Assembly: GCA_964036195.1 (NCBI GenBank)
Contig: OZ038457.1
Location: forward strand, 20,425,147-20,489,146
Direction of reading: 5' to 3'
DNA from: Sphaerolaimus hirsutus
Taxonomy: Eukaryota > Nematoda > Chromadorea > Monhysterida > Sphaerolaimidae
DNA length: 64,000 nucleotides
Shown in pieces: positions 1 to 64,000 of this stretch (the stretch's first letter is position 1; each line of letters starts with the position of its first letter). The translations under genes were made by a program, and so were the position numbers. The notes below the pieces were generated by a model. That model had not been told where the DNA came from. It searched no databases and saw nothing but the letters and a program-made list of their open reading frames with translations.

Positions 1-2550
1 AAAAAAAACATAAAATTTAGATAAAAATAAAAATAATTTAAAAAAAATAATAATAATATAGCAAAAAATATAAGTGTAAAAATAAATTTAAGGATGCACA
101 TACTGCACACACAAATCAGCACTTGCAGAAATGAACAGAATCACCAAGTAGTGTCCCTTGTGATAGTAATATCTGGTGCAGCTGCCTCTGCATCAACAAA
201 ATCAGAACATTAATATTGAAAAGCATTGTTTACTGAACATATGAAGTGTAGAAAAAAATTTGAAGTTGACAAAATGTCTATGTAGCTTATGTCAATATGC
301 GTATGCACTCATAGTATACAAAAAACGCGATGTCAACTGACTTGGAAATTTTGAACAAAAAAAATTCTCACACTTTTTTGAACTGTTCCTTTGCAAAAAG
401 TTCTTCTATGAAAGATGCACATTATTTTTCTCTATGTGTACCTAAAATTTTGTATAAATAGAATGTAAATTGGATAAATAAAGTTACTTTTGGAAAGTCG
501 GCGAGCGCTGAGTCAACTGCCGGAAATACGCACTTTTGCATACGTTTTTTGATGTTTTCATACGATTTTGGGTACTTGACATCATACGCACAACACTTGT
601 GTCAACTGAAATGAAAAAAAACGTATACTAGCGTACGCAGCGTACACTTTCAGCTCAGTTGACATTTTCGATCATCATTTTCACTTTTATTGAAACTTTT
701 GAAACAGCCAAAAAGTCAATTCAATGAACACTGTAAATGAAAATGTCAACTGCAAATGTAAACACAGATAAGTTGACATTTATGGTTGCATGTTGTCATT
801 TATGTTGCTTATAGTTATATTTATAGATTGAAAATGTCAACTTATATAAGTTTGAGTGTGTGTGTAAGTGGTTGGCTCCACCTCATAATTGAAAAAAGGG
901 CCCACACAGGCTAGTTGACATCGACACCAAATGTAAGGTCCCAAACCAAACTGATCCCCATTCAAAGCTTGCTTTCAGGATTTGAAAAGCAAGCTTTGGA
1001 TTGGGACAGGAAACAGTTGACATTTTCTGTCGTTGTCAAGTAGCCTGTGTGGGGCATAGTAGTAAAGTAAACAATATATAAGTTGACATTTTATAGACTA
1101 ATCCATTCTTAACTCTATTGATACTTTCAGGAGAGTGGCAGCAGGGGGCGGTGTCCGAAGTGAAATGGCTTGAATGTTTTCTGGAATTAGTGGTTTTGTT
1201 TGCTTTTTCGCGATGATTTTTGAGTATTTTTGAATTTTTGGAAAGATTTGAATGTGCTTGTTTTTATAATAATTTGGAAACTTTTTGTTTTGTTGTTAAT
1301 AGTAAATAGATAGCAGATATGAATTCTTTGTTAGACACAAAAGTGCAACTTTTAAAGAATAACTAAATTTTGAATGTTTTTTTACCTTGAATTTTCAAAA
1401 TAAAAATTTCAAAAAGTTGTGTCAAAAGCTGTAAAATTTTTTTTGAAAATATATGCAAAAATGCAACAATTAAAGTTTTCATGTTTGCTATCTTCAATCT
1501 CCAAATTGTTCAAGTTTAAAATGAATCTCCTCTGTTTGTTTTTCTTAAAAAAATTTTGATATGTAAAGATTATCTGGTTCAAAATTTTTTAACTTCTCAG
1601 TCAACCCAAGTATTCTGTTGTTTTAGTTGCTTAAAATACTTTGTTTTTTTTTTGCTGTCTTGTTACTCACTTTGCGTGATTTGTTGGCAGAATGTAATTG
1701 TAATAGTAACAATACATGAAATCATTTGAGCTTGTGATTTTTCAATTTATTACATTAAATAAAGTAGTTAAATGAAAATGTAAATCAAAAAGAATTTTTT
1801 ATTTTTATTTTATATAATATGTGTCTGGAAACAACAGTAAATTACATGAAATATAAAGCAACATTAAAAAGGCAACAATACATCACTATCACATGAAAAA
1901 ATACATCACTATCACTACTTTCATCATTAACCTTTCAAGTTATCCTATTTTGGCAAATCAAAATAAATAAATTACTGCAAATTGTGTATGTGTACACAAG
2001 AAAACATGAAAAAATACATCACTATCACCACATTTCATAATTAACTTTTTCACTTTTACACTTTTGGCAATTCAAAAGGCATAAATTGTGTACGCGTACG
2101 CAAAAATTTGTATAAGTACGCAAAAAAACATACGCGTACGTTTTTTTGCGTTCGCGTATGCCAAAAAAACATACGCGTACGCAAAAAAACATACACGTAT
2201 GCTTTAGTTGAGTCGGCCAGTGACACAAATATCTGTACTGCCCAAATTTACTAGTTGACATTATCATTACTGTGTACAGGGTCAACTAGAGTCAACTGAG
2301 AAAAATTTCAGTTGACTCTGAGTTGACATTTTACATGCGAAAAATGCGATGTCAACTAGCGTGTGGAGGCCCTTTGTGCCCTACGTGCGACTAAGTTATC
2401 GTTGAAATTGTGAGTTTGTGCGCGGTTTTATAAAACCAGTGTCACTGGCTCAATGCCTATTGTTTTTTAATCACGTTCAAAAAAGCTAAAAATTAAATCT
2501 GTCTTTAAAGCGTATGCTTACCTACATTGGATGGAACGCGGTAACATTCA
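1..2550. other. AT-rich repeat region without a recognisable gene
   Basis: No convincing exon was found on either strand. The stretch is rich in copies of GTTGACA/TGTCAAC pointing both ways. It includes a compact inverted repeat at about 899-1056 (arms GCCCACACAGGCTAGTTGACA-like) and a run of ACATACGCGTACGCAAAAA-type repeats near 2080-2205. It may belong to a long terminal intron of DUS3L, whose last exons were not found, or to intergenic DNA. Confidence 0.6.
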
Positions 2551-2559
2551 CTATGAAGG

Positions 2560-3229
2560 TAGGGTTCAAACGGGATCCCGATCCCGAATCCCGAGAAATT
2601 TCAGGATTTTGTGGTCCCGATCCCGATCCTGAAACCTCAATCCGGACCCCGATCCCGAAGTTTGAAAAAGCCAATCCGATCCCGATCCCGAGATTTTGAA
2701 AATCCCAATCCCGGAAAAATTCACAGACACAAAAGGTGCCAGAAAGGGCACTTTTAAAGGACCATTTTGTATGCAGTTTGCAAGAAATTTGGGCGCAAGC
2801 GCGCATTTCCCCACCTCCCTCTATATCTCTGTTGCGTGGGCATGGACACCACTACAAATGGACTCGATACAGTGGCCATTACGATAGTTGAAGGTTAATA
2901 CACATGCATATATGGTAGACAGTGGTGTGAATGACAATGCCAGGCAGCCCATTGCGCAGTGCCTAAATGAATATATAGCATTGTTTTGGATGCCAATTTA
3001 ATCCAACGTATCTGGAATCCATTGTTTGTGGTGTTTTGGGTCATTTTGTGAAATATCAGGGAAAAAAACCCCTGAAACCCAATTTTTAAGCCTAAATCCC
3101 AATCCCGAAAAAGCGCCAAACCCGATCCCGAAAGGTCAATCCGACCACGAAACCAATCCAGATCCCGAAATCTCAAAAAACCAATCCCGATCCCGATCCC
3201 GAAAAGTCAATCCCGTTGTTTGAACCCTA
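2560..3229. mobile_element. MITE, GATCCC-rich TAGGGTTCAAACGGGAT family
   Basis: Terminal inverted repeats read TAGGGTTCAAACGGGAT and its complement ending in GAACCCTA. The interior is arrays of CCCGAT/ATCGGG hexamers. Three more copies lie at 19789-20169, 33565-33951 and 46834-47389. The flanks here match only imperfectly as a target duplication. Confidence 0.8.
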
Positions 3230-3391
3230 TGAAAATCTGCTCAATAAAAAGATGCAACTCGATACATCGACACGTTGATGTCGACGCTCGAATTTGTGTT
3301 CGATTTGAGCGGCGTGAGGCAGAAAAACGAGGTGATATCTTCCTATTTCATTCTTTCCTATTCGCGCACTCAAAAACAGCATGATACAAAC

Positions 3392-6300
3392 GAACTTTTT
3401 CAGTATGTCCATGCGTTCAGTGGCGCTGATATCCCAATGTCTGCGTTCTGCGATTTCAGTGAAAATCCACGGTTTGATCAGAGCTCCCCGAGCAATCATT
3501 ACGCCGTCGCAATCACCTGGAATGTGTCAAAGGATGTAAAAATGTACTTGAGTAGATCTTCAAAAGGTAATAAATATTATTCTAAATTCATGCAACATAG
3601 GTTTTTAACAACATGCAACAAGTAAATGAATGGCATGAAAATGACATCGTCAGGTCAAATGTATAAATGGAAAGTCAATGGAGTGACTTGTACTCGTATA
3701 AATTACCTTGTGACGGCGCACATCTAAACCCACTGCAATGTAGACCCGCGGCACATAATCTACCCACTACACATGTACACCCATTATTCATCTTATAGCA
3801 GGTTTACATGTGCACTAAGGTTTACATGTGTACATGTTTACCAGTCAAAGAAATGGGTGACATGTAAGTTTATATCAAAATAAAAACACTTGCCACTCAA
3901 AACAAAAGAACTACAGCAGTCCTCTGAACCCCGAACCAACCACCATCAATTTTATCAAAATAATCCTGAAATGAAAACACGTCTCCACAGCCGATAACGG
4001 GTACAGGATCGGCCCGCTGTTTACATTCGCGCACAACCCCCCAATTGGCACTCTTTGTGTAACGCTGCTCCCTGAAAAGGCGGGTGTTTTAATTTAGCTG
4101 TAATATGTAGCATTTTAAAATGTTAGAGGGCAGTTAACACGGGTTTTCTGTGAAGACAAAATTTTGAGGCATAAACCACATTTTTGACGGAAAAATGGAA
4201 GATGGATATGAAATTCGTCATTTTTGACGAAAAAAGAATTGACGTGTGCGGGTCATCGCGTGTGTCATTTGAGTGTGTCATCGCTGCTTATGACAAAAAT
4301 CAGCCTGGCGCGACGCGCCTAACCCATAAATTCTGGAATTTTTCTATTTTTTGAATCAATTGTTTTGATCATGAGAATGTGGTTGCTGACTATCGCCACA
4401 GAAAATCCGCGTGAACACCGCTCAAGAAAATACATAACCTAGATCTCCCGTGCACGGAGAATAAATCAACAGGTGCATATCGCAGCATTTCGACAATGTC
4501 AGCGGCAGTGTCCTTGCCGTCGATCAAACCAGAACGAAGTTTAACGCTAAGCAAAATTTCTTTGTCGATATCAGCACCCGCACTGAAACGGATAATTTTT
4601 TTGTCAAAAGGAATTTGAAAATAAATGGTCAAAAAGAAATGGTAAATCCTCGAACAAGTAGCCAGGGAAGTTATTTTTTCGTCAGACTTATGGGGAGATA
4701 TTCAAAGGAAGAGTTATTTTTTCGCCAGAATATTAAGTAAAATGCTCAATATATTGTATGAATGCGGTTAAATTAGCTCCATAAACCTGTAAGTAAGAAT
4801 ACAAATTCCATTTTCATGCAATGACATCTACGCAATTTAGTGAACATCAGTTATTCATGCTTTAAAAAAAGCTTCTTTACATAAAATGTTTTTTTTATAT
4901 TCGCGGACGTCTTACCCAGGGGACGGAATAAAGTTTCCTCAGTCAGCTAATAGGAAGAGTTATTCGAAGGGGGGATGTTTCATGGGAGGGGGCGTAAATA
5001 TTCGTGGATTTACGGTATTACAGAAAAATAACCACCGCTTCAACGTGTTGCCCACACTGGACGCAATTTCATATAGCCGCCTTTGTCTGTTCATCAGCGA
5101 GCAACCGGCACCTTTCTTGCATATCAAATCGATGGGACAGCCGCAGTTGATGTCGATAAAATCGATCTGCATACGGTGCGAAAATGCAATTTACATCAAA
5201 ATCACATTGTCACCATGGCGGCCCGCACACTAGTTGACACATGAGTGTCAACTGGTCTGAGTCAACTGAGATTTCGGCTTCACGTGTAGCAGAGCAATCT
5301 TCAAATGCAGATGCGGTAATGTTGAAAAATAAATATTGTGACAAGTGCATTTGAAGATCGCTCTGCAACACTTGCTGAAACATGAGTTGACACAGACCAG
5401 TTGACACACATGCGTCAACTAGTGTGGAACGCCAATGGCAATTGAACAAAGTAAAAAATCTAGGTGGACAGAAAAATTATCTATTCGACAGACGTCTGTA
5501 TTTTCTGCGAGTAGCTGTGCGGCACGAGCCATCGAGTCAGCGTGAGCCCCGCAAATCTGCACCCCGAAAATCTTCTCACAAGGGTGCCGCCGCACCAGAG
5601 ACCACTCGCTACGTGTTCCTGTGGAGTTAGAGCTTGAATATCGAAAACTTCCTACAAATTTTAAAGTGGTAATACCTTGCAGCAATGCCGTCGCTACAGT
5701 CATTTCACTGCAGGTTACCTCGGCACCGAAACCGACGCAAATACGTCGAAATGGCAGGTTGCCAACCTAAATCAGTGTTTAGAATCAGTTGCGAATAAAT
5801 GGCCACGAAGAAATATTAAAATACAAAAACACACTGTTGTCAAAGGGGCTAAAACCATTTTTCCGCGGAAATCGGTCGATCTCTTGGAAGGCACATAAGT
5901 CGATCCCACATTTTTCTGGCAGAAATCCAAAATTTCCGATTTCGCGACGTTCTGATCCATGCCGGAGCTAAACGCTTTGGCGCTGGTCACAATGTCGTCG
6001 GCCAGCTTGAAATCGTATTTTTTCTTGCGCAAAGTGTGCTGCAACTCTGGGCGCAGATAATTCGAAGTGACGTGGTATGGAGACTTGGGAGATCGCTCCA
6101 CTTGCTTCATTTGCCCGTCTGGTGTAGTGCTGCAGTGGTTTTGGCAGATTATCCGACTTCGCCGTGCTGATACTCAGCACGAGCTGTAATTTGTCTCCAC
6201 TGGCAGCGGGCCAACGGTGCCTCTCTTGCATGCAAAATTTTAGAAAAATATTATCGCATTCAATGTCCCAATATCGATTCTTTGATCATTTTTAACACTC

Positions 6301-8042
6301 ACATACGTATGTCAGTAATTGTTGACACGTTTCCACCGATAACTATACATATGCACAGTATCAAGAAGAGTACAGCGAATTCCAAGAACAATTTCACGCA
6401 GGAATTTATGGTAAATTTGGTAACCTGGTGTGTGCAGACGAATATCTACAGGCAAATGTGTCGGGGCAAAAACCGCGGACGTTGAACACATGACATTCCG
6501 CACTCAAATCAGGTAGTTTCCTGCTCCAAAATTTCTCCAGATCGTGCTCAAAGATACATTTCTCACCTGAAATGATCATTTATGTCATTTTAGTCACCCA
6601 GGAATAAAAGCAGCAAACCAAAACGGGATTCCAAAATCTCTCACCTATACACATATGACCATCCCTGAGTTTCATACCGGGACACAGCTGGTGAGATCGC
6701 TTGATTTTTGGTGCTGGCGGCCTTCGACTAGTGTTCATGCCTCGATTCTTGTTTCTAGGCGCCGCCTTTTCATCAACATCATTGAAAATGTCATGAGAAT
6801 CGCCATTTTGAACGACAGCATCCTGAAGGTGTATACAACTAGAGGTACCGTATATCCTCCAATAAGCCCCCCCCCCTGTTAACCACGTGTGGAAAAAATA
6901 ACTCCCTCCTCGAATAACTCCCCCACTGTGATGTGTAGGTATTTAAAACTATAAAACATCACACGCATGAAACGTGTTTTATGTAGGTATTGTGAAAAAT
7001 GAAGTAAATATTCTGCAGTTTATGCTCACTAATATTGATTATATTGCTTAACTAATGGAAGTTGTATTACAACTTATCATTTATGGAGCTAATTTAACCC
7101 CATTTACACAGTAAATAGATAACACTTTATGCAAACTTCTGACGGAAAAAATCATTTTCCCGGGAACTATTCGAGGATCAAGGACGTAGCCAGGGGGGGG
7201 GGCGGCCCCCCCTCCCCCCCTTCCCGGGCCGGACCAAAAAATGTGCCAGAAATGGCACTTTCAGACAACGATTTTGTCGACAGTTTGAAAAATTTTTGCG
7301 CGCAAGCGCGCATTCTCCCTTCACAACATATCTTTTTGGCTGACCAGTCTCCGCGGCCTAAAAGCCAGGGAAAATGGACTCAATTTCTGTCCATATCGCT
7401 GTATATGCCTGTAAAATACAGACGTATACTGCTGTTTTGGCGCCAATGCCAACGCCAGTGGCGCCATGGAGTGGCGCCTACGAATGGCGCCAGCGCGCCA
7501 TTCCCCTACAACAGGGGTAAAATTTTAGGGGGGGGGGGGCGCCGCCCCCCCCCGTTCGCCGGGCTCCGTATACAATCCGCCCCCCCCCCCGCTCAAAAAT
7601 CCTGGCTACGTCCCTGTCGAGGATATACGGTATTTATCAGATTGGCGACTTGTCACTAGTGAGATAAAAGGCGCCAGGACTTTAGCGCCAAGCGCCAGGG
7701 CGCTTTTCTCACCCCATCGCCAAGCGCGTCAAAGAAAAATGGCGCCAAGCGCCATAACCACCATGGCGCTTTTTGTATCGGCGCTAGCGCCAGGCATTTC
7801 ATTCCTGGCGCCGGGTAAAAATAGCGCCGAGCGCCATGGTCATGGCGCCAAGATAACGCCAAGCGCGAATGGCCTTGGCGCCACAGCAAGACAGCGCCAT
7901 ACGCCATGGCGCTTTTACATCACAACGCCATGACAGCGCCAATACGCACCAGGTTAGTCGAGGCGAGTCGCTTGGCCAGCACCAAGGGGTCGTCTTTGGA
8001 GCGCACAAACTGCGGCAAGATAGGCGCCACCGCAGTCGACAT
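3392..8042 (-). CDS. DUS3L: tRNA-dihydrouridine(47) synthase 3-like (DUS3), 3' end not found
   Basis: FMN enzyme that reduces uridine to dihydrouridine, in this family at position 47 of the tRNA variable loop. Exons, 5' to 3': 8042-7950 (starts [12 protein letters not shown]), 6822-6645, 6566-6425, one or two unresolved exons ending at 5835, 5766-5676, 5618-5494, 5166-5036, 4546-4439, 4071-3944, 3516-3392. Exons 2-3 encode two CCCH zinc fingers (first CX10CX4CX3H, then [10 protein letters not shown]...CRYSSAH). The catalytic barrel shows [33 protein letters not shown], the active-site segment [20 protein letters not shown] and [13 protein letters not shown]. All phases agree. The family's C-terminal region after DILKKF was not found downstream; it may lie beyond the left edge. 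About four residues before VKLRSG are also missing, perhaps a micro-exon. The 8042-7950 start exon is assigned on phase and proximity only. Confidence 0.9.
5226..5426. mobile_element. MITE with GTTGACA termini in a DUS3L intron
   Basis: Perfect outer inverted repeat CACACTAGTTGAC / GTCAACTAGTGTG with a second inner pair around TTCAAATGCA. It fills most of the intron between the exons ending at 5494 and starting at 5166. Confidence 0.8.
6846..7632. mobile_element. MITE, TACCGTATATCCTC family, interrupted by a nested element
   Basis: Starts TACCGTATATCCTC and ends with the complement GAGGATATACGGTA. Members of the same family (TACCGTATTTCCTCGAAT... with runs of C and G next to the ends) occur at 8826-8923, 25401-25717, 28781-28960, 32289-32371 and from 39704. 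The central part is a separate insertion at 7179-7616. Confidence 0.75.
7179..7616. mobile_element. hAT-like MITE, CAGGGACGTATCCAGG family, nested
   Basis: Ends CAAGGACGTAGCCAGG and CCTGGCTACGTCCCTG are inverted repeats. The element is flanked by an exact 8-bp duplication TCGAGGAT (7171-7178 and 7617-7624). Other copies lie at 10628-11644 and 46824-47829. It has long poly-G and poly-C tracts inside each end and a GCGCGCAAGCGCGC palindrome. Confidence 0.85.
7654..7926. mobile_element. MITE, TAGTGATG..AAAAGCGCC family
   Basis: Termini related to TAGTGATGTAAAAGCGCC enclose many GGCGCC and ATGGCGCCAT palindromes. It lies just downstream of the DUS3L start exon, inside intron 1. Related copies are at 12556-12700, 23997-24210 and 28145-28238; the element at 34627-35511 shares the ends but has a different core. 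Confidence 0.65.
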
Positions 8043-8504
8043 GGTTTACGTTGAAAGGATCAAAAGTGGCACCATTAGACGTGTGATAAAGCCCGAAGCA
8101 CACTAGTTTACGATCGAAATATCGGAAAATGATAAATCCGCTTTGAAAGCATTTGAGTTTACGACATTAGAATATGTATGGCATTAAATCGACACAATTC
8201 TGCGGAAATGAAGAAATTGTAATCTCATCGATGTATTCCGTCGTTGTTATTATTAAAGTGAACAATGCATGACAGAAATGTGACAGACATTAATTTTTAT
8301 TCTTGTGTAAAAGTGAAAGTGAGAACGAATCATAACGATGATTGATAAAATTGTCGATCTGGGGGGTTAAACGGTAGGGGTGACTAGATGCTATCTACAC
8401 TCTACACAATCACAATCAATTCTTAGGGTATGTAATGAAATACTGCACCGACAAAATATAATACAAAATAAAGTCTCACATCAGCCAAATCAAACACCAC
8501 ACAC

Positions 8505-9610
8505 TCAATACAACCCCGCCTTAATCCTATTCCAATCAATGGGCCTCAAAATCAGCGCCAAAGTGCCCAAATCCATTCCAACCACAGCCCCAGTAGCCAC
8601 AGTGCCGCAGCACACGGCCGGGCGCGCGTCGGTGCAGGGCGACAGTTGAGCGACTGCACCTGCCGCCGCGCCTAACATTGTGCAGTACAGGGTCAGGCGG
8701 TCGGCGAGCACTTGGTGCGTGTTGAAGCGTAGCATGTAGCACCTGATAAAGGGGGGGGAGTTGTTTGAAAACGAAATTGTTGAAATTGGCTTGTGGATTC
8801 GGACCCATGAGGGGGTTAAAATCTATACCGTATTTCCTCGAATTACCCCCGGGAGGTAATTTTTTGAGAGTAGACATTTTGAGAGGGGTTAAACGAGCGG
8901 GGCAATTAGAGGAAACACGGTAGTAAATAAATGCCTCCCCAGACTGATAGGGAAGAGTTTTTCTAGTTAACTCAGTAAAATACACAAAATATCAAGTATA
9001 CCGTTCAGCGAACAGGTAATAAAGATCAGGCATGCCAGCACCCAGTAACCCACTTATCATACAGCTGTTGTTCATCAAATCGCTTGTTGTACAGCGCGCT
9101 GAACACCGCACCGAAGGCCAGCCCGAATGCAGCCCCGTATAAACCGCCGCGAGTGAACGATTCGCATAGACGGCCTGAAAGAAATCGACTGCGGTTTGAT
9201 AGATAAATTTATTAATTAGCCTATTGTGGATCCCAAACATGATAACAAGGTGAAAATTCATAATGCAAGGCAACAAGTAAATATGATCAGACTATTGGGG
9301 ACAGCCCAGAAAAATATGTAAAAATAATATCAATTTTACCACGGAATTGACATTTAACCCCCAGAATCGTAAATGCGAGAACCTACCACGCAGCAACAAG
9401 AAAGAGCAACCCCCCAACTTCCACACCTCGATCCCTCTCCCCCTGTTGGCAATAAGCCAACACAGGCGCGCCAATCGACCCGCACAGGGCGAACGTCTGC
9501 GTGGACTTGAGCGTGATGTGCACGCCCAGCTCCAGGTTGCCGTTCTGCACCGTGGACAAATCGTCGTCCGAGCAGCGCAGACCGAGCGTGTTCTTGAGCC
9601 ACGTTAACAT
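8505..9610 (-). CDS. small multi-pass membrane protein of unknown function, complete, 3 exons
   Basis: I do not recognise this gene. Exons 9610-9427, 9174-9054 and 8742-8505 join in phase to give 180 residues starting MLTWLKNTLGLRC and ending NRIKAGLY before a stop. Hydrophobic small-residue segments appear in exon 1 (GSIGAPVLAY), exon 2 (GGLYGAAFGLAFGAVFSALY) and exon 3 (LGAAAGAVAQL, GAVVGMDLGTLALILRPI), so a mitochondrial or ER multi-pass protein is plausible. Gly-rich helices recall Tim17-type proteins, but no signature motif is seen. Both splice phases (1 and 2) agree. A TTTATT (AATAAA on the coding strand) lies near 8296-8301. It sits about 0.5 kb upstream of DUS3L on the same strand. 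Confidence 0.7.
8826..8923. mobile_element. short TACCGTA-type MITE in an intron
   Basis: ACCGTATTTCCTCGAATTA is answered by TAATTAGAGGAAACACGGT-like sequence at the other end; about 100 bp, inside the second intron of the small membrane-protein gene. Confidence 0.65.
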
Positions 9611-10409
9611 GGTGGGGGTGTCTGTGGTGAGTGGTTGGTTGATTAGGTGGTAAATTGGTGCTTGATTTAGTCCCGCACCCAGTAAGGTGTCATGTCAATT
9701 TTCAAGCAGTGGCTATCACAAGAAAAGATTTTATTGACATTTTGTATGAAATTTGACAAACATTTGACACTTGACTTTACTCTTTACAGGGTGCCGGACT
9801 GCCAGTAGAACTTCAGAGTATCGGTATTTTCTACTGATACTTGTCACGTTTGCTAATCATTTGTAATTCAGTTGGAAAATCGAAAAATGCTTCTTAGAAT
9901 AGTCAGTGCAATTGTAGTGAAGGTTAATGTAGTCACAGCAATGTTTGATGTGAAAAGGAACGCATCATCGAGATGAAGCATAACTACCACGCAAATTTAC
10001 ATGATGCCGCCATTTACCGCCAATTTACATGAAGTTTTCAAAAATCATTTAAAAATTAGCCGCCATCGCAAGGCAGCAATAGGAACCATTAAAAGTTACA
10101 ATTTCCAGCAAAATCATAAAATCAGAAACATAATCACAACAATGCAAGCCACTATTGCCAGTACAAGTGAGATATCTTTCTCTCACCTGAGATAGCTGCA
10201 ATGTCCACTCTTGTTTCATTTGTTTAGTTGTTGATTTGTTCAATCGCAGAACTGTCGCAGATGAGTTTATTGTTTGTACTCGATGCGAACGTTATTCAAG
10301 TGGCAAATTATCTACTTTTTTCCAAATAATCACATGTACATTCCATTCACAGTCAGATCCTAATAGAATGTTCGATGAATCACAGGCGACACTTGAGTTA
10401 TCAGGGCAC

Positions 10410-13400
10410 TTAATAATAAATATAATCTCCATGTGTGTTCCGCTTCCGGCGTTCCCGCTTTGGCCGCTCAGAATGGGTCTGTAAAGTGGACAATTAAATT
10501 ATTACGTAAATTACATTAAATCTCATAGATTACCCACTAAAAATAACACAAATTTCAAAAACTACCATCCAGACACATCCAAATTACTTCCGCTGGGCGA
10601 CCGTTACGCCCTATCGATGCAACAAAGCAGGGCGGTATCCAGGGGGGGGGCGGGGGGGGGGGGGGGGTCTGCAGCCCCCCCTACCGGGGCGAGACCAGAA
10701 AGTGACCGGAAAATGCGAATTTTTCAACTTCAGCGTATAAAATTTTGCGCGCAAGCGCGCATTCTTCACCAGACATTAAGGTATTATCATCAGATTTGCT
10801 CCATGTGGCCGCAAATCATTGTAAATACTAGGGTTGGCCGATGTTTTTTTTAAACGTTTTTTATTAAAAAAAACGTTTTTTAAAAAAAAACAACATGACG
10901 TCCGAAATGTTTTTTTTAAAAAAACATCGACCGAAATTTTTAGTACTAAGCACTAGGTATCTTGCAAAATTTTAATAAGCCATCATATGTTGCTGTAGTA
11001 TATAATATTGAGGTAATGTGCTTCCATGTACCTCCACAGTGTGTAACTTCACTCCCAAAGTAACAACCTCGTTTTATAACCTTGTTTGATCACTATTCCG
11101 TGCCAAACTTTACCTGAAGTCACGAACATTTGACTATAAGGCAATATACGAACGATATGTTGACGAAAAATGGAAATTTTTGACACAAATCACCACTTAT
11201 AATGCTATCCCATGGCTCCACAGACATTATATGGTCATATATAACATCACAGAGTATTGCCACTGTCTGATATACCTATATATGTTGACACAAGGTCATA
11301 TCTGGGAGCTTTAAAAAACAACGTTTTTTATAATAAAAAAACGTTTTTTATTAAAAAAAACGTTGTTTTTTTTAAAAACATCGAGTAAAAAAAAACGTTT
11401 TTTTTCAACCCTAGTAAATACACTCAATGTTGCGCTTTTTGCTGTTTGTATGTATATTTACATACATATACAGCGTGCCATGGCGCTGATACCAACGCCA
11501 ATGGCGCTATGGCGTGGCGCCTACTCATGGCGCCAGCGGCATGGCCCCATTCCGCCACAATTTAGCTCAAATTTTAGGGGGCCCCCCCTCGCCGGCCTCC
11601 GTAAACAAGCAGCCCCCCGCTCAAAAATCCTGGATACGTCCCTGCAACAAAGAGAAACCAAAAAAATAACGAAACCGACATGATGATGGGACGACCTTCT
11701 TTTAGGCGGACTTGATCGAGTACGACTTTTACTGCGTTTTCTTTTCTTTCTGCCGACGCCTGCAGATCGGTGGGTAGACGCAGCTGAACCGACCTTATGT
11801 TCGACAGCCACTTTCGGAGCTGTTGATGTCGTATTTTTATCAACAAAAGTCATAAATATTGCGCGCAAATTTAGGGGGGGCGTAAAGGTACCGACAGAAT
11901 CCACCGGAAGTTGGTAAATCGGCTGGCAGGTAGTTAACGGTACGGTAAATCAGGAAACAGACGCTATAACGACCACCAGTTACCGTCAAAAACGGTGCGG
12001 TGCGGCAAATTTCCCCACCCCTTCCAAATGAAAGGACTCACTTAAAACAGGTGCAGAAGCACTCTGCACAGCTCCATCATCATCGTCACTATCTGACACC
12101 GGCACTAAATCAGATTTTGATTCTTGCGCAGCGACGCCGCCACTAGAAACTGCGGCTTCAGGTGTCACTGGGTCATTTGATGTGCCAGCTACACTGTCAG
12201 GGTTTTCTTGGCACTGTGCCAGCGGTGAATTGACTGGATCGGGTTCACAATCAACTGGTTTGGGTACTCGTTCTGAATCCAGTGGTGCGCTGGAGTTATC
12301 GACATCCGCCGAGGGAGGCTGAATTGTTGTTACGAGAGATGTCTGAGAAATCGTAGTGATTGAGTAAAATGACCCACCTCAGTAACTGGGCTCGGTACAT
12401 CTTCAATCTGTTCATCCTGTTTTGATTCGGCGACAGCTATATCATGTGCGGCAGGGATCTCATCGACGCTGGACGAATCGATTACATCGGGCGAAGCGGG
12501 CTGGAATAGGCCCCGGCATGAGTGAGTTGAGAACAACGCAAAGACAAGTTATAAGTAGTGATGAAAAAGCGCCATGACACTGGCGCCTGGCGCTAGCGCC
12601 AACAGAAAAGACGACATGACGCTTGGCACCAGTTCGCCCTGGCGCTGGGATTCGGAAAAGCGCCATGGCGCAAAAGTCCCGGCGCTTTTTTTCATCACTA
12701 GCTATAAGTACAGTACGACAAAACCCACATCATAAAGTGACTCGGCACTTTCGTCGCGCTCCATAATTTCCGGCTGGCACACATCAATGGACTTTTTACC
12801 TTCTTCAGAAGATTCCTTAACACCACTACAAGAAACCTCTTTCGGCTCAGTGTTAACAGTAGCCAACATTGATTCCGTTGTGGATGGAATGTCAGTTAGG
12901 GGAAAATGGGCACCACTTGTTGATACGGTGCTATTTATGTCAACGGTCGGGTCGGGTGGCACGGGCGTGGAATCGTTGTCGCAGTTTTCAGCGTTGCTAC
13001 CGTAATCGGATGAATTTGAGGATTGGTTAGGATCAGGCGACGCTGGTTCTTCTGTAAAAGAGATTGACGCCAGTTAAATTATATGCCTAATGCGAACGAC
13101 AAAGATTTATCCGATAATTTAATGATATCGACATTCATCAAAATCTATGTCGATGTTTTGACGTATTATTCGGTATTGTTTCAAGTTGTAATGCTGATGT
13201 GAACAAACTTTCAACGATCGACGCCAATAATATAGTCACTTCACCCAGCCCCAAGAAAAAATGATGAGTAGAACCAGAAATAAGCAAATTTAGCACACAA
13301 TAAAAAAAGTTTTACTCACCGCAGACTATAGGTGATGGCACATTATCAATGACGAATGCATTCGAAGGCTGCGCTTTCAATGCATCCGGTACGAACGAAT

Positions 13401-15937
13401 GCCCTTCAGCGTTTTCAATAGAAGCCTCTACAACGGGCCGAGATGGCTCATCAGAAACTTCTTTAGCTGCTTCATAGGTTTCTTTCGCAAATTCATCATG
13501 TGGTGCGAGATCAGGATCGGCGACAGCTTCGCTCTGAAGACATTGAAAAACATTGACTCAAGCCGGGAAACGGCACCGTACGGTAAATTGAAAATTCCGG
13601 TTAACTGTACGGTTCAGTAAATTTTACAATTTCCCGACCCGGTACTTTTCAGCACCCAAATCGCCCACGCACGTGTTTAGGGCTGGCCTCGTCCAGTTCC
13701 ATATCCATGGCCTGTTCGCCCTGCTCAAAGGTGCCATCTACCTGCACCAAACTCTCCACCTCCAGATGTCCACCGGGTTCACATTCGGCGGCGCCATTCT
13801 CATTGTCGACAGTTGTCTGCGATTCAATCGATCTGTCGATTGAGTCGACTTGAGTGGTGTCGCTGGAAAGTGCTACTGGCTGCTGGGCGCTTGATGTATT
13901 TGCGGATGATAGACAGTCGATGTCGCCTGCATTTTTGGATACACGTTAGATTAGGTATAGAATAGGTTGTGAATGGTAGGAAGGATAGTTGCGGCCCACC
14001 ACACTGTAAATTTTTTATCGTTTCAAACACTCCGAATAATTGAAAAGTACACACTAAAAATGTCGAAATTGATTTAAAAAAATTATATATTTTATCCGGA
14101 TGTTCGGAAGTTTTGCAAACTGGATATGATCTATCATCCCGGTCATAGAGAATAGTGAAGCATGCAATCAGAACTTACTTTTCTCTGGCTGTTCTGGTAC
14201 AAATTCCTGCACCAATTCTTGTATTCGACTGGTCAACCCGCTTTCTGACATGGCACGCTGCCAACCATCAGAATCTTGCACGATTTGGTAAAGCGCTGAC
14301 GTGTAGAAACGCTCAGCTGATGGGCTGTGAATAAGGATGGAAAGATAACGTTATTCTTGTACGTTCTTGTGATGTTAATCACTCAAAAATGTAAGTCGAC
14401 ATATTTGTGATGTCACAAGTGTGAAGCCACAGAATGTCATGAGATAACAAAAATTTCAGGATAGACATTTTGAATAGCTGGTCTAGGATGGCTGGAATAG
14501 GTAGATGGCTTCCCGATTTGGGTGCGTAAACCCCCCCCCCCCCATTGAAGACACGTGCATGCCTAAATATCCAACCACCCAGAGGTTCAAATTCTATAAA
14601 TTCAAAGAAAACTAACTCATGCAGAACATTCCTTAACGCTGCTTGTTTCACGTCATTTCGCTTCCAAGCCAGGCCCCTGTCAAATTGGTCCCTGATGAAA
14701 TGGGCCATGTTGCGTTTCAAACGTTCGCTGAGTGCAGTACACGCCGGCTGTTGCAATGCACTGAGAAGTGGGAAATATGTGGATTTGGATACATGGGATG
14801 CAATACTTGAATGTTGTATAGAGTCTTAAAAAAGTGATGTGCCAGTTAATAATCAGTTTCGCAAATCTAAATACAGTATAAATACAGGAACTCACATCTT
14901 TAGTACCAAATAAAACTAAAATCACATCTCGCAACTAGGGTAGGAAAAAATCATTTTTTTAAACGGCTTAATTTTTTTTAATTCAATTTTTTTATAGATT
15001 TTTTTTAAATCGCCCAAAATGGGGTATAGAGAAAAAATATATGTATGTTAAGTGTCAGACAATGTATTGTTATGTCTATTGTGGTCATATTATGACTGGA
15101 GTAATGGAAAAGCATTATAAGCAGTGATTTCTTTCAAAACATCCATTTTACATCGACTTATTACATATATCGCCTTCTGTCGAATGTTCGTGACTTCAAG
15201 TGAAGTTCAGCATGGAATAGTGCTTTAATAAGGTTGTAAGAGAAGGCTAATACATTGACAGTGATGTTACACACTGTAGAAGTATGTGGGAGCACATTGG
15301 TTTGATATTGTATACTACACTAGCATATCACGGCTTATTATTACATGGTAACATAAATAAATGGAATATTTTACACTAAAAATGCCCCAAAACCCATGAA
15401 AACACCACAAATGGTAATATGTACTAGAAATTGCACGCTTGCTTGCAACAAAAATGCAACAAAAAAAATAAAAATTTTGCATTTTGATTTTTAAAAATTA
15501 ATAAGTTTCCACCCTTTGATATTTTACAAAAAAATCCAGATTTTTATTTAAAAAATCAGTTAAAAAAATCCAGTGCCAACCCTACTCGCAACGTGACAAA
15601 TTTTAAACACATATTTCTCAAACTTTATTTGACATATTTTACCTGAAAATTCACTTATCATATGATAGTCCCATAATGTTGTAAGTAATGATGTAAGTTT
15701 ACCCATAAAACCTTCCAAATTAGAATCAAATTACCTATCAACGACAGTCTGCACAGCCTCATCAAAAATGCCATCCTTCTGAATTTGCGCCGATATCTGC
15801 GCGGCGAGATTATCTATCTTGCTTTCCACGCTAACATCTGGAGCATTTTTATCAATTTTGCCGCCATAAGGCCTTTCATGTCTGCCGCTCTGGATTCCAT
15901 GGTGTCGTGATGTGCCGCCGTGCACTTGCTGAAACAT
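10410..15937 (-). CDS. BOD1: BOD1/SHG1-domain-like protein, complete 10-exon model
   Basis: Exons: 15937-15735, 14760-14617, 14324-14179, 13926-13673, 13533-13320, 13051-12729, 12500-12378, 12318-12042, 11819-11680, 10478-10410. All nine junctions are GT-AG and phase-consistent; the sum is 630 residues. The first three exons resemble the SHG1 (COMPASS Shg1/BOD1) fold: IDNLAAQISAQIQKDGIFDE, then PACTALSERLKRNMAHFIRD with NDVKQAALRNVL, then a helix ending RIQELVQEFV. In animals BOD1 proteins act at kinetochores by restraining PP2A, and the larger BOD1L proteins protect replication forks. Exons 4-8 encode an acidic Ser/Pro/Asp-rich disordered region. Exons 9-10 form a basic RS-rich tail (GRKKRKRSKSRTRSSPPKRR, then ERPKRERRKR), a likely nuclear localisation signal. 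Family assignment rests on the N-terminal domain only. Confidence 0.65.
10628..11644. mobile_element. hAT-like element, CAGGGACGTATCCAGG family, host of a nested element
   Basis: Left end CAGGGCGGTATCCAGG and right end CTGGATACGTCCCTG, flanked by the exact 8-bp duplication CAACAAAG (10620-10627 and 11645-11652). It lies in the last intron of the BOD1-like gene. The interior is shared with the copy at 46824-47829 (CAAATCATTGTAAATACACT-type core). A second element is inserted at 10829-11413. Confidence 0.9.
10829..11413. mobile_element. hAT-like MITE nested in another element
   Basis: Ends TAGGGTTGG and CAACCCTA, flanked by an exact 8-bp duplication GTAAATAC (10821-10828 and 11414-11421). The related copy of the host element near 47630 carries an uninterrupted version of this site. 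The interior has AAAAAACGTTTTTT palindromes at both sides. Confidence 0.9.
12556..12700. mobile_element. MITE, TAGTGATG..AAAAGCGCC family
   Basis: Starts TAGTGATGAAAAAGCGCC and ends GGCGCTTTTTTTCATCACTA. Flanks GTTATAAG and GCTATAAG match at 7 of 8 bases. It lies in the intron between BOD1-like exons 6 and 7. Confidence 0.85.
14936..15584. mobile_element. hAT-like MITE in intron 1 of the BOD1-like gene
   Basis: Ends TAGGGTAGG and CCAACCCTA with an exact 8-bp target duplication CTCGCAAC (14928-14935 and 15585-15592). About 650 bp, AT-rich, with no transposase ORF. Confidence 0.88.
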
Positions 15938-18255
15938 TGATAGAAAAGGATGATGACGACGTGACGAAATTGATTAATCACGTGACAATGAAATTGATGA
16001 CGTGATTAATTACGTTTTTACTTCGAGTGGAGTGGATGAATCAAACGGCTCCTATCAAACTTGGCACTCGTTCAAGTTTACGAAACACACCACGAAACAA
16101 GCAAGCTGCATTACAATATCAAACCTTCTGTGAATTTCGTGGATCCAAGCGATGTCCAGGGTGAAAAGAGTTTCTCGGGCCCGGGCGATACATGGGAAAC
16201 GCTTATCGGTTGTTCTCGGTTAACCTTTACATTGGCAATTTCGACAATTTGGCACTTATCCAAAGAGTATAACGGCCAGTTTCACCATGAAAGTCCACGT
16301 TACATGAAACAAAACACTTTTACTTTGCTACCGTTAATAAATTTGTTGCCTTTTAAGGCGGAGCTAAATCGATTACGTCCTGAATTCATCACGAGTTTTA
16401 CAAAAAAGGAAATGTGAATTCGAAATAAAGTTTTAGGCCGCCGGAAGATCACGTTTTTTCATCGCTTGTGAACATTTTCACCGCTCTCCATTTAAAGAAA
16501 GGGTGTGTGCAAAATCCGGATTCTATACATTCTTCGGATGCTTTTGCCGCTCTTGTGACCATCGCAATATTCTGTGCGTATCGCCATTTTAAACCAAGGA
16601 TTTTGCGATTTAATTTGGAATGTTTTGTGCGATTGATAAAACAAGGAATATTCTGTTCTGCGGAATTTTTCGGTATATACATTGAGGAGCTCGTGGTTTT
16701 ATGGGATTGTTTTCAAATTTGGCACTGTGCCATCGAATCAAACCTGCTTACCCGCGAATTACTCCTCATTCAAGTGTTCTTAATGGGAAATGGAATTACA
16801 ACAGCGCGATGAATTATTTTATTGACTACATTACATATTATTGCTTACTAGCATGGTATTATCCAGAAATAAAGGTTTTGCCGCTAAAAAGACAAAACCC
16901 AGGAAAACAACCTCACTGTTAAGATTAATGTGAAAGTGTGCAATTGTGTGCAAAAATATGTAGTTAGTTAGTTATTTGCTACCAAAGCTAATATTTTTTT
17001 ATTTACCTTTTCAAAAATGCCCATTTCATTTTTTAAACACGATTTTTTCATTTAGCAATGATGAAGGTGAAAATTAGATAAAAGTAGCCATTTTGAGTGA
17101 AAATGTGCGAGGTAGATGGATAGCTAAGGGGGTCTGGGATGGATAGACAGCTGGTCGATTTGGGGTTCACCTTGGAAATCACTGGCCATGTATATCTCTA
17201 CAGCACAAAGCTTTAACTTATTTCCCTTTTACTTAAACACAATTTTCCCTATAATATTTCCCATCAATTATATTTTCCCAAAGAAGCAACCCTACCATCA
17301 ATTTGCAACGCCAAATCGACTTTCTTTTTCATATACGACTAGATTTTTGTTGTGGCACACGTGTGTCAGCGTGCGATGGATCTGCAATGTGTGCGCGTTT
17401 GACAGCTGCGTTCCTAGCTATGCTCAGCCTTTTTATTTATTTCTATTTGTGAAGGTCTTCAGTGGCGTGCTGAAGTTCTTCTGGCCGGCCTGCGGTTGAA
17501 TTATTCAAGTTTATTGCTAGAATATTCATTAATTGACCGCTACTGGATTTCGGTATTATATGCATTGAAATTGAATGCTGCAGCATCAGTTTCAGTAAAT
17601 ATAATATTTAGATGTGTGTTTTATTCGTTTAAACCCGGGTCAGATATTTTTTCCCGTGGTCATAACGTTTTATGGTTGCGAAAATGTTCGTGTCATGCGA
17701 TCGTGCCGTGTACACACGTATGATCGTGACTGCGGTTGACAAACGTTTTTCAAAAATAACGGCAATTTTTTTTATTGATGAACTGATACCTATTCAAATA
17801 TTTTGCACCTAGGTGTTCAGTTTCACACTTACTATGTTTCAATTTCAACGCCTAGTGTTTTCACTAATGGCTGTTGTCACGCGATTGTTGCATAAAATTG
17901 AAATCCGTATAGTTAAAGCATCCCTTTCAAAAGTTCGGAAAATTTGATTACAAATTTTTTTTGGCCTTTTTGATTTTTTGTCTGTGTTGCGTTTACCTCA
18001 TTTAGATGTTAAAAGATTTCATAATGTGTCGTTATAATTTTTTGCCATCCCCGACCTTGACTACACGCGCAAAATTTTACATAAGTACACCCGCATTATT
18101 TATGCATGGAACCGCTGTCGCATTGCATTGTTTTTCATGTAACACGTTTTCAAAAAAACTCGGCCGCAAAGTGTTCCGTTTTTGCAGACGATTTTATTGA
18201 TCTAATCAAAATAATCCAAACAGTCATTCCTGTTTATCAAGTTGGAATTTTGAAA
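15938..18255. other. Divergent intergenic region with unassigned plus-strand ORFs
   Basis: This separates the start of the BOD1-like gene (-) from the start of atlastin (+). Two overlapping-length plus-strand ORFs, about 16061-16417 and 16468-16812 (118 and 114 codons), read like low-quality protein (for example FAALVTIAIFCAYRHF) and sit in different frames. I see no known domain and no clear splice joining them. They could be a decayed gene or chance ORFs. The stretch lacks the MITE families seen elsewhere, apart from GATAGATAG-type sequence near 17110-17165. Confidence 0.4.
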
Positions 18256-21200
18256 ATGTCCGACGACGAGAATGGACGGCCGCCGGAAGATCCTGAAAGC
18301 TCGTCGCAGAAATCCAACCATATTGTGCCTGATGGACCGGTGCAGGTGAAATTTACCGTAAAATATTTACCGATTTTACTCTAATAATTACCCTCGTTTG
18401 ATTAATTCCCCCTGTTAAATGAGTGAGGAAACAACAAATCCCCCTTGAATAGCCCCCCCCCCCTCCCCGCTGATGCCGCCGAATTTTTTGAACTTTCGGC
18501 ATATGATAAATTTGTTGGGTACAAATTGCACCAAAATTGGTTGTTATTTTGTTACTTAAAAATATGTTGATAAAGCGCATGCTTGGAAATATTGACGAAA
18601 TAATAATGCACCATTTAATAGTTCCGCCCTCGAAAACGAAAAAAATAGCTCCGCAGGGGAATTATTTGAGTAAGTGGTATGTTTTCAAGTTATTGGTAGG
18701 TTTGGTGAAACTCTGCTGGTGTCTCTTGCCAATCCACTACATTTCAAATGAACCGCACGTGCGAAATGCAAATTTACATTTATGCAAATTGCAAAACAAT
18801 GTAAATTTGTAAAATGTCAGTTCTGATGTGAAGCGGCGTTTTTTGCCTGTGTGTGAGGAACGTGCATAATTTGCATTATGCATTTCAATCCTTTGTTGCG
18901 TATAAAATACTTTTGGCTCATGTCTGAGTTGGCCTACGTTTTGAGCAAACAACAATGGGGGGTGTAAAATAGCCTGTTTTATACTAATTCGAAATGACGT
19001 GGGAATAATATCTAGATAGAGCCAAAGCTCATCCCAGTGCTATATTTACGATTACTTCTAAAGTATTTTGAATATATGCGTTAAAATTTGCCCGTTTTGA
19101 ATTCACCATGGCGCTGGCGCCAATGAGAAAAAGCTATTTGACTTTGTGGTTGGCGCCAAACCTATGAAAACGCCGTAGCCATAGCTATATTCTGACGGCG
19201 TCACTACAAAAGCGCCTGACGTCTGATGTCGTTTTTTCGTGGCGCCATGGTGTAAATCACTATTCATTGCTAAGTTCGAGCGTGTAAAATGTGTCAACTG
19301 CATTCGAGTGAAAACTCAGCGCTTTGTAACAAAATAAATAAAAAAAACTGATGACGTCATTGCAATGTTTCGTCTGCCAGAGCGCCGGCTGTGCCGTGAA
19401 CTCAGCATAATGGGGATTTCTGAGGGATCTCGACGGATGTAACGCGACGAAAATTGTTGCGTTATTGTATTTACCTGTGCAACTTAAAAGATAAATAAAT
19501 GTGATAAGCAGGGAGGAACTAATTGGCGCACCGCACACTGAAATTTTGAGTTCAGCGTTCGAACGTTTTTGCACGCCGAACTACAAACGCTGAAATCAAA
19601 ATCTAAAGGACACACGGTTTTTGAAGCGTAAAAATTCGGATTTGTAATTCTTCGCGTAATTTACATTCGAACCAAAACTTTTACGCTTCAAAAACGCTGT
19701 GTTCTTTAGATTTTGATTTCAGCGTTTGTAGTTCAGCGTGCGAAAACGTTCGAACGCTGAACGCAAAATTTCAGTGTGTGGTGCGCCATAGGGTTCAAAC
19801 GGGATTGGCTTTTCGGGATCGGGATCCGGATTTGTTGTTTGAGATTTCGGGATTGGGATTGGGGTCTTGGGATAGAGATTTTGGCCAATGTTTTGGCATC
19901 CACAGTTGTTCATAAAGGTCTAAAAACACTGTTGGATGCCAGAAACGTGGCATAAAATGAACGCTGGGGGTTTGCGTTCACATTTTTGCATGCAAAAATG
20001 TCGTTTTTTCACTTTTGATAATTTCCACTAATTTTTCCGGGATCGGGATCCCGGACTTTTGAGTTTCTCGGGATCGGGATCGGGATTTGAAAAGTTTCGG
20101 GATCGGGATCGGGACTGCTAAATCCCGGAATTTCACGGGATCCGGGATCGGGATCCAGTTTGAACCCTAGGAACTTACCCAAGTACTGAAAATTACAGTC
20201 GCTGCTTTAAAAAAAATCGTTTGTGCTTATGCTTTTTCCATTGTTTTTTTCTCAAAAAAAAAACGCCAGCCATCCATACCCCGTAGGGTGGCAGACGGTA
20301 AGACCTTGCGGTAAACCGTACGGTACGGTAAATTTTCTATTTTTCTTTGAACGGTACGGTACGGTAAATCTTCAATTTTGCGGTAAACGGTATGTTACGG
20401 TAAATCTGAAAAGTGCGGTGCGCGGTACGGTACGGTAAATTTCCGATTGTCAGAAATGTATCAATGCCGGACTACAGGCAACTGTTACTTGATAAATTGA
20501 CACCTAAATCAATTACACAATTTGATAAATGGATGACATAAAATTACATTACCCACACTGTAGGGGCTCAATATTTATATAGGCTTATTCAGGTGTAGAA
20601 GGAAGAAAAGGGAGAACAAATTGCTAAAAGTGGGTGAAAAATTGCTAAAGGTAGGTTAAATTCACACCTTAAGAGCATGTTGAAGAACATGGCTTGATTT
20701 GATAAACACAATATACTAATGTAAACCATGGCTTATAGCAACATTGCATGCAGAAATGGGAGGGCTTCATATCAGGAAAACTGTTTTGAAATTTGCGCGC
20801 TTGCGCGCGAAAAATTTCAGAACACTACATAAATTGTCATCAATAAATTTGCATGTTTAAGGTCAATCTGAATAAAATTTACCGCATTTTCTGCGGTAAA
20901 TGAGTGCGGTACGAGGTACGGTACGGTAAATTTTGGAAAATGCGGTACGCTGTACGGTACAGTAAATTTCTAAAAGTGCGGTAAACGGTACGGTAAATTT
21001 CCCAAAAATGCGGTACGGTACGGTATTGTAAATTCTGCCACCCTACGATACCCCCATACTAAACACACACTATCAAACCCCTCCCCTTCTGCAGATAATC
21101 GAAACGATCGAGTACGAGCACGTGTTCAACTTGGACTCGGACGCGCTGCGCGCCATCCTGCTCGAGTCCGGCGTGGCCGACTTGCCCGTGGCCATCGTCA

Positions 21201-24200
21201 GCGTGGCTGGCGCGTTCAGAAAGGGAAAAAGCTTTCTGTTGAACTTCTTCCTTAGATATCTACTTCATTTGGTTAGCGAATTTGGGTCAGGATATGTTTG
21301 GTTGTTGCTCACATGTCTGTTTTGTGTGAAGTGTCTATCTTTGACACGTTTTTGAACATTGCATGGCGACCGATGGAAAGTGGATATATTCTTTCATTCA
21401 TTGTAAACTGAATTCAGAAAGGCTATGTATTTCTGGGTACACGTTTTCATCAAATGTACAATTTTTAGAATTCCGCATTCCCTGTATACAAGTGACAGCA
21501 GGTGCAATGTGAATTGCCATGTTTTGTAAAATATCTATTAAAATTAAAAAAGAAAAGATTTTGTGGCGTATTGTCGTCAGTGGTATTCTAGATTTTCAAA
21601 TTTTTGAGGTGAAAATCTAAAAAACGGTATGAAAAATAGTGATTCTGAGCGAAAATCGTTTCTCGAAAAATATCGCTCCAGATAGGTAGATAGCTGGCCG
21701 ATTGGGGGGAGGGGGGGGGTAGGGGATAGTAGCCCAAAATTTTGCCCCCGGAATAAATAGATAGCTGAGCGGCCTCCGGGATAGATAGCTATCTGGCCGG
21801 TCTGGGGGAAGGGGGGGGGGTTCCCCCAAGCCCCTATTCATACCCCTGATTGCCGTATGCATGACATTTGACGTTTCACGCGTTACATGCTGGCATGTGC
21901 TTCACTTTACATGTTTACGGCTGGCACCATGGTAGATGAAAAAACTTTACGCGACCAAGCGCCACCCCCAACACACCGCCACCCTACCTAAATCACACGC
22001 AGGAGGGCTCTAGACGTAAAACGCGTCTACCCAACGGCGGCACCAAGTTGGATCCACCCGCGGCGGCGGGCGGCAGTCCGAACGACGACTGGCTGGGCGC
22101 GAGCGACACCAAACTGGACGGGTTCTCGTGGCGCGGCGGCTGCGAGAGGGAGACCAATGGCATTCTGCTGTGGCACAGACCTTTTGTGCTCACCAGACCC
22201 GATGGCACTGAGGTGTGTGTGTGTGTGTGTGTGGCTTGCGATCGGGGGTTGTTTTTTTTTTTGGGGGGGGGGGTGGATTTTTGAGGTGGCTGATTGTTAG
22301 AAGAATTTTGGAGCAAAGACATTTTTGTAATGTCAAATGTGGTATAAGCCTAGGTGCCCAGATCAGCATCAAAGTCGTGTATACGCACTATGTAACATTT
22401 GCCACGCACTTTACGTAAAAAAGCGCCAGTACACCAGCAGTGATTTGAAGAAGCTGTGGTGCTTAACAGCATCATTTGAATTGCTACATCCTGAACACGT
22501 ATTTACACATCGCTGGTAAAATTCGCTTTTAATGTCTTAATGGCTTTAAAATAACGTGCCTTTCATCCGAAATAACATTCATTTTTATTTTTTGCAGGTT
22601 GCTGTTTTGCTGATGGACACTCAGGGAGCTTTTGACAGCCAGTCCACCGTAAAAGATTGCGCTACCGTTTTTGCCTTGTCTACTATGATCAGCTCATTTC
22701 AGGTGAGCACTTGCATGCATGCATGATATTTAGCTAATCTTGTTAGTGTTTATTTAACGTGAGTAAATGTGTGAGTGAAAGTGTGCTTATATATTTTGCG
22801 AATATGTAAATTTATGCAGCCACGGCGTGGTGTCGATATACAGAGTGTGTAAAACACTAAAAAAACGTTTACAACGCCCGCAGATATTTTCACGTCGATG
22901 CGCGTTTTTAGGCCACGCCACGTTGTGTTATCACCATGTTCATATTTACTTTCTGGTAGAGGCAACGATTGCGTTTAATTTCCCAAAGGCACAATCGACA
23001 TAAGCATTGTCATGTCAAGCGGGATGACAAGAGGTGTGTAAAGCAGAAATTCACATGGATATTTTATTGGGTTTCACAGCTGTGTGAGTGTGCCTCACAT
23101 CGCGATTATGTACACCCACGCGAAGTGTCAAAATATCTGCGTTCACTATTGTTGAATATTGTCCCAATGCATACAATATAGTGCCCACGGGGCTATATTT
23201 GTATACCACAGTTAAGGAAAATTATGGGCGAAATCATCGAATATTTATAAATACAAGACTCAACTGTATCATTTCCGGTACACTATCCTTATCCACTCAA
23301 CATCACACACTTTCAATTTTTCACTCGCTTCACGCCCATCTTTTCATTTTTCTCCGTGTAGTAAACCCTTTCGCTCTCTTCGATGAGGTGCGTCTCGTTC
23401 AGCTCGTAGCAGCCGACCACGAGACGAGATTTGGATACGATCATGGTGCCGAATTCGGTGCGGATGTCGTAGGCGGTGCCCGCGCTCGACGGGTGGATCG
23501 ATTTTAGACTGCGGGCGTTTGAATTCTATGGTTTTCTACACTATTTGACAATTGAAAATTCCAATGCTGATGAATCTGTTTTAAACACATTTGAGTTAGC
23601 CGGAATTAGTCATTGAACTGCTGTTGAGTCCTTTAAATACTGTTGACGATGACGGTGATTCAAAATCATCCAATATGGTGAAATTTGTTCCACACATATT
23701 ACCAGTTTTGGAAATTTCGTCTGTCAACTGGTCACTTCTGCATAGCCACTATTCGCTTAAAATCTCGCTAAGCAAAATTCTCATTTCCAGTTGACTAGCC
23801 TGACGAGTTTGCAGTCATTTTTGCCTTTCTTCGCCAGTAGGCAGATATCTTTGGCATGTCCTTTGAGATCTTCCACGGTCCTTGTCTGGATATTCATGTC
23901 TTTGCAGCCCCGCTTCCATTGCTCGCAGGGTACGGTAAACAGTTGGTGCTGACCGGTCATCATTACCTGTTTTTGTAGTTTTATGTGAGTAGAAGTTAGT
24001 GATGTAAAAGCGCCATGACACTGGCGCCTGTCGCTATCTTGCTGTGGCGCCATTGGCGAATGGCGCCACGCCCATGAAAAGCGCCATGGCGCTTTTGGCG
24101 CTATTTTTGCCTGGTGCCAGGAAGAAAATGCCTGGCGCTTGCGCAAGCGCCATGGCGTTTGGCGCTGAGGGTCGAAAAAGCCCAAAGTTCTGGCGCTTTT

Positions 24201-27200
24201 CAGATCACTAATGAAGGTAACTATCATTAAGTGTGATTAGAGCAAGCTTGTGAAATGTTTGCCAATTTTGTAGTATTTTTGACGAGTTTTCAAATTTTTA
24301 TGTGGACCCTCAGTTTAAAAAAAATATTTTTGACCGTTGTTGTAAGTTTTTCATGTTCTGTGACAGCTTTCTAGCTCACCAGTTTTTGTGTGTACGCTTG
24401 ACTCATACATTTTGTGACCTAGCACAGCATTAAAAATTATTCCCTTTTTGTAGAAAGTGATACCTTTTTCACTTAATTTTTCGCAAACTGAAAAATAATC
24501 CAAAATTCCAAAAAGCTTCTCAAAATTTAAATTTCCGTCTGCCATCACTATCGATATGCACATGCCGCAACATGATACCACCAGACTAGTGCATTCACCT
24601 TGTCTCCCTTCAACGTGTCCACCCTGTACATGGTCATGGGCCACTCCTTGTACGCCATGCCCATGACCGCAGTATGCACGAAATCTCGCTCGGTCATGTC
24701 CCAGGCAATAATTTCATCCTCCAGGCTCAATTTACTCAGCGCCACGGGTTTTCCTGTGTGGATTAGGTTTATTCCTGGGAATTATTGGGGGTAAAAGTTG
24801 GTAGAAACGTACCTTCGTTTGTGTAGAATGTCGATTTTAGGTGCATCGATGCATCTCCCGCAGCTATAATGCCCAAAAATATGGCTGCCCAAAACATTTT
24901 TATTTGATTCTAGATAATTGAGTATTTGTGTATTTAAGAGGTTTCCTGAAAAATTAGAAAATCCGATTATCGACTGAACACAAATTGTGAACGTTTTGCT
25001 GCCTTGGTGTTTTTCAATGTTTTATCGCATGTGATCTCACGATCACATGCGTATTTAAAACACTGGTATCATTGCCATGGGCAGGTTCGCACTAATGAAC
25101 TTGCAGAATAATTTCGAGCTAAAACAAAACGGCGCGCATGTCTTGGGACCCGTTGTAATGATTTTTTTACTGCACCCAAACTACACGTCAATAACTACCT
25201 CTGTTTTGCGGGATAATTTTCAAAAATATGGTATTCAAAACGCTCTTTTTTTCACAATTCCCTGCTTTTTTACCATTATCAATCGCAGATTTACAACCTA
25301 TCGCAAAATATACAAGAGGATGACTTGCAGCACTTGCAGCTATTCACTGAGTACGGCAGACTGGCCATGGAGGAGGCGGATGCAAAACCTTTTCAGGTAT
25401 TACCGTATTTTCTTGAATAAGGCCCATGGGGTGGTCTTGTTTTAACGTCGTAATGTGTTTAGACGTGTGTATAGCTTAATTGGACATTTTTGAATAATCT
25501 AATTGAACTAGTGAACTTTTGTGAAGTGTATAATGCATTGCATATAATGACTAAAGGTTCTGCTGACTATGTGAATCTTTATCATTTGTCAATATCTTGA
25601 GTACATGCTCAGTGTTCCCTGATCTGTGTTTAATGTCATATTATAGTCATTTCAGAGGAATTTTTCGGGGGATTTTTTCCACGTGTCGCTTATGCGGGGG
25701 TTATTCACGGTATTATTGTAAAATGAATTTACAACAAATTAACTTATCACTATGTCTTCAATTCAGACGCTCATGTTTCTCGTGCGAGACTGGAGTTTCC
25801 CATATGAGGCGGAATATGGTTTCATCGGTGGCCAGCGAATTTTGGACCGCAGATTGCAGGTGTGTCTTTTGTGTGGTCCATTTTGTGCCCGCAGGGGTGA
25901 ATTCCGCGAGTTGAAAAGTAAAAAGATATTTGTGAAGTGAAATGTAAAATGAAAAGTGGAAGCAGAGGTCTCCAAGATTTTGGCCCTCGCGGGCGCTGGA
26001 TAGATAGCAAATCGCTCCTCCGGTGGGTTAGATAGCTGAAATGTTTTTTTTTGGGGGGGGGCTGGCGGGGTCACAATATATAGGCTTTTTCAAGGTTAAG
26101 AAGGCAGAAAAAGAATGGCTAATAATCAGTTAAAAGTAGCCAAAAGTAGCTTTAAAATGGCTAAAAAAGGTATATAACCATGTATATAGCCGGAAAGCAC
26201 GATTTTGAAGGTGAAAAACTATAAAAAGGTGCGAAAATTTATGATTATGGGCGAAACTTGGGGCAAAATTTCTCAAAGACCACTCCAGATAGATAGATAG
26301 CTGAGCGATTTTGGGGGTCTTTGGGGGTAGTAGCCAAAAAATTTGCCTCGGGTAGATAGATAGCTGAGCGGCCTCCGGGATAGATAGATAGCTGGCCCAT
26401 TTGGGGGGAGCCCCCCCCCCTAGGAGCCGCAGAGTGGAAGGCAAGTAAAAAGTTATGTAAATTGAGAAGTTAAAAGTTAAAAGCAAAGTAATTTTAGAAA
26501 AAAAAAGTTTACTCAGCTTTTAACTTTTTACTTGCCATATCACTTTTCATTTTACTTTTCACTTCTCAAATGGATCAAATTGGCACCAGCGCCGAAATTT
26601 TGACCCGTTTTGTGTGTATAATCTAATCGACCATTTTTACCCGCTTGCTAACTTTTGTATTTTTTAGACGACCGTAGTTCGTTCCGATGAGCAGGGAAAC
26701 AAAGTGGTATGCTTGATACACTTTTTCATTATTACGCCTAGGATGTTTGAACATTGGCAACTGTGCATAAATTTGGAACATTGCCAAAGTTTAAGCATGC
26801 CATGTTTCCGCATTTTAGCCCACGATTCTGCATGAATCTGTTAGTCAGAGTTGGTAAATCGAAACCTGAACTTTTCTATTTTGATCGCATTTTGTATTTG
26901 ACTACCGCGCATGAATGGTGTTGGGCTTCAAACTTAGACAGCTTTGATAGGTTTATAAATTTCAGTTATAGAAATTCAATTCGAACATTTTCTCGTGGTC
27001 ACTGCCGAAATGTAATAATTTTCACTTGAACCAACCACGGAGATGTACAATTTTTGTTTCTGTTACATGCTGTATTAACACTAGGGCCACTTCCAGACCC
27101 TGCAAAATTTACTGGTCATTTAAAATTTCAAAATGGCATTTTGCATGACTTTTCACACTTGCATGACATTTGACAATTGACAGGGCATTTTCAGGGCCTT

Positions 27201-30200
27201 GGGGTCGCACTAGGTAACGCTAGACGCCGTATAAAAACCACACCGTAGCTTTTCTCGCCCTATTAGCAGCACTATCCATTTCTATTTCTATCCATATATT
27301 TCAGCCAGGGGTATCTTGAATTTTGACCCTCCAAGTGGTTGGATAGATAGCTGAGCGGCCTTCGGGATAGATAGCTGGAAAAAAATTTGGGGGGTTGTGG
27401 GGGTTCGATATATAGGCTCTTTCAGGGTGTAGACGGAAGAAAAGGGCGGAAAAAGCTAAAAGTAGGTGTAAAATAGCTCAAAATGGGTATACAAGAGCAT
27501 ATAGTACTGAAAAAAGCTGAAAATAGGTAAATAGGAACAACAACTAGTATTTTGGAGGTGAAAACCTATAAAAAAGTATGAAAAATAGCGATTAAGAGCG
27601 AAAATTGGTGTATAGTTAGTTTCTCAAAAATCGCTCCAGATAGGTATATAGCTGAGCGATCTGGGGGGGGGGGGGTTACGGGGTAGTAGCCCAAAATTTT
27701 GCCTCCGGGATAGATAGATAGATAGCTGAGCGGTCTCCGGGATAGATAGATAGCTGGGCGGTTTGGGGGGGGGGGGGTAACCCCCCACCCCCCCCCCCAA
27801 CCCCACCCCCATTCGAGACCCCTGATTTCATCACCTGTCCACAAATTTAAAATGATGTTTTTGTCAATTTTTAACCATCCAAAAACTCTCAGGTCTGCGA
27901 TAAACAGCACCCGGAGCTGCAGCAGTTGCGACAGCACATTCGATCCTGTTTCGATACGATCAGTTGTTTTTTGATGCCGCACCCAGGGTTGAAGGTGGCT
28001 ACTTCACCCGCTTTTGTTGGACAGCTAACTCGTTGGTTTGGGGGGGGGGGGGTAAATGAATGTGTGGGGTTGTTTTGGGGTTGGCATTTTTTGGTGATTG
28101 CAATTGAGATGGGTGTAGGAGAACTGCGTTGCGGATGAGGAGACTAGTGATGGAAAAGCGCCGGAAAAAGGGTCAAAATGCGGGACAAGATTTTCCGGAA
28201 AAAAGCTGCCAAGCACCATGGGCGCCATTCCATCACTAGAATAGACATCCCTAAAAATAGCGGATTGGTGTAGGGATATAACTACCAATGGCGAGCAGAA
28301 TGTTAGAAAACCTTCCAATAAAGGCGCTTTGGGTTTGAAAAAATCCTCATATTCCTTGCCAAATAATCTCCTTGACATATAACCTGAGCTTTTCTCTTTC
28401 CAGTGGTCGAAGATGAGTTCAAACAAAACCTGAGGGTGTTGGTACCCAAAATCCTGGCGCCTGAAAATTTGGTCGTGAAAGAGATCAATGGACAGTCATT
28501 GACGTGCCGCGGCCTTTTGTTCTATTTTGAAGCGTATACGAAAATATTTCAGGGTGAGGATTTGCCGGAACCGAAGTCCATGCTTATGGTAATTTTTTAC
28601 ATGCTCGTATAGTTTTTCATTGTTAAAAATGCTATTTATGTGTGATAAACGTTGAAAATATGAATTCAGGCGACCGCGGAAGCTAATAACCTGGCGGCAG
28701 TGGCCGAATCGAAAAAGCTTTACAATTCAGCTATGGATGGAGTTAGTGTATAGATGTTTTTGTGTTTTTATAACGTTGATATACCGTTATCTCTTGAATA
28801 AGCCCCCTTACACCGTGAATTGATCATGTATTTAAGTCCTGGGAAATTCTGTCAGAGAAATAAGTCCTCCATTTGAATAACTCCCCTCGAATACCCCCCC
28901 CCTGTCTAAAAGTCTGACAGAAAAATAATTCCCCTGGGATTTATTCGAGGATTTACGGTAACATTCCTCTGTTCATGGCTTTTTTATTCAACTTATTTCC
29001 CTTCACTTAGGCGTGTGGCGGGCACACACCTTATATGGCACCTGAAGATTTGGAACAGCTCCACGAACAAACCAGACTAGATGCACTCAATTTATTCAAA
29101 TTGACCAAAAAAATGGGCGGCGATCCGTTTTCGTCCAAATTTCTGGAGGATTTGGATGAGCAAATCATGGTTTGTTTCTGTGGATGGTTATCTGAAGATT
29201 GTCAACACTTTGAAGCTTTTTTGGAGCCGATATGGGCCCCCACCCACTAGTTCACATCGCAAATAAGTGTCAACTGAATGTCAACTAAATGACAAAAAGT
29301 TTTTTGAAGCATCACAGATAACATAATCACATAATTAACCCAAATTTAGTTGACACAAATTTTGATGTCAACTAAATGAGTGTGTCTTGGTGCTTTGTAC
29401 TATACGCCAATGAAGTATATATAGCGCCATCGCCGGTTGGAATTCCACAATATATTTCATTCATCGCCTTCAATCCATTTCGTTCGCAGGATGCATATAA
29501 CCAGTGGGTAAAGACCAATGAAAGCAAAAACCTGTTCAGATCCATGCGAACCCCGGCCGTCATGTTTGTGTTCATGATCGTCACTTACGTTTTCCACGAA
29601 GTCAGCTTAGCTTGTTCGCGTATCCGGCTTAATGGCGTACGCAAGCTCGTGCAGGGGTCTCCAAGATTTTGGCCCTCGCGGGGGCTGGATAGATAGCAAA
29701 TCGCTCCTCCGGAGGGATAGGTACCTGAATATTTTCGGCGGGGGGGGGGGGGGGCTCGCGGGGGCAAAATATTTTTCAAGGTAAATAAGCCAGAAAGGGG
29801 AAAAATAGCTAATAATAGGTGAAAAGTAGCCAAAAATAGGTGAAAAGTAGCCAAAAATGTTTAAAATGGCAAATAACTATAAAAACGTGTGAAACTTCGC
29901 GATTTTGAGTGAAAATGGGGGCAAAATTTCTCAGAAATAGCTCCAGATAGAAAGCTGAGGGGGGGGGGGGGTTCAGGGTGTTGTAGCCAAAAAATCTGCT
30001 TCCGGAATACCTAGATAGCTGGCGGATTTGGCGGGCTGCCCTTGGAAACCCCTGAGCTCGTGCATGCGCATAAAGAAGTTTTAGCTAATTAGTCCTGATT
30101 GTTCTTGTTCACGGTGATGTTGGACAAAAGCATGGCATTACTTTTTGCTGTGGCAGTTTTTTGTGACGCAGTTATCATTTTGCGCATGCGAGTTGACGAG

Positions 30201-31516
30201 CCTGCCTACGCACATAGATCTTCACTTTATATCAGTTGATTTTTGGGTTGCAAATGAGTGTATTTTTATCGCAGGTGTTCGAGCTGATCGGGCTTGACGT
30301 GTTCATGCACCTCAGCAGTTTACTCATCTGGGCCCTTATGATTTTCATCGGTATTTGGACGTATGCCAGGTTTGAGACGGCAGGATTTGAACAAAAATAA
30401 AAGATTGCCTGTTTTTTTCAAAAATTTTTGTGGCTATTCTTACCGGTTTGCGCAGGTACAGCGGCAACTATCGTGAGGTGTCCGCCTGGCTGGATAAATT
30501 CTGCGAAGACGCCTGGCAAAATGTTGGTTTCCATCCCTTGAGTCAAAAAAAACCAGTAAGATTTCCGGTAAACGTTGCGGTAGTGAAGTTCGGTATCGCC
30601 AAGTTTCACGGGCCAGGCCTCCTACGCACAAATGCCTGGTACGCACAAACGCCCGGTACGCACAAAATTGTGCCCGCCACGCACATCTGCCCGGTAACTT
30701 ACATGGCTGATGATCTTTGTGTACCGGACTAATGGTCACTAATGTTATTGCACAGCTTTTTTCACTTCACTGATATCTGAAAATCACTTGATAAAGTGTT
30801 AAGTGAAAAAAACGGTCAAAAATAGCCATTATCCAACGTTTTTTTCACTTAATACTTTTTCAAGTGATGTTCAAATATGTGTGAAGTGACAAAAAGTTAA
30901 CTAATGTCATTGCGCAACTTTTTTTCACTTCACTCACAAGTGTGAGGTGAAAAACACGGTCAAAATGTAATGTAATGTCATTTCGTACCTGGCAGATGTG
31001 CGTGGCGGGCACAATTTTGTGCGTACCGGGCTTTTTTGCGTACCAGGCATTTGTGCGCACAAGTGCACCGCCAGTTTCACTCTGCACCGACCTGGGCTGT
31101 GCATTAGTGTACACCCTACGGTACCGGGGTGGTCAGTATATTACGGTACGGTAAATTTCTCTGCAAAATTACCGATAGTCCAGAGCGCGGTACCCTAATC
31201 GTATCAGCTATCACTTGCGCCGCGCAGTGATCATTTCAACACGATCCCTCCCAACACCCCATAAAAGTCGTCCAAAAATGCACAGCTGCTCAAGCCTGCG
31301 TCGCGGCAGGGCTTCACCAAGGCTCTAGAAATCCACCGGAAAATCTCCGAGCACCCGGCGGCGCGCAGCGCCATGTCCGAGCTGCAGCCGCACGCCAGCT
31401 CCAGTCGCAGTTCTGCCGCGTCGAGCGGCGGCGCGGCCAAAAAATACAGCGCCGCGCCCGCTGGCGCCGCCTCGATGAGATATAGGAAGCAGTCGCATTT
31501 GAGGGCGGAAGAGTGA
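18256..31516 (+). CDS. atl: Atlastin, ER membrane-fusion GTPase, complete 15-exon model
   Basis: Dynamin-superfamily GTPase that fuses ER tubules. Exons: 18256-18345, 21095-21271, 22003-22212, 22598-22702, 25289-25396, 25767-25859, 26668-26706, 27893-28031, 28404-28588, 28670-28741, 29011-29169, 29490-29600, 30275-30369, 30456-30555, 31286-31516. All junctions are GT-AG in phase; 637 residues. The P-loop GAFRKGKS is at about residues 69-76, followed by the [15 protein letters not shown] switch region, DTQG at 166-169, and VRDWSFPYE with the G4 RD at 237-238. A three-helix middle domain follows ([44 protein letters not shown]). Two membrane segments lie at about 482-494 and 507-526, then [14 protein letters not shown] and a Ser/Ala-rich cytosolic tail. 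Exon 3 carries a Gly/Ala-rich insertion relative to vertebrate atlastins. Introns hold at least nine MITEs, and intron 4 contains a whole gene on the other strand. Confidence 0.96.
19524..19788. mobile_element. Long inverted-repeat (foldback) MITE in atlastin intron 1
   Basis: GGCGCACCGCACACTGAAAT at the left is answered by ATTTCAGTGTGTGGTGCGCC at the right. The arms extend more than 100 bp each and include AGCGTTCGAACGTTTT and AAATCAAAATCTAAAG. It directly abuts the GATCCC-family element. Confidence 0.8.
19789..20169. mobile_element. MITE, GATCCC-rich TAGGGTTCAAACGGGAT family
   Basis: Same termini and GGGATCGGGATC arrays as the other copies, and it shares the core TTCATAAAGGTCTAAAAACA with 33565-33951. 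It is adjacent to a foldback element, so its own target duplication could not be read. Confidence 0.8.
20284..21045. mobile_element. MITE, TAGGGTGGCAGA family with TACGGTAAAT arrays
   Basis: Ends TAGGGTGGCAGA and TCTGCCACCCTA. Sub-terminal blocks of CGGTACGGTAAAT repeats point inward from both sides. It ends about 50 bp before atlastin exon 2. Confidence 0.8.
21617..21850. mobile_element. MITE, GATAGATAGCTG family
   Basis: Contains GATAGATAGCTGGCCGATT, GCGGCCTCCGGGATAGATAG and a G-run, as in the copies at 25962-26415, 27308-27822, 29653-30055 and 41724-41850. The boundaries are approximate. Confidence 0.6.
23313..24897 (-). CDS. Putative secreted protein nested in atlastin intron 4
   Basis: I do not recognise the family. 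Exon 1 (24897-24813) begins [17 protein letters not shown], a good signal peptide. Exon 2 starts at 24753 ([19 protein letters not shown] ... [19 protein letters not shown]) and ends near 24571-24600; its donor is unresolved. Exon 3 is 23966-23800 ([18 protein letters not shown] ... [10 protein letters not shown]). Exon 4 is 23508-23313 ([16 protein letters not shown] ... [15 protein letters not shown]). The exon 3-4 phases match only if exon 3 ends CAG followed by GCTAGT, a GC-AG intron. Several cysteines and a possible N-glycosylation site (NET) fit an extracellular protein of about 210 residues. It lies wholly inside an intron of atlastin on the opposite strand. Confidence 0.7.
23997..24210. 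mobile_element. MITE, TAGTGATG..AAAAGCGCC family, in the nested gene
   Basis: Starts TAGTGATGTAAAAGCGCC and ends TGGCGCTTTTCAGATCACTA. The core is full of GGCGCC palindromes. It is inside the intron before exon 3 of the nested secreted-protein gene, so an insertion in a gene within a gene. Confidence 0.8.
25401..25717. mobile_element. MITE, TACCGTA family, in atlastin intron 5
   Basis: TACCGTATTTTCTTGAATAA at the left and a GGGGGTTATTCACGGTA right end. It begins within 10 bp of the exon 5 donor. Confidence 0.6.
25962..26415. mobile_element. MITE, GATAGATAGCTG family, in atlastin intron 6
   Basis: Left end GAGGTCTCCAAGATTTTGGC; contains repeated GATAGATAGCTGAGCGGCC and G-runs. The left half matches the copy starting at 29653. 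Confidence 0.65.
27308..27822. mobile_element. MITE, GATAGATAGCTG family, in atlastin intron 7
   Basis: Left end AGGGGTATCTTGAATTTTGA, right end TCGAGACCCCT. It has GATAGATAGCTG blocks and three G/C-runs of ten or more. Flanks TTTCAGCC and TTTCATCA are only partly alike. Confidence 0.7.
28145..28238. mobile_element. Short MITE, TAGTGATG..AAAAGCGCC family, in atlastin intron 8
   Basis: TAGTGATGGAAAAGCGCC to GGCGCCATTCCATCACTA, 94 bp. Flanks GAGGAGAC and GAATAGAC match at 6 of 8. Confidence 0.8.
28781..28960. mobile_element. MITE, TACCGT family, in atlastin intron 10
   Basis: ATACCGTTATCTCTTGAATA at the left and TTATTCGAGGATTTACGGTA at the right, with C-runs and GAATAACTCCCCTCG between. Confidence 0.7.
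29653..30055. mobile_element. MITE, GATAGATAGCTG family, with exact 8-bp duplication
   Basis: Begins AGGGGTCTCCAAGA and ends TTGGAAACCCCTGA. It is flanked by GCTCGTGC on both sides (29645-29652, 30056-30063). It lies in atlastin intron 12 and fixes the true ends of this family. Confidence 0.85.
30610..31080. repeat. Large inverted repeat with GTACGCACAAATGCC arms
   Basis: Left arm carries CGCACAAATGCCTGGTACGC and CACAAAATTGTGCCCGCCAC; the right arm is its complement. A second inverted pair around AAGTGAAAAAAACGGTC lies inside. A related half copy is at 56325-56650. It lies in atlastin intron 14. Confidence 0.75.
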
Positions 31517-33564
31517 TTGGGGTCATTGTTTTTTGGCACATGGTTTGTGTTTTCCTATGAGGTTTTTTAGTGTGCGACTGATTTACTTTTGTCTTTATTT
31601 CCGTTTTTCCGTTCTGTCTTTTCGAAGGAGCGGTGAAGATCAAAAAATGTAGGTATCTGCTGTTTACTAGCCAGTGAAAGCAACCCGCGGGGTCAGTCCC
31701 GCGCCCTGTAAAATGTTATGTCTGACAAATGTCTGCGTTTGTCGCAGGTTTTGAAAAGAAGCTAGTCGAACAGCTACTTCACTGATCATCGCTTTGAATC
31801 AAATCGATTACCACTGGAAGTTAATGAGCGTCGTCTTATTTTGGCAACCATGAATTTGATTCAAGGCCCACCTTACTAGGTGCCAATTCCACGAGTAGAC
31901 AAGTGATAGGTGAATTTGAGCTAAAATACTTGTCACTTTTAAAAGTTTACTTGTCATTTGACTTGCCACGTATAAATTGAATTACCACTGTTATTGAACT
32001 TTTTGTGATGGAATTGTCACCTACTGGAATTTGGCTTTGTTTCACGATTACATACAATTCTAGTGCCTGTAACTTTTCGCGAGCGTCAACATAAAAACAT
32101 TTGTATGAGGAAGTGTAGTTTTTTGTACGCAAGTCTCAAGGATCAATGTAGGACCGATTGCCGGGGGGGGGGGGGGTTGTCGCCGCGCAATATATTTCCC
32201 TACCTGACAATGTATCCATTTCATAAAAACCGCTACGTATGTATTCGATGTAGTCCCAGTACAATACACTTGATTATTTTATCTACACGTACCGTTGTTC
32301 CCCGAAATACCCCCCGGGGGTTTATTTTTAATAGTGCAATATTTGTGGGGGTATTTCGAGGAAATACGGTATTTATATTAGCCATGGCGCAGCGCCTACA
32401 GCCCACCCCCCCCCCCCCCATTGAAAAATCCTGGATACGTCCCTGTTGAGTGAAACGTCGATGTTCATTTTTCAAAAAATCTATATGACGTGATGTTGGA
32501 TCGATATACACTATCGGATATCGAAATTTTGAAGAGAAAATATCAAATTAGAGTGGCGATTTCGAAAGGTCATAAATCGTTCCAGCCTCCAATGTCATGT
32601 AGAATATCGTCATCGAATAGTGTACCCAACGAGCGATTTTTGTGTTTTTCTCCTCTACTGTTTATGGCCAAATTTTGAATTTTATTGAATCTGAATAGCC
32701 TTCCAACCAACATGCAGAAGCGTCTTATTTGTGTATGTAAATATTTATCTTCGTATTTATAAAATGTCGATTACATGTTTTGTTTTCGTGTAAAGAATGT
32801 GGATTTTCTCATGACAGATACAGCGATTTTGTCATTTCGTTTCGTTTTTGGCTAATAATTTCTCCATTTGTCAATCATTCTAAACTAGTCGGGAGGGTTC
32901 TGAACATAAATTACGGTGCACGATTTGTTTTCACAACAGTTTTTAACATTCAGTTTTCTGGCGCATTATTCTTTGGATCAATATTTGTAGGTAGTATTTT
33001 GATGATTTATTGAATATGTTTCAACTATAAAATTATAAATGAATGGATTTTTCCATATTTCGTTCACCAAAAGCCGTGTCAGCAAGGCAAAGACAATATA
33101 GCTATAACTGATAGCCTAAAGCGCGTCTAACATAAACTCAGATTTACATTACCGCCAATCCTTGAATAAGACCCCAGGGGGGTGTTCGTCAAGTATTTTC
33201 GAGGGGGGGGGGTATTCACAGGTTGAACTTTTTTTCATCAGAGGTTTCAGGAAAAGTTGGACTTTATTCATCCACTGCGGTAGGCTAACATTTTTTTTGT
33301 ATTTTTCGTTTCACACACTGCACTGCGTTTGCATTCGACGAGTCAGCCCGTAGCTTTCTTTCGTTTTACTACCGATGTCGGTCGTTTTTTTGCACCATTT
33401 TCTTCCACCCTTCACAGCGGGGTAGTTTTTCGAGGGGGTTGGGGGTTATTTTACATTATTTGGGTTGTTTAGTTATGCAAGGGTGTCTTATTAGAGGATT
33501 TAGGGTATGCTGTGTTCCGGCAATGGTCTAAGTCTGGCAGTGTTCATTCCCTCGGGCACGCAAG

Positions 33565-33951
33565 TAGGGTTCAAACGGGATCCCGATCCCGGATCCCGTG
33601 AAATTCCGGGATTCAGCAGTCCCGATCCCGATCTCGAAACTTTTCAAATCCCGATCCCGGAAAAATTAGTGGAAGGTATCAAAAGTGAAAAAACGACGTT
33701 TTTGCATGTAAAAATGTGAACGCAAACCCCCAGCGTTCATTTTATGCCACGTTTCTGGCATCCAACAGTGTTTTTAGACCTTTATGAACAACTGTGGATG
33801 CCAAAACATTGGTCAAAATCTCTATCCCAAGACCCCAATCCCGATCCCGAAAAAATGTCAATCCCAATCCCGATCCCGTGACCCCAATCCCGATCCCGAA
33901 ATCCCAAAAAAACAATCCCGATCCCGAAAAGTCAATCCCGTTTGAACCCTA
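33565..33951. mobile_element. hAT-like MITE, GATCCC-rich family, with exact 8-bp duplication
   Basis: TAGGGTTCAAACGGGATCCC to CCCGTTTGAACCCTA, flanked by CACGCAAG on both sides (33557-33564, 33952-33959). Confidence 0.92.
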
Positions 33952-34028
33952 CACGCAAGTCGACTATTGGAACAAATAGTTGCGATCGTCGTCAGTGGAA
34001 AATTAAGTGATAAGTAAGTTAAGTAAAT

Positions 34029-34227
34029 CTGGGGCCAGTTCCGCAAAATGAGAAGTGATAAGTGAAATGGCAAAGGCGAAGTAAAAGCGCAAAGGCATTG
34101 GCAAAAGCGACGTAAACATAAAAATAAAAAGTAATTTCTCTTCGCTTTTGCCATATCACTTGCCAATTCACTTGCCAGTTCACTTCGCCTTTGCCATTTC
34201 ACTTCTCATTTTGCGCAACTGGCACCA
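34029..34227. mobile_element. MITE sharing introner-type termini (GTGCCAGTT group)
   Basis: Read on the minus strand it starts CTG/GTGCCAGTTGCGCAAA and ends TTGCGGAACTGGCCCCAG. The long inner arms are GAAGTGAAATGGCAAA-like. The ends resemble those of the introner-like family, but the core differs. A relative is at 50230-50433. Confidence 0.7.
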
Positions 34228-34455
34228 GGCCCTGTTAAGAAAATCTGTCATACTTTGGGAATCGTGATGCAACCTCCACCAGCGGTTGGAAAGCTGCGAG
34301 AAACAGCGCTAATCGCGGTGTTACAAAGTAGTTTGCAGTAATATCCAGCACCAAGCTGTCGCGCTATGGCCCTTTTTATATCGTTTTCATGGCAGCCACT
34401 GGCAAATATTTATTCGTTCATTTCACCACTACCTAGTCCACATCCTCACCATGTT

Positions 34456-36643
34456 TCACTTAGCCTGTCGACTGATGGCCTCGAACACTAGCGAGCACTC
34501 GCTGCTGTCGTCGCACTGCCACGGTCTGCGGTGGGGTAGGCGAGACTGGCGAAAGTTGGCAAGCTGGATGTCATTGGCTTGGAGTGATGTAAAGCTTGGC
34601 TGGCTGATGTAAAGTGATGGCTTGGCTAGTGATGTAGAGGCACCGGTGCCCCGGTGCTGGGCACCGAAGGGCACCACCACTGGTGCTGGTGCGGTGCCAT
34701 TGCAATCTAGACGGGTGCCCTGCCGGTGCCGGTGCCATTTTTATCTGAATAGCACCGGTGCCGGTGCGGTGCGGTGCCATTTTTTTGCCGGTGCCAAAGG
34801 TGCTAGCACCCGAGCCAAAGTGAAAGGCACCGGGAAAGTCACCGGCCAAGGTTTCATGTGCTGTGCAATTTTGTTCATAGCACATGCTTATTCATATTTC
34901 AACAAACAGCTATATATTTACCCAACCGGTTTTTTGCCATTTTTGTAAACATCCCATCAAATTAATATACATACTGTGAAATCCATTATACCCGATACGT
35001 GATCTGATAAGCAATTTTGTGGAATTTTAAATCATATTTATATTTGATATTTCTCTTACTTTTTTGTTCAAAATTTGTTGTCAGTTTATGAGAGAGTATA
35101 GTTCCATTCTCTGTACAGCAACGACTCCGTTCAGTAGACAATAGTGGCTGTGGGCATTGTAGTGTATTCAATATTTTATCTTTCATTTGTAATCATTGTA
35201 ATTTCTTCATAAAAGTGATCGCGACATCATTCTGATCATTTTAAGTGCTCAACCATCAAAATCGGTAGAAAATTCATGGAAAAATGCACTTCCGAAGGTG
35301 TGGCCACTGAGAAACTGCCCGATATTTACTTCTGAAATTCCAGCCCGGTGCGGTGCCTTTCGGTGCCGGTGCCATTTTTTTCGAATGGCACCAGTGCGGT
35401 GCGGTGCCATTTTCTGGCAGGTGCCCCAGGGTGCCAAGTGCCCTTTTCGTGCGTTGGCAAAGGTGCCGGTGCGGTGCGGTGCCATTTTTCCCGGTGCCTT
35501 TAACATCACTAGTATTGGCGCGATTCGAGAAAGCGGTGTCGACCAGAAACCATTCAATCACATTCGGTATTCTACCCTCCTCAAGTCCACCCTGGCCATT
35601 CAACTCCCCCCTCCAACCCCCCCCCCCCAGTTCCCCCCACCTATGATCCTCCGGCACAGTTTCCATCCTGGCCGCATGCGGTGCTATCAACGGCAGCGGC
35701 GGGTTCGTAGGCGGCGCGTCCACCGTTATCACGCCGCCGCTGCCCGGCTGCACGAGGGGCGGCGGCTCGGTGCCCAGGAAGGATTGGAGGGACATTCTGG
35801 GGGGGGTATTTGGGTGGAGATTGATGTTGGAGAAATTCAGGTTTTTTCAGATTCCAAGAAGAATTCCCCCTGTTTTAGACGAGTGAGGAGAGAAAAATTC
35901 CTCCCGCAAGTAATCACCGGTAGGTAAATTTGTCTTGCATTAGTCACCCCCTCCCCCCCCCCCGCCGTCAAAATGGGCCTGACGAAAAAATACCCCAAAG
36001 AAATTATTTCAATCAAATACAGTATAATATTTATGTGCCATTTTCTATCCCACCTAGGTGCAGTGACCGCCTTGCTTTTGCGCGACTGCCGACCGGAACC
36101 TTCGGGCTTTGATGTGGCCGGCGTGTCTGTCGTTGTCTCCGTGTCCCCGTCGCGGTGCCGCACCCTGCGCAGTGCCCCGGTGCAGTAGCGAATAGAATGT
36201 GCTCTGCCATAGGGGTAGGAGTAGGGTTCAATAGAACCGTAAGGCGCTCTCAGTTAGCAAAATCGCGCCCTTTCTGCGCACAATTTCATGCACTTACACG
36301 CGCCCTATCCTCTATGTCCTACCTAATTTAATTGAATATGGAGCCAGACGCAATATCGGCCTGCGGCCGCCCGCAGCCAAACACTGTAAAATGTCAAAAG
36401 TCATGTAAAATGCCCTGTAAAATGTTAAATAAACTTTTTAAATGGCATTTTACAGTGTCTGATCCTCAGCGCACCTTCGAATGGCCGAAGCGAGCCGGTG
36501 GTGCAGCGAGATTGTCCTCAGCGCGTGCGGGTCGAATTGGAGACTCTCTTTGCGGTTGCGCACCGCGTACAGCTCGGACACGAGCAGCGACAGGTCCGAG
36601 TGCTCGTCGGAGTCCGTGTTGTCCAGCTGCGTCGCGGCCGTTG
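34456..36643 (-). CDS. Unrecognised protein, 3' four exons
   Basis: Exons 36643-36475, 36164-36054, 35796-35641 and 34525-34456 join in phase (all phase 2) and end at a stop. They give QLDNTDSDEHSDLSLLVSEL and LQFDPHALRTISLHHRLASA (helical, then basic), then a charged T/S-rich linker (DGDTETTTDTPATSKPEGSG), then MSLQSFLGTEPPPLVQPGSG with a proline-rich stretch, and a short end RPWQCDDSSECSLVFEAI. No domain is recognised. The 5' end is unresolved. A hydrophobic segment at 36877-37071 may be its membrane anchor, but the phases do not join directly. The intron after 36475 starts GTGCGCTG and soon reads CACTGTAAAATGCC, so it also resembles the introner-like family. Confidence 0.55.
34627..35511. 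mobile_element. MITE with TAGTGATGT ends and GGTGCCGGTGC arrays
   Basis: TAGTGATGTAGAGGCACCGG at the left, CCGGTGCCTTTAACATCACTA at the right (the right end is given as its last bases). Flanks GGCTTGGC and GTATTGGC match at 6 of 8. It has CACCGGTGCC and GCGGTGCGGTGCC clusters at both sides and sits in the last intron of the unrecognised gene. Confidence 0.75.
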
Positions 36644-36876
36644 CTGTTTTTGATGAGGCGGCAATTGTGAAATATTGAGCGGACCGCACGGTTTGTGTGT
36701 GATGTTGGCATAGTTTGTTTGGTTGAATAAAGTCGTCTGATAAATTGTGTGGTAATCTATTCCACATTGTTTTTTTACTGTGAATTCCGATGAAATTTCT
36801 CTATTTTTTACTTCACATTCGGATGGAATATGGTAGATTGATGTACAAAGCGTGCGGTCAGGCGACTAGGTATATT

Positions 36877-37071
36877 CTAGGTAAATATTGTGAGTATTAA
36901 AATTGCCTTCTTTCTCGGCGTGCAGTAGTGCACCACGACAACGGTTAACACTGCGCCAATTGCCATCAACGAGACGAAAGTTACCACAGGTAGCACATCA
37001 CGACTGAACACTGGTTTGTTGAAGCAGGAGCCAAATTTAAATAGCCCCAGACGTTTTTTCGAGCCGACCAA
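36877..37071 (-). CDS. Possible exon with one transmembrane segment
   Basis: An open stretch without an ATG at its start encodes VFSRDVLPVVTFVSLMAI and AVLTVVVVHYC followed by TPRKK, a membrane helix with a positive inside flank. It could be an upstream exon of the gene at 34456-36643 or an independent small membrane protein like those at 38409 and 41141. No canonical donor that fits the next exon was found. Confidence 0.35.
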   Translation of the reverse strand: MVGSKKRLGLFKFGSCFNKPVFSRDVLPVVTFVSLMAIGAVLTVVVVHYCTPRKKAILILTIFT

Positions 37072-38408
37072 TTTATTTTAAATATCCGAAATTTCATACT
37101 GAGCAATTCAACTCATTTTATTCTGAGCACACTAGTCCGCCACGCCACCGAGTTTGTTAAACACAAATCTGTTTTCAACACGTTTGACTTTACCTAGTGT
37201 GTCAGTTACCGTTGACAGCAATCAAAATCATTCATTGTGGTAAACCCAAATGTGTTCAAAACGGCCCTGTGCCGATACACATCTAAACCCATTAAACATC
37301 TAGACAGAGTCTGTGGATAAACAGCGATGATCCACATGTTGATCGATAAACATCTATCATTCAATCAAACATAGCTCATTATTCAGCAGCGCTGGCAGCA
37401 TGCATTGTTTCCATCATAAGGGGGCCCGGATTTGGTTGCATGATACCGATATTGTGGACACACCCGCTATACAATGGGCAGCACACCTCAAAATCACCTC
37501 ACTGTATAGCAGGCGTGTCAAATAGTATACTCGGCAGACATGATACTATACAATGAGTTGCATGATGTCATATCATTATTATTTTCCTTCTTACTATCTT
37601 TATATTTTTTTTTACTAAATTCCTATCTCGTTCGCTCTACAAGAACAAAATATAACTTTCCAATTTTGTAGAATGATATGTCCGTCCACTATACATATTG
37701 ACATATTTACGACCCACTGTGCACCGTTTTTCTACCGTATTTAAGATGTATCGCACTTCGCTGTTCAGTAAGATGTTGAACTTCATTGACGCTCAGCGAA
37801 GCGAAACATAAGTGGACCAAACCTGTATAATATCATGTCTGCCGACTATACTCTAATCTCTTGATCCTGGATGTGTGATGGGTAGAATTAAATAGGTGGC
37901 GGGTTTAGATGTGTAATGGGTTTAGATGTGTACTAGGCCTCAGCCTTCAAAACATATTTATGAGTTTCCCAAAACCGGTGACGTAGGATAGTGTGCGCAT
38001 CGCCAATGTCGTTTGAAATGGCAGTTTTACATTGATATACGATAACGATGAATCGACTGTCCGAAAAATGCGCCGGGGTAGTTAAATTTGGTAGCAGGTT
38101 TGATCTTCCGTATCGTTGCACATTTTGGAGAACTTACAGAATTTTTGTGGAACTTTGTAACTCGTATTTTGCCCGCTAACCCGCTGCACGCATCTTTATA
38201 TACAAATAAATTTTGATGCGTCCGGAACAATTGCGTCTGTTGCCAAATGTATCACCGAGAAACATCCGTCACCGGCGCAACACTTTCGGTTCCAATCAAA
38301 CTCCGTAAATCAGCTGCGAGCGGGCTGAGAAGGCGCAAAAAATGCGCCCTTTCAAATTCATGTTCTAAAATTTCACATTGGCTAGAACCCGTATTTTCAA
38401 AAGACGAA
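37072..38408. other. Intergenic region
   Basis: No exon supported. The 36 bases before the ATG at 38409 (ATTGGCTAGAACCCGTATTT) are nearly the same as those before the ATG at 41141, so the promoter-proximal DNA was duplicated with the gene. Confidence 0.5.
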
Positions 38409-39701
38409 ATGGAACTCAATCAGCCGTTTGCGAACAGCCTACTGCAGGTGCCACTTCCAGACCGTGTAAAATGTCCCGTAAATATCTTTTTAAATGTCAT
38501 GCAAAGTGTCAAAAGTCATGTAAAAGGCCCTGGGAAATGGTAAACTTTCGTTATTCGACTTTTCACGGCATTTTACATTTTACAGGTCATTTTACACGGT
38601 CTGAAATTTCCCCCAGGCCGCGTGTTTCAGCGTTATCACAACAGCGACAGCGATTGCACCGTTGATTATCAGCTGCGCCACGCGGCGCAGAAAGGATAAA
38701 AGTCGGATCATAGGGCTGCCCAAATATTCGCGCGACACCGTGCCCGACCGGTCGCTGACCGGCATGAAAAACACGTCCGATTTTCGCTACAAGCAAATGA
38801 AATCGGAATCGATGCCCAAGCCCAGAGTGGATCCGGGCGTCAGATCTGAGATCATGGTTCGGACCGTAGAGTCTTCCCATGAGATGAACATCTCCTTTTT
38901 CTAGATTTCCGAAATTTCCAAAAAATAGGTATCTCAATTTTAATTGTTTTTTTTACTCCATGTAATTCTATGCGTTTTTTTCTGCTTGTATGTACTTTTT
39001 CTACATTCTGGCACAGTTACGGGCACCTTGTAGTCGGGGATTTAGGTGCATTAAAACGATTAATTTTGCAATTAATATTTTCACCTCCAATTTTCCCTCG
39101 GATGGCACTCTCTTTAACTCATTCTAAAACGCAGCGCGGCGGCACGGCGGCGCCCTACGACCCCAGCTACAAGACCCTGGCGTACATCGGCAACAGCGAG
39201 TTCAACGAGACCACCTACGCCATGAGCAAAGTGGCACCCGTGCAGGGCGCCAGCCCGGCGGCAGCCAGAAGCGGCGACACGTGCAGCCCGGCCAAGACTA
39301 CAGAGGGACCACGGGTGCCAACGCCGCAGCGCAGTTGGAAAAAAGTGGGGAAAACCCCGCGGGGACTACAGATCCCTACGCCGCAGCGCAGTTGGGAAAA
39401 AGTGGGAAAAACCCCGCCGAGACCACAAATTCCTACGCCGCAGCGCAGTTGGGAAAAAGTGGGAAAAACCCCGCCGAGACCACAAATCCCTACGCCGCAG
39501 CGCGGTTGGGAAAAAGTGGGAAAAACCCCGCGGGGACTACAGATCCCTACGCCGCAGCGCACTTGGGAAAAAGTGGTGTGTTGCTTCTTTGAAAATGACC
39601 ACAACTTGCTGAGTCATTGCCGCGTGTTTTTATCATGGCGTTGTCCTCCACACCAGAGTTGTAAAAATACTGGTATTTTTGGGAAGCATAAATATAAATG
39701 A
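38409..39701 (+). CDS. Single-pass membrane protein, tandem paralogue A
   Basis: Family not recognised. Exons 38409-38447 (MELNQPFANSLLQ), 38617-38856 and 39135-39701. A 13-residue N-terminus leads into a helix (AACFSVITTATAIAPLIISC), then a basic stop-transfer (RRRKDKSR), YSRDTVPDRSLTGM, a linker ending VRSEIM, and exon 3 starting RGGTAAPYDPSYKTLA with NSEFNETTYAMSK. Exon 3 then runs in frame through a 57-bp tandem repeat. About 281 residues if there is no further intron. Aligned with paralogue B, identity is highest at YSRDTVPD..SLTGM and RGGTA.PYDPSYKTLA. Intron 1 is an introner-like element absent from B. Confidence 0.65.
38448..38616 (+). mobile_element. Introner-like MITE forming intron 1 of paralogue A
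   Basis: Begins directly at the donor GTGCCACTTCCAGACC and ends TCTGAAATTTCCCCCAG at the acceptor. The inner part is inverted TGTAAAATG/CATTTTACA arms. Removing it restores CTG CAG GCC GCG TGT, continuous with paralogue B, which has no intron here. Confidence 0.8.
39300..39580 (+). repeat. 57-bp coding minisatellite
   Basis: Four to five copies of a 57-bp unit containing CCTACGCCGCAGCGCAGTTG followed by GGAAAAAGTGGGAAAAACCC. The unit is a multiple of three, so all frames stay open through it: PTPQRSWEKVGKTP in the paralogue frame and YAAAQLGKSGKNPAETT in another, plus a long minus-strand ORF. It is absent from paralogue B. Confidence 0.85.
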
Positions 39702-39858
39702 ATATACCGTATTTCCTTGAAATACCCCCCGGGGGTGATTGTTTCAGAGCGAGAATTTTGAGGGGGTTTAACGAGGGGGGAGGGGTATTTCGAGGGGGGG
39801 GGGCTTATTATTTCGCCAGACAGTTTTTAAACTCCCAGTACTAATTTGTTGCCTGTAA

Positions 39859-40077
39859 TGCTACGATTACAGCTCGACGTAAAATTTCAGCGTAAAATTC
39901 CATCGCAAAATTTATTACATGAAAGTGGATGATGATACATGTCTGCAATTTATCATTGACAATATGTTTATCAATACCTTCATTGTGTCCAAGTGTCCTT
40001 CATCATCCACTTTCATGTAATAAATTTTGCGATGGAATTTTACGCTGGAATTTTACGTCGAGCTGATATCGTAGCAT
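39859..40077. mobile_element. Foldback MITE
   Basis: Arms of about 75 bp: CAGCTCGACGTAAAATTTCA and AATTCCATCGCAAAATTTAT are answered by their complements ending near GATATCGTAGCA. Confidence 0.75.
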
Positions 40078-40093
40078 AACCTACGCAAACACA

Positions 40094-40419
40094 CACAGCA
40101 AAAAATAGGTTCGTGAACTGTGTGGAAGAGGGCTGGATGTGTCTGAAGCGGCCTCTGTGAATACACTTCCACACACTTCACCACACATCACGAAATTTTT
40201 GGTGAAGTCTCTTCGTGAAACGCGCTTCCCGATGCTGACGTAGTGAAGACACTTCACGAAAAATTTGTGCAGCGTTGTGACGCATGTCTGTGATGTGAAG
40301 TGTCTTCAAACATTTTCGTGAAGCGCCGGGAAGCGCCAGCTCTTCTCTGCATCGGGAAGTGTTGCCGTGAAAACACTTCACTACACTTCACGACGCATCA
40401 CACAAATTTTTTTGCTGTG
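40094..40419. mobile_element. MITE with CACAGCAAAAAA ends
   Basis: CACAGCAAAAAATA at the left, AAATTTTTTTGCTGTG at the right. The interior has clustered GTGAAGTGTCTTC motifs in both orientations. A related piece lies at about 55546-55730. Confidence 0.7.
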
Positions 40420-41140
40420 ATATAAAAATGAAACAATAAGCACCATATATAAGAGTCTATAGACATATATAAGTATGTAGATAGTATAAACCCTGTTCTA
40501 ACATAACACAAACATTGTTTTTACGTGTGTTCTGCTTTGCCCGGGTCACAACGGTTACAGTCATAAGTTATTTTAGGTATAATTATTTTGGGTTAAATTT
40601 GCTTACCTATTTTCAGAATAGGGATAATGTAAAAGCTTCGGAATACCTGTGAGCCAGAGTTCGGCCTGTGATTATTTGATGAGATTTGATGGTGATAAAC
40701 GCTGTTACTGATTCTCTCCATCAATTTGAGTCGCTAGTAAATCGTGTCGGCATTAATTTGACGATGTATGTATTGGCCAAGATTTATCTTAATCTGCCTT
40801 CACGGGACCGCATGTTTAGCATAAAACGTTGGCATAACTTGACGAATAAAGTCTTATGATAATTTCTGTCGTTTATCATAAATGTTACTGTTTGAAACCA
40901 AATAATTGTTGTCTATTCCTCAGTAGGATATGGTAGATTGTTACAAGGTAAATATGTGCTCTCAAAATGACGCCAATGTAAAAAAAAAAATCATAAGTAT
41001 GACAACGTGCAATATTATCAGTTCCTTCTAGAGGATCATTTATCAGCCGTCACTGGTAGATCAAACCGCAAAATAATAATTTTAAATTCCCGTCCAAAAA
41101 ATTCAACATTGGCTAGAAACCCGTATTTTCATTACTCGAA

Positions 41141-42338
41141 ATGGAACTCAGTCACTGGTTTGCGGTTTACCTGCCGCTGGCCGCTTGTTTGAGGGTGATC
41201 GCGACAGCCGCGGCAATCGTTCTGCTGATTGTCGGCTGCACCAAGCGCAGTAAGAAGAAAGCGCAGCCGCCGCGGCCGAATTATTCGCGCGACACCGTGC
41301 CCGACAGGTGCCACTCCCAGACGCTGTAAAATGCCCTGTAAATTGTCAAATGTCATGCAGTCAAAATTCAGGTAAAACAGGTTTGCCATTTTACAGGACA
41401 TTTTACAGGGTCTGGGAGTGCCCGACAGGTCGCTGACGGGCATGCGGAACAATCCGCAATTTCAGCAGAGCACTTTGAAATCGGACCCCATGCCCGAACT
41501 AAAAGTGGATTGTAATGTCAGATCCGACATCATGGTGCGGCCAAAAGTTTTAGTTATTTTGTGACAGTGCCGCAACTGAGTCGCACCAAGTAGTTTGCCG
41601 ATGACAATACGAAAGGTCGTGAACAAGTGAACTGTCGGTTAAAATACTTGTCACTCGACTCACGGTCGCTAATTTGACGTAGGCTCCCTAGACATGTAAG
41701 CCTGCTCGACATGTAGACCCGTTGCAGGGGTCTCCAGTTGGGTGCCCCCCCCCCAAAATCGGCCAGCTACCAATATATCCCAGAAGCCGCTCAGCTATTT
41801 ATCTATCTATCCCGAGGCAAATGGTTTGGCAAAAACTTTCCCCTAAGTCCCTCCTCCAAATCCCACATAGGTAGCTATATTTTACCTACATGTCGAGTGG
41901 GTTTACATGTCTACAGATACAGGGACTGCTAATTTACCATTCAGCTATTTATGAATCGACTTATCACTCGATACGGTGCCGAATTCCCATATTTGTGTTT
42001 GCCGCTTTATCTTTGTTCTCTCTAGTTGAAACTCACTCGTAAATACCTAAATAGTTTTGATCGGGTAATTTTACAACGACGCCAAAATCAGAACAATCCC
42101 ATTGCAACCGGGCATTGGAAACCTTCTGAAGCATTAATATAACCCTACAACGCAGCGCGGCGGCACGGCGCAGCCCTACGACCCCAGCTACAAGACCCTG
42201 GCGAACATCGGCAACAGCGAGTTCAACGAAACCACCTACGGCATGAGCAAGGGCGGCAGCATCAGCGCCACCGCGGATAGAGGCGACACTTGCAGCCAGG
42301 CTAAGACAACTGAGGGGCCGCTGGCAGCTGGGGCACCT
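41141..42338 (+). CDS. Single-pass membrane protein, tandem paralogue B
   Basis: Exons 41141-41307, 41429-41534, 42156-42338. MELSHWFAVYLPLAACLR leads into a helix (VIATAAAIVLLIVGC), a basic flank (TKRSKKK), YSRDTVPDR, SLTGMRNNPQF, VRSDIM and exon 3 RGGTAQPYDPSYKTLANIGN with FNETTYGMSKGG. The end is uncertain: a donor GTAACT follows GGGGCACCT at 42338, otherwise the frame runs to a stop at 42500 inside a MITE. It resembles A throughout except the minisatellite. The introner-like intron 41308-41428 has no counterpart in A. Function unknown. Confidence 0.65.
41308..41428 (+). mobile_element. Introner-like MITE forming intron 1 of paralogue B
   Basis: CCCGACAG / GTGCCACTCCCAGACG ... CAGGGTCTGGGAGTG / CCCGACAG. 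The 8 bases before the donor are repeated exactly at the acceptor, so the 3' splice AG comes from the duplicated target. Splicing gives CCC GAC AGG TCG CTG, colinear with the unbroken CCC GAC CGG TCG CTG of paralogue A. 121 bp. Confidence 0.88.
41724..41850. mobile_element. Fragment of a GATAGATAGCTG-family MITE
   Basis: Starts AGGGGTCTCCAGTTGGGTGC and contains CAGCTATTTATCTATCTATC. It lies in the second intron of paralogue B; the right part is not clear. Confidence 0.55.
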
Positions 42339-42525
42339 GTAACTGTGCGTTGCCACTTTGTGTGGCGGGAACTCTCGGCGCATGTAAACCCTCAGCACAT
42401 CTATGCACTAGTGATGGAAAAGCGCCAGAAGATGGCGCCAAAGCCATGGCGTCTTTACATCAATACCATGCACCCTATTCACAATCACAGATTTTGTTAA
42501 CTTTTAACCCAGATTATGTCCAGAT

Positions 42526-43488
42526 CAGGGTTGGCAAAATCTCAGAAAAGAATAAAAATAAAATTAAAATAAAATGGAAAATTGAAGAATAAAATAAAAT
42601 AAAATGGAAAATTTCAAAATAAAAATTGCATAAAAATTCAAATTTTTGTAAAATTGTATACAAATTTATATTTTTGTAAAAAATTTTTCTGTTGTTTATA
42701 GTTCAACCTGTTCATTTGCGGGTAGTAGGGCAGTCCCAAGCCATGTAAAGTGTCAAAATGTCATGAAATGGAATGGAAAGTGTCAATTTTCATGAAAATG
42801 TTAAGTAAAGTGTCAATTGTCATGACAAATATAAATTAAAGTGGAAACTGTAAAGCAAATTGTATCCAAATCTTATCTTTTGTATCCAAATCTTGTTGTT
42901 TTTGTAACCAAATCTTATGTGAACATTTGGATACAAAAACATAAGATTTGGATACCAAAATATAAGGTTTGGATACCAAAACATAAGATTCAGATACACA
43001 ATTTACACTCTGCACGACATTTGCCATGACAATTATACTTTGCTTGACATTTGAGATGCCAATTGACTCTTTACTACATTTGTCATGACAATTGACACTT
43101 TGCATGATGTTTTACAAATGCGCCCAGCACACTCCAGTAATCCATCTACTGAAAATGCAAACCATTCTTATTGATAATTGTAACTTAACACTTGCAACTA
43201 GCTAACAATACCTACTGCATGCAACTTTTGCAAAGTAATGGAAAAATTTGTCACACGTTTTTCATGTTTAGGTCTAATTATCACATTTTTCTGACCTCGC
43301 ATGCAAGATTCTGATTTTTTGTAAAATTTCTGTAAAATTTTCGTAAAATTTTTGTAAAATGGTCGATTTTATTATTCATTTGGAATAATATAAAATAAAA
43401 TGAAACAAGAATAAAATGATAATAAAATACATGTTTATACAATTTTTATACAATTTGTATACAACTGATTTTTATAAAACCAACCCTG
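42526..43488. mobile_element. hAT-like element, CAGGGTTGG ends
   Basis: CAGGGTTGGCAAAATCTCAG to AAAACCAACCCTG with exact duplication GTCCAGAT (42518-42525, 43489-43496). A further element with ends like GGGCAGTCCCAAGCC (about 42730-43140) is inside it. Confidence 0.88.
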
Positions 43489-43496
43489 GTCCAGAT

Positions 43497-45086
43497 TATG
43501 TAAATGCGCTCGGAGCTTAGATGCTCTGAGAGTTTACATGCGCTGAGGCACGCCGCTCTTCGTGGACCTTGGTTCTGTGTGACGTTGCTGCTATTTAGGA
43601 TGGCTTACCTACTCTGTAAAATCTCAGATGTGATTTGCCAGTACATACCCAGTACTTAACCAGTACAGCGCACAATAAAATTTGACCGGTCGCCTCAGTT
43701 TACATGGCTCTCACGACTTCGGAATTTTATGTGACATTTTACATTGTCATTTTACATTTTACATTAAAAATTTTGTAAATTGTCAAATGCCATGAAAAGT
43801 GTCAAAAGTCATGAAAAATCAGACGTCCAGTTAAAAAAATAAAAATTGTCATTTTACATAATCTTTGAAACTGCATGACATTTGACAGGGCATTTTTCTG
43901 GCTACATTCATTCAGGGCACAATCTCAGAGCTGTATTTTTCGTTCAACATTCAGCAATTGGCCATCGATTTCGTCAGCATTCTTCCATAACCATGGCAAC
44001 TTTTTTTCAGATTAAGGATGGTGAAGAGCTGGATTATCTGTGAATGTGATTCGGCTGCGCGTAATGATTTGATGAGTTTTTACGGTGATAAACACTTTTA
44101 CTGATCTGTGGCTACCATAGTAGTTGACAGTCGATTGTTGGTCAACTGAAAAATCCGTTTTGCACATTTTAGTTAACACGAACGCAATCTTGTTTATCTG
44201 TCAACTAAACGCAATCTTGAACGCGTTGTCGTTAATTAACATGTTAAAAATGGTTTTTGTAGTTGACCAATTAGCGACTGTCAACTGGTGCTGTGGCAGC
44301 TTTACTGCAAGATCTTGTTGAGTAAATCAAGTTTCATCATTCGACAGTCGATTCAATTTTCATTATTATTGAACTATTAGAGACCATTATCGCATCATTC
44401 AAGAAGTAATCCAAAAGGGCGCCGGCCCATAAAAATTTTTTTGAAATAGGTATTTAGAAAAAAATTCCTCCATGCATAGCATCCATTCAGCGTTCAAACG
44501 AAACAACCAGCCTACGAATGCACTGACATCACTACATTTTCCACCAAGCATAAAAATTTTCTCAGGACATGAACATAAATGTTCTGCGCAGCATGGAATG
44601 GCTTACTCATCTGTCGCAGCATGACGCCGGACCCAGCTGGATATTTTATTGAAAAGGTTTAGGGTTCATGGTTCACTTGTACCTCAGGAGACAACGCATG
44701 CAGTCAGGTTCATTTCGTCTGTTGAATATCTTATGTTCTAGGCGATGAACAATTCAAGTGATCTGTAGTTTGCGAACTTTTCGTGCAACAAATATTATTT
44801 CTGGCAAAAATCCGTGTTCAATTTATCCCGGGCGAGGAAAAAAACGTTAAAAAAAACAGCTCATTTGTCTTCGAAGTACGACTGCTTACTTCCGGTGCAA
44901 TTCAGCCAGCGTCCGGTCAATTTTTCACACGGGCATTAACGTGCTGTCGTCATCGCTCAACTGACAAATGTGCGTTTCCATTCATTTCAAGTTCCAAATT
45001 CCCTCAACCCGCACACAATTGAAGTTCCAAATTCCCTCATCGCGCTCACAACACAAGTTCTCAATTCAAAGTTGGCACTGTTCCAG
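43497..45086. other. Intergenic region upstream of synaptobrevin
   Basis: No supported exon. It contains a degraded TGTCAAATG/TTTACAT repeat (about 43720-43910). The synaptobrevin start exon should lie here but cannot be fixed: the first recognised coding exon begins in phase 2. GAAGTTCCAAATTCCCTC-like direct repeats occur at about 44985-45040. Confidence 0.4.
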
Positions 45087-47925
45087 GTCACAACCTCCCA
45101 GTTCAGCGGGCGGCGGCGGCGATGGCCAGGGACAAGGGGGCTCTAAGCGACTGCAGCAGACGCAGGCGCAGGTGGACGAGGTGAGAGCGTTTTGTGATTG
45201 GAGGTTTTTGTTGTCATTGTTGTGGTTCTTTGGGTTCGGGTTTGCGGAAGTTTTGTAGCTTTCTTGGATAGGTGCGGCGGGTTTTTTTCTCGCTAAAATC
45301 ATAAGAAAAAAAACTAAACACAAGGGGAATAGCTAAAATAGCTATATAAGCCCATATATAGTCAAAAATAACTGAAAATTGGCAACAATGTATGAAAATT
45401 TGCGATTTTGAGTGAAAATTGGGTAAAATTTCTACGAAATGACTCCAAATAGATAGATAGTTGGCCAATTTATATTATTTTGGGAGGTTCATTCAGGATA
45501 TAACAGCGAAAATGTTTGCCTGGAAAATGTGTGATAGATAGCTGAGCGGCGCCTGTGATATTTAGATGTTCTTCCGTGAAACGTGCCTCCCATGCCACCG
45601 CCCACCAGGAGCAATTTCAGCTATCTATACCCTAGAAGACAGGTTAACGAATGTTATATGATGCTTTTTCTCACGTCGCAGGTAGTTACCATAATGCGAT
45701 CAAATGTTGAGAAGGTGCTGGAACGTGACGACAAGCTGACTCACCTGGACACGCGCGCAGGTACATTGTTTTTCAAGGACATATCCAGGTGGGCATAGCG
45801 GGGGCTGCACTGCAGCCCCCCCCTTTCCTGGATGAGGCGTAGGAAGTTGTAGTGAGGTGTAGTAACTTGGGCAATTCTGGGGGCAGTCCCAAGCCCTGTA
45901 AAGTGTAAAGTAAAGTGTCAAATGTAAAGTAAAGTGTCAAGTCAAATGTCAAATGTAAAGTAAAGTGTCAAGTCAAATGTCAAAAGTAAAGTAAAGTGTC
46001 AAATGTAAAGTAAAGTGTCAATCGTGTATCCAAATCTTATTTTTCGAAAAAATATTTGGATACGAAAACATAAAATTTGGATACAAAAAAATAAGATTTG
46101 GTTACACACTTGACACTTTACTTTACATATTGACACTTTACTTTACATTTGACATTTGACTTGACACTTTACTTTACATTTGACATTTGACTTGACACTT
46201 TACTTTACATTTGACACTTTACTTTACACTTTACAGGGCTTGGGATTGGCACCAGGTCGTTAAAAAAGACATTTTTTGTCCATCCCTAGGAGTGACTGAG
46301 CCCCCCTCCCTCCCCCCGCTCGCCAGGCTCCGTAAACAAAAACCACCCACTCAAAATGCTGGATACGTGCCTGTTTTGTGTTGATTATAGTTTCCAATGT
46401 ATCGGCTATCAATTATTAAAATGGTTTGTTAAAAATCTTGAAAGATACGTTTATTCCATGCCTAAAAATGTAGCAATTTCTCAGATGCGCTACAAGAGGG
46501 CGCGTCACAGTTCGAAAAGTCTGCCGCAACGCTGAAGCGAAAGTATTGGTGGCAAAACATGAAAATGATGATTATCATGGCTATAATTGCTGTCATTGTG
46601 GTCCTTATCATCATTGGTGAGTGATGGTTTTTTTATTGTTACATCTTTGCCTTTCAATTTTTTGCACCCTTCGAAAATGGGGGGGGGGTGTCAATTTCTG
46701 ATAATACCCCCTTTTTGTTGATGTAGATATAAAACTTTTCGGGTGTGACAGCTATCGAGCTTTGAGATATTTCCATTAGATTGCACAACCTTAGAAAAGT
46801 GAGTGATTAAATATATGGGTACTCAGGGACGTATAGGGTTCAAACGGGATTGACTTTTCGGGATCGGGATCGGGATTCACTTTTTGAGATTTCGGGATCG
46901 GGATCGGGATCGGGATTGGGGTTTCGGGATCGGGATCGGGATTGGTTTTTTGAGATTTCGGGATCGGGATCGGGATTGGCCGGGATTGGGGTCACGGGAT
47001 CGGGATCGGGATTGGGATAGGCATTTTTCCGGGATCGGGATTGGGTTCTAGGGATAGATATTTTGGCCATTTTTCTGGCATTCACAGTTGTTCATAAAGG
47101 TCTCAAAACACTGTTGGATGCCAGAAAAGTGGCATAAAATTGACGCTGGGGGTTTGCATCCACTTTTTTGCATGCAAAAACGTCATTATTTCACTTTTTA
47201 TAATTTCGACTAATTTTTCCGGGATCGGGATCCCGGACTTGGGAGTTTCTCGGGATCGGGATCGGGATTTGAAAACTTTCGGGATCGGGATCGGGATCGG
47301 GATTGGGGTTTCGGGATCGGGATCGGGACTGGTAAATCCCGGAATTTCACGGGATCCGGGATCGGGATCGGGATCCCGTTTGAACCCTAGGGACGTATCC
47401 AGGATTTTTGAGCGGGGGGGGCTGCTTGTATACGGAGGCCGGCGAGGGGGGGGGGGGGCTCAGCCCCCCCCCCTAAAATTTTAGCTACATAGTGGCGGGA
47501 TGGCGCCATGGCGCTAGCGCCATCAGTAGGCGCCACGCCATGGCGCCATTGGCGTTGTCGTCAGCGCCATGGAATGCTGTATATGTATGTAAATATACAT
47601 ACAAAACAACAAAAAAACACAACATTGAGTGTATTTATAATGATTTGTGGCCACATGGAGCAAATCTCCGATGATAATATCTTATGTCTGGTGAAGAATG
47701 CGCGCTTGCGCGCAAAATTTTTTACGCTGACGTAGAAAAAGTCGCATTTTCCGGTCACTTTTTGGTCGCGCCCCGGGAGGGGGGGGGGCTGCAGCCCCCC
47801 CCCGCCCCCCCCCCCTGGATACGGCCCTGTGGGTACTGCTCGCTTACTGTCATTCTTTTAGGACCTTTTTTCGACCTTTGCCACTGGTAAACTTAATCTA
47901 AATTCCAGTGTACTTCTCCACATGA
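45087..47925 (+). CDS. syb: Synaptobrevin (VAMP), v-SNARE; start exon not fixed
   Basis: Vesicle SNARE that pairs with syntaxin and SNAP-25 for exocytosis. Exons 45087-45180, 45682-45760, 46485-46616, 47909-47925, all GT-AG in phase. They encode a Gly-rich leader ([17 protein letters not shown]), the SNARE helix ([20 protein letters not shown], then [20 protein letters not shown] with the zero-layer Arg in LERD), the juxtamembrane [10 protein letters not shown], the anchor [17 protein letters not shown] and the family's short C-terminus VYFST. The ATG is either in a short upstream exon (usual for VAMP genes) or upstream in the same frame at 44968. The last intron holds a nested pair of hAT-like elements and the second intron an introner-related element. 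AATAAA occurs at 48383. Confidence 0.94.
45877..46255. mobile_element. Introner-related MITE in a synaptobrevin intron (antisense)
   Basis: CTGGGGGCAGTCCCAAGCCC to GGGCTTGGGATTGGCACCAG; on the minus strand it begins GTGCCAATCCCAAGCCC and ends GCCCCCAG. The interior has reiterated TAAAGTGTCAA and its complement. Here it sits within an existing intron instead of creating one. Confidence 0.8.
46824..47829. mobile_element. hAT-like element, CAGGGACGTATCCAGG family, host of a nested insertion
   Basis: CAGGGACGTA... to CCTGGATACGGCCCTG, flanked by exact TGGGTACT (46816-46823, 47830-47837). It is split by the element at 46834-47389. It lies in the last synaptobrevin intron, ending 79 bp before the terminal exon. 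Confidence 0.92.
46834..47389. mobile_element. hAT-like MITE, GATCCC-rich family, nested
   Basis: TAGGGTTCAAACGGGATTG to CCCGTTTGAACCCTA inserted only ten bases inside the outer element. The exact duplication GGGACGTA (46826-46833, 47390-47397) is made from the outer element's own terminal repeat. Confidence 0.94.
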
Positions 47926-48382
47926 ATGGCTGATAACGAGGGGAGAGCGACTAATTTTTTCCTAATTACGATGGAATAACCTGTGATTAGCTTTCAATTT
48001 CAAGACATTGTCATGGAAGCGTTGATATCGTGCTGCATTCTTTGGCCAAACATTTCCATTAGGCAGGTGTGTTTTTTGCGAACATTGCTTGCTGTATATT
48101 CTGAGGTAATTATCTAATTTTGTCTGATCGGTGTTCAGTGTCGATTTTATCTGCAGGAAATTGATTTAATTTCAAATTGAATTTTTTTATTGTGGTTATT
48201 TGTCATCATAAATATATACCTTTCACATATCACGAAAATTATGAATTTTTGGGTAATGCCAACGTTTTTTTCTGAACATAAATTGTAAAGTGCTATGGTG
48301 CATTGTATGTTTGCTTCTGTGGTGACTGTTTAGGAATGCACAAAGTGCCCTTGAGCTTGTATGTGTGTCGGATAATTTATTC

Positions 48383-48388
48383 AATAAA
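48383..48388 (+). terminator. Polyadenylation signal AATAAA for synaptobrevin
   Basis: TTCAATAAAATTTTTATTTT lies about 460 bp after the synaptobrevin stop, followed by a T-rich stretch. It is the first strong AATAAA after the stop in a region with no other exon. Confidence 0.5.
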
Positions 48389-48424
48389 ATTTTTATTTTT
48401 GTACTGATCTGTTTGCCCACCCAG

Positions 48425-48780
48425 AAATCTTTTACTGGAACAAAACGCTGCTGATTTACGGGAAACAGAGAACAACAACCGAAACAAAAAGTTTTGTAAA
48501 TAAGACGTATCCACTGCCATTGGTTAATAGGTTCTCAATGAAGAGCATAGAAGTTTTAAAAACAAAGAAACAATGCCAATATAGATACATTAATCTCGTA
48601 ATGGAAGGTATAAATATATTGGGAAAGCAAAATATTTCTAATAAATGAATAAATAAATATTTCTCAGCATTTTAGATACCGAATCATTAATATTAGCAAT
48701 TTTAACGGGTCCTGAACAGGAAAAGTGTGTTGACGCTTTGCTGGTGGCGCTTCGCAGCGTGCCAACGGAAGCTTGGAAGC
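48425..48780 (+). other. Exon-like segments of unknown gene
   Basis: Two stretches look translated but cannot be joined with confidence. Near 48425, after TTTGCCCACCCAG, one frame reads NLLLEQNAADLRETENNN (coiled-coil-like) and another IFYWNKTLLIYGKQ. At 48677-48780, after CATTTTAG, the frame reads DTESLILAILTGPEQEKC then ALLVALRSVPTEAWK. The second is cut by a MITE at 48782. They may be exons of a small plus-strand gene or remnants. Confidence 0.35.
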
Positions 48781-48781
48781 C

Positions 48782-49072
48782 TTGTAAACACCTTCCCGGT
48801 CACGTCCGGCACCCTATTTTTGATTTTACTTGTGACATCCTATCTCCAGTTCTAGGGCGCGCCAGAAGCTGAAACTTGGGGAGATATTGGCGCAACCCCC
48901 CTCTACTTTGCATGAATTGGGGGGGGGGGTAGCGGCGACCCCTCTCAGGGTTGGTCACCTTAAGTGAAAGATTTTTATTGGCTTTTTTAGTTGCTAAAAA
49001 AGAACTGGAGATAGGATGTCCCAAGTAAAATCAAAAATAGGGTGCCGGACGTGACCGGGAAGGTGTTTACAA
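48782..49072. mobile_element. MITE with TTGTAAACACCTTCCCGG ends
   Basis: TTGTAAACACCTTCCCGGTC is answered by its complement ending GGTGTTTACAA. The arms are more than 60 bp (TCCGGCACCCTATTTTTGAT, GATGTC...ATAGGATGTC). Confidence 0.8.
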
Positions 49073-49450
49073 AGGAGCCTGGCGCTACTGCTACAGCAAA
49101 AAAACGTTATGGTGCTTTTGGCGCTATTGCCGTCCACTATGGCATTTTACCATTTTCGGATAAAAAGCGCCATGGTTCTTAGAGCCAGAAACATTGTGAT
49201 TTTTGCATCACCAATCGCCATCAGCATTTTGGTGACATACTAGCGAATCGAGCTGGCGCCAGCACCATTGCATCACTAGCCTCGACTTACAATGTCCATA
49301 CTTTCTCTACATGTGGACCAGAACTGCGATGGAAATGCTACGGAATTTAAAACGGGACGTCTTGCATAAGTGTCACTTGGCGTGTATTTAAATATCTACA
49401 GTACGCTTTCAAAGCATCATCATTATATTTTCCGACTTGAACCATGCACA

Positions 49451-52400
49451 TCATCTGTTCGAATCGCTCTGCCCGGCGCGTTTCTCCCTCTGCGTCGCGT
49501 CGCACAGCAGCAAGAGCAGCATGTGGTTGAGCATGTTGACGTCGGGTCGCGCCGCCGGCTCCAGCTCCCAGCACCGCTGCATCAGGTGGCTCACTTCCAG
49601 TGGAGTGCGCGCCGGCTCCATGGGCGTCATGCCCGCCTGCAGGTGCATGGACAAGTTGTGGCCATTTTGTTAGTTTCAAATTATATCGTAGATCGTGCGT
49701 GGGCGATGTGTCCCACATTGCGTTGAGTAGACTGCGGCACGATTTTTTGTCGAAAATCTAGATCTTGGTACCTTAATTGAGAAGTCCATCACGCTAACGT
49801 GTTTATGCCCTCCGTGCTATGGTGTGAAAAATATTGCCTCAAATTATCTGTAACTGACGCAAATTTACCACACACCGTAACCGCAGCCCGACAATTTCCG
49901 GTACCGTTTACCTCCGGTACACCCAAAAGGTCACCCACTTTAAACCGCCATTCGGACTAACCCTAACGGCTCTGAGCGCGTCCTGGTTGCCCAAGTGTCC
50001 GTAGGGCAGTCGACCCAGTGCGAACACCTCCCACAGGAGCACGCCGAACGACCACACGTCGGCGCGCCGGTCCGGCTTGGCGGCGCAGTGCGGCCGGACG
50101 CACTCGGGCGCCGCCCAGCGAGCCCATTGAGAGGCCCAGGTTAGGTGCTCGCTGCTTCTGCGGGGGGGGGGGGTTGGGTTTAGATGTCCTAAGTTAACGG
50201 TGCCATGTCAACCTTGGTGGCATGTCCTGGTGCCAGTTCAGCTAATTGCGAAGTGAGAAGTAAAATGGCAAATGCTAAGTAAATTGGCAAAAGCAAAGTG
50301 AAATGGCATATGAATTGGCAAAAGCGAGGAAAAAGAAAAAGTAATTTCTCTTCACTTTTGCCATTTTACTTCTCAATTCACTTCGTATTTGCCATTTTAC
50401 TTATCACTTCTCAATTTGCGGAACTGCCCCCTGCTGCACCCTGTAAGTGTCAAATATCATGCAAAGTGTCAAATAATTAAAAAATGATTTTTTGTAAGTT
50501 TTGACGTTTTGCATGACATTTTGACAAAATTGTATGCCACTACATGACATTTGACACTTTATATGACACAGTACAGGGTGCGCGACTGCCCCCAGTGGGT
50601 TATGATTGCGATGTACTCACTCAGTGAAAACGCTCGGAGCCATGCTGGCGGCGTAGCACGAATCTGCCAGCTTCACGCAGAACTGATTGTGAGCGTTGGA
50701 CGGCCTGCGTTGCCTGTGCGCGTACAGCTCCGTGTCCGTGCCCGGCCTGGCCGCCGTCGCGGCCACTATGCAGTTTCTCGCCGCCAGACTGCCGTGGCTG
50801 CAGCCGGCCGCGTGTATGCACGCCAGGCCGTTGCCCAGCTGCGCGGCCATTTGCACCAGGGGACAGTCGCGGACCATGTAAAATGTCCTGCAAAATGTAA
50901 AATGTCATGCAAAGTGTCAAATGTCATGTAAAATTCCCTGCAAAATTGCAACCGAGTTGCCATTTTGCAGGGCATTTTAAATGACATTTGACACTTTGCA
51001 TGACATTTGACATTTTACAGGCCGTTTTACAGGGTCTGAGACTGGCACCAGGTCGTTCAGCTGCAGCGGCTCGTTTGCGACCGCTTTGCCGCCCGGCCTG
51101 TGCTGAGCGCATCCGAGGGGCCCTGTGAAAGTGACACCCTCTGCTAAGTCTCATACGAAAATAGCTTCTATATTGAATATCGAAAACCTTAACATCGATC
51201 ATATCACGTGGGGCAACGTGTATCATTCCATATTTGATATGGCTATCAACAATACAAAACAAAAATCAACATTGAAAACTATCCCAGCGCACCTTTAGAC
51301 AGCAAAAAGTCCCTCAAATTGCCGCCTCGTTCAAACTCATATATAAGCAGCACTCTACCAGGTTCGTGACAGGCCCCATGGAAGCCCACCACGTTTCTAT
51401 GGTGGACGCCTCTGAGAGCGGCAAGATCTTGGTGCAGCGCCTGTCGATCGGCGATCAGCTGCCACGCGACCGATTTGACGGCTACCTGGGGGCAGTCCCA
51501 GACCCTGTAAAATGTCAAATGTCATGCAAAGTGTCAAAAGTCACGTAAAATGCCCGGTAAAATGGCAAACGTACGTTTGCCATTTTACCGGGCATTTTAC
51601 GGGACTTTTGACACTTTGCATGACATTTGACATTATACCGGGCATTTTACAGTGGCTGGGACTGGCACCTGGACGCCTTGAGACGGGCCCAAACTGCTGC
51701 TGCGACGCAAGTTGCGCTTGCTGCCGCTCGAGCGCTTCCGTGTGTCCAACTGCGCGCGTGAAAATTGGTGGCTGTGAACTGACAAGATTGAACTGAACTA
51801 CCAGACCCTGTAAAATGCCTCGTAAAATGTCAAGTGCCATGCAAAATGTGAAAAGTCATGAAAAATGGCAAATGACCAGTGAAAAATAAACTTAAATTTT
51901 GACATCTTACATGGCCTTGGCACTTTGGATGGCATTTTACATTTTCACCTGTCAGTGAATATAGCTCTGTGTTTGGCTAGCTTAGCTTGAGAGCGCACCT
52001 TCAATACGGCCCTGTAGAAGTGAGATCTAGACGAAGTGGCAGCCGGCTGCGAGTCCAACTTGACCACGCCGCGCGGCAAATACGTCGCCCTAGGGGCAGT
52101 CCCAGACCTTGTAAAATGCCCTGTTAGATGAAAAGTGTCATGAAAAGTGTCAAAAGTCATGAAAAATGCCCTGGAAAATGGCAAACGTACGTTTGCCATT
52201 TTACCGGGCATTTTACCTGACTTTTGACACTTTTCATGACACTTTTCATTTAACAGGGCACTTAACATGATCTCGGACCGGCACCTGGGCACTTCGACGG
52301 CCGAGTGTCGCTGGAGGTCGTTGCCCGCGGAGCTGCCGCCCTGCTCGAGCAGCATGTCGCACTCGGCCGACTGGCGCAGCGAGTCCTTCAAATGTTGACG

Positions 52401-52492
52401 GATTTCGGCCGTGCGCAGCCAGCCGCAGATCAGCAGCACTGCAGCAAGAGCCGCGCAGCAGCCGAGACCCTGGGTGCGGCGGGGGAATCGAT
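49451..52492 (-). CDS. Membrane-anchored tyrosine-kinase-like pseudokinase, 5' end not found
   Basis: Exons: 52492-52285, 52089-51999, 51749-51669, 51485-51293, 51122-51049, 50856-50621, 50157-49968, 49636-49451 (stop). A membrane helix (CCAALAAVLLICGW) is followed by a juxtamembrane region with a basic stretch (TRKRSSGSKRNLRRSSS), then a kinase domain: VAVKSVAW keeps the ATP-site Lys; NVVGFHGACHEPGRVLLIYE; the catalytic loop HGSLAARNC lacks the HRD Asp; LADSC replaces DFG; WAAPECVRP and DVWSFGVLLWEVFALGRLPY follow; and LMQRCWELEPAARPDV ends the C-lobe. The LAARN, WSFGV and RCW features point to receptor tyrosine kinases, but the loop changes predict little or no phosphotransfer, so it probably acts as a scaffold or allosteric partner. 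No glycine-rich loop is obvious. The ectodomain was not found upstream. At least three introns are introner-like. Confidence 0.85.
50230..50433. mobile_element. MITE of the GTGCCAGTT group in a pseudokinase intron
   Basis: CTG / GTGCCAGTTCAGCTAATTGC ... TTTGCGGAACTGCCCCCTG. It has GAAGTAAAATGGCAAA inner arms. It is antisense to the gene and inside an intron, immediately next to a second element (50434-50595). Confidence 0.75.
50434..50595. mobile_element. Introner-related MITE in a pseudokinase intron
   Basis: CTGCACCCTGTAAGTGTCAA to CAGGGTGCGCGACTGCCCCCAG (last bases). It abuts 50230-50433 and has inverted TGTCAAA/TTTGACA arms. Confidence 0.65.
50857..51048 (-). mobile_element. Introner-like MITE with a CTG 3' end in the pseudokinase
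   Basis: On the gene strand: AACGACCTG / GTGCCAGTCTCAGACC ... GCGACTGTCCCCTG / GTGCAAATGGCC. Removing it exactly gives LQLNDLVQMAAQLGNGLAC, the expected kinase helix, but the last bases are TG, not AG. The nearest AG downstream (GCGCAG, 18 bases in) would delete six residues in frame. Confidence 0.75.
51486..51668 (-). mobile_element. Introner-like MITE forming a pseudokinase intron
   Basis: GGCGTCCAG / GTGCCAGTCCCAGCC ... GGTCTGGGACTGCCCCCAG / GTAGCCGTC. Splicing joins GPSQGVQ to VAVKSVAW in phase 0. The element spans the whole intron, with nothing left over on either side. Confidence 0.85.
52090..52284 (-). mobile_element. Introner-like MITE forming a pseudokinase intron
   Basis: GTGCCCAG / GTGCCGGTCCGAGATC ... 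GGTCTGGGACTGCCCCTAG / GGCGACG. It occupies the entire 195-bp intron in phase 2 (SAVEVPR then ATYLPRG). The centre is the palindrome AAACGTACGTTT, also present at 51570. Confidence 0.85.
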
Positions 52493-52630
52493 CTGGGGCA
52501 AGTCACAGAGATTGTGAAATGTTAAATGTGATGCTAAGTGTAAAAAGTCATGTAAAATGCCTTGTAAAATGGCCAACGTTCGTTTCTCTTCGTATTTACA
52601 AGGAAGTTTACATGACTTTAGACACAATGC
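52493..52630 (-). mobile_element. Degraded introner-like MITE next to the pseudokinase membrane exon
   Basis: The acceptor side ATCTCTGTGACTTGCCCCAG resembles the family's 3' end. The other end is truncated near TGACTTTAGACACAATGCC. The upstream exon could not be identified. Confidence 0.5.
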
Positions 52631-55600
52631 CCCCAGTTGGTGGCCGGCCCTACGCTTGCTTTTCTTACCAAACTGAATTAGGGGAAAAGTCAGCTACAGA
52701 CGCGCAGAACGTACCTATATAAGAGGCCTAAATGGTCACTCCTTCAGAGTTATTAAAACTACCAAACATTACAAAAGTATACGTGAACGTAAAGTATTTA
52801 TTTTTTACTCACCCTGTGAGTACAGAAAACGTAAAGTACATTTTTTTCTTTTACTCATGAGTAAACACGAGTAAAATACTTTTCCCCACCGAAAACGTAA
52901 AAGTGAGTATTTTTAGACTTTTTCCGCAATTTCCATACCTTTTTGACCAGTTAAACCTTTTGGGGAATTTTTTTGTCCTATTTTCCGCTTTTTTCTCCCT
53001 TATTCCATCGTTGCCTTGAAAAAACCCTATAACAAAGCCATCTGAAATACGTTTTCTGTACTCGAGTACTTTCAGTATATGTAAAAGTATATGAAAAAGC
53101 GAGTATAGCTACTTTCTTAAAAGTATACGTAAAGATATTTACTCAGTACTCGAGTATACGTACTTTTTGAGTAAACGTAAATACGTTTTAACAACTATGC
53201 ACTCCTTTTGCAGCATTTCGTAAATTCAATTTAGCTCAAATTTATATGTAAATTCAGGCGCTTTTTATCGCCGATGGGTCATTCCATTTGCTATTAAATG
53301 AACAGCGGAAAGTGTCAATCTCGAGTCGCAATCTCAACTCAGTCGATTGCAGACAATTCTCCGCTCTAAAGTGCATTTTCTGCAAGTGGAATTACTCTGC
53401 GGCGAGTTGAATAAAGTTGCAACTGCCACTGGAACTGGGATTGGGACGCTGCATGGATTTCTAAAATGAAGCAGTCACAAGACCTTGTCAGCTAAAGTCA
53501 CTTGGGATTTCGCTACATTTTTGCTATTCTAGGTGAACTATTGGCTGCGGTGCACGAAATGACATTTGTGTCTGATGACTTGAAGCATTCGAGCAAAATC
53601 TTAGCTAGTGCTGGTATTTAAATACTTGCATCTCATCACAGCTAGTCTTAAATGCCGTATTTCTTCTAAATAATAGAAGGGCATCTTCATTTTTGCGGAC
53701 GCCAATGAGTACAGGTTTTGTCACTTTTGAATCATCGAAAAAATGATAAGGTGACGTGTGGCAAACTCAAACAGAAAATTTGCGTAAAAATATTGGTGAA
53801 AGTGTAAAAAGCAACTTTCAATATAATAACACCCGGTAATGTAAATAGAAACAGTGGTAAAAAATAGTAGAGCGCTCTTATATTCGGTGACAGTCGGAAA
53901 ATTGTCAATTTTAAACTGGGTATTTTCTGACGGATAATAAAACATTTTCAACATGCGCACTTCACCCGGCAGACACACCGGAGTGAACATTGTGTTATTT
54001 TTACACAGTAGATACACGCAATCTTTTTTTCCTGGTTTATAATTTCTGTGTTCTATATCTAAATATATATTTAGGTAAAATATGCACTGGCACCTTGACT
54101 TTTACTTGATATTTATATGAAGCTGACCCTTATGAACTTAATCTTAAAAACCTGATAGTTGGAAAAATCTTGCGTGCTTTGCTAATTGCCTTCGTATCGG
54201 TGCTTTTGCCAACAACATGATCCCAAATACCGTAAATACTCTATTAGTACGACCCCCCTCCAATAAAGCGACCCGTCCAATAGCGCGACCCCCAAACATG
54301 TGCTGAAAACAATAATGTGACAGTCGCATTAATAGAGTACGGTAACCATTTTATTTACATAGGTACCTAAAATAGTTTACCTATAGAAGTTCGAAGCTTA
54401 CAGAATGTAAAAAAATTATTTGTACACAATAGTAACTAGAAAAAAATAAAACAGTAACTTGTTGACAGCAAATTGACTGAGAAAGGAACTAGAATAACGC
54501 CTCGAGGTTAACAGCGAGCACTGAACATGACACGAACGCGTTTGTCTCAAACTGACACAGCTAAAAACAACTCAGCCAGACTATTACTTGAGCGCAGCAT
54601 CGAACAGCGCCCATGTGCCGACGGAAGAACCATGCACAAGGAGCAGCAAATGTGAGCGGGCGCGGCGGCAAGTGGCACGCAGTTGCGGACGCGCCAGCGA
54701 CAAAGTGGCCTAATGAGCGTCCGCGGCGCTCACATGCAGCCGTGCACCAGAGTTGTTAAAAGTACTGAACTTTTTCAAAAGTAAACGTAAACGTAAAGTA
54801 TTTATTTTTTTACTCACAGGTGAGTACAGAAAGCGTAAAGTATTTGTTTTTTACCTTTACTTATGAGTAAACGTGAGTAAATTACTTTTGCCCCCGGAAA
54901 ACGTAAATGTGGGTATTTTTGAGAAATTTTGACCGAATTTTCACTCAAAATCACTTATTTTCAAACTTTTTTTACCATCAAATTCACTAGTTAATGTGTT
55001 TTGCCTGTTTTATGCTATTTTGAATATTTCGTCCCTATTTTTAGCATTTCTCTCCTTTTTGCCTTGAAAAAGCCTATAAAAAGCCTGTTTGTAATACGTT
55101 TTCTGCACTCGCGTATATTCAAAAAGTACGCGAGTAAGTGAGTACCGGTATTTTTTCGGGAGGAAACGCAAACGTATTTACGCAATACTCGAGTATCCGT
55201 ATTTATCGAGTAAACGTAATTACGTTTTAACAACTAATCGGTGCACTGCGCTGCATGCACGCAGTACGCAACACGGCGCGCCCGTGCACATGCATTTGGC
55301 GGGCGTGGTGCTAGAGCTGTGCGGCCGCCCTGTGTACTGGTGAATAGTGGTGATGAGAATCCACTGGACTAAAAAAGAACCTATCTAGGTGTGCATCTAG
55401 GGGCCAGATTTGGTCACTTGTCGACGCTTTTCAACATTTTTATCGGCGCTTCTCGAATGCCGATTACTTACGTGCCATAAAGTCATTCTAACAGAAAACA
55501 GTTAAATGCCATGGTATTTCCGAAAAGCACCGCCGCCCCCCAGGCACAGCAAAAAAATTGTGTGTGATGCGTCGTGAAGTGTCGTGAAATATCTTCGTGA

Positions 55601-55700
55601 CGTCACTCATCGGTTACCGCCCCGCTCCATTTCTCCACAGTTCGGGAATCGCGGGCACAACTTGGCAGGGCGCCAGGGCGCTTTTCGCATCGCTAGTAGT
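52631..55700. other. Gene-poor repeat region
   Basis: Holds two related elements, about 52745-53198 and 54751-55237, with AGAGTTGTTAAAA and GTTTTAACAACT ends and many AACGTAAAGTATTTATTTTT motifs. It also has a TACCGTAAATACTCTATTAG / CTAATAGAGTACGGTA-type element at about 54227-54345 and GC-rich unassigned sequence at 54600-54740. No supported exon was found; the pseudokinase ectodomain, if any, is not visible. Confidence 0.5.
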
Positions 55701-55716
55701 TGATCAGGGCCGGGCA

Positions 55717-56120
55717 ATAACACAGCAAAAACGACACCGACCGCGGCTAGGATCGTCTTGTCGAGCGGCGACGCGGCGTCCAGCTGTATTTCGTTGGCGC
55801 CGATCGGCCGTTCATACCACATGGCGGCGGGGCGGCGACGCGGCAACGACCAGGGGGCAGTCCCAGACCCTGTAAAATGCCATGTAAAATGTCAAATGTC
55901 ACGCTAAGTGTCAAAAGTCATGTCAAGTGCTTTAACGTACGTTTGCCATTTTGCAGGGCATTTTACATGACTTTTGACACTTTGCGTGACATTTGGCATT
56001 TTACAGGGCATTTTACAGGGTCCGGGATTGGCACCAGACGACGATAGCCTCGGCACAGCCGCATGGCGCGCGTCCACGCCGCCCGCACTTGTAACCGGAC
56101 GCGGGTAGATTGTGTGGAGA
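55717..56120 (-). CDS. Two exons of an unrecognised, possibly membrane, protein
   Basis: Exon 56120-56035 reads SPHNLPASGYKCGRRGRAPC then GCAEAIVVW; the next exon from 55850 reads SLPRRRPAAMWYERPIGANE then LDAASPLDKTILAAVGVV and a hydrophobic end near 55717. Phase 2 is kept across the element 55851-56034. A start at the internal ATG (55822) would give a short N-terminus plus one membrane helix, like 38409 and 41141. The downstream donor is uncertain, and I cannot tell whether it belongs to the pseudokinase gene. Confidence 0.4.
55851..56034 (-). mobile_element. Introner-like MITE with a CTG 3' end
   Basis: Gene strand: ATCGTCGTCTG / GTGCCAATCCCGGACC ... GGGTCTGGGACTGCCCCCTG / GTCGTTGCC. Same structure and length (184 bp) as the pseudokinase introns, with inner ACGTACGTTTGCC. 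It ends in TG instead of AG. Confidence 0.75.
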
Positions 56121-56324
56121 CTAGAGAGTGCCGCGGCTGCGGTGGGCCGGCGGAATTAGTTCGGCGAAACAATGCACTCGAACAAACGTATTTGCGGCAA
56201 AATATTTCTGTAGGTGGAGAGATTTATTTCTAGTAAAATAACAATATCTAAGCACACGCGCCAATACAAGTGAGGGAGGGCAGAACACAACATATTTACG
56301 TTGATGCAGGGCGGGATATTTATA

Positions 56325-56650
56325 AGGCGGTGCACTTGTACGCACAAATGCCTGGCACGCACAAATGCCCGGTACGTACAAAATTGTGCCTGCCACGCAC
56401 ATCTGCCCGGTACGAAATGACATTACATTACATTTTGACCGTGTTTTTCACATCACACTTGTGAGTGAAGTGAAAAAAAGTTGCGCAATGACATTAGTGA
56501 ACTTTTTGTCACTTCACACATATTTGAACATCACTTGAAAAAGTGTCAAGTGAAAAAACGGTGGATAATGGCTATTTTTAACCGTTTTTTTCACTTGACA
56601 CTTTTTCAAGTGATTTTCAGATATCAGTGAAGTGAAAAAGCTGTGCAATA
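56325..56650. repeat. Repeat related to the inverted element at 30610-31080
   Basis: GTACGCACAAATGCCTGG, CACAAATGCCCGGTACGTAC and the AAGTGAAAAAACGGT hairpin are shared with the atlastin intron 14 element; only one outer arm is clear here. Confidence 0.65.
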
Positions 56651-59579
56651 ATGTCATGAATTTTCACCGGCTACTTTTTACTCAACCAAATTTCACTATG
56701 GCAAACTGCCAAGTTTTACCGATCTCACACCTAATCGTTGGATGAGCGACAAAGTAAGGCAACGGAAAAGCGACTACCGATTGAATTCGCAACGCACAAT
56801 GGTGAATTCACCGAAGTGAATATCACAGGTGTACGCTACGTCAATTAAGTTAGCTTTTTTAGCGAATGGCGTTTTTATCAACGCACCAGTAATTAGTTGA
56901 ATGTCTAATTTACACCAAGGGGTCCGAAGTTTTTAGAAGAGATTTTATTTTAGGCGATTTTTAGACTCAGAATTCACACATTTAGATAGAACACAGGGAA
57001 CACACTGAGAGCGAGTTTCTAACCAGCGGCACAAAACCTTCGAAAAAACTCCAAGAAAATGAAACCGAAGCAATTTCGACTGAATCGACCCCTACTCTAA
57101 ATTACGGTACGCTTTTATACGCAACAACATAAGCCAAGTCCAGACAACACTTCCACATACCACGAGAAGCATGCTTACAAACGACTTTACAGACACACGG
57201 AATTTTAAAACGGGCATACCTAAAATTATTCACGGCGTCAGTTTACAGGATACGTCGATCAACTACACAAAAACACAAAGAATTCACGCGCCAAAAATCG
57301 GGTTGGGAACAAGAGCGAGGATAAAAATAGAAAATGAGAAAATGAACGAATGCGACAAGAATAAAAAAAACAGGAAAAACACACGAGATACTGTAAAAAC
57401 CTGTTTTAGCGCGAAAAAAATGGCGGGCGATTCAAATTTTACTCAGCGAACTCTATCGAAATCCCAAAACCACCTCCACGAACGGGGAAACACACAGCAA
57501 TTAGCGAAACAAATAAACACGCGAACAATAATCCCATCAGCAAAAAGAGCGTATAATAAATGAAAATGACGTTGATATCCAAAGCGTAAGAAGCACACGT
57601 ATTATTAATGCACAACGAAAAAATGTCGTAAGTGGGATAATCCATGATAAGATTAGGATACCGGTAAGGCGAATGAAACTAACTTTCACACTGACTGTCA
57701 AGGAAAAAATGAATTACGGTACCTTTTTAAAGACTCTTAGCGGAAATTCTATCAGAGTGATTAAATAAATATGCACTCAAATCAGATCACCTTTACACTT
57801 ATCAAAATATTCGGGGAAAAAACAGGAAAAACAAGCGGCTTATTATTTCATCTCTTTGTATAATAAAGATCAACCACGAAATTTGCATAAATTCCTAAAT
57901 ATCCAAATGTCAAGTTATCAGTTTTCTAGGGGAAAGGGAAATACTAAAAAATCAATCTAGGATTAGGTAGATAAAAAATAACGAAGTTGCAAACGTAAAA
58001 TCAAATAAAAATTAGCATACTCGAGTTTTACCTATTCCCTACCAAACCCAAAGTTAAAATGAATATGAAGTCGGTATAACGCTTAATAGAAATACGAACG
58101 CAAATGATTGGCAACTTGAAAGTTTATAAATTTCAATCTTTGTAGCCTAAGTGCCTGTTTGGATTGCATGACTTTTTGAAGTTTAAAACTAATAAACAAC
58201 AAACTCAAGTGAATCCACTGCCACATGCCGAAACGCAACAGCCATTAACTACCGAAGGCACTTATCACGAAAATGACCACTCTCGCTGCTACACCACTCA
58301 TTCTGCTACCAGAATATTAATTAGTTAGCCACGGCTTTTTTGATCCCATACGCACTGTGCAAAAACCACACCCCGAAAATACCGAACTGCTCAACTCACT
58401 CAAAAATAGGTACACTTGTCACTGTATGGGTGCTTGTTTCGATGATATCGGCGGACTGGGCTGTTCTCACAACAAGCCAAGGGAGTAGGCATTTAGACAT
58501 GCGATCATGCCTGTCGAGTTAGACTCGATTCTTTTAATTACCTCTCATTTTCAACACCAATCATCATCGCACCTCTATAATCAGTGTACCTTTGTAAAAT
58601 CGCTTGTAAATTAACTTTTGTTTCTCAATCCGGAAATGCAGGAATGCACAGTACATACTAGATCAATAGCCGCGACCCTCACGTCAAAAAAATGCAACGA
58701 GAGTTAGTCAAAATTCAACCCATGTGCCCTCAGTTATCACTGACCATTCACGCACTACGACACGTAACTGCAGCGTCACTCTTTTTACTTAAAGAAAATA
58801 ACTGAAACTTTGTTATGCAATCCAAACCGCTAGTAAAAAATTACTTTTAAATTAAACTGTCACAATTAAAATTGTTGCCAATTCACTTGTCTCACTTTCT
58901 TAAAAAAAAAAAAATCTAAACAAATAAAAACAACTATTTACATCACAGCGTCAACTTTGTGTCAGATCCTCAATACCTCCAATCCTTTCCTTGGCCAGAA
59001 AAAACACACATAACACAATGGGACACCGGAAAAACGGAAATGCACGTTGCCACGTTGCCAACGTAGCGCAGCGACGTAGCCGAAAACATCGACGCCACGT
59101 TCGCCCACCGAATCGCCCAAAACCATCGTCGAAGTAGAACTGAAATGTTTAAATTATTGTAAGCTCGGAAGTGTAAACAACCCTCTACACAAATTCATTA
59201 AGTGAACTATATACACATTTATACTTAAAATTTTTGAAATTTTACAATTTTTGGACACCCACTTTTGCTCACAAACTCCACCAGCCATACATTTTACCTC
59301 CCGGCTAAAATCGAAGCACAGCAAAACTATTAAAGAAACGAATTGAACTAAATTCCCGTATTTTGAGAACTATTTTAAACCAATTTTAAATTTGTTGATA
59401 ACCATTACGCATTTTTTCCACACTTTGTTAAGAACACAAAAAAAACTTTTGAACCGGTAAAACTCAATGAAAATTCAATTTTCAATTCAACAAAAGCTCA
59501 ATTCTACTGGTAAAACGTTCGCTCTAACAAAAACAACTAAAAACAAAAACAAAAAAATTCCTGTACACCTAAATTACCA
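56651..59579. other. MITE-poor AT-rich stretch 3' of the helicase ORF
   Basis: Nearly 3 kb without the repeat families that fill the rest of the window. It is probably the 3' untranslated or flanking region of the helicase gene on the minus strand. A 130-codon plus-strand ORF at 57171-57563 has Lys/Asn/Thr-rich composition with no motif, so I do not call it a gene. Confidence 0.45.
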
Positions 59580-62500
59580 TTACTCCGCTTCCATCTCCTC
59601 CTCTGGCTCCAAACCTGCCAAAGTTGGAGTCACTGGCGGGGGCGGACTCTGTTCCTCTTGCGGTGGCGGTGACGCGCCAACTACAACAACCTGAACAGGT
59701 TGCTGCAGCTGCTGTGCGGCCGCTTCCTCAGGCTGCTCCTGCTCATCTTCCTGCATGGGCTCAGCAGACTCATTGGCCTCCTCCTGGATGGCGTCCATTT
59801 CTCTTAGCATCTGTCGGTCTGGGCTCATGGACTGTTGCTGTCGCTCAGCGTCCAACTCGGTGTTCAACTCGCCCGCCATTTGAATTAACTCATCCAATTT
59901 TTCTCCAATAATTGCATTATTGGCCTCTTCAGTATCTGGCTCTGGTTCTTGCTCTTGCCGTTGACCTTCCATTGTCGGTTCCTGCTGTTGAGCACCTTGT
60001 TCACTTTGCTCCTGTTCCACCTCCATCACTTCCTCCTCCTGGTGCGTTTTCTGTTTGTGTGCCGGTACGGGCGGCGCGTGTTCAGACTCCGAGGCCGAAT
60101 CGGTCTCACTACTCGATCCCGATTTTGACGAACCCGACGAAGAACTAGAGGAAGAGGAAGAACTCGACGAGGGAGAGCGACGACGACCGCGATACCGGCG
60201 CCGAGACCGAGAACAACTCGCTTTTTCATCCGCGCGCGGCGGAACTTTCTCCGACGACTCCTCCTCCTGCTCTTCGGGCGGCAACATTTGTACGTCTGGG
60301 GAATCGGGAGCGGGAACGACATCGGCGTCTGGCTGAGGGGACACTCGCTGTTCGCTCACATCCACCTCCTGAACTTCTTCCTGCGGCGGCGGAACCTCAT
60401 TTTCTTCTTCTTCTTGCACGGGCGGAGCGGGTTCTGGCAGATCGACCGGGGCACTTCTCCAGTGGCCCAGAAACCTAGCCAACGGGTCACTCTCCCACAA
60501 ATGTCGCTCGTGGTACGCAAAAACGTGCCCCTTTCCTAATTCCACCGCCACAAAGCGCCAGAAAAATTCAGAATGCAGCACGGTAGCGGCGTTCATGATC
60601 ACAACTCTGGCCGTTTTGGCGCGAGACGTGGCCACGTTGCACCGCTCCGGCATCGCCAAAAAGCCAATTCTGTCCATCACATCGCGCTCGCGCTGCGACG
60701 GGTGTCCAGTAGCGTCCACGCGCGGCGCGCTGCCCCTCACACATGACACAATCACCACGTGCGCTTCACGAGCTTGCGCTCGATCGGCAGTGATGACTTT
60801 TTTCCGCCAAAACGCTGGGGTCGCTAAATAGCCAGGGAAACCCTCACCCCCTAACAACTGCGCCCAGCTCAGTCGCACCAATTCGTCAATCACTCTTCTC
60901 TCCTGCGCGGAATAGAAACACACAATCAGCAGCGAATCGGCGCTTTCTAAATCACTCCACGGAACGACATTCTCGCCCTCGCTGTTCAGCGCCAAAATGA
61001 CAAATTGCTGCACAACGCGCACCACAATGTCCACTTCCGTCAAATTTTTAACAGACACGCCCTCGCTCGTTTCGAAACCCATGTGCACGATCACAGAAGA
61101 CAAAGGCACCTGATCGGCACCGCAAGCCATGAGCGGCAAAGTATCTTGCCACTGGCTGTATTCGTGGAACGCGCGCAATTGGCCATCGTACGCAGCGACT
61201 GAATTCGCTTGAATCAGCGCGTCGTGGCCGCGGAAGACAGTCTCGAGCTTCAGAATTGGGCACAACACACCTTCCACCAACCTATTGATCAGCGATGGAT
61301 CAGGTTTCAGGATCGGAGCGAGCCATGAATGCGGCCTGACCATTCGGGTCAACTGCTTGCTATCGCCAAACAAAAGCACCAAGCCATTGTGGGGGAGTCG
61401 AGCATTTGAAACAGCGCCAAAAATCGCAGTTTCATCCGCCAGAGACGCCTCGTCCACAAATACCGCGGCATATTTCAAAACTTGCAGTCGCTTATCGCGC
61501 GATGAATCCAAGGTCACATGGACTTGGCCTGGCTGCAGCACATTCAACACCACCTTATGCAACCTAGTAGCCACCCTAACGAGGCGTCGCATTTCGCGCT
61601 TGTAAATTTTGCCCCACACCTGGTTGTCATCGACAAAGCCAGCCGCGGCCCCCCACGCCTGCACGCCCTCCTCTTGACCATCGTCCAGCGGCACCAGGTC
61701 ATCCTCGTCGTCTTCGTCGATGGACAAACGAACCAAAGGCAACTGCGACCGAATGGCTTCGAAAATGTCAGCGGGGTGCTGATTGTTCGCGATGATCTCG
61801 TTCAAAGTGTCACAAATATGGCGTTGAGCGGTAAAGCGTTCATAGGCAGTTAGCCAGTGGTCATTCAATCGGATCACATGCATGGGCATGTTCTGCGCGA
61901 TCAAATTCAGCAGCGGCAATTGCTGGAGCGTCATATCGACGTAGCGATCGTCAACTTCCAACAATGGACTCAGCACGCGAATCGCGAAAGCGGCGCGCAC
62001 CTGACAAAAACGCGCATAGCCAGGTGTTTGAAAATTTGGCTTATCATCCATCGCAGTCCACCTCTCCCTATCGCGCAGCAAAACTTCCACGACCGTTTCC
62101 AAATTAGGCAGACCAATGTTTGCCAAACTTTGCAACGACCGTCTGGCAGACTCATCAGCGGCCGAATTCACACTGCAAGTAGTCATTGTGGAGTGGTAAA
62201 GCGCATTTTGGTTTGCATCAGAGGGCAATTCCCTCTTCAGCGGGTTCGGCGGGCCATTTTTCTCGGTAAATTTGAACGCAACCGCGTACGCACACTGACT
62301 TTGCACAGTCGTTTTACCGGAACCGAACGGTGAATCACACATCAACAATAGCGGCGCAGTTTTTCGCACAGACTTGATAACTGACGCAATCACACGCCCC
62401 TGCCCCTCCTGCGGCCGAAAATCACCCTGCTGCGCTTGCAATAAATCTTCGCATGCGCCTCTGCGCACCTCGGCGTACAACCCGTCAGACTCAATTTTGT

Positions 62501-64000
62501 CGAGCGTGCGCTGCCAATCAGTCTCAACTTGGCTCAACTGCTTGTGCAGCACTACCGCCATTTTGACCTGGTCTTCCACAGCGAGCATTCCGGTGTTGCT
62601 CTCGGTTGGCCGGTAGCCACTAGGCCCCATTATGCACAACCGCTCCAAAGTTTCCATGCGGCCATTGTAGCTAGGCGACAAAGCGGAACCGCGCACCATG
62701 TAATCGCAATTAGGCAGCAAATGCGGCGACAGCGCCTGCGGCACCAACACATCCGGCTTGGCGATCAACTGCACCGCCTCGGCAGTGATGTCGGCGCTGA
62801 CCGTGCGTAAATTTATTTGCGGGCGGCCAGTCAAAGCGCGCTCCTCCCCCCGGGGATCAGCTTCGACGATTTGTAGCGACGACATGGGCGAAGTAAAATT
62901 CAACATGTAGCCCTGCGCCTTATTCCTGTGCCACTCGGCCGTGTCACGCATCGCAGCAGCTGGATTCAAATGCACGCGCTCCCACCTAATTATCGCAATT
63001 AATCCCCGCGGCCCATTTTGCCAAGTCACCTGCGCGCGCACCGCTTTCGCCCTAGTCGCAGTGTATCGCAAATGCGCTTCGTGACACACGTTAGCAGCGG
63101 CCAAAAAGATGGAACGAAGCTGCAGCTGAGAGGTGAGGTAATCTCTATTCATTTCGCCCTTCCACTCCATACCAGCCTCGATTTGCCGCGCCGAAAAAAT
63201 ACGCACGCCATACGCATGACCCCAATAAAAGTTGTTGACTTTGCCGGCGTCGTCAAAAGCGTGATATTCTACATGCGCCACACCTAATTGTCCGGCGTGC
63301 GGGTGTATGTCACTTTCCATGACATTTTCGCTGTGCGCAAAAATTAACTTTTCAGGGCCCGGATCCCGCTCGTCGGCGCCTTTGAAGGGGGGTGCACTAA
63401 TGTACCTCGAAGGGGTGAACGCTGCCCTCAAACGCAAGTATCTCCACTTGGCCGGATAAGGATGATATCCTTCGCGATTTTCCTGTCCTCTCTGTGAAAT
63501 TTCCGATGCTGGCTCATCGACGGAGAGGTCAACCTGTCCTTGCGAACAAATAACAACAGGGCGGCCCAAAAACAATGGCATTTGAGCGTCATTTTTCATA
63601 ATTGTGACGCCTCGCAATTCCCAATATTTCGGATTGGCGCTAACCCTACTGATACCAGTCGCGACAAAATGCATGCCGTGGCGGACAAGCGGCAAAAACA
63701 TATCGTAAGCTTCGTTAGTCTCGCGATATTCCTTCAAAATTTTCTGCACCGACCGCTCACGAGCGCGCTCCGCTTTGTTGACCGAATAGGTGAAAAAGGG
63801 ATAAGCCGTTTCCGCCTCCGACCACTCCGGATAACTTTCCAAAAGCGCCTGCGCATCGCCGTCGAAACGAATGTGGCATTGATAACTGGTAGGACGCGGC
63901 TCGTTACCGACGTGAACTCGATCCACTATTCCCGACAACTTCTGGTTGATGACGAATTCAGGACAAGTCGACCGGGCGTTTCGAGGAGGATTGTAGGGCA
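59580..64000 (-). CDS. SF1 (UPF1-like) helicase, intron-free, cut by the right edge
   Basis: The frame is open from the right edge to a stop at 59580-59582, at least 1,470 codons with no intron; the first in-window residues are PYNPPRNARSTCPEF, so the start may lie outside. Counting from 63938, the Walker A CDSPFGSGKTTVQSQ is near residue 540, Walker B FVDEAS near 829, motif III LLFGDSKQL near 857, motif V/VI CVRGSAP and CNVATSRAK near 1100: the order and DEA[ST] box of UPF1/ZNFX1-type helicases that act on RNA. The N-terminal 500 residues match nothing I know. The last 290 residues are acidic and Gln/Glu-rich with a poly-Ser tract (SSSSSSSSSSGSSKSGSS) flanked by RSRRRYRGRRRS. No introner or MITE interrupts it, unlike its neighbours. 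Transfer from another genome or a retroposed origin are possible explanations. Confidence 0.88.
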   Translation of the reverse strand, partial: PYNPPRNARSTCPEFVINQKLSGIVDRVHVGNEPRPTSYQCHIRFDGDAQALLESYPEWSEAETAYPFFTYSVNKAERARERSVQKILKEYRETNEAYDMFLPLVRHGMHFVATGISRVSANPKYWELRGVTIMKNDAQMPLFLGRPVVICSQGQVDLSVDEPASEISQRGQENREGYHPYPAKWRYLRLRAAFTPSRYISAPPFKGADERDPGPEKLIFAHSENVMESDIHPHAGQLGVAHVEYHAFDDAGKVNNFYWGHAYGVRIFSARQIEAGMEWKGEMNRDYLTSQLQLRSIFLAAANVCHEAHLRYTATRAKAVRAQVTWQNGPRGLIAIIRWERVHLNPAAAMRDTAEWHRNKAQGYMLNFTSPMSSLQIVEADPRGEERALTGRPQINLRTVSADITAEAVQLIAKPDVLVPQALSPHLLPNCDYMVRGSALSPSYNGRMETLERLCIMGPSGYRPTESNTGMLAVEDQVKMAVVLHKQLSQVETDWQRTLDKIESDGLYAEVRRGACEDLLQAQQGDFRPQEGQGRVIASVIKSVRKTAPLLLMCDSPFGSGKTTVQSQCAYAVAFKFTEKNGPPNPLKRELPSDANQNALYHSTMTTCSVNSAADESARRSLQSLANIGLPNLETVVEVLLRDRERWTAMDDKPNFQTPGYARFCQVRAAFAIRVLSPLLEVDDRYVDMTLQQLPLLNLIAQNMPMHVIRLNDHWLTAYERFTAQRHICDTLNEIIANNQHPADIFEAIRSQLPLVRLSIDEDDEDDLVPLDDGQEEGVQAWGAAAGFVDDNQVWGKIYKREMRRLVRVATRLHKVVLNVLQPGQVHVTLDSSRDKRLQVLKYAAVFVDEASLADETAIFGAVSNARLPHNGLVLLFGDSKQLTRMVRPHSWLAPILKPDPSLINRLVEGVLCPILKLETVFRGHDALIQANSVAAYDGQLRAFHEYSQWQDTLPLMACGADQVPLSSVIVHMGFETSEGVSVKNLTEVDIVVRVVQQFVILALNSEGENVVPWSDLESADSLLIVCFYSAQERRVIDELVRLSWAQLLGGEGFPGYLATPAFWRKKVITADRAQAREAHVVIVSCVRGSAPRVDATGHPSQRERDVMDRIGFLAMPERCNVATSRAKTARVVIMNAATVLHSEFFWRFVAVELGKGHVFAYHERHLWESDPLARFLGHWRSAPVDLPEPAPPVQEEEENEVPPPQEEVQEVDVSEQRVSPQPDADVVPAPDSPDVQMLPPEEQEEESSEKVPPRADEKASCSRSRRRYRGRRRSPSSSSSSSSSSSSGSSKSGSSSETDSASESEHAPPVPAHKQKTHQEEEVMEVEQEQSEQGAQQQEPTMEGQRQEQEPEPDTEEANNAIIGEKLDELIQMAGELNTELDAERQQQSMSPDRQMLREMDAIQEEANESAEPMQEDEQEQPEEAAAQQLQQPVQVVVVGASPPPQEEQSPPPPVTPTLAGLEPEEEMEAE

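Follow-up and report, generated by a model that had tools for sequence, protein, structure and literature searches.

Background

How genes acquire introns has long been debated, and animals offer few clean before/after pairs, in which one gene copy holds a new intron and another does not. In the sections cited here, the introner survey of Gozashti et al. 2022 recorded introners in two animal groups only (PMC9860276). The locus described here lies in a 64-kb window, by which we mean the whole stretch of DNA that was analysed, and it raises the question of whether a mobile element has created introns in the genes that it entered. The anatomy of the sequence suggests that a palindromic, CWG-targeting MITE very probably made four introns, namely B1 and A1 in two tandem paralogues and K1 and K2 in a receptor-kinase-like gene.

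A profile of the family, built on six copies of the element, was run against the 64-kb window with a cut-off of E below 1e-5. Gene strands were fixed from homology and reading frame, independently of the element. In the kinase gene model, the splice sites of four ordinary introns were picked to preserve the frame.

Results and discussion

Probable reciprocal introners in paralogues A and B

The features of the two paralogues were as follows.

38409..38447, +: paralogue A, exon 1 (inferred)
38448..38616, +: A1, introner of paralogue A and second of the two; phase 0, 169 nt, CAG/GTGCCA...CCCCCAG; paralogue B uninterrupted there
38617..38865, +: paralogue A, exon 2 (inferred), containing at 38734-38757 the empty site that matches B1
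38866..39134, +: paralogue A, inferred intron common to both paralogues, meeting exon 3 at an identical codon in each; phase 0
39135..39330, +: paralogue A, exon 3; 3' limit provisional
41141..41307, +: paralogue B, exon 1 (inferred)
41297..41307, +: left direct repeat of B1, GTGCCCGACAG; its right copy is 41418-41428
41308..41428, +: B1, the introner in paralogue B; 121 nt, phase 2, GT...CAG; an internally deleted copy with an 11-bp border direct repeat
41429..41546, +: paralogue B, exon 2 (inferred)
41547-42155, +: paralogue B, the same common intron, phase 0
42156..42345, +: paralogue B, exon 3; DUF236-repeat match under the cut-off; 3' limit provisional

Read directly, the letters at the B1 junctions are ...GTGCCCGACAG / GTGCCACTCCCAGACGCTG...CAGGGTCTGGGAGTGCCCGACAG / GTCGCTG. 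The initial annotation had described this intron as exactly one MITE, with the donor GT as the first two bases of the element and the acceptor AG taken from the duplicated target, and the sequence bears this out. It had also called paralogue A intron-free. That description holds at the B1 site, where A reads continuously as GACACCGTGCCCGACCGGTCGCTG (38734-38757) and where the spliced coding sequences of A and B align without a gap, with Asp-Arg-Ser in both; it fails for the gene as a whole, as A carries its own copy, A1. At the A1 site, paralogue B is in turn continuous (CTGGCC), with CTG as the target triplet. The before/after pair proposed for B1 was thus confirmed, but it is one of two: A1 and B1 occupy different codons, each of which is uninterrupted in the other paralogue, and reciprocal insertions of one element family in tandem paralogues make two such pairs.

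Both frames are open once the elements are removed, and retention of A1 or B1 leads to a stop; B1, if kept in the mRNA, would throw the reading frame off (121 = 1 mod 3) and bring in a stop. Across 155 aligned codons the two proteins share 61.9% identity, and Ks is 0.57. Omega was 0.50 (bootstrap 0.33-0.77, 152 codons) and reached 1 or more in 0.05% of bootstraps, which points to some constraint on A and B, as an average that includes the time before the insertions. The DUF236 matches in A and B scored 23.2 and 17.8 bits, respectively, under the family cut-off of 25; in the portion of the source cited here, DUF236 is a family mostly confined to nematodes (PMC8480184). The intron shared by A and B held no copy of the element family at E below 1e-5 in either paralogue.

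It is highly improbable that both introns are ancestral and that each paralogue has precisely lost one of them. Precise excision or cDNA-mediated loss is a possible route to such a pattern, but both introns belong to a repeat family with further members in the window, the empty sites in A and B each hold a single target copy, and the B1-equivalent site in A is CCG and not CWG. The lack of CAG in A implies that CAG was either gained in B before the insertion or lost in A. Insertion into each paralogue is the reading preferred below.

A tandem repeat of 57 bp (39321-39576, 4.5 copies) lies 3' of the third exon of paralogue A. It is open in the frame of A and would append 19-residue repeats to the C-terminus; no such 57-bp array was present for paralogue B among the listed tandem repeats. 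Between the paralogues, at 39855-40080, lies a MITE-like inverted repeat with 81-nt arms that are 95% complementary.

Copies and ends of the element family

With this cut-off (E below 1e-5), the profile located 17 family copies across the 64-kb window, among them the six on which it was built. For counts at the ends and borders, nine copies (A1, B1, K1, K2, K3, K0, e3, e4 and e11) were chosen because their GTGCC end is clear and the other end can be read. The seven copies near 9.7, 27.1, 36.4, 42.7, 43.8, 50.5 and 51.9 kb were excluded together with e9, on the grounds that an end was lost or diverged or, for e9, that the ends were not of the GTGCC kind. Three copies are listed here; A1 and B1 are listed with the paralogues above, and K0-K3 and e4 with the kinase gene.

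34032..34225, -: e11, related two-ended copy; CTG/CAG borders; GGGC-type opposite end
45880..46252, -: e3, two-ended and longer, at 373 nt; CTG/CAG borders; outside the gene models
52497..52633, -: e9, GGGG-type ends on both sides; CTG on one side and CAG on the other (by eye)

Taken by majority, the consensus of the six copies is palindromic over nearly its whole length (-138.7 kcal/mol), with the four terminal bases unpaired, GTGC at one end and CCCC at the other. The opposite end is of the GGG type in eight of the nine GTGCC-ended copies, a set picked for GTGCC, and is altered in B1, where the last base of the element has become GA, ahead of CAG. The two ends of e11 differ at one of their first nine bases (GGGCCAGTT vs GTGCCAGTT). 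The copy e9, the tenth with two ends, lacks a GTGC end; each of its ends is of the GGGG type. When at most one mismatch was allowed, a GTGCC end next to a CWG target (CAG or CTG) was matched 10 times, against 0.26 expected from shuffles, and a GGGG end next to a CWG target 7 times, against 0.11 expected; the GGG-type end of e11 at 34029 is counted in both lists.

The copies A1, B1, K1, K2 and K3 align with one another end to end, and their ends coincide with inferred exon borders. The internally deleted B1 still forms a hairpin of -54.3 kcal/mol (z = -7.5), which none of 200 shuffles equalled, and in some of the elements ACAG sequences resembling acceptors occur 5' of the inferred acceptor, two of them in B1. 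Copies e3, e4 and e11 are 56-72% identical to the six consensus copies, which marks them as related subfamilies. The six copies themselves show 83.3-94.3% identity to their own consensus (B1, 89.7%), so that the word recent, which the initial annotation had applied to the B1 insertion, is a loose one: the insertion postdates the A/B duplication, and this is its only basis.

No transposase (DDE, or a Myb/SANT partner) was recognised among the 20 window proteins scanned with Pfam, and no known RNA family or tRNA was found in the window. The idea of a relative among viruses or prokaryotes was dropped: viral contigs gave no exact match to the two end patterns, and three exact 19-base matches in prokaryote contigs were taken as chance.

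Two further copies deserve mention for their positions. The one at 9669-9803 lies just 5' of what may be the start codon of a minus-strand ORF with a DUF1757 match. The one at 36385-36454, which is degenerate, lies between GC-rich stretches and was left uncounted; it could be an old introner of a minus-strand gene with a GTGCGC donor.

Target duplication

Read with the GTGC end first, the triplets before and after the element are CAG/CAG in A1, B1 and K2, CTG/CTG in e4, K3 and K0, CAG/TAG in K1, and CTG/CAG in e3 and e11. The CWG is therefore identical on both sides in six of the nine GTGCC-ended copies, and its W agrees in seven of the nine. Extended leftward, the border repeats measure 1-4 bp in eight copies and 11 bp in B1, and on the strength of the eight a 3-bp CWG duplication was taken as the family rule. 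The targets are mostly CWG, and the AT-rich target duplication of some PIF/Harbinger elements was not seen. CWG is also the centre of the target preference of zebrafish Harbinger3.

The initial annotation had given B1 an 8-bp duplicated target. The borders of B1 are indeed repeated, though over 11 bp, and 8 bp is no norm for the family: a duplication of the 8-bp class was found in one of the nine GTGCC-ended copies, B1 itself, the longest other being the 6-7 bp of a diverged copy. In that copy, at about 27084-27205, CACTAG flanks the element left and right with no CWG, a repeat of 6 bp that grows to 7 when the following G is counted; this counts against a strict 3-bp rule.

A longer family duplication of 6-8 bp, eroded or masked in most copies, is accordingly very unlikely, even if the CACTAG repeats raised our estimate of it slightly and CCCGACAG stands on both sides of B1. 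The other eight GTGCC-ended copies have repeats of 1-4 bp; the CCCC ahead of the right CWG is shared between copies and so belongs to the element; the extra match of B1 includes GTGCCC, which the element end carries too; and the best border repeat reached at least 7 bp in 162 of 3000 random placements. A border repeat of 12 bp, the maximum length sought and one that B1 attains, arose in 5 of 3000 random placements of the same geometry, and GTGCCCGACAG occurs at two places only in the 64-kb window, both at the borders of B1. Because GTGCCCGACAG in the exon resembles the element end GTGCCCCCAG, the surplus bases in the repeat of B1 are best read as the product of repair or conversion between the two.

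Two identical 22-base stretches, GCGCCAGTGTCATGGCGCTTTT, at 12565-12586 and 24006-24027, are each preceded by CAG; they are perhaps another CWG-targeting family, which would supply a GC donor.

The receptor-kinase-like gene and its copies

The kinase gene and the copies in or near it were as follows.

49450..52492, -: receptor-kinase-like gene model, eight inferred exons, 420 codons and then a stop
52492-52285, 52089-51999, 51749-51669, 51485-51293, 51122-51049, 50856-50621, 50157-49962 and 49636 onwards, -: exons of this gene model
52090..52284, -: K1, 195 nt; CAG/TAG borders; retention in frame and open
51486..51668, -: K2, 183 nt; CAG target on both sides, immediately ahead of VAVK
50857..51048, -: K3, 192 nt; flanked left and right by the CTG target; GT...TG if removed precisely
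50230..50430, +: e4, related two-ended copy; CTG/CTG; lies antisense within one of the ordinary introns of the kinase gene
55854..56034, -: K0, full-length copy; CTG target, GC-rich flanks; candidate exonic position

The predicted product matched the protein tyrosine kinases in Pfam (PF07714, 2.6e-47, residues 122-398), and its best match among solved structures was TRKA; the other frames considered held 8 and 15 stops and were rejected. Three of the seven introns of the model (K1, K2 and K3) are end-to-end copies of the family. At the K3 junction (NDL/VQMAAQ) the TRKA alignment is continuous and gapless, and at the K2 junction (VQ/VAVK) it is also continuous, with a one-residue gap two residues earlier. 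The K1 junction lies outside the kinase match, so that the frame is its sole support; K1 is free of stops and might be read through in translation.

For K3, the nearest canonical in-frame alternative is an AG 18 nt into the exon, use of which would remove the six codons VQMAAQ. K3 is one of three things: an intron with a rare acceptor, a cause of a six-codon deletion or a broken allele. GT-TG introns are known as human exceptions, according to the part of the source cited here (PMC4176328). K0, like K3 a full-length copy, would perhaps likewise give a GT-TG intron if precisely spliced. An open frame runs through its junction for 73 of at most 80 codons, and its flanks gave no credible Pfam match; with flanks that carry no homology support, K0 was left as an unproven exonic copy.

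At the position of HRD in TRKA the kinase-like product has HGS (50621-50856), and it has LADS at the place expected for the DFG motif. Judged from these motifs it may be a pseudokinase, and a pseudokinase could tolerate damage. Two other inferred introns of the gene also have GTGC donors (GTGCGC). The gene content points to a host that is probably an animal, perhaps a nematode, and not an alga: it includes this receptor-kinase-like gene, a GBP-type GTPase and, in A and B, the DUF236 matches under the cut-off. Ordinary introns in the gene models, however, end in GCAG or ACAG, which look unlike TTTTCAG, the usual acceptor in nematodes. Upstream, e9 adjoins the inferred acceptor TTGCCCCAG of the hydrophobic first exon of the kinase gene, and host GTAAG stands directly upstream of e9.

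Orientation and proposed mechanism

In all five copies at exon borders, distributed over three gene models, the GTGC end comes first when read along the gene, an arrangement expected by chance once in 32 cases. Removal leaves an open frame in each of the five, retention brings stops in four, and homology is continuous across four of the junctions (A1 and B1 by the paralogue, K2 and K3 by TRKA). The initial annotation had proposed the creation of an intron by a DNA transposon, and the anatomy supports it well, in the open frames, the orientation and the homology at the junctions. There are points against the intron reading, namely the CTG of K3, the unequal CWG of e3, e11 and e9, the TAG that forms the right copy in K1, the possible translation of K1, the CACTAG repeat near 27.1 kb, the ACAG sequences within some elements, and the use of the frame in picking the ordinary splice sites of the kinase model.

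It is quite unlikely that ordinary MITE insertions have simply broken decaying A, B and kinase genes, the splice-like borders being a by-product of the CWG target. K3, and possibly K0, lies at a CTG that offers no AG where one would be expected, and the HGS of the kinase against the HRD of TRKA would suit a decaying gene; but the frames are open outside the elements, the copies in the gene models all take one orientation, and A and B are under purifying selection at an omega that, again, averages over time before insertion.

Intron creation by the MITE is thus the reading that we develop. On this reading the element is a non-autonomous, near-perfectly palindromic DNA transposon that inserts at CWG, usually duplicating three bases, and that is probably mobilised by an unseen NuwaI/Harbinger-like transposase. 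Its ends match but for the last few bases, which are GTGC at one end and usually GGGG at the other (GGGC in e11); we infer that the donor arose when the second base of an original GGG end mutated from G to T. Sense insertion at a CAG would give CAG/GTGCCA...CCCC/CAG, in which the GT of the element would serve as the donor, the exon CAG with GTG making a fair donor site, the complement of the GGGG end would place a C-rich stretch near the acceptor, and the duplicated target CAG would serve as the acceptor itself. The host would splice the elements, as the frames, the stops and the homology suggest, and removal as an intron would restore the old codons exactly. Inserted the other way round, the element would have CWG/GGGG as its left border, with no GT. 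The anatomy thereby suggests what the step to spliceability may have been: one end departed from the palindrome and supplied the donor, and the target supplied the acceptor.

A wider proposal, which we consider unlikely, is that the one-base GGG-to-GTG change made a CWG-targeting animal MITE a general source of introns, spliced by the host whatever the W; GT-AG introns would then come from CAG targets and GT-TG introns from CTG targets (K3, perhaps K0). If it were true, new introns could arise with TG acceptors. The CWG target leads to a prediction: insertions at CAG should be canonically spliced, and those at CTG should not, unless the spliceosome accepts TG.

Comparison with known systems

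Introners of Aureococcus and Micromonas, described as MITE-like by Huff et al. in 2016, reportedly take a splice site from the duplicated target; they are said to differ from the present family in duplication length, end sequence and host. Introners that bring their own donor and borrow the acceptor from the target are already known (PMC9860276), and the present elements look like a new introner family in an unusual host. Horizontally transmitted introners have been surveyed in a PNAS paper of 2025, and the present family may already stand in its tables.

In the sections of the Gozashti et al. survey cited here, Chrysochromulina introners likewise combine an element donor with a duplicated-target acceptor, with 4-bp duplications and no inverted repeats (PMC9860276). 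The present elements resemble the DNA-transposon introners described there in being short, in having many copies and in having intron borders that coincide with element borders, those introners often showing inverted ends and duplications as well; they differ in their mostly 3-bp CWG duplication, their near-perfect palindrome broken at the end and their animal-like host (PMC9860276). It is by descriptions, and not by sequences, that the present family is set apart from the 548 introner families surveyed, as far as the cited sections describe them (PMC9860276).

Closer in its target is NuwaI, of the PHIS superfamily, which in the cited part of its survey has CWG duplications, termini that are usually GGG, and inverted repeats of 12-61 bp, and which was recorded in 16 animal genomes and, within that survey, in animals only (PMC4482050). 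The present family shares with NuwaI, as described in that part, the CWG target duplication (identical on both sides in six of nine copies, as above); it differs in its inverted repeats, which span nearly the whole arm, beyond 12-61 bp. As to the termini, GGG stands at one end in eight of the nine copies, a set picked for the GTGCC end and hence with GTG at the other, and GGGG-type ends stand on both sides of e9. The family likely belongs to NuwaI; the palindrome is longer than NuwaI repeats, a difference from the parent that a deletion MITE could show. The NuwaI section of that paper makes no mention of introns (PMC4482050).

A search of the literature on introners and Harbinger gave one fungal paper, and one combining introners, nematodes and terminal inverted repeats gave nothing. 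The cited portions of a nematode-intron paper (PMC9169325) and of a tunicate-splicing paper (PMC13326754) contain no description of the present family.

Other features of the window

An uninterrupted minus-strand frame of 1472 codons (59583-63998) runs to the end of the window and carries an AAA_12 (helicase-type) domain. The window also encodes a GBP-type GTPase (Pfam), which we read as atlastin-like.
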